IMG/VR virus record: IMGVR_UViG_3300025769_014498 | Span: 1-23,367 of that record | DNA: 23,367 nucleotides | Direction: 5' to 3' (one strand) | From: a virus | Translations under genes and position numbers: made by a program | Shown here: positions 1-23,367 of the stretch, one piece after another | Position numbering within the stretch: the first letter of the stretch is position 1 | Layout: each line of letters begins with the position of its first letter | The notes under the pieces: model-generated | Seen by the model: only the letters and a program-made list of their open reading frames with translations | What the model was told of the DNA's origin: nothing | The model's database searches: none

Positions 1-102
1 TGGGGTTAAGCTTAGTTGGTCTCTATCTCTAAGAGATTGAAGTAAACCTAAACTATTGCGTAACTCGATTTCAATTAAATCTTTAAATTGAGACATGACC
101 AT
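1..102 (-). CDS. hypothetical protein, 3' part outside window
   Basis: An open frame starts with ATG at 102 (or a second in-frame ATG at 96) and runs off the left edge of the window without a stop. The visible product begins MVMSQFKDLIEIELRNS and looks like the start of a charged, helical protein. The start overlaps the last codons of the folE gene, the same kind of stop/start overlap that links most genes here, so it is probably the next gene of the same transcript. Only about 34 residues are visible and I do not recognise them. The overlap and absence of stops support a real gene, but the length is too small to be sure. Confidence 0.5.
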   Translation of the reverse strand, partial: MVMSQFKDLIEIELRNSLGLLQSLRDRDQLSLTP

Positions 103-778
103 TATTAATTTTTAGTGAATCAAAAAACTCTTTACGTGCTAGGTTATCATTTTCCATAAACACACCAGATGCTTTAGTAGTTACCATAGCAGCACCTTGA
201 TGTTTGATACCACGGCAAGAAACACAATTGTGAGTAGCAACTACAGTTACAATAACACCTTTGTTACCTTCACATACTTTATCTACAGCTTGATGAATTG
301 CTGAAGTAAGTTGTTCTTGGATAGCGCCTCTACGGCCAAAATGCTCAACAATACGATTCAATTTAGACAAACCAATTACTTGACCATCAGCTCCAGCAAT
401 GTAACCAATATGAACTACACCTCTAATTGTTTGGTGGTGGTGTGAACACATTGAGGTAACAGGGATGTTTCGCTCAATAATTACTCCATCATAACCATCA
501 CTTGGGAATGAAGTAATTTCAGTAAAATTATCATAACGACCAGCAAACAAATCAAACACGTAAGCTTTAGCTACGCGACGGGGTGTTTCCATAGAATTAG
601 GATCGTTACGCCAATCAACTTTTAGGGCATCAAGGAATTTACCGAATGCTTCTTCGGCTTCATTTACCATTGACCATTTTTCTTTGTCTGTGAATGGGAA
701 GCCAGCTGCTACACCATTTGCCATTCCTACAGGAACGCACTCAATATCTTCGTGCTTTTTACGACGTTTGTTTTCCAT
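83..778 (-). CDS. folE: GTP cyclohydrolase I (FolE)
   Basis: Converts GTP to 7,8-dihydroneopterin triphosphate, the first step of both folate and 7-deazaguanine (preQ0) synthesis. The 231-residue product has the family signature: CSHHH at 111-115 (zinc Cys111 and His114, catalytic His113), VIGLSKLNRIVEHFGRR at 134-150, QEQLT at 154-158, and THNCVSCRG with the third zinc ligand Cys185. The C-terminal AMVTTKASGVF also fits. Length matches typical FolE (about 220). The first 35 residues are a variable basic/hydrophobic extension. With queD, queE, queC and a dpdA-like gene in the same block, its job here is most likely to feed preQ0 synthesis for DNA modification rather than folate. It is separated by 37 bases from the upstream phosphoribosyltransferase gene and overlaps the next gene. 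Confidence 0.95.
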   Translation of the reverse strand: MENKRRKKHEDIECVPVGMANGVAAGFPFTDKEKWSMVNEAEEAFGKFLDALKVDWRNDPNSMETPRRVAKAYVFDLFAGRYDNFTEITSFPSDGYDGVIIERNIPVTSMCSHHHQTIRGVVHIGYIAGADGQVIGLSKLNRIVEHFGRRGAIQEQLTSAIHQAVDKVCEGNKGVIVTVVATHNCVSCRGIKHQGAAMVTTKASGVFMENDNLARKEFFDSLKINNGHVSI

Positions 779-815
779 ATAACTTATTTATTTTGCGTGA
801 ATGTAATAAAATATT

Positions 816-1322
816 TTAGAGAGCCCAAATTGAGGGTAAATTTCTTAAATAACCTTTATCATTGTCCATTCCAAATCCTACCAACCACTCATTATCAATA
901 GTAAAGGCGTGGTATGATTTTTGTTTTGGAAGTGGTGATGTCATTCTAGTAACTAAAGATACAATTGAAATTGAGGCTGGGTGTTTGACTTCTAAATAAT
1001 CGATTACTGCCTGCATAGTATTACCAGTATCGTAAATATCATCTACTAAATAAACATGTTTGCCTTTAACGGGTGTCTCTAAATCTTTGGTGATTTGGAT
1101 GTCGCCCTGTTTGTTTTTGCTTATATACGATTTAACGCGCATAAAATCGCATTCTACGTCGATACTCATGTTACGCACCAAGTCCGCGTAAAACATAAAG
1201 GCACCATTTAATAAACCAACCATCACAACAGGTGTCTTATCCCCACGATGGTCATCAGCAATTTGCTTAGCTATAATTTTTGTTTGGATATCAATATCCT
1301 TTGCAGATAGTAATTCTCTCAT
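816..1322 (-). CDS. hpt: hypoxanthine/guanine phosphoribosyltransferase
   Basis: Transfers phosphoribose from PRPP to hypoxanthine or guanine, giving IMP or GMP. The 168-residue length is normal for the HPRT family. The PRPP loop VYLVDDIYDTGNT lies at 90-102, with Asp98 in the place of the catalytic general base. The purine-pocket segment WLVGFGMDNDKGYLRNLP at 146-163 matches the family's WxVGxGxD...YRNLP. It lies between folE and a nuclease gene, 3 bases from the latter. A DpdA-type enzyme releases free guanine when it inserts preQ0, and this enzyme could return that guanine to the GTP pool used by FolE. That link is an inference. It could equally recycle purines from degraded host DNA. Confidence 0.9.
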   Translation of the reverse strand: MRELLSAKDIDIQTKIIAKQIADDHRGDKTPVVMVGLLNGAFMFYADLVRNMSIDVECDFMRVKSYISKNKQGDIQITKDLETPVKGKHVYLVDDIYDTGNTMQAVIDYLEVKHPASISIVSLVTRMTSPLPKQKSYHAFTIDNEWLVGFGMDNDKGYLRNLPSIWAL

Positions 1323-1325
1323 ATA

Positions 1326-1676
1326 TTATCTTTTTTCTCCGTGGTATTCTACTGCGTGGCCTTCACTAATCAACAAATTATTTACACTATCTGAATTTTC
1401 AGTAAGAAAAATTTCTCCTAAACATCTACCATATTTTCCTACTCCATAAGAAACTAAAATAAATTTATTTTTATTTTCTTTTAAAATCTCTTTTAAACGA
1501 GCTTTAGCAGCTAATCCTCTAGCTTTTTCTTCTAAATCACGAGTTCGAGATTCTGGGGTATTAATTCCATTTAAACGGATACGGATTTGTTTCCAAGTAT
1601 CAAATCCTAAATCTACTAAAGCATCAATAGTGTCTCCATCAACTACTTTAGTTACAGTTGCATTGTAAGTATACAT
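1326..1676 (-). CDS. staphylococcal nuclease-like (thermonuclease) protein
   Basis: Small SNase-fold nuclease of 116 residues with no signal peptide, so probably cytoplasmic. The calcium/catalytic motif VVDGDTI is at 11-17 (Asp15). The segment RLNGINTPES at 34-43 keeps the catalytic Arg34 and Glu42, and YGRCLGE at 82-88 supplies the second Arg (Arg84). The calcium ligand Asp40 of the S. aureus enzyme is replaced by Asn39. The C-terminal LLISEGHAVEY is typical of the family. Its start overlaps the stop of the 42-residue gene upstream (TAATG). It may degrade host DNA or process nucleic acids; its presence among modification genes suggests it could act on unmodified DNA, but nothing in the sequence proves that. 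Confidence 0.85.
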   Translation of the reverse strand: MYTYNATVTKVVDGDTIDALVDLGFDTWKQIRIRLNGINTPESRTRDLEEKARGLAAKARLKEILKENKNKFILVSYGVGKYGRCLGEIFLTENSDSVNNLLISEGHAVEYHGEKR

Positions 1677-1804
1677 TATTTTTCTTTTAAAATTTCTCTT
1701 AATTTATCTATAAGAGCCAGAACTTCGTCTGGCTCCATAGTAATGGCACAACACACTGAAACATTTTCTTCTATTTTGTCTAATATTTCAAGTGCTTCTT
1801 CCAT
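1676..1804 (-). CDS. small hypothetical protein, 42 residues
   Basis: A 42-residue open frame fills the gap between queE and the nuclease gene exactly. It begins MEEALEILDKIEENV and ends DKLREILKEK. Its ATG overlaps the queE stop (TAATG at 1802-1806) and its own stop overlaps the ATG of the nuclease gene in the same way, which argues for translational coupling and for a real gene. The sequence suggests two short amphipathic helices around a Cys-Cys pair (VSVCCAITMEPDEV). It could be a small helical partner or regulator of a neighbour. I do not recognise a family. Confidence 0.65.
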   Translation of the reverse strand: MEEALEILDKIEENVSVCCAITMEPDEVLALIDKLREILKEK

Positions 1805-2613
1805 TATACTTGTCGTTTAGTATCGTAAGCAATAATGTGATCTCTACCAGTCATGTTATAGCCATGCTCAGCACACATTTCAAATACTTTAGGATACATT
1901 TCAATTAATGTTTTACGAGTATCTCCGGCAGGCATAACAAATGTTTTGTCTTTAGGAATACCGAGTTCGACTCTGTAAGTTTCGATTTCAGCGAGGCCTT
2001 CATCAGTGCCATCCCAGACAGGCTTATAGTGATAGTCAGCATGATAATCAAGAGTCGCTCTAATGGCTTCAGTATTAAGGCGAAGACGATTGTGTGTTTG
2101 AACCATCTTTTCATCTGTAACTGATCCATTGGGAGTAAGGGCACCAACAACAGGGACACTATTACTAAACTTAGGTGACAAAGAAATGAGGTTAATCGGA
2201 TAATCCGTTTCGAGGAAATGAGAACCTTCAGTCTCGATAGTAATAAAAATACCTCTTTCATTTGCAAAGTGGGTTAGCTCATTTACCAATGCTGGGTGCA
2301 TTGTTGGAGAACCTCCTGTTAACATCATTTCCTTGACGTGGGGGTTTTCGTCGTAAATTTTAATAATGTCATTAAACGTAAAGCCGCCCTTTTCAGGGTG
2401 AATGGATGTATACCAGGAATCACACCACCCACCTTCACCAAAATAGCAGCGGTGAGTACAGCCAGTAGTACGAACGGCAATCGTAGGACGTCCAAAACGA
2501 CTTCCTTCACTTTGCACACATCTATAAAGTTCCAATACTGGGAGAACTTTGTCATAATCTTCAATGCGACCTAATGGGGCCGACTTTTTCCATAATTTTT
2601 CGTTAATCGCCAT
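1804..2613 (-). CDS. queE: 7-carboxy-7-deazaguanine synthase (QueE), radical SAM
   Basis: Radical SAM enzyme that converts 6-carboxytetrahydropterin to 7-carboxy-7-deazaguanine, the third step to preQ0. The chosen start (MAINEKLWKK, 269 residues) overlaps the queD stop by 11 bases; an in-frame ATG 12 codons earlier would overlap queD much more. After LELYRCVQSEGSRFGRPT comes the substrate/SAM region AVRTTGCTHRCYFGEGGWCDSW, with cluster cysteines 52, 56 and 64. This CX3CX7C spacing differs from the usual radical SAM CX3CX2C. LTGGSPT at 98-104 is the family's GGEP-like motif with Ser for Glu. ETEGS at 127-131 and LSPKFS at 145-150 also fit QueE. It sits directly downstream of queD. Confidence 0.92.
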   Translation of the reverse strand: MAINEKLWKKSAPLGRIEDYDKVLPVLELYRCVQSEGSRFGRPTIAVRTTGCTHRCYFGEGGWCDSWYTSIHPEKGGFTFNDIIKIYDENPHVKEMMLTGGSPTMHPALVNELTHFANERGIFITIETEGSHFLETDYPINLISLSPKFSNSVPVVGALTPNGSVTDEKMVQTHNRLRLNTEAIRATLDYHADYHYKPVWDGTDEGLAEIETYRVELGIPKDKTFVMPAGDTRKTLIEMYPKVFEMCAEHGYNMTGRDHIIAYDTKRQV

Positions 2614-3067
2614 AAATAGCACTATTTTTACCGTGTTCCCTAAACTCAACTTTTACAACCTTAACACGACCAGAGGTTTCTTCGTTAATAAAAGTGTTGA
2701 GTTTTTCATAAATAAATTTAGCAAATTGTTCAGCACCTGTAGCAGGTACAACTCGTGTTTGGGTTAAACCATGAACATCCATTGCTTTAAATCCTTCTAG
2801 ATAAGGATCATCTTCAGCAACTACTAGGGTATGATCAAACATATACTCCATCCAATCTTTAGGAGACATACCATCAATAGTACCTTTGGCACGTTTCATA
2901 CCTCCAAAATCCCAAACCCAGTTACGTTCGTCAAGATCTCCTTCGAACCATACTTTAAAACTTACACCATAACCGTGTAAAAATCTACAATGTGTTCCTT
3001 CAGCTTTCCATTGACGGAATACTGTACTAAACCCGTCAAATACTTTTGTTGATTGAAATTTAGGCAT
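2603..3067 (-). CDS. queD: 6-carboxy-5,6,7,8-tetrahydropterin synthase (QueD), divergent
   Basis: Would convert dihydroneopterin triphosphate to 6-carboxytetrahydropterin, the second step to preQ0. The 154 residues carry the family core: THCRFLHGYG at 25-34 (catalytic Cys27, His31), NWVWDFGG at 49-56, the catalytic pair FDHTLV at 77-82, PATGAE at 108-113 and VEFREHG at 140-146. Two of three usual zinc histidines are changed: the FSxxH position reads FSTVF, and HGH reads HGY (Tyr33). From memory, a bacterial QueD-like subfamily shares the CRFLHGY form, so this is probably a natural variant rather than a dead enzyme; His26 may replace a ligand. The gene overlaps thioredoxin by 8 bases and queE by 11. 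Confidence 0.88.
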   Translation of the reverse strand: MPKFQSTKVFDGFSTVFRQWKAEGTHCRFLHGYGVSFKVWFEGDLDERNWVWDFGGMKRAKGTIDGMSPKDWMEYMFDHTLVVAEDDPYLEGFKAMDVHGLTQTRVVPATGAEQFAKFIYEKLNTFINEETSGRVKVVKVEFREHGKNSAIYGD

Positions 3068-3317
3068 TGTTAAAGTTATTATATTGTTCTACTAATAGTT
3101 GACCATCTTTTACTCCTACATGGCGAGCAAATTCTTTACCTGATTCATCAATTAAAATTACAGTTGGGACGCTACGAACAGAATATTCCATAGCCAACTG
3201 TTGGTTTTCATCTACATTTACTTTTTGAACAGGTACTGTTTGACCTACACGTTCCATAACAGGACCGTATTGACGACAAGGCCCACACCAGGGGGCGCTA
3301 AAATACAAATATTTCAT
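3060..3317 (-). CDS. thioredoxin
   Basis: Small thioredoxin-fold disulfide reductase of 85 residues, shorter than bacterial thioredoxin (about 105) because the first strand and helix are missing. The active site APWCGPC lies at 8-14 (Cys11 and Cys14) and the cis-proline loop SVPT at 49-52 (Pro51). The Asp of the VNVDE strand also fits. It probably reduces the phage ribonucleotide reductase, whose C-terminal CxxC is present at the other end of the window. Support for enzymes of the deazaguanine cassette, in which it is embedded, is possible. It overlaps queD by 8 bases and the small gene upstream by 4 (ATGA). Confidence 0.92.
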   Translation of the reverse strand: MKYLYFSAPWCGPCRQYGPVMERVGQTVPVQKVNVDENQQLAMEYSVRSVPTVILIDESGKEFARHVGVKDGQLLVEQYNNFNNA

Positions 3318-3508
3318 AATTCAGATTCTTTTATTAATTCGTTTCCTTTTTCTCTCATTAAATAGTAGGTGTTGGAAAGGTCCAAGGGTTTTGCCTTGGA
3401 CCAATCTGGTGAATATTGAAATCTTCCACCTTTTAAGCCAGTAAATACCTCACCATCTTGAGTTACTACTACATAACGTTCTGGGAGAATATATTTACTT
3501 CTTTTCAT
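3314..3508 (-). CDS. hypothetical protein, 64 residues
   Basis: Unrecognised small basic protein starting MKRSKYILPERYVVVT. It has a likely beta-rich middle (RYVVVTQDGEVFTGLKGGRFQYS) and a polar C-terminus. The start overlaps the stop of the upstream membrane-protein gene by one base (TAATG) and the stop overlaps the thioredoxin start by four, so it is clearly part of the operon. There are no cysteines, no membrane segment and no known motif. It may be a small accessory protein of the surrounding modification genes. Confidence 0.7.
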   Translation of the reverse strand: MKRSKYILPERYVVVTQDGEVFTGLKGGRFQYSPDWSKAKPLDLSNTYYLMREKGNELIKESEL

Positions 3509-3804
3509 TATACTAATTCTTCAATAATACCAATTCCTTCGCTTAATATAAGAAAAGTAACTGCCCAACCCAAATTAAAGGGTAGAAGAGCATACCCTAA
3601 AATGCGGACTCCTGATTTCATAAAACTTACATAACGATGCCATTTTTGATTAGGCATATATTTTTTAATTTCAGTATTCAATTTAATATCTTTAGTATTT
3701 TTAATTTTACCGTACAATTCTGGGTTGTGAATACTATCATTGTGATTGTATTTATTATTATCCCAATAAGTACCTCTACGTGCTTCTGTTATTCCATCAC
3801 TCAT
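3508..3804 (-). CDS. hypothetical protein with C-terminal membrane segment
   Basis: A 98-residue protein of unknown function. The start at MSDGITEARRG is preferred because it overlaps the queC stop by only 8 bases; the open frame extends 11 codons further into queC. The first 65 residues are polar and charged, with many Asn and Lys. The region from about 72 to 92 (VRILGYALLPFNLGWAVTF) is hydrophobic and could be one transmembrane helix or a membrane-associated hairpin. It lies between queC and a 64-residue gene in the modification block. No family was recognised, and a role in modification is not implied by its sequence. Confidence 0.7.
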   Translation of the reverse strand: MSDGITEARRGTYWDNNKYNHNDSIHNPELYGKIKNTKDIKLNTEIKKYMPNQKWHRYVSFMKSGVRILGYALLPFNLGWAVTFLILSEGIGIIEELV

Positions 3805-4651
3805 GACTAGCAAGTACTTTAGATACGTGTTCAACAACTGTTTCCCAACTTGCTACACCATTTTCATCAGCATACTCTACAGGATCAGGACGACCAAGTT
3901 TAATAAATGCTTCTACACGTTCAACTGATGATGCTGATTTATAATCTGAATACCATTTGTAAGCATTAGTTTCTGGGCGATGATAGATTTTAATTGGTTT
4001 ATAAGAAGTATTAGTACGTGAGTAAACTTCATCAAAATCAATTACTAAGTAATCACACAACCATTGCCCATCTTCCAAAATAGTAAACTTATCACCATTT
4101 AAATAAGGAGTATAAACAAATACTCTTTCAGAACCCCAGTTACCAGAACGGAATGCTTCAAAATCCAAGTCACGGAATTCTTGACGACAATCAGGATAGA
4201 TTGCGTGATCACCAGCATGAATTCCCATCGCAATTACAGTGTTTTCTTCCGTTTTATCTGCGATTGAAAGTGCTACTGCCTGAGTAATTGAAGCAAAGAT
4301 TTTATTGCGATTAGGAACAACAGTTGCTTTCATGTTTTCTTCAGCATAGTGTCCTTCAGGCACTTCATCTCCACCTTCTACCAAAGCAGAATTTAATAGG
4401 TCTGTTAAACCATCTAATTTGATTACTCGATAACGAACATCATAACCACTAGTTTTCAAATAATCAACTAATGATTGAGCTCGCTCTAATTCAACTCGGT
4501 GTTTTTGTCCGTAATCAAAAGACAAAGCCGTTACTGTATCAAATTCTTTGATACATTTAAGCAACAAAGTGCTCGAATCCATACCACCTGAAAGTGATAC
4601 TACTGCGTGTTTCGCATTCAATTTACCTAATTGGTCGTCTGTAAATAACAT
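3797..4651 (-). CDS. queC: 7-cyano-7-deazaguanine synthase (QueC), lacking the usual zinc cysteines
   Basis: ATP-dependent enzyme that turns 7-carboxy-7-deazaguanine into preQ0. The 284-residue product has the PP-loop SGGMDSS at 21-27, FDYGQKHRVEL at 45-55, VVPNRN at 111-116 and the family signature IYPDCRQEF at 151-159. In typical QueC a C-terminal zinc site is built from one Cys after the sheet plus a CGxCxSC cluster. Here the matching segments read TNTSYKP (213-219) and AYKWYSDYKSASS (230-242), with no cysteine, while the trailing AFIKLGRPDPV still aligns. Its partners folE, queD, queE and dpdA are nearby, so it is probably active. No amidotransferase domain is fused, so it gives no sign of the archaeosine-type branch. 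Confidence 0.92.
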   Translation of the reverse strand: MLFTDDQLGKLNAKHAVVSLSGGMDSSTLLLKCIKEFDTVTALSFDYGQKHRVELERAQSLVDYLKTSGYDVRYRVIKLDGLTDLLNSALVEGGDEVPEGHYAEENMKATVVPNRNKIFASITQAVALSIADKTEENTVIAMGIHAGDHAIYPDCRQEFRDLDFEAFRSGNWGSERVFVYTPYLNGDKFTILEDGQWLCDYLVIDFDEVYSRTNTSYKPIKIYHRPETNAYKWYSDYKSASSVERVEAFIKLGRPDPVEYADENGVASWETVVEHVSKVLASHE

Positions 4652-4694
4652 AATTTATATAATTTAAATTTGCCAGGTATTTTAAGCGTATAGG

Positions 4695-4895
4695 CTAACG
4701 CTTTTGTTGATTAAAATATTCATTTAAAAATTCACGACGGAACATATTTACAGGTCCCTTATACTTTGCATTTGCAACCATTTTTCTTTTAGTTGGTTCT
4801 CCTGCTTTACCAGCAGCTGTTGCTACTTCTAAACCTAGTTTTTCACCTGCGGGTTTTCCTAGGTAATCAAATAAACTTACGTATTCTTCTTCCAT
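4695..4895 (-). CDS. hypothetical protein, 66 residues
   Basis: Small protein beginning MEEEYVSLFDYLGKPAG and ending FLNEYFNQQKR. This start lies one base after the dpdA-like stop; in-frame ATGs 4 and 12 codons earlier overlap that gene. The segment LFDYLGKPAGEKLGLEVATAAG looks like a helix-rich folded domain, followed by a basic region (PTKRKMVANAKYKG). I have an impression of similar small proteins in other Bacteroidota phages, but cannot name a family. The position between dpdA and queC suggests a possible accessory role in DNA modification; this is inference from location only. Confidence 0.7.
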   Translation of the reverse strand: MEEEYVSLFDYLGKPAGEKLGLEVATAAGKAGEPTKRKMVANAKYKGPVNMFRREFLNEYFNQQKR

Positions 4896-4896
4896 A

Positions 4897-5685
4897 TTAT
4901 AGATCATTAATTTCTCTAAATTTATAAACATTATGAATTAAGTAATCATAATTAACTTGATCACTTAACATATAAAAATAATCATTCATGTTTGCTGTTG
5001 GTTTTTTATCTAAACCAGCATCAGTATAATAAATACCTTCTAAAGCAGCCATTACTGGATTTGAAGTATCAATTGATTCAATACAATCAATTCCTTTATA
5101 CCAACCAAATTCTTGAGGTACTTGACAACCCAGCAAATGCACTCTATCATCTTTAGTTAAAACACCTTGATTATATAGAGTACTTAAAACTACCATACGA
5201 CCTAAAGCTTTACCTAAATGTTTATTAGGGTGAGTTACAACATCATTGTAATAAGAAGCACCATAAGAATATGCAATTTTTTCATAACCTAAATCTTTAT
5301 AGGCCTGAGTGCAAGTAAATGCTTCATGGATAGTAGTTGCTTGAACAACAACTACTTTAGTAGTATTTTTAGGTAGAATAATTTTAGCCCATTCTTTAGC
5401 ATTTTCTACGGATGCATTTCTATCTTGCCAGACATCAGGTACAATAAATTCATCTGGTTCTAATTCAGAAATCCAATACATTAAACGTTCAGTATCATAT
5501 GCTTTTCCTAGCTCATGAAGTGAGTTGTCCATAATAATGTATCGACCTTTTGCTTTGGCTTGTCTAAAATATTCTAGATAACCTTCCTCCTCATCGAGTA
5601 AATGAGGCAAGCAATAGTCATAGTCGTTAAATTTTTCACTATCCCCCAGCAAACATAAAGGGGTTTCATGGCTTACTTTTATCAT
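4897..5685 (-). CDS. dpdA: DpdA-like DNA 7-deazaguanine transglycosylase (TGT family)
   Basis: Member of the tRNA-guanine transglycosylase superfamily; phage DpdA proteins exchange guanine in DNA for preQ0 or a derivative. The 262-residue length suits the short phage type and is well below bacterial TGT (about 375), with no zinc-binding CxCxxC. Visible motifs are YIIMDNSLHELG at 49-60 (Asp53, Glu58), VPDVWQD at 82-88 (Asp84), VVVVQATT at 111-118, the base-pocket-like HLLGCQVPQEFG at 183-194 and ESIDTSNP at 203-210, whose Asp206 is the likely nucleophile. Co-location with folE, queD, queE and queC strongly supports DNA rather than tRNA as target. The next gene starts almost on its stop. Sequence-specific targets cannot be read from here. 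Confidence 0.88.
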   Translation of the reverse strand: MIKVSHETPLCLLGDSEKFNDYDYCLPHLLDEEEGYLEYFRQAKAKGRYIIMDNSLHELGKAYDTERLMYWISELEPDEFIVPDVWQDRNASVENAKEWAKIILPKNTTKVVVVQATTIHEAFTCTQAYKDLGYEKIAYSYGASYYNDVVTHPNKHLGKALGRMVVLSTLYNQGVLTKDDRVHLLGCQVPQEFGWYKGIDCIESIDTSNPVMAALEGIYYTDAGLDKKPTANMNDYFYMLSDQVNYDYLIHNVYKFREINDL

Positions 5686-5715
5686 AACTTAAATATTTAA
5701 AATGAATATATGAAA

Positions 5716-6000
5716 CTATTCTTCTGGATCCAAGTCATAGTGTTCTCCTGTGTTACCATTTTGCATAATTATTCTCATTCGCATTTCAGCTTCTTCATCT
5801 TCGTCTTGTTGGGTAGCATGATTTGAACAAGGAGTAGGTCTCATATCAGTATGGGTACCATCATGGTTGTTAGTATAACTGGTAGTACCAATAAAATCAG
5901 ATTTACCTTCTACAGCATCTCTAACTAATACAGACATAATTTTTCCTGAGGTATCGTCTATAATAACGTGTCCTTGATTATTTCCAATTTCTAATTTCAT
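5716..6000 (-). CDS. hypothetical acidic protein, 94 residues
   Basis: Unrecognised protein beginning MKLEIGNNQGHVIIDDTSG. The N-terminal part looks beta-rich; the middle is polar with several His, Asn and Thr residues, and a strongly acidic stretch (QQDEDEEAE, about 65-73) follows. The end (EHYDLDPEE) is also acidic. Its start overlaps the stop of the AT-hook gene by one base (TAATG), so the two are probably translated together. The acidic character contrasts with the very basic tail of the upstream protein; a partnership is conceivable but unsupported. Confidence 0.65.
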   Translation of the reverse strand: MKLEIGNNQGHVIIDDTSGKIMSVLVRDAVEGKSDFIGTTSYTNNHDGTHTDMRPTPCSNHATQQDEDEEAEMRMRIIMQNGNTGEHYDLDPEE

Positions 6001-6608
6001 TATTTTTTATTTTTACTCCCAGGAGGACGACCTCGACCTCGTTTTACTTGTAATACTTTAGGTGTTTGTTCTATTTTTACTTTAGGAGGACGACCACGCC
6101 CTCTCATATTTTTTCTATTTTCAGCGGGGGTTTTACGGAAAAATTCTTCAGCCATACCATAAAACGAAGCAATATCACCGGGCCATTTAAGAAATGCTTC
6201 TGTAAGTTCATCTTTGGTAATTTGATATGCTGAGGTAAAGGCATTATACAAATCTTCCATACGTTGAGATTCTTCTTTCTCATAATCTTCCATCAATCGT
6301 TTGTAACGAGCTAAATCAACAGCAAGATTTTCTAATTGCTTTTGATAATCATCTGTTTGAAGATTGACTTTGTCTTTAGCAGTATACAACGCTAATTGTG
6401 CTTGCCAAAGATAAGATGATGGTTCAAAATCTCCATTTGCAATACGATCTTTGAGTGGAGCACGTTTACCAAGTGGTTTAACATTATCAGTATGAGTACG
6501 CCACCAACGAAATTGGTTGTAATTGAGAGGTTGAAGTTTTGAAATATGTTCTTCAACAACCTCTCGACTATGTGAGATTGAACTTTCTTTAATAAACTGC
6601 CAAGCCAT
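6000..6608 (-). CDS. protein with two C-terminal AT-hooks, probable DNA binding
   Basis: A 202-residue protein starting MAWQFIKESSIS, chosen because the start lies 2 bases after the upstream stop; the open frame extends 15 codons further. The body includes a Trp/Arg-rich N-terminal region (FRWWRTHTDN), a long charged helical part likely to form a coiled coil, and then two near-identical AT-hook cores RGRGRPP at 169-175 and 190-196, ending GSKNKK. AT-hooks bind the minor groove of AT-rich DNA, consistent with this AT-rich genome. The body resembles no family I can name. Possible roles are packaging, nucleoid disruption, or guiding an enzyme to DNA. It is the only clear sequence-independent DNA-binding motif in the accessory block. 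Confidence 0.8.
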   Translation of the reverse strand: MAWQFIKESSISHSREVVEEHISKLQPLNYNQFRWWRTHTDNVKPLGKRAPLKDRIANGDFEPSSYLWQAQLALYTAKDKVNLQTDDYQKQLENLAVDLARYKRLMEDYEKEESQRMEDLYNAFTSAYQITKDELTEAFLKWPGDIASFYGMAEEFFRKTPAENRKNMRGRGRPPKVKIEQTPKVLQVKRGRGRPPGSKNKK

Positions 6609-6610
6609 AA

Positions 6611-6823
6611 TTACAATGTAATGCCTCTTTTTTCGGCTGCCTCCATTAGCCAACCTTTTGTTTGATTATCTAATGCATCTCCTTCTTCACCTACTTCAAT
6701 AAGACAACGAGCTAATTTTTTAAATGCTTCATCTGAAATATCTTCGTATAGGGCAACCCAAGACATAGTACCTCTTAATATACCGGTTTTTTCAGCGTAT
6801 TTGGTTGATAAATCGTATGTCAT
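6611..6823 (-). CDS. hypothetical protein, 70 residues
   Basis: Small, mainly helical protein starting MTYDLSTKYAEKTG. It contains the segment WVALYEDISDEAFKKLARCLIEVGEEG and ends EAAEKRGITL. It lies 3 bases after the upstream hypothetical gene and 2 bases before the AT-hook gene, so it belongs to the same transcript starting at the promoter near 7200. There is no membrane segment or metal motif. I do not recognise it. Confidence 0.7.
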   Translation of the reverse strand: MTYDLSTKYAEKTGILRGTMSWVALYEDISDEAFKKLARCLIEVGEEGDALDNQTKGWLMEAAEKRGITL

Positions 6824-6826
6824 AAC

Positions 6827-7165
6827 TTATTTAAAAATTGAAAGATTATCTAAAGCTTCTTTTGTACCTTCAAATCCGGGGATTTCTTTAGGTTCATCTA
6901 ATGTATTTCCTAATTCAACATCTTCCCACTTAATTTTAGCAGTAAGTTTATTACCTAACATATCAAAATCATACATCATTAATCCTTGTTTTGTAATAGA
7001 ACTAACATTCATGCTTTTACCAAACAAACTCAATTCACGGACTGCAGCTGATGACCATGATTCTTCACCTTTAGGGAAAAATTCAAATACTTTTTTCTTT
7101 CTCCATCCACCTAAATCAACGGTGAACTCAAATTTTTCTGTTGCTGTTTCGAAATGCTTTTTCAT
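6827..7165 (-). CDS. hypothetical protein, first gene of the accessory transcript
   Basis: A 112-residue protein of unknown function, starting MKKHFETATEKFEFTVD. It appears to be mostly beta strand, with a Trp/Lys-rich patch (GGWRKKKVFEFFPKGEESW). It is the first gene after the TTTG-N20-TACATTTA promoter at 7200-7231, with the ATG 35 bases downstream of the -7 element. Genes 6611, 6000 and the modification cassette follow with almost no gaps, so this promoter could drive the whole left block. No homology was recognised. Confidence 0.7.
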   Translation of the reverse strand: MKKHFETATEKFEFTVDLGGWRKKKVFEFFPKGEESWSSAAVRELSLFGKSMNVSSITKQGLMMYDFDMLGNKLTAKIKWEDVELGNTLDEPKEIPGFEGTKEALDNLSIFK

Positions 7166-7199
7166 GACTATAACCTTTATTATTTTTTCATTTACATGG

Positions 7200-7231
7200 T
7201 AAATGTACGAAGCCCCTTTCGGGGCTCCAAA
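7200..7231 (-). promoter_or_regulatory. Bacteroidota-type promoter with hairpin in the spacer
   Basis: On the minus strand this reads TTTG, 20 bases, TACATTTA, which resembles the -33 TTTG and -7 TAnnTTTG elements of Bacteroidota primary sigma factors. It is one of four copies in the window with identical 20-base spacing, each just upstream of a minus-strand gene. The next ATG lies 35 bases downstream, at 7165. The spacer holds a 6-bp GC-rich stem. Confidence 0.7.
7211..7226 (-). terminator. GC-rich hairpin (GAAA loop) inside promoter spacer, possible terminator
   Basis: On the minus strand AGCCCC-GAAA-GGGGCT forms a 6-bp stem with a GNRA-type loop. It lies downstream of the hydrolase/7464 transcription unit and could end that transcript, although the following bases (TCGTACATTT) are only moderately T-rich. 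On the plus strand a T-run (CTTTT) follows the CAAA. It is conserved in position and structure at 8540-8555. A regulatory role on the promoter itself is equally possible. Confidence 0.5.
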
Positions 7232-7239
7232 CTTTTCAT

Positions 7240-7278
7240 ATGACGTTTTTATATGACTCTATAATGACGCAGATGACG
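7240..7278. repeat. cluster of four ATGAC direct repeats
   Basis: ATGAC occurs at 7240, 7253, 7264 and 7273. The longer form ATGACGTT occurs at 7240-7247 and again at 7273-7280, 33 bases apart. The cluster lies between the minus-strand promoter and the plus-strand lipoprotein gene, where an operator would be expected. It may also be chance in a short AT-rich spacer. Confidence 0.3.
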
Positions 7279-7292
7279 TTAATATGTATAAT
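7264..7292 (+). promoter_or_regulatory. candidate plus-strand promoter for the lipoprotein gene
   Basis: ATGACG at 7264-7269 and TATAAT at 7287-7292 are 17 bases apart and lie 32 bases before the lipoprotein ATG. This is a sigma70-like arrangement with an exact -10 box but only four of six matches to the -35. It does not match the TTTG/TAYATTTA motif used elsewhere in the window, so the call is weak. Confidence 0.3.
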
Positions 7293-7324
7293 CGCCAAAT
7301 TATTAACAATTAAAATCAAAACAT

Positions 7325-7474
7325 ATGAAAAAGATTTTTGCTTTCATCGTATTATTATTATTAGCTAGTTGTGCTGTTTCAGAAAGTGTAGCTAGAGTTG
7401 AACAACCTATTTGTAGACAAGACCCAAATTGTACTAATATTGGAATCCACGACCACGTATTTTTTACTTGGTAA
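7325..7474 (+). CDS. small lipoprotein, 49 residues
   Basis: This is the only plus-strand gene I can support. The product starts MKKIFAFIVLLLLASC: a basic N-terminus, a hydrophobic core and a lipobox (LASC, with Cys16 the predicted lipidated residue). The mature part is only 34 residues, has two more cysteines (PICRQDPNC) and ends HDHVFFTW. The 3' end overlaps the stop end of the converging minus-strand gene by 11 bases. An upstream A-rich stretch (ATCAAAACAT) precedes the ATG, as in other genes here. Small phage lipoproteins are known as superinfection-exclusion proteins or outer spanin subunits; which applies here is not decidable. Signal and lipobox make coding likely despite the length. 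Confidence 0.7.
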   Translation: MKKIFAFIVLLLLASCAVSESVARVEQPICRQDPNCTNIGIHDHVFFTW

Positions 7475-8033
7475 GAGGGTTACCCATCATAGTTTTGGTG
7501 TGTTTAGAACCACCAATATAACGTGAATAAGTTCCATCACTATTCATTTCAATTTGTTTACCTTTAAGAGCTTTACGAATAGTTTCTTCATCTGTAACTA
7601 CTGGAACTCCTTTAGATTGTAAAATATCTTTTAATTTACCTGATACTTCAACATAATGTCCGGGTTCTTTAAGCATAATTGCTGTAATATTTACGGCGGC
7701 TGATTTAGCAGGTCCTGAACCATCATGTCCCATACCTACGGATTTATTACCTGCTTCTTTATCTTGAGTAATCTTTAAAGCATCAAATTCAGGATCATCA
7801 TCTAAATCTATAACCATATAGTCTGATTCACCTTCAGCACCTGTAACATCATCTGGGGATTTGTAGTTAGAATGACCACCAATAGGAGCATAAGCTGTAG
7901 AAATTAAATCAAAAATTTCTTCAGCAAATTCCTCTTGTTCATCTTTAGTAAGGGTAATCCATACATTTTTATCAAATCCGGACTCTTCTCTAAGATATTG
8001 TTTTTTAAACCAACCGTGTAAATTAAAGCTCAT
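7464..8033 (-). CDS. conserved-looking phage protein, possibly GNAT-like
   Basis: A 189-residue soluble protein beginning MSFNLHGWFKKQYL. Segments such as STAYAPIGGHSNYKSPDDV (about 45-63), a middle with VIDLDDDPEFDALKI, a glycine-rich GMGHDGSGPAKSAA and a C-terminal YIGGSKHTKTMMGN recall a group of phage proteins I remember as sometimes annotated acetyltransferase-like. I cannot confirm a GNAT acetyl-CoA site from the sequence alone, so function should be treated as unknown. Its start overlaps the end of the hydrolase gene, and its stop converges with the plus-strand lipoprotein gene. It probably shares the promoter at 8529-8560 with the hydrolase. Confidence 0.75.
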   Translation of the reverse strand: MSFNLHGWFKKQYLREESGFDKNVWITLTKDEQEEFAEEIFDLISTAYAPIGGHSNYKSPDDVTGAEGESDYMVIDLDDDPEFDALKITQDKEAGNKSVGMGHDGSGPAKSAAVNITAIMLKEPGHYVEVSGKLKDILQSKGVPVVTDEETIRKALKGKQIEMNSDGTYSRYIGGSKHTKTMMGNPLTK

Positions 8034-8511
8034 GAGCGATTTTGTTTATAAATATGTCAAATGGTACTCTATGTCCCATTCCATCTACACGCTCAATATT
8101 AATTTTTGGATGTTGGTTCATTATATGGTCTTTTAACCATTCTAAAGTTCTATCAGGGTTAATAACAGTATCCTCATTTCCTAAAATAATTCTAGCATTT
8201 TGACAAACCTGATGATGAATAAATTCAGGATAATTAGGTTCAAAACTTCTACTATGAAATGCTGGGTTAAAAGCAATAACTGGGATTTTGTAAAGAGCAC
8301 CTAATATATAAGCACTATAACCACCCATACTACTACCAATAATAAGATCAGGTTTTAGATCTTCTACCTTATTAATTAAAAAACTAAAAATATCTTTTCG
8401 GCTATAATCCATAACAGGAGCATGGACATAACATTTATCTGCTAAAAAATCGACTTTGTCTCCACCTTGTTGGCTTTCAAGACCGTGAAGATATAATACT
8501 CGTTTTTTCAT
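8023..8511 (-). CDS. alpha/beta hydrolase (YqiA/UPF0227-like esterase)
   Basis: Small serine hydrolase of 162 residues. The start MKKRVLYLHGLES is chosen because it lies 18 bases downstream of the promoter -7 element; a longer in-frame start at 8559 would fall inside the promoter. Motifs are YLHGLES (oxyanion region, 7-13), the nucleophile elbow IIGSSMGGYSA at 57-67 with Ser61, the acid in LGNEDTVI (Asp114) and the catalytic His in GMGHRVP (His147). Length and order match the YqiA-type esterases (about 190). The substrate is unknown; it might remove ester groups from host envelope polymers or metabolites. There is no signal peptide, so the enzyme should be cytoplasmic. Confidence 0.82.
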   Translation of the reverse strand: MKKRVLYLHGLESQQGGDKVDFLADKCYVHAPVMDYSRKDIFSFLINKVEDLKPDLIIGSSMGGYSAYILGALYKIPVIAFNPAFHSRSFEPNYPEFIHHQVCQNARIILGNEDTVINPDRTLEWLKDHIMNQHPKINIERVDGMGHRVPFDIFINKIAHEL

Positions 8512-8528
8512 AACTCTCAATTGCGGTG

Positions 8529-8560
8529 TAAATATACGAAGACCCTTTCGGGTCTCCAAA
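8529..8560 (-). promoter_or_regulatory. Bacteroidota-type promoter with hairpin in the spacer
   Basis: The minus strand reads TTTG-N20-TATATTTA. The copy is nearly the same as the one at 7200-7231, including the flanking bases and the spacer hairpin. The hydrolase ATG lies 18 bases downstream, which sets its start. The upstream gene stops only a few bases before the -33 element, so promoter and terminator appear to share the same DNA. Confidence 0.72.
8540..8555 (-). terminator. GC-rich hairpin (GAAA loop) inside promoter spacer, possible terminator
   Basis: On the minus strand AGACCC-GAAA-GGGTCT forms a 6-bp stem with a GAAA loop, 8 bases after the stop of the four-helix membrane protein gene. 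Compared with the copy at 7211-7226, both partners of one base pair have changed together (C-G against A-T), so pairing is kept. The downstream tract is weakly T-rich. Confidence 0.5.
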
Positions 8561-8563
8561 TTT

Positions 8564-9841
8564 TTAATTATATTTTATTGTCAAATCATCATCTTTTGGT
8601 GGAAAAAGAGATTTAATTCTTTCAATTTCACTAATAATTTTATTTCTTCTAAAAGTTGATAGTCCTGGGACTAGTTGTCTTTCTAAATTTTGTATTTTTA
8701 AGTTAGCGAAATTTATTTCTTGATCGTCTACGATTCCGTCTTTGTTTAAATCTAATTCGTTTTTTAAGTTGGTTGAAGGACTTTCCCAGTCTTCGAATAA
8801 ATCTTCTATATTTTCGTTTGAAGCTTTTTTTTTTACTTCAACTACATCTTCACCTAAATCTACAGGTAATTCTTCTTCATCCCATTCTTCATCTTCTAAA
8901 CCATCATTTAAGGTTGAGTCCCATTCTTCATATAATCCATCTTCTTCATCAGCTTTCATCATATCAACTATATGTTGACGTTGTTCTTCTTTAGAAATTG
9001 GAACTTTTTCACCATAAAGATTAGACTTATATTTTTTTCTAATTTGCTCAAAAGCAAAATTAGCGGCAATTACAAGAGCAATTGCTAAAGGATCAAATAC
9101 AAAAATAATAGTTAAAAGTAAATAATTAATAATCTTATCCATTGGAATCCCAGTTAAACCTGAAAGATATTTAAGTGGGCCTAATTCACCTGCTAAATCA
9201 TTACCAGTGCGAACTTCTACTATCTCAGTTTCGTACTCAAATAATTGAGTATTTAAACCATCTATTTTGGTATTTAACTCATTTTGTCTTTCAACTGCTT
9301 GATCTAGTTGTTTTTCAAGGGCTCTACGAGTTGAGCTTGAGGTTGTTGTAATTAATTGACCTTCAGCGTTTGTGTACTGTATGACGTTGTTTGCTAAACC
9401 AGCTTGTAAATCAGCTACTGCCCCGTTAATAGTGCTTTTTTCTGCATTATATACCGCTAACTGGTCCCTAATGTTATCTCGTTTGGTTTCAATTAAAGCT
9501 ATTTGAGCATCAATATTACCTGCTTTATTAGCTGTTTCTTGATAAGCAGCTGATAAGAAACCATAAATACCCATAGAGGTGATTAGTACTAAAACAAAAG
9601 CTGCTGTAGTTAAATAAATTTTTAATCCTCGAGGTAATGTTTTACGATATTGGTAAAGTAAAGAAGCAATTACTAATTTAGCTACTTCTAAAGATGTTGC
9701 CATAATAATTACTGCTAAAGCTGCTCCAGCAAAGAGTTTGCTAAGGCCACTAACTGAATAGAAAGCGGCCGAAGCAGACACTGACAGGGCAGAGGTTGCG
9801 ATTATAAAGGGAAATATCCTTTCTTGTATTTTATTCCACAT
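8564..9841 (-). CDS. four-helix membrane protein with coiled coil and EF-hand
   Basis: A 425-residue membrane protein of unknown function. Hydrophobic segments lie at about 10-32, 36-64, 75-99 and 237-264. Between the third and fourth is a long polar, probably coiled-coil region (about 105-215) that would face one side of the membrane. The C-terminal 160 residues are very acidic and contain a canonical EF-hand loop at 364-375 (DLNKDGIVDDQE), followed by a charged helix. It has its own promoter at 9865-9896 and is followed by the hairpin at 8540. The location next to lysis genes suggests envelope action, for example at the inner membrane during infection or lysis. I do not recognise a named family. 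Confidence 0.85.
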   Translation of the reverse strand: MWNKIQERIFPFIIATSALSVSASAAFYSVSGLSKLFAGAALAVIIMATSLEVAKLVIASLLYQYRKTLPRGLKIYLTTAAFVLVLITSMGIYGFLSAAYQETANKAGNIDAQIALIETKRDNIRDQLAVYNAEKSTINGAVADLQAGLANNVIQYTNAEGQLITTTSSSTRRALEKQLDQAVERQNELNTKIDGLNTQLFEYETEIVEVRTGNDLAGELGPLKYLSGLTGIPMDKIINYLLLTIIFVFDPLAIALVIAANFAFEQIRKKYKSNLYGEKVPISKEEQRQHIVDMMKADEEDGLYEEWDSTLNDGLEDEEWDEEELPVDLGEDVVEVKKKASNENIEDLFEDWESPSTNLKNELDLNKDGIVDDQEINFANLKIQNLERQLVPGLSTFRRNKIISEIERIKSLFPPKDDDLTIKYN

Positions 9842-9864
9842 TGAATTTTAATGTTGGTTGAATA

Positions 9865-9896
9865 TAAATATAGAAAGATTTTATGGAAAAACCAAA
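9865..9896 (-). promoter_or_regulatory. Bacteroidota-type promoter upstream of membrane protein gene
   Basis: The minus strand reads TTTG-N20-TATATTTA, with the -7 element ending 24 bases before the ATG at 9841. Unlike the copies at 7200 and 8529, the spacer has no GC-rich hairpin. The exact 20-base spacing with the other copies supports a real promoter. Confidence 0.7.
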
Positions 9897-9916
9897 TTAA
9901 AATTTAGATAGTAAGT

Positions 9917-10534
9917 TTATTTTTTTCCGTTTAAGTATTCATCTAATAAGGTACCAATGACACCCGCTTTCTGTCGTATAAATATCCATTCTTCCTTGGA
10001 TAATTTATGTTTTTGTTGATAATCTACTCCAAGTACGCCAATAAAGCGATCTTGTAAATCATCTAATGCTACTAAATAATATGATTCGGCACCATAGGGA
10101 TCAGCAAATGGTTTCAAACCATAATCTTCTCCATCTTTATCTAAAACAGCTATCTCTCCATTTTTATAAAGTTCAGCCATTGTTTTAGGAAATAATGATA
10201 CAGGAACGTTTTGGAAACTTTGTTGAGATGATAAATTACCAGGGGTAATTTTTTCATAAAACATAGAAAACTTTTGGATTGATTTTCCTGTAGGGTAAAA
10301 ATGACCACCATTGTGGAACTGAGTTACCCATACTCGATCACAATCTAATTCGTTCATAATAACATCAAGTTGTTCATCAACTAAAGCATTTAAATGTATA
10401 GCTTCATCTACGGGATTTAGCTTTTCTTTCTTTTTTGCAAAATAAGTTTTTGCCCATTCTAAAGCAATTGGCCCAAAAACCGCCGTTATTAAGGCAACGA
10501 TAATTGTCGTAAGCATCATTAGAGGTGTTTCCAT
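9917..10534 (-). CDS. membrane-anchored GAF-like protein
   Basis: A 205-residue protein with one N-terminal hydrophobic segment (LMMLTTIIVALITAVFGPI, about 5-23) followed by a basic stretch (KTYFAKKKEK), giving a membrane anchor with a cytoplasmic domain. The rest looks like a GAF/PAS-type sensor fold: ...DRVWVTQFHNGGHFYPTG, an FQNVPVSLFP segment, ESYYLVALDD and IGVLGVDYQQ. The strand order suggests this rather than any catalytic motif. It starts just after the endolysin gene (6-base gap), so it belongs to the lysis transcript. It could be a lysis-timing sensor or an accessory lysis protein. The domain call rests on pattern only and is moderate at best. Confidence 0.75.
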   Translation of the reverse strand: METPLMMLTTIIVALITAVFGPIALEWAKTYFAKKKEKLNPVDEAIHLNALVDEQLDVIMNELDCDRVWVTQFHNGGHFYPTGKSIQKFSMFYEKITPGNLSSQQSFQNVPVSLFPKTMAELYKNGEIAVLDKDGEDYGLKPFADPYGAESYYLVALDDLQDRFIGVLGVDYQQKHKLSKEEWIFIRQKAGVIGTLLDEYLNGKK

Positions 10535-10540
10535 TTTGTA

Positions 10541-11422
10541 TTATAGAGAAATTAACATATCTATAAGTTCCTGTTGAGGGAACATATCAACTTTATCTTT
10601 TCGAGTATTGGTGTGAGTCCAAAGACCTTTAACTTTACCATAATAAGCATCAGCATTCCATTCGAAAGCATCAGCACCTTTTTCTTTAACTAATGCGGGG
10701 AGTCCAGCTCTTACATCAATATTATCTCTTTCAGCAATCCATAAAATCCATTTATGTAAAGCTTCAATTTGAGCGTCTGAGTATCTGTGCCAGGTTTTGT
10801 GTCCTCTAAAAGGTTTTGATAATTCTACAATCTGTGATTCTGCGACTGTAGTGCCTTGATAAGCTTTACCATTAATAACATAACCAAAATTACATACTTC
10901 AATAGCAACTGAATTTTTATGCATTGTTTGGGAGCCATTTGCTCCTAAATGCCAACCATAATTTCCTTCAGGAAATGCTTGTACCATTTCTCCATCGTAT
11001 TTGTCGTCATTCCCTTTAATTGAAGGACCACCTAATACAAATTCGGTAGCAATAGCACCTCTATCATCCCGACCCCAGTTATCAATTGTTTTATAAGGAT
11101 TGTGCCAACCTGCTGTGTGGTGTAAAAATACCCACTCGGGCTTAATAGGACCTTGCTTATATTCACCTACAGGTAAAAAGTGTCTATTAATTACTAAGCC
11201 ATTATCTGTGGTATAAATTTTCTCAGAAGCATCGGTAGTGGCTAATCCCATAGCATCCCAAGTTTTAGGACCTACGATACCATCAGCTATTAAACCATTT
11301 GCTAATTGCCATTTTTTAACAGCGGCTTCTGTTTTTGGGCCGAAGTCACCATCAGCACTAATTTCTAAAAATTCTTGAAGTTCTTTTACTTCTTTACCTT
11401 GTGAACCTAATTTGAGTAACAT
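10541..11422 (-). CDS. endolysin: peptidoglycan-binding domain plus N-acetylmuramoyl-L-alanine amidase
   Basis: Cuts the amide bond between MurNAc and the stem peptide to lyse the host. The 293 residues have an N-terminal PG-binding repeat (1-58: LGSQGKEVKELQEFL, GDFGPKTEAAVKKWQ, DGIVGPKTWDAMG). An amidase-2/PGRP domain follows, with VFLHHTAGW at 98-106 (zinc His101), WHLGANG at 157-163, SVAIEVCNFG at 171-180 and WTHTNTRKDKVDMFP at 268-282 (zinc His270; the Asp279 position corresponds to the third ligand). There is no signal peptide, so it needs a holin. Its start overlaps the holin-like gene stop (TAATG). Unlike many phage lysins, the binding domain is N-terminal. Confidence 0.92.
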   Translation of the reverse strand: MLLKLGSQGKEVKELQEFLEISADGDFGPKTEAAVKKWQLANGLIADGIVGPKTWDAMGLATTDASEKIYTTDNGLVINRHFLPVGEYKQGPIKPEWVFLHHTAGWHNPYKTIDNWGRDDRGAIATEFVLGGPSIKGNDDKYDGEMVQAFPEGNYGWHLGANGSQTMHKNSVAIEVCNFGYVINGKAYQGTTVAESQIVELSKPFRGHKTWHRYSDAQIEALHKWILWIAERDNIDVRAGLPALVKEKGADAFEWNADAYYGKVKGLWTHTNTRKDKVDMFPQQELIDMLISL

Positions 11423-11679
11423 TATTCTTCTTTTTTGCTGAAGATTTTTGTAATACCATCGATTCCAAATGAACCTAAAGTAATAATTACAAATGAATTA
11501 AAAATAGTATCGGTAATTAACAATTGTTTACCTAAAATACCTGTAATAATATCAACGGCAGCAAAAACCACCATTACTGCGAATGATGCGAAACCAACAA
11601 CGTTTTTTTCGTTGATGTCATTGCTGTCTTTAAAAATGTCACCGAATGCCATAAGTTTATTTTTAATATATTTTATCAT
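11422..11679 (-). CDS. holin-like small membrane protein
   Basis: An 85-residue protein (or 76 if it begins at the in-frame ATG at 11652, MAFGDIFKDSND, which has a more A-rich upstream region). It has two hydrophobic segments, VVGFASFAVMVVFAAVDIITG and FNSFVIITLGSFGIDGITKIF, separated by a short loop, and ends with charged KKEE. This layout, and direct coupling to the endolysin gene, fits a class II-type holin that would permeabilise the inner membrane. It is the first gene after the terminator at 11717-11746. The holin role is inferred from topology and position. Confidence 0.75.
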   Translation of the reverse strand: MIKYIKNKLMAFGDIFKDSNDINEKNVVGFASFAVMVVFAAVDIITGILGKQLLITDTIFNSFVIITLGSFGIDGITKIFSKKEE

Positions 11680-11716
11680 GGGGAAACTATTAAGTGAAAC
11701 GTTTTGTTATAAATAC

Positions 11717-11746
11717 AAAAAAAGGGATGCTATTGCATCCCCTTTT
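11717..11746 (-). terminator. rho-independent terminator
   Basis: The stem is GGGATGC/GCATCCC (11724-11730 with 11735-11741) around a four-base loop. On the minus strand it is followed by seven T residues (11723-11717). It lies 23 bases after the stop of the small membrane protein gene and separates the replication/nucleotide block from the lysis block. On the plus strand it is also followed by TTTT, so it may work in both directions. Confidence 0.88.
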
Positions 11747-11768
11747 CTAAAAACTATATTTCTTTTTT

Positions 11769-11981
11769 TTATTTACTAAGTAAACCTTTTACCCAAGATT
11801 TTAACAAATCCCAGTTTCGCGTAGCAAATACACCAAATGCGAATCCAGCATAGATTTTGTAACCAAACGCCCACAAAATCAAACCAGCAATAAGTCCTAA
11901 AACTCCTTCGATTCCATTAGCTACGATCCAATCTTTAACAATTGTAAAAATTTTTTTAATAAAGTTTAATACATTTTTCAT
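11769..11981 (-). CDS. small membrane protein, 70 residues
   Basis: Begins MKNVLNFIKKIFTIVKDW and has a hydrophobic core VLGLIAGLILWAFGYKIYAGFAFGVFA (about 27-52), enough for one or two membrane helices, then a basic tail WVKGLLSK. It sits 32 bases after the nrdA stop and before the terminator, so it is the last gene of the replication block. Size and topology would suit a second holin, an antiholin or another small phage membrane protein. There is no sequence evidence for choosing between these. Confidence 0.75.
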   Translation of the reverse strand: MKNVLNFIKKIFTIVKDWIVANGIEGVLGLIAGLILWAFGYKIYAGFAFGVFATRNWDLLKSWVKGLLSK

Positions 11982-12013
11982 AATAAGTTATTTTAATGTG
12001 GTTATACATATTA

Positions 12014-13723
12014 CTATCCATCGCAAGATACACAATCTACAGTTCTTGAACCAAGATCACCTTTAATTACTGAGTCTGTTCTTAGGTAATAAAGTGTTTT
12101 TACTCCTAACTTCCAGGCTTCCATATGCACCTGATTAATCCATTTTGGTGAATCAGTTGGGGCAAATGATAAGTTAAGAGATTGGGTTTGATCAATATAC
12201 TTTTGACGAATTGCTGCTTGTTGAACTAGAGCTAACTGGTTGATTTCTGGGAAGGTTAAGAATACTTCTTTTTCGTCCTCATTTAAAATTTCATGGGATA
12301 AGTTTTGAACTGAGCCATTATCTGCTAGGATTTGATCCCATACTTTTTCTGTGTTGTATCCTTTTTCGATTAATACTTTTTCTAATTCAGGATTTTTAAC
12401 AATGAATGTTCCCTTAGCACCATTAAACACATAAACGTTTGCTGGTTGGGGTTCAATTCCCGCAGAACAGTTATTAATACGTGAGTTAGATACTGTTGGA
12501 GCAATAGCTAACAAGTGTGTATTTCTCATACCTGTACCCTTACACCAAAGTGGTTCACCATATTCAACTGCCAATTTACGAGAAGCAGCTTCAGCTTTAT
12601 TTTTAATATCACTAAAAATTGTATGAGTCCAAGCTGTTGAAGCAATAGCATTAAATGGTAATCCTTTTTGTTGTAAGAAGGTATGCCAACCCATTACACC
12701 TAAACCAAGTGCACGACCTTTCTTAGCATGTCTGTGAGAACGAATCATTGAATCTTTACCATTGGTTTTTTCAATAAATTCTTCCATCACACCATCAAGG
12801 AAGTAAATCGCAGTTTCTACTACATCTGTGTTTTTCCATTCATCATACTTGGCTAAGTTCAAAGAACTCAAACAACAAATAAAACTATGTTCTTCATCTG
12901 TATGGAGTGTAATTTCTGTACAGATGTTAGTCATAGAAACATCTAAATTATTCATTAAATATGCTAGAGGATTTGCTTTATTAATATTATCCTTAAACAT
13001 AATATAGGGTTCTCCAGTTTCTACACGCGATTTAAGAATTTCAAGCCATAACTTCATCGCTTCAGGATCTCTATCGTTTAATCTACGCATAAAAGCATCA
13101 TCTACAACAACACACTGGTGCAAGTTCAAACATTGTCTATTTGGATCCCCTTTAGGTCTACGAATTTGTAAAAATTCATCAATATCTAAGTGATTGATAT
13201 CTAAATTTACTGATGCTGCTCCTCTACGTACTGAACCTTGGTTAGTTGCAATAATAGTTGAATCATAAATTTTAGCCCAAGGCACTACACCTTCTGATTT
13301 TCCGTTTCCTCGAATTTCTGTTCCTCGAGGTCTAATTCTGCTAAGGGAAATTCCCACGCCTCCCCCATAACTAGTAAGGCGCATAAGCTCTGCGTTAGTG
13401 AGTCCAATACCACGGATCGAATCCGGAGTATCAATACCAAAACAACTAATAGGCAAACCCCTGTCAGTACCAGTGTTACTGAGAACAGGAGAGGCAAGAC
13501 CAATCCATCCATTCCAAATATATTTAAAGAATTTATTTTCTAAATCAGGACGATTTAAACGCATAGCTACAGCATGTGCTACTCGTCTATATGCTTTACG
13601 AGGGGTTTCACCTGGTAGTAAGTATCCTTTTGAAATTGTAGACAAAGCTACATCATCCATGTATTCAGGAAAGTCTTTACCTCTTTCCCATTGTGTAAAA
13701 TCTGCTATTAAGTTGTTATCCAT
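12014..13723 (-). CDS. nrdA: ribonucleoside-diphosphate reductase, large subunit (NrdA)
   Basis: Class I ribonucleotide reductase catalytic subunit, which makes deoxynucleotides with NrdB. At 569 residues it is much shorter than E. coli NrdA (761) and lacks the N-terminal ATP-cone, so overall activity control by dATP should be absent. Active-site features are Cys94 (LPISCFG), the radical site NICTE at 266-270 with Cys268, Cys283 of CCLSSLNL, the radical-transfer tyrosines 545/546 (TLYYLRT), and the C-terminal shuttle cysteines 564/567 (CVSCDG), reducible by the phage thioredoxin. It follows nrdB with a 2-base gap. Supplying dNTPs for AT-rich phage replication is the likely role. Confidence 0.96.
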   Translation of the reverse strand: MDNNLIADFTQWERGKDFPEYMDDVALSTISKGYLLPGETPRKAYRRVAHAVAMRLNRPDLENKFFKYIWNGWIGLASPVLSNTGTDRGLPISCFGIDTPDSIRGIGLTNAELMRLTSYGGGVGISLSRIRPRGTEIRGNGKSEGVVPWAKIYDSTIIATNQGSVRRGAASVNLDINHLDIDEFLQIRRPKGDPNRQCLNLHQCVVVDDAFMRRLNDRDPEAMKLWLEILKSRVETGEPYIMFKDNINKANPLAYLMNNLDVSMTNICTEITLHTDEEHSFICCLSSLNLAKYDEWKNTDVVETAIYFLDGVMEEFIEKTNGKDSMIRSHRHAKKGRALGLGVMGWHTFLQQKGLPFNAIASTAWTHTIFSDIKNKAEAASRKLAVEYGEPLWCKGTGMRNTHLLAIAPTVSNSRINNCSAGIEPQPANVYVFNGAKGTFIVKNPELEKVLIEKGYNTEKVWDQILADNGSVQNLSHEILNEDEKEVFLTFPEINQLALVQQAAIRQKYIDQTQSLNLSFAPTDSPKWINQVHMEAWKLGVKTLYYLRTDSVIKGDLGSRTVDCVSCDG

Positions 13724-13725
13724 AA

Positions 13726-14712
13726 TTAAAAAATACTTTCATCCCACTCCATGTGGCCTTTTGAATAGTTAGTTACTCGGTTTGCAAAAAAGTCTGTATG
13801 TTGTTTACCTGCTGAGAGGTGATCAAACCATTTCATTCTTCCTACAGCATTCATATCAACATTGCCAACAATTGGTTTATATCCTAAATCTGATAATTTA
13901 GTATTTACTCTGTTTTTAATAAAATGCTCAAGGTCATATCTATTACAACCTTCTAGATCACCAAGTTCATAAACCTTATTAATAAAATCAAGTTCAAGTT
14001 GTAAAGAAAGTAAAGCGGCTTCATTTACTGCTGCTTCAAGTTCTGGTGTCTTGAGTTCAGGATTTTCCTCGATAAGTGTTCTAAATAACCAGCAGCCGGC
14101 TTCGGAGTGCATTGATTCGTCTCTAATAGACCATTCAACAATTTGACCCACTCCCTTAAGCTTGTTTCGCATTTTAAAAGATAAGAGAACGGCGAAGGAA
14201 GAGAATAAATTAACTCCCTCGGTAAATGCTGAGAATATAGCGAGTGATTTAGCGATTTCATGCCAATTCTTTTCACTATTAAAACTATCCCTAACTGACA
14301 TAAGATTCTCAATCTTAGCCATCGTAGCTTCATCTTCCATAAATTCGGCAAAGTTATCAAGTCCAAGTTCTTCATTTAAAAGTGAATATGCTTCAGCGTG
14401 GATTGTTTCAAATGCGCCGAAAGTAGTAGCCATCATTATCACCTCAGGTTTTCTAAACCATTTAGTTACCAATCCAGACCAATAATCGTTAACAATAGTT
14501 TCTGTTTGGGCAAAGCCCTTTAAAATAGAACCTACAATATTTTTTTCAGTTTCAGTTAAATTCTGTTTCCAGTCATTAACATCACTCATCATAGGTACTT
14601 CTGTATGCAACCAGTGTGCTTGTTGCTGTTTCATCCAGTAATCGTGTGCTTGAGGGTACTCAAACGGTTTGTAAACAATACGTTCTTGCAATAGAGATTT
14701 TTTCTTTGCCAT
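13726..14712 (-). CDS. nrdB: ribonucleoside-diphosphate reductase, small subunit (NrdB)
   Basis: Di-iron radical subunit of class I ribonucleotide reductase, 328 residues, near the family norm (about 320-375). Metal ligands are visible: Glu71 (TETIVNDYW), Glu102 and His105 (FETIHAEAY), Glu165 (FTEGVNLF), Glu199 and His202 (RDESMHSEAG). The radical Tyr109 is present in the ETIHAEAY motif, so this is a tyrosyl-radical type rather than the Phe variant of Chlamydia. The first ligand is Glu instead of the Asp found in E. coli. It lies between the helicase and nrdA genes as part of the same transcript. Confidence 0.96.
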   Translation of the reverse strand: MAKKKSLLQERIVYKPFEYPQAHDYWMKQQQAHWLHTEVPMMSDVNDWKQNLTETEKNIVGSILKGFAQTETIVNDYWSGLVTKWFRKPEVIMMATTFGAFETIHAEAYSLLNEELGLDNFAEFMEDEATMAKIENLMSVRDSFNSEKNWHEIAKSLAIFSAFTEGVNLFSSFAVLLSFKMRNKLKGVGQIVEWSIRDESMHSEAGCWLFRTLIEENPELKTPELEAAVNEAALLSLQLELDFINKVYELGDLEGCNRYDLEHFIKNRVNTKLSDLGYKPIVGNVDMNAVGRMKWFDHLSAGKQHTDFFANRVTNYSKGHMEWDESIF

Positions 14713-14731
14713 TTAATTTTTTAATAAAAAG

Positions 14732-16096
14732 TTAGGAATTTAGTTCAAAAAACTTATTTTTCAACATTTGTTTATCAAATGTATCAAAACTATCATAACT
14801 GTTAGAGTTAGGTGAGGTAGTTTCTGTTTCTTCATCATCTGGATCATAATCATGAACTTCGAAATGGCCTGTAGAGGTATCGGCTTTTACACCAAAGGTT
14901 AAACCATCCATTCCGTATCTGTTCTTCATAATATGAAATCTACCTGTTCCGTTAACTTTATCTTTTCGTTTTCTTGAGAGGGAAATACATACATCAGTGA
15001 TCATAATTTTATCATACGACCCTGCAGCTTTATCTCCTTCTACAATATCATCTTTTGCACCTGCACGGTTTACTTGGGAAACACTCCAAATAGGAATATT
15101 TAATTCTCGAGCAAGCCCTTTAGTGCTAATATAAATATCATCTATTTCTCCTTTACGGTCCGCAGTACGCTTTCTTGTTGAAAGAAGATCAACATAGTCA
15201 ATAATAATTAAATCAGGCTTAACACCTAAGTCAGTTACTTTTTTAATATGTGATTCAATCGTGTTAATTGTTGCTTTACCTGTTGGAAACTCTTTAATAA
15301 TAAGTTGACCAGGTAATTCAGGTACAATTTCTTCAATTTTACTTCGGTTTTGAGTAATACGATCTACTGGGATTTTAGAGAAGAAAGCATCATAACGACG
15401 ACCTACATACGATTCCCCTAATTCAAGTGTGTAATGTAATACATTAAAACCTAATCTTACAGCATAACCACCTAGTGCAATTAAAGACCACGATTTACCA
15501 CCTCCTGGATTACCAAATATGAGACCAAAATCTCCATTTCCCAATCCACCTTGTAGAAGATCATTGATACGGTCCCAGGGAGTTGGGATAACTGTTCTGT
15601 GATCTTCTCTATAACGCGATTCAACATCTTTATTATATTCATGTCCAACATTTTTATCTTGTCCAGCTTTTAAAGCATTTTCAACCATTGACTTAATCGA
15701 ATCATAATCACCAGCTTTTAACAAATCAACACTATTTAAAAGTGCTTGTTTTAATTGTTGGTTCTTACAAAATGTTGAAAATTCTTCTCTTACATATTCT
15801 AAATCATCGGCTGATGCTTCATATGCTTCTCTAAGTTGTTCTCGAATTGAAACTTTAAGTACCTCATTTGTTACCTTTTTTAATTCTACTTTTAGAATAT
15901 CCATTGAAGGAGTTGTGTGGTACTTGTCATAATACCTTAGGATTTCTTTTATAATCCATTTATGTGCTTGGTTATCCCAGTATTCCTCACTAATAATATC
16001 ATGAATATTAGTTAAAAACTCTTTATGAGTTAATAGTGCTGATATTACTTTTATTTGGAATGCTGTACCATATTGGTTTAAACTTACTAGTGTCAT
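14732..16096 (-). CDS. replicative DNA helicase (DnaB/T4 gp41-like)
   Basis: Ring helicase that opens the replication fork, 454 residues. The N-terminal 150 residues are a helical DnaB-type domain. The RecA-like core has Walker A FGNPGGGKS at 194-202, the YTLELGES loop at 222-229, Walker B LIIIDYVDLL at 296-305 and the sensor/arginine-finger region SVSQVNRAG. The C-terminus is acidic and serine-rich, then basic. The gene overlaps the upstream flap-nuclease gene by four bases (ATGA), and the neighbours are replication genes, so this is the phage fork helicase. No primase domain is fused and none was seen in the window. Confidence 0.93.
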   Translation of the reverse strand: MTLVSLNQYGTAFQIKVISALLTHKEFLTNIHDIISEEYWDNQAHKWIIKEILRYYDKYHTTPSMDILKVELKKVTNEVLKVSIREQLREAYEASADDLEYVREEFSTFCKNQQLKQALLNSVDLLKAGDYDSIKSMVENALKAGQDKNVGHEYNKDVESRYREDHRTVIPTPWDRINDLLQGGLGNGDFGLIFGNPGGGKSWSLIALGGYAVRLGFNVLHYTLELGESYVGRRYDAFFSKIPVDRITQNRSKIEEIVPELPGQLIIKEFPTGKATINTIESHIKKVTDLGVKPDLIIIDYVDLLSTRKRTADRKGEIDDIYISTKGLARELNIPIWSVSQVNRAGAKDDIVEGDKAAGSYDKIMITDVCISLSRKRKDKVNGTGRFHIMKNRYGMDGLTFGVKADTSTGHFEVHDYDPDDEETETTSPNSNSYDSFDTFDKQMLKNKFFELNS

Positions 16097-17124
16097 TTAT
16101 TATAACTTAATTTTTCAAAAACATCTTTTACCCAAAACTCTAAATTCCTAATCATACCACCTAATTTATCTTCGTTATAGAATGCTATGAACTGGTCAGG
16201 AATATAATTTAAGTTTTTGGATTTTACAACCTGATTTAGATAATTTTTATCATTTTCATCTAACATAGGATTTGATAAATCCATGATTTTATAATTTTTC
16301 TCTAATGCATCAATATCTTGAATAATTCGAGCATAAATTACGTGTTCTTTAAATTTACCTTCACAGATGTTATAAACATCATCTAATGTTAGATCTTTTT
16401 CCTGAAGTTCAGGAAATAATTTGTACAACTTTTTTTCACCTAAACCCTTAACACCTTTAACTTTATCAGAATTATCACCCATAAGTGTTTTATAAATGAT
16501 AAAATTAGAAGGAGACATATTAAATTTTTCTTTAACTACTTCTTCAGTATAAAATTCTTTCTCCATTGGTCTATAAACAATAATATTTTTGTTTACTAAT
16601 TGAAGAAAATCTTTATCGGAAGAAACAATAAATACTTTATCTTTTTCTTGCTCAGGCAATACAGTACATAAATGAGCAATAATATCGTCTGCTTCTACTT
16701 TATCAAGTGATACAGTTTTAACTGGTAAGGTTTTTAAGTATTGGATGATACGAATAATTTGATCTACTTTAGCATCATCTTCATCATCATGACTATCAAA
16801 TACTTCCCAATTAGTGATACGTTGTAGGTTTCTACCTGATTTGTATTCGGGGAGCAGGTTTTTACGGTTATTAGCCGAACCTGCCCCATCGAATACTACA
16901 TAAACACTAGTTGGATCAATTTGACGTATTAGAGCACCCAGTGATCGAAAAAATCCACCAAGCCCCCCGACATGGACTCCATCAGGGTTTACAGCATTAA
17001 GCATTGCAAAGTTTCTAAAGAATAGATTTAAACCATCTATCATTAATATCCTTTGTCCTTCTACAGTCTCTTCTCCTTGCTCATCAAGGTTGTCGAGGAG
17101 CTTAAGTAAATCTTTCTTTTTCAT
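16093..17124 (-). CDS. 5'-3' flap exonuclease / RNase H (T4 Rnh-like)
   Basis: FEN-1/5'-nuclease family enzyme that removes RNA primers and flaps from lagging strands, 343 residues. The metal-binding acidic residues are in LMIDGLN (Asp30), VVFDGAG (Asp79), VEADDI (Glu144, Asp146, Asp147), SSDKDFLQL (Asp170, Asp172) and GDNSDKV (Asp217, Asp220). A helix-hairpin-helix signature follows (VKGVKGLGEKK, 222-232). The C-terminal 100 residues are a basic helical tail. The location between UvsX-like and helicase genes fits a T4-type replication cluster. Confidence 0.92.
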   Translation of the reverse strand: MKKKDLLKLLDNLDEQGEETVEGQRILMIDGLNLFFRNFAMLNAVNPDGVHVGGLGGFFRSLGALIRQIDPTSVYVVFDGAGSANNRKNLLPEYKSGRNLQRITNWEVFDSHDDEDDAKVDQIIRIIQYLKTLPVKTVSLDKVEADDIIAHLCTVLPEQEKDKVFIVSSDKDFLQLVNKNIIVYRPMEKEFYTEEVVKEKFNMSPSNFIIYKTLMGDNSDKVKGVKGLGEKKLYKLFPELQEKDLTLDDVYNICEGKFKEHVIYARIIQDIDALEKNYKIMDLSNPMLDENDKNYLNQVVKSKNLNYIPDQFIAFYNEDKLGGMIRNLEFWVKDVFEKLSYNK

Positions 17125-17127
17125 ATT

Positions 17128-18210
17128 TTATTCTGGTTCGTTGATGTGGATTTCGATATCAGTATAATCTTGATCTTCTTCAATTATATTGAAATCTACG
17201 CCCCCTAAGATACTTTTCCAAGCATCTCCATGATCATCTTTATAAGCTTTTAAAGCTTTATCAGTATCAAGAATAAAACCGTGTGGAGTCATTACAATTT
17301 TACCTCTTGTAGTAACACCATTAATGTGGTTTTTATCAATCTGGATATTAGTACGTTTGGCAAATTCTACTTGTTTACCATCTTTAATTGCTTTAATTTT
17401 AGATGTACCTGCAGACATAACATTACCAAATGTTACAACAAACGTTGAATCAAACCACATAGCGTATCCTCCTTTGTTCATCAACTTGGGTTGTCCCATT
17501 GGAGATTCCGGTTTTAGAGTCCATACCTTATTAATACACACAAGGGTATTGGTGTATGGGTTACTCTCTTTACGAGACAATGTAATACGCTGGTTTACGT
17601 TATTACCAAATTGAGTTGACATAGCACCTGCGTTCCATTCATTATTGTTCTTGTTTGATTTAATAGACATCTCACAAGGAACAGAACCAATTGAATCCCA
17701 CAAGAAAAGCAAATCATAAGGTAGATTACCTTTTTTCTGCTCATCAAGTAGATCCAAAATAAATGATGCTACGTCTTCAATTGTATTAATTGTTTCACGA
17801 TCAACATAAATAAAGCTACCATTATAGTCTAGGATTTCTCCTGTTTCTTCATCTACAACCTCATTAACTTCAAGGCCCATTTGAACAGCATGTTCCCAGT
17901 TCCATTTCATCTCAGTGATAATGAATACTGGTAGAATGCCTCGCTTCTGGGCTGATACGGCTGCTTCAATTAAAGCAGTAGTTTTACCCGTATCAGAATG
18001 CCCACGAAGCAATACAATATGGCCTTGAGGAATACCTGGTACAGAAGTAATTTCTTGAAATGCATCCGAAAGTGGAATCCAGGTTTGCTCTTTAAATTTA
18101 GCTTTTGATGTCAGTCCTTTCTTATTCTTAAAGCTATCTAGGTTAAAGTTCGCTTTAATTTCAGAGGAGACTGCCTCCGATAGAGACTTTTTAGTTTTTC
18201 CTCTTGGCAT
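17128..18210 (-). CDS. uvsX: UvsX/RecA-like recombinase
   Basis: Strand-exchange ATPase for recombination-dependent replication and repair, 360 residues (T4 UvsX is 391). It has Walker A RGHSDTGKTT at 69-78, the catalytic-Glu strand FIITEMKWNW at 96-105, Walker B DLLFLWDSIGS at 166-176 and a DNA-binding L2-like region after QFGNNVNQRIT. The N-terminus is basic (MPRGKTKK) and the C-terminus acidic, as in other RecA relatives. It lies 3 bases after the flap-nuclease stop in coordinate order and directly downstream of the SSB gene. It could act on gp32-like SSB-coated strands; no UvsY-like loader was recognised here. Confidence 0.92.
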   Translation of the reverse strand: MPRGKTKKSLSEAVSSEIKANFNLDSFKNKKGLTSKAKFKEQTWIPLSDAFQEITSVPGIPQGHIVLLRGHSDTGKTTALIEAAVSAQKRGILPVFIITEMKWNWEHAVQMGLEVNEVVDEETGEILDYNGSFIYVDRETINTIEDVASFILDLLDEQKKGNLPYDLLFLWDSIGSVPCEMSIKSNKNNNEWNAGAMSTQFGNNVNQRITLSRKESNPYTNTLVCINKVWTLKPESPMGQPKLMNKGGYAMWFDSTFVVTFGNVMSAGTSKIKAIKDGKQVEFAKRTNIQIDKNHINGVTTRGKIVMTPHGFILDTDKALKAYKDDHGDAWKSILGGVDFNIIEEDQDYTDIEIHINEPE

Positions 18211-18220
18211 ATTGTTTTAA

Positions 18221-19051
18221 TTAAAATGGTAAATCGTCATCTTCTTCTCCAAACAAATCATCAAACTGTTCTGTTTTTGTTTTTTTAGGAGCTGTTGAAA
18301 GACTATAATTTGATTTAGGAGATTCTTTAATATCAGAATCGAAATCTTCAGCAGGTTCAGAAACAATATCACCTTCTTCTTCATCTTCAGGTGACAACCA
18401 TTCTTGAAGTGCTTCTTTCATCTCATCATAAGAAAGTGGTTTAAATACTTTCAAAGGATCAGCTTGATTTTCAAGTAAAGATTTAACTGTATCTTCACTA
18501 TCTGAAAGTGGAGATGTTTTTAATGAAGGACCAATTGAAGTTTTGTTGTAAGGAGTACCTGTAACTTCAGGACCTACAGTCGTTAATTTAATATCACGAC
18601 CTGAAACAATATCAGTAAAATCACCAATTTCTTCATCAGCAGCCATATTCAAGAATTCTTGGTAAACTTCTTTACCAAACTGCCACAATTTAACACCTTC
18701 GTCTTCTTGACCACGAACTACGATAGGAGCAAAAACACGAACTTTAGCATCAAGTTTTTTAGCCAAACGCCAATTTTCTTTATCGTTTGTACCACGAAGT
18801 TGTTTAGCAAACTCCATAATAGGATCTTTCTCACCCCAGTTAGTAGGTGAAGCCATTACGCGTTTACTACCAATACCGTAGTAAAACATCATTTCCGAAA
18901 ATGGGTTTGATTTGTTGTACTTAGAAGGAACAACACGAATAAGTTGTTTACCGACTGAGGGTTTCCAGAAGAGGTTTTTATTACCTCCACCACTGTTAGT
19001 TGATTGCTTGTTCAGTGAGTCCAAGCGCTTTTTGATTACGTCTAAATCCAT
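18221..19051 (-). CDS. gp32-like single-stranded DNA-binding protein
   Basis: Coats single-stranded DNA and couples helicase, polymerase and recombinase. The 276-residue layout follows T4 gp32 (301): a short basic N-terminus (IKKRLDSLNKQ), an OB-type core beginning LFWKPSVGKQLIRVVP and continuing through FYYGIGSKR, and a very acidic tail ending EEDDDLPF, the typical partner-docking end of SSBs. The protein has no cysteine, so the zinc site of T4 gp32 is absent. It is the first gene after the promoter at 19076-19107, which suggests strong separate expression, as expected for a protein needed in many copies. Confidence 0.9.
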   Translation of the reverse strand: MDLDVIKKRLDSLNKQSTNSGGGNKNLFWKPSVGKQLIRVVPSKYNKSNPFSEMMFYYGIGSKRVMASPTNWGEKDPIMEFAKQLRGTNDKENWRLAKKLDAKVRVFAPIVVRGQEDEGVKLWQFGKEVYQEFLNMAADEEIGDFTDIVSGRDIKLTTVGPEVTGTPYNKTSIGPSLKTSPLSDSEDTVKSLLENQADPLKVFKPLSYDEMKEALQEWLSPEDEEEGDIVSEPAEDFDSDIKESPKSNYSLSTAPKKTKTEQFDDLFGEEDDDLPF

Positions 19052-19075
19052 AATGTAACTAATTTTTAATGTAAC

Positions 19076-19107
19076 TAAATATAATAACCTTTGGTATGGA
19101 CACCAAA
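19076..19107 (-). promoter_or_regulatory. Bacteroidota-type promoter for the SSB/replication operon
   Basis: The minus strand reads TTTG-N20-TATATTTA. The -33 element directly abuts the stop of the upstream 157-residue gene, and the -7 element ends 25 bases before the SSB ATG. It probably boosts SSB, UvsX and the replication genes downstream. Confidence 0.7.
19090..19107. repeat. inverted repeat overlapping the SSB promoter
   Basis: TTTGGT at 19090-19095 and ACCAAA at 19102-19107 form a 6-bp stem with a six-base loop that includes the -33 TTTG. It could be a weak terminator of the upstream transcript or an operator. It parallels the hairpins in the promoters at 7200 and 8529, but with a different sequence and lower GC. 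Confidence 0.45.
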
Positions 19108-19581
19108 TTAAAGTTCAATAATTTTGTAAATCTTGGTTTTTAATTGTTTTAATTCATCGTGTTGAGTAAGTAGAATAGTATTTTTATAATGTTGCCATTC
19201 AATAGGAAATCTAGTATCAACTACACCACCATTTAAACGCTTAATTAATTCATTCAAAGCGTTAATAGTATAAAGTGTATTAGATTCCTTTTTACGGTGA
19301 ACTAAAATAGTATTAGGGGGGATATCAGACACGTTACCCTGATCAATGTTATAAGTACAAACGTACTCATCATTACTCTTAACGTGTAATACAAATATTT
19401 TATCGTACATCACCTTGTATCTAGATGTAATCCCATCAATTAGATTATCTAAATCTTCAAGTGTGGAAAATGTACAAAACAGTTTATTATTCAAATCGCG
19501 TATATTTAAAGTAGAAAAATCAATGAAATCGTCTACCTTATACATATGAGGGGATTTATCTAAAATCGTATGTGTCTCCAT
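19108..19581 (-). CDS. hypothetical protein between polymerase and SSB genes
   Basis: A 157-residue protein of unknown function, beginning METHTILDKSPHMYKV. An alternative start at the second Met (19545) would remove the 26-base overlap with the polymerase gene; the first has the more A-rich upstream sequence. The C-terminal half contains a striking segment NTILVHRKKESNTLYTINALNELIKRLNGG, then WQHYKNTILLT, which looks like a conserved folded domain. I have an impression of similar proteins near the polymerase in other phages. It does not resemble T4 RegA, the translational repressor found next to the T4 polymerase. Function unknown, perhaps replication-related. Confidence 0.75.
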   Translation of the reverse strand: METHTILDKSPHMYKVDDFIDFSTLNIRDLNNKLFCTFSTLEDLDNLIDGITSRYKVMYDKIFVLHVKSNDEYVCTYNIDQGNVSDIPPNTILVHRKKESNTLYTINALNELIKRLNGGVVDTRFPIEWQHYKNTILLTQHDELKQLKTKIYKIIEL

Positions 19582-20815
19582 AACTATATTTTACCTGTAA
19601 CTTGTGTTGGTTAAAAACTTTTAATATTTCTTTTATAACTTCTTTTTCATTTTTATCAAGGTCAAGCAAAAAACTATCATAAGTATATAATACCAATTTA
19701 GTATTTTTACCTTTTAATAACCTAAATATTTCCCACAATATACAAACGTTTGTAGACGTCTCCAAGTTTTGAAGAACATAATTCAACAACTTTTGTGGTT
19801 TCATATCTTCTAAATTCCACTCGGCAAAAATATGCCCCGAAATAGGGCTCTCAATCCAACCATTTTCTTGATAGTTTGCCCACAACTCGTCAGTATATAC
19901 TTGAACCTTTTTAAAGAATTCCAGCTCCTTATACTGTTCAAATACTCCTCCGTATAGTTGTTTAAATGTTAATTCTTTAGCTTTTTGATAATCCACCCCG
20001 TACATTTCGGCAAAAGCAGAGTGAATATCTCGCTCACCAAAATCATAGTCCACAAGATTAGCCAAAAGGGTAGGATGATAAGCGCTAATATCCAATTCAA
20101 ACAAATAGTCGTTACGCGGGATAAAACACTTTCTGTCTCCATTTTCTTTATTAATTGCGGCATAATTTACTCCTCCAAATCGGTTTGCGGGTCGTCCTGT
20201 AAGGGTTTTAAAGTTGAATTGAGTGTAGGTGTATTCTGAATCGAGTAAGTGAAAACGCGATTCAAATTCTTCTCTGTTAACTCGTAAACCACTTCTTTCA
20301 ATGGCGTTGAACACCACTGTGGCTCTGTCATTGTAAAACTTGTTAATTGGCTCATTTATTCTGTCTTTTAGATCTTCAAAAGTTTTCTTACAATATTCAT
20401 AGTGTTTTACTATCGGAATAATGCGGTTTATATCTTTTTTGTTTGGGAATTTTTGGTAAAAATAAGAATGAGTTTGTGTATATTCTTGTATATACGGAGG
20501 CGAGTTGAGTGTAATGTCAAAGAGCCCTTTTAAAATAAAATAATGTAAAAACTCTTTCTTATCGCGTACATATACACGTTTAAATTTATCTAATACACGT
20601 TTTACCTCGTTTATATTAAGCGACAAAGTCTCACTATGGTCAATCGATGTAATGTATCCTTTTGTTGAATTTAACGGTCGAATATAGATAGCACAAATAC
20701 CGTTTTCGACAGGATGAATTTTGTTTGAGTAAGGAATTATCTCAACGAATGCATCTTCGAAACCACTATTATATAACTCTTCTAATTGATCTTGACTTTC
20801 AATCAACCAATACAT
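19556..20815 (-). CDS. divergent family A DNA polymerase
   Basis: Probable phage replicative DNA polymerase, only 419 residues. Palm motifs are visible: TLTGRPANRFGGVN at 204-217 and KCFIPRND at 229-236 (thumb-palm), motif A FELDISAYHPTLLANL at 239-254 with Asp242, motif B AKELTFKQLYGG at 279-290 with Lys285, Tyr288 and Gly289, LNYVLQNLETS at 344-354, and motif C YTYDSFLLDL at 377-386 with Asp380. Motif C has Tyr and Ser around Asp instead of the usual HDE. The N-terminal 150 residues may be a degenerate 3'-5' exonuclease domain (FVEIIPYS replaces a DxE motif), so proofreading is probably missing or supplied in trans. It sits next to gp32, UvsX and gp41-like genes, where T4 has a family B enzyme. 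Confidence 0.82.
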   Translation of the reverse strand: MYWLIESQDQLEELYNSGFEDAFVEIIPYSNKIHPVENGICAIYIRPLNSTKGYITSIDHSETLSLNINEVKRVLDKFKRVYVRDKKEFLHYFILKGLFDITLNSPPYIQEYTQTHSYFYQKFPNKKDINRIIPIVKHYEYCKKTFEDLKDRINEPINKFYNDRATVVFNAIERSGLRVNREEFESRFHLLDSEYTYTQFNFKTLTGRPANRFGGVNYAAINKENGDRKCFIPRNDYLFELDISAYHPTLLANLVDYDFGERDIHSAFAEMYGVDYQKAKELTFKQLYGGVFEQYKELEFFKKVQVYTDELWANYQENGWIESPISGHIFAEWNLEDMKPQKLLNYVLQNLETSTNVCILWEIFRLLKGKNTKLVLYTYDSFLLDLDKNEKEVIKEILKVFNQHKLQVKYSYGDTYDFR

Positions 20816-20846
20816 AACTTTTGTTTTCCAATAATATAAGGAAAAT

Positions 20847-21578
20847 TTATGGAATCTCCCCGCTAGTTTTAGAATTTAATGAAACTTGGTAAGTTTTAAA
20901 TTCCTCAGAAGGTGGATTTTTAGAAGCATCATAAAATTTACCGTAATTAAAATTAAGAAATTCTTGTAATCCTCTTTTTTTAATCCTTCTTTCAGCAATC
21001 AAAACCATATTTCTATTAATAGTTTCTACTTCTTCTAAAGTTCCATTTAGGGTCCATGGGAGCTTAAATAATCGATACATAGCCCAATCATAGTCCCTAC
21101 TTTTATTGCGTATTTTTAAGAATGTTTCTTTATTTAATTCAATAAAAACAGTTTCATTTACTTTAGTACAAAAATATCTTGTAAAAGCTCCTAATTTATA
21201 ATCATCTAAAGTAGGTTGTGGATAATAAGTTGTTGGGATCTTTCTAACTTTACTTACATCAATTTTTTTAACTCGATTATAATCATTTACCATATCCATA
21301 TTTTGAGTTTGGTTCTGGTAGGTAAGGAAATCGTAGTTTTCAGCGTAATTTTCTATAAAAATAGCTCCTTCTGGTGGGGTTAATTCCCAAAGAAGTTTGC
21401 TTTGATCAATAGTAACTAATTCTTCACTAGGGAGATCATCAGGATTTTTACCCGTAAAGAATCTCCCATCGAAAGTAGCCCAATAAAATCCCTTGTATTC
21501 AGTTCCATCAATGAATTTTTGGTATTCACCTCCGCCGGTAAATAAATTAGTTTTTACTCTGTTCTTTGGTATGTACAT
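20847..21578 (-). CDS. probable virion structural protein (baseplate/tail region)
   Basis: A 243-residue protein beginning MYIPKNRVKTNLFTGGGEYQK. The N-terminal part (DGTEYKGFYWATFDGRFFTGKNP, about 24-46) is a Gly/aromatic-rich pattern that I associate with small structural proteins of T4-like marine phages. The rest is mixed, with a basic helical region (RRIKKRGLQEFLNF) near the end. Its start overlaps the stop of the upstream tail protein gene by one base (TAATG), so the two are expressed together. The structural assignment is an inference from this coupling and the pattern; no enzyme motif is present. Confidence 0.65.
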   Translation of the reverse strand: MYIPKNRVKTNLFTGGGEYQKFIDGTEYKGFYWATFDGRFFTGKNPDDLPSEELVTIDQSKLLWELTPPEGAIFIENYAENYDFLTYQNQTQNMDMVNDYNRVKKIDVSKVRKIPTTYYPQPTLDDYKLGAFTRYFCTKVNETVFIELNKETFLKIRNKSRDYDWAMYRLFKLPWTLNGTLEEVETINRNMVLIAERRIKKRGLQEFLNFNYGKFYDASKNPPSEEFKTYQVSLNSKTSGEIP

Positions 21579-23367
21579 TATCCAAATCCTTTTAAATCTT
21601 TAAATATTGGCGCTATATGTGCAGAATACTCTTTTACATAGTCCTTAACTTTTTGATCATATATTGACTTAGGTAATTGCCCAGGTCCTACATCACCTAA
21701 ATTTTTAATTCTCATTTTAAAACTACCTTCAGGAGCTAAAGTGCCATACATTTTAGCTAATGCTTGAGATGATTGACCTTTAGCAGGATCTAAATATGAA
21801 GTACCAGTTGATTTAGGATCACCAGCAGTACCTGTAAAGGTATAAGTGTAATTGTTTCCTGAAGAATCAAATCCTTTATCTGAGGTACCGGTAACTTGGG
21901 TTCCATTAAATGTAAATGCAGGGCCTATACAACCCATTAACCAACCAACAGCTTTAGGAGCTGTGTGAATTAGAACTGAGCTTCTTGAATATTGATCACT
22001 TGCTCCTGCTCTAAGTTGATCGTATCTCCATTCATTTTTTTCATTACCTATAACGTGGAAACAACCCCCATATTTACTACTAACCATAGCTTTAACCCTA
22101 TATTTATCATTTGGAGGAATACAACTTACCCCATTCTGATTGTTTTTCCAAGGCAATTCAATTGTAGCTAAAGTATATAAAACAGTTTTTTCATCTTTAT
22201 CAAACACCCACATAACCCCATAAGTAGCAAGACCGTTATCAGCTATACGACGTAAAACAACTCTAACTTTTTCATCTTCATTGTTTTGAGCTGGGGCAGG
22301 TGCTGGTAAAGGTGGGGCGTTTTCTCCACCCTGATTTTTCTTAACGTAAGTTTTTGGTTTACCCGGAGCAATTGTTCCTGAATCTGTAGTTCTAGTAGAT
22401 TGACCCGTAGAATTTGTGGTTAAAGGTTTACAAATAGTTTCTATTTTTGTAGTCCACCCATCTAAACCTACACTATGAGAATAACTTTTAATAATTAAAC
22501 CAATTGAATCAGTTTTATATTGGTAAGGAAGACCTTTACCATCGGTTCTAAATGCTTCATAAATTTTCATCCCAGCTAAACCATCAAGAGTCATACTAAA
22601 ATTAAAAGGTAAAAATATATTAGGTTCACTTTTTCCTTCTTGATACAGCTTAGCTTGTGCTTTTTTAGACCAGTTACCAACTACGTTTTTTAAAGGTGAA
22701 ACATAATCACTTCCTAATTCATATCCTTCATAAACTTCATCAAAAGCATCTGCTACTTCTTCAGTCCATAAAGCATCAAATTCATCTTTAGGAGCATTAT
22801 CATCTAAGTCATCTTCGTCTTCTGTTGCTTCAGCTTTAATTGGGGTAAGACGATCAATTAATCCTTTATTATAGGTAGAAAAAGCTGTTGCGTTAGCATT
22901 ATTTCGGGAACCATTGCTTTGAGAGCCAACAGATATTAAAGTAGCAAAACTTTCATTCAATTCTGCTTTTAAATCAAAACTACGAATAAAAGATCCTTCT
23001 TTACCATCATCATTTAAACCAAAAGTATTAAATGTAGCAAGTTGATCAGGATTATTTTCAACTGAGTTTTGAGGGGTTTCAGATATAATAGTAACAGTAT
23101 TTGTTACTTCATCGTATAATACTCTAAAAGTATTAATTCCACCTAAGTTTCTATTTATAGCATCTAAAACTTTTTTTAAGAAAGGATAAAATGGGACATC
23201 TCCAGTTTCTTCATCTCTTAATTCATATAAACATTTTGTAATAAAATCAATTTCAACAAAAACATTTGCTAATTTTCCTAAAGATCTATCACTATCATGT
23301 TGAAAAGAAACAGAAGGTCTTTTGCCTAATTCTTCATTAATATCTGTAGCAGTTACTAAGCTTACTG
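21578..23367 (-). CDS. large tail/baseplate-like structural protein with DUF5675-like domain, 5' part outside window
   Basis: The reading frame stays open from its stop at 21578 to the right edge, giving 595 visible residues; the true start is beyond the window. A TTG codon at 22960 is in frame but is only an internal Leu. Around residues 255-315 the sequence LPFNFSMTLDGLAGMKI... followed by LIIKSYSHSVGLDGWTTKIET resembles tail-hub/baseplate proteins. A Pro-rich linker (about 350-360) follows. Residues about 367-485 (VVLRRIADNGLATYGVMW, SCIPPNDKYRV, VLIHTAPKAVGWLMGCI) resemble DUF5675, a domain seen in phage and bacterial proteins that may act on the cell wall. It is likely a virion component that contacts or opens the host envelope. 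Domain calls are from pattern only. Confidence 0.75.
   Translation of the reverse strand, partial: VSLVTATDINEELGKRPSVSFQHDSDRSLGKLANVFVEIDFITKCLYELRDEETGDVPFYPFLKKVLDAINRNLGGINTFRVLYDEVTNTVTIISETPQNSVENNPDQLATFNTFGLNDDGKEGSFIRSFDLKAELNESFATLISVGSQSNGSRNNANATAFSTYNKGLIDRLTPIKAEATEDEDDLDDNAPKDEFDALWTEEVADAFDEVYEGYELGSDYVSPLKNVVGNWSKKAQAKLYQEGKSEPNIFLPFNFSMTLDGLAGMKIYEAFRTDGKGLPYQYKTDSIGLIIKSYSHSVGLDGWTTKIETICKPLTTNSTGQSTRTTDSGTIAPGKPKTYVKKNQGGENAPPLPAPAPAQNNEDEKVRVVLRRIADNGLATYGVMWVFDKDEKTVLYTLATIELPWKNNQNGVSCIPPNDKYRVKAMVSSKYGGCFHVIGNEKNEWRYDQLRAGASDQYSRSSVLIHTAPKAVGWLMGCIGPAFTFNGTQVTGTSDKGFDSSGNNYTYTFTGTAGDPKSTGTSYLDPAKGQSSQALAKMYGTLAPEGSFKMRIKNLGDVGPGQLPKSIYDQKVKDYVKEYSAHIAPIFKDLKGFG

What the first reader, a model, noticed from the sequence alone, without database searches (positions are those of the whole stretch)
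1..5685. Complete preQ0 pathway plus DpdA-like transglycosylase in one phage block
folE, queD, queE, queC and a dpdA-like gene lie in one block with small genes between them. Established knowledge: these enzymes make preQ0 and DpdA inserts 7-deazaguanines into phage DNA, protecting it from restriction. No QueF-like reductase or amidotransferase is seen here, so the simplest product is dPreQ0. The arrangement includes unknown small genes (3314, 3508, 4695, 1676) that could be new parts of the system.
Basis: partly seen in the sequence, partly recalled or inferred. Interest (0 to 1): 0.7.

Follow-up and report, generated by a model that had tools for sequence, protein, structure and literature searches.

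The report
Guanine-swapping phage operon, likely recycler
A marine virus of bacteria carries a known kind of gene set that makes an altered guanine and swaps it into its DNA, and beside it lies a gene that probably recycles the guanine thrown out by the swap.

Summary
Confirmed: folE, queE, queD, queC and a transglycosylase gene lie in one minus-strand block. The DpdA-like protein has no named family, but its model (pLDDT 92.5) matches tRNA-guanine transglycosylases and the solved DNA insertase DpdA about equally (Z 17.0, 16.7). Its nearest isolate relatives are in Flavobacterium phage immuto and Campylobacter CP220. No QueF or formyltransferase was found in 27 related records, six of them 158-164 kb; dPreQ0 is the simplest product. 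The system is of a known kind.

In 38 comparable loci that slot holds this enzyme (24), a xanthine-guanine-type one (9) or neither (5); a quick tree needs 3 exchanges. In isolate phages the xanthine-guanine type occurs almost only in lineages with preQ0 genes (32 of 34 records, by lineage), and a PRT-like domain is fused to FolE in some Vibrio, Pseudomonas and Stenotrophomonas phages. I propose that it returns guanine released by DpdA to the GTP pool that feeds FolE. QueC lacks all four zinc cysteines (as do 86 of 87 distinct complete relatives) and QueD two of three zinc histidines. No chemistry was tested.

The parts
1..102 (-). start of a MazG-like pyrophosphohydrolase gene, runs off the window
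   Evidence: in L005, 99.9% identical over the overlap, this frame continues to 221 aa at 15584-16249 and matches immuto's protein annotated nucleoside triphosphate pyrophosphohydrolase; such a match is present in 29 of 38 loci with folE
83..778 (-). folE, GTP cyclohydrolase I
   Evidence: PF01227 E 5.3e-43, PHROG 2197 E 1e-56
816..1322 (-). hypoxanthine-guanine phosphoribosyltransferase, proposed guanine recycler
   Evidence: TIGR01203 150.2 bits against cut-off 150; solved HPRTs down to E 1.6e-27; slot
1326..1676 (-). staphylococcal-nuclease-like endonuclease
   Evidence: PF00565 E 3.9e-11, PHROG 452 E 2.3e-40; in 20 of 36 loci with queE and folE
1676..1804 (-). 42-aa ORF of unknown function
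   Evidence: in 14 of 36 loci with queE and folE
1804..2613 (-). queE, radical SAM; cysteines spaced CX3CX8C
   Evidence: TIGR03365 E 4.2e-14, below cut-off; alignment with phage and E. coli QueE
2603..3067 (-). queD, with F and Y in place of two zinc histidines
   Evidence: PF01242 E 4.8e-14; alignment with E. coli QueD; relatives
3060..3317 (-). thioredoxin-like protein
   Evidence: PF00085 E 1.5e-15; in 57 of 57 loci with queC and queD
3314..3508 (-). 64-aa ORF of unknown function
   Evidence: in 9 of 57 loci with queC and queD
3508..3804 (-). small protein, hydrophobic towards its C-terminus (by eye)
   Evidence: in 45 of 57 loci with queC and queD; ATG at 3804, the listed frame opens with TTG at 3837
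3797..4651 (-). queC without the zinc cysteines, catalytic motifs kept
   Evidence: PF06508 E 6.7e-37; motifs; model pLDDT 84.1 matches solved QueC 2pg3, E 9.8e-11
4695..4931 (-). small protein of unknown function
   Evidence: in 29 of 74 loci with dpdA and queC
4897..5685 (-). dpdA, short guanine transglycosylase of the immuto/CP220 branch
   Evidence: 39% to immuto, 35% to CP220; model pLDDT 92.5; TGT fold, Foldseek E 4.8e-8; Z 16.7 to DpdA 7ui4

Best explanation
The block is a phage DNA-modification operon. FolE, QueD, QueE and QueC turn GTP into preQ0 (7-cyano-7-deazaguanine). DpdA, a minimal transglycosylase, then exchanges guanine in phage DNA for preQ0 and frees one guanine per exchange. 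The embedded guanine phosphoribosyltransferase turns that guanine back into GMP, which kinases raise to GTP for FolE: a closed guanine loop. The modified DNA resists host restriction. Shown here: gene identities, transglycosylase fold, conserved order, a phosphoribosyltransferase in the slot. Inferred: chemistry, product, recycling, protection.
For: DpdA: model pLDDT 92.5, pTM 0.89; the 50 listed Foldseek rows are transglycosylases, best E 4.8e-8; VIA Z 17.0 to archaeosine TGT 1iq8 (rmsd 3.0, 230 aligned) and Z 16.7 to the DNA preQ0 insertase DpdA 7ui4 (rmsd 3.2, 230 aligned), a tie; D53, D84, Q115 and D206 invariant in 39 of 39 sequences including immuto, CP220 and phiST. QueC keeps the four motifs described in PMC13329287; QueC of CP20, a phage of the species of CPt10, departs from YxQxHxxE, and CPt10 and CP220 carry dADG in place of all dG (PMC8306585). 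No QueF or formyltransferase in 27 of 27 related records, with immuto ringing for both. Phosphoribosyltransferase: HPRT in 24 and XGPRT-like in 9 of 38 loci, between queE and folE, 5 without; per 95% DpdA cluster 17, 8 and 4 of 29; 3 exchanges between the two kinds on a quick four-gene tree, 2 of them forced by well-supported branches. IMG/VR searched with each enzyme: 48 of 54 HPRT and 48 of 49 XGPRT-like loci with enough flank lie by at least two que/dpdA genes. Of 50,697 isolate phage records the XGPRT-like query hits 34, 32 of them in lineages with que genes (one or two records of each lineage opened). PRT-FolE fusions next to queD in Stenotrophomonas Bhz54, Pseudomonas Baskent_P4_1 and Vibrio 033B, in two of them also next to a transglycosylase gene.
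Against: No chemistry was measured. Most que phages show no PRT: PF00156 rings in 3 of 11 isolate records (immuto, phiST, and pf16 in a longer frame of other kind), though it misses CP220 and CP20, where tblastn finds one. Five of 38 loci lack the enzyme in the slot. In CP220 and phiST the PRT is not beside dpdA. Pfam does not see the PRT domain in the three fusions, NCBIfam only in the Vibrio one. A PRT can act on a deazaguanine base: TubE uses CDG (PMC6112128). Inheritance of a compact operon could explain part of the co-occurrence, and the IMG/VR searches were seeded from this operon and capped at 80 loci each.
Confidence: 0.72

Rival explanations
1. The phosphoribosyltransferase acts on preQ0 or another 7-deazaguanine and makes a nucleotide that enters DNA through the polymerase; DpdA would be a second route.
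For: TubE of the tubercidin pathway is a CDG-specific phosphoribosyltransferase encoded with GTP cyclohydrolase I, CPH4 synthase and a radical SAM gene (PMC6112128, passages). Ribonucleotide reductase genes lie in the same window, 12014-14712.
Against: 160 of 160 PRTs keep DDIxD(T/S)G, whose last Asp is thought to contact purine N7, absent from 7-deazapurines (motif counted; its role is recalled, and TubE itself was not compared). A pattern for the C-terminal base-site motif matched only 41 of 80 HPRTs and 58 of 80 XGPRT-like. Two PRT subfamilies named for guanine, hypoxanthine and xanthine swap in the slot. With DpdA a nucleotide route is not needed.
Confidence: 0.2
2. The PRT is a general purine-salvage gene that raises nucleotide supply during infection and merely travels with the operon.
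For: HPRT can salvage hypoxanthine or guanine from any source; the operon is compact and inherited as a block; 6 of 54 HPRT loci with enough flank lack two que/dpdA genes.
Against: 32 of 34 isolate records with the XGPRT-like enzyme are of que lineages; a PRT-like domain is fused to FolE in several phages.
Confidence: 0.25
3. The modified base is dADG or a further derivative rather than dPreQ0, because QueC stops early or an unseen enzyme acts later.
For: CP220, a near relative by DpdA, carries 100% dADG (PMC8306585, citing Crippen 2019); immuto has QueF and a formyltransferase.
Against: QueC keeps all four motifs, unlike CP20 QueC; QueF and formyltransferase not found in 27 records. ArcS, DpdM and DpdL were not tested.
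Confidence: 0.25
4. The genes supply queuosine precursors for host tRNA, and the DpdA-like protein acts on tRNA.
For: The fold is equally close to tRNA transglycosylases.
Against: 262 aa, shorter than the TGT chains matched (342-577 residues); the relative in immuto is annotated as a DNA enzyme and CP220, which holds another, has modified DNA (PMC8306585).
Confidence: 0.07

Closest known systems
Phage preQ0 plus DpdA systems, second group of Hutinet et al. 2019 (PMC6884629, passages seen)
   Same: FolE, QueD, QueE, QueC and a DpdA without an amidotransferase; members Rosebush and CAjan carry dPreQ0 at about 28 and 32% of G
   Different: DpdA of another branch, QueC and QueD short of zinc ligands, and a PRT within the block
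Flavobacterium phage immuto (Immutovirus), MW353176
   Same: DpdA 39%, QueC 70%, QueD 74%, NrdA 75% identical; short XGPRT-like PRT next to folE
   Different: queC and dpdA lie some 15 kb apart; immuto has QueF and a formyltransferase
Campylobacter Firehammervirus (CP220, CP20)
   Same: DpdA homologue (35%), que genes, an XGPRT-like PRT
   Different: Genes scattered; dADG replaces all dG in CP220 and CPt10 (PMC8306585); CP20 QueC keeps zinc cysteines but not YxQxHxxE
Tubercidin cluster (PMC6112128, passages seen)
   Same: GTP cyclohydrolase I, CPH4 synthase and a radical SAM gene with a phosphoribosyltransferase
   Different: Makes a nucleoside antibiotic; its PRT acts on CDG; no transglycosylase in the gene table seen

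Membership tests
Phage preQ0/DpdA DNA modification system | FolE, QueD, QueE, QueC encoded together | tested here: met
   QueE and QueD below their NCBIfam cut-offs
Phage preQ0/DpdA DNA modification system | Transglycosylase fold and conserved catalytic positions in DpdA | tested here: met
   residue roles recalled
Phage preQ0/DpdA DNA modification system | No downstream enzyme (preQ0 subgroup) | tested here: inconclusive
   QueF and formyltransferase absent in 27 records, most of them fragments; QueC shows no Gat domain; ArcS, DpdM and DpdL not tested
Phage preQ0/DpdA DNA modification system | 7-deazaguanine in virion DNA | not testable with these tools
   needs mass spectrometry
DpdA3 subfamily (name and definition recalled from Cui et al. 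2023, not held) | CP220 branch, complete guanine replacement | tested here: inconclusive
   best isolate matches are immuto and CP220; replacement not testable
Canonical QueC (PMC13329287) | SGGxDS, YxQxHxxE, VPxRN, YPDC motifs | tested here: met
Canonical QueC (PMC13329287) | C(x)8CxxCxxC zinc motif | tested here: not met
   absent in the window and in 86 of 87 distinct complete relatives
QueD (6-carboxytetrahydropterin synthase) | Three zinc histidines | tested here: not met
   aligned to E. coli QueD, two of three are F and Y; that these are the zinc ligands is recalled
Hypoxanthine-guanine phosphoribosyltransferase | NCBIfam TIGR01203 cut-off | tested here: met
   150.2 bits against 150
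Hypoxanthine-guanine phosphoribosyltransferase | PRPP motif DDIxDTG | tested here: met
   DDIYDTG in the window; 80 of 80 HPRT relatives keep DDIxD(T/S)G

The most novel reading that the evidence does not exclude
Phage 7-deazaguanine DNA modification can be a closed guanine cycle: DpdA ejects guanine, a dedicated guanine phosphoribosyltransferase (HGPRT, XGPRT-like, or fused to FolE) returns it to the GTP pool from which FolE starts the next preQ0. The part was recruited or exchanged repeatedly in unrelated phage lineages. In this marine branch the pathway has also lost zinc sites from QueC and QueD.
Probability: 0.45. Interest if true: 0.68.

Novelty: new variant of a known kind. Interest (0 to 1): 0.52.

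Why it matters
DpdA swaps bases, so each modified position should release a free guanine; I found nothing in print on where it goes (searches; two key papers not held). A guanine-salvage enzyme in the operon, exchanged between two subfamilies here and fused to FolE elsewhere, gives a directly testable answer and a marker for such systems. It may also give a role to phage genes now listed as phosphoribosyltransferase or plain GTP cyclohydrolase. QueC and QueD without zinc ligands raise the question whether zinc is needed for these steps.

Tried and rejected
Weak QueF matches in three of 27 records lie inside the folE frames of L077, L078 and L079, and FolE proteins cross-match PF14489 elsewhere, so I do not count them as QueF. 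The protein searches for QueF and formyltransferase had no positive control; the family searches with immuto included supply one.

Zinc-free QueC as a phage invention was dropped: of 85 frames examined (80 from genome contigs, 5 from viral contigs), 80 keep at least three core motifs and none has the zinc motif; 5 frames did not read as QueC. By record title they include Poseidoniales, Pirellulaceae and Cysteiniphilum. They are the 80 most similar of 529 found, so no random sample.

HPRT proper in isolate phages: 18 of 50,697 records match; 15 have no annotation, one is titled Salmonella enterica and two Acinetobacter phage. None was opened. I take most for bacterial DNA, from their titles only. 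The link in isolates therefore rests on the XGPRT-like type.

A first motif count for the QueC replacement segment used a faulty pattern and was redone. QueD gave no PDB match by sequence at E 0.01; DpdA gave only weak rows, the DNA-guanine transglycosylase 7ui4 at E 0.15 among unrelated ones. Two fecal contigs among the 34 XGPRT-like hits were not assigned to a lineage; one was fetched and not analysed. 18 incomplete QueC frames were left out of the zinc counts. For the flank-filtered counts 26 of 80 HPRT and 31 of 80 XGPRT-like loci were left out as too short.

Literature seen: PMC6884629, PMC8306585, PMC6112128, PMC11500664 and PMC12783734 in passages; PMC13329287 abstract, passages and the first part of its results. 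Searches for phage with HGPRT and 7-deazaguanine, for phage, guanine, transglycosylase, salvage, preQ0 and phosphoribosyltransferase and for QueC, QueD, phage and zinc-binding gave listings without anything on these points that I could see. Crippen 2019 and Cui 2023 are not held; either may discuss the Campylobacter PRT, and what I say of Cui 2023 is recalled.
Full report
What is there. The window is a 23,367-base virus record; its long frames are on the minus strand. In the direction of transcription the block is dpdA, a small gene, queC, two small genes, thioredoxin, queD, queE, a 42-aa ORF, a nuclease-like gene, HPRT and folE. A MazG-like gene starts at the left edge. In L005, a contig 99.9% identical over the overlap, it continues and is followed by what looks by eye like a B-type DNA polymerase. 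Further right the window holds ribonucleotide reductase, helicase, exonuclease, recombinase, single-strand-binding and endolysin-like genes and unknowns; 19108-23367 was not scanned.

DpdA. Sequence libraries do not name it. In isolate phages 31 of 50,697 records match at E 0.01, best immuto (39%) and CP220 (35%). The model, from 36 sequences, has pLDDT 92.5. Foldseek's listed rows are transglycosylases; re-alignment gives archaeosine TGT Z 17.0 and the bacterial DNA insertase DpdA 7ui4 Z 16.7 (rmsd 3.2, 230 aligned), a tie. D53, D84, Q115 and D206 are invariant in 39 of 39 sequences; I take them for the TGT catalytic and base-binding set (roles recalled). The fold alone does not say DNA or tRNA; the neighbours and relatives point to DNA.

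Pathway and product. QueC keeps SGGxDS, YxQxHxxE, VPxRN and YPDC, motifs reported in PMC13329287, and its model (pLDDT 84.1) matches solved QueC. QueF was sought by family and by the immuto protein, the formyltransferase by the immuto protein and by family, in 27 related records, six of them 158-164 kb, three of which (L057-L059) look like near-copies. No match stood except three weak QueF rows that lie inside folE. Immuto itself rings for both families. Hence dPreQ0 is the simplest product and dADG the main alternative. Complete replacement of guanine, reported for CP220 (PMC8306585, passages), is possible for this branch but untested.

The phosphoribosyltransferase. Of 81 loci examined, 38 hold dpdA, queE and folE. 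Between queE and folE, 24 have the HPRT, 9 (immuto included) a short enzyme of the xanthine-guanine type (best NCBIfam match NF006613 in the four scanned, below its cut-off; solved purine and xanthine-guanine PRTs by profile), and 5, one clade, neither. One of the three of those five whose records were searched has a PRT elsewhere. On a quick tree of four genes the two kinds need 3 exchanges, 2 forced by well-supported branches; immuto sits on a long branch. Searching IMG/VR with each enzyme, the best 80 of 95 and of 505 or more loci were kept. At least two que/dpdA genes lie near 69 of 80 and 65 of 80; with at least 2.5 kb on the left and 3 kb on the right, near 48 of 54 and 48 of 49. In isolates the phiST enzyme hits 34 of 50,697 records: 15 Campylobacter, 5 Cellulophaga, 5 Vibrio, 4 Flavobacterium, 2 Brevundimonas, 1 Synechococcus and 2 unassigned fecal contigs. 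I opened one or two records of each of the six named groups, and each carries que genes; the 32 of 34 rests on these. The five Vibrio hits cover only 39% of the query, at E about 1e-3, and lie in genes annotated as or taken for FolE. In Synechococcus phage BUCT-ZZ01 the PRT lies between queE and queD, in Brevundimonas StAshley next to folE. A second query, the L037 enzyme, hits 18 records, 17 of them in such lineages or in FolE genes, one a fecal contig.

The fusion. The gene called GTP cyclohydrolase in Vibrio 033B, Stenotrophomonas Bhz54 and Pseudomonas Baskent_P4_1 has 297-300 codons. FolE occupies residues 117-296. The first 110 or so carry an RGG loop, a DDIIDSG motif and a WVVFPWE end like the short PRTs (by eye, for two of the three). 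tblastn with the L037 PRT finds this part in the Pseudomonas and Stenotrophomonas genes (E 5e-5 to 4e-4), NCBIfam in the Vibrio one (E 1.1e-7); Pfam sees it in none. At least 80% of the Vibrio protein is matched in 33 of 392 records with any match, so most FolE-bearing phages lack it.

Mechanism. A transglycosylase returns one guanine for each base it inserts (established for TGT). Salvage by a PRT would return it to GMP and, by kinases, to GTP, which FolE consumes. The fusion puts two ends of that loop in one protein. The rival, a PRT acting on the deazaguanine, has a precedent in TubE (PMC6112128). Against it, 160 of 160 PRTs keep DDIxD(T/S)G, though a pattern for the C-terminal base-site motif fitted only 41 of 80 and 58 of 80. 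I rate recycling at about even odds.

Zinc sites. In QueC all four cysteines are gone from a conserved segment, TSYKP to SDYKSASSVER. Of 87 distinct complete relatives 86 lack the zinc motif; the exception is a 31%-identical QueC in L196. Immuto and, in another way, Rhizobium phage N17 lack it; CP20, CAjan, phiSM, Eaglehorse, pf16, VH7D and E. coli keep it. Relatives from marine archaea and planctomycetes share the loss. QueD has F and Y at two of the E. coli zinc histidines, as do immuto, phiST, phiSM, N17 and MA9V-3; pf16 has only the Y; CAjan and Eaglehorse are canonical there. In the first set of IMG/VR relatives 52 of 57 read F/Y, 4 I/Y or L/Y, and 1 did not fit the pattern.

Noticed in passing
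L274, L330: The QueC frame of two Poseidoniales contigs seems to run on into a methionine-sulfoxide-reductase-like domain, by eye from the tail sequence.
   Followed up: no
L066:180-8528: One contig seems to hold a second set of queC, small gene, thioredoxin and queD upstream of dpdA.
   Followed up: no
12014-13723: The NrdA-like protein is only 569 aa; its match to the PHROG 84 profile starts at position 202. Immuto has a form 75% identical over the whole length.
   Followed up: partly
L261-L265, L272: Genome bins labelled Pelagibacter, Flavobacteriaceae, Woesearchaeota and others hold QueC 61-70% identical to the window's; possibly phage contigs misplaced in bins.
   Followed up: no
L089:3001-3867: Rhizobium phage N17 QueC lost its zinc cysteines by another replacement; five viral relatives (51-87% identical) also lack the motif.
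   Followed up: partly
1804-2613: QueE cysteines are spaced CX3CX8C, shared with immuto and phiST, unlike CX3CX2C of E. coli and CAjan in the alignment.
   Followed up: no
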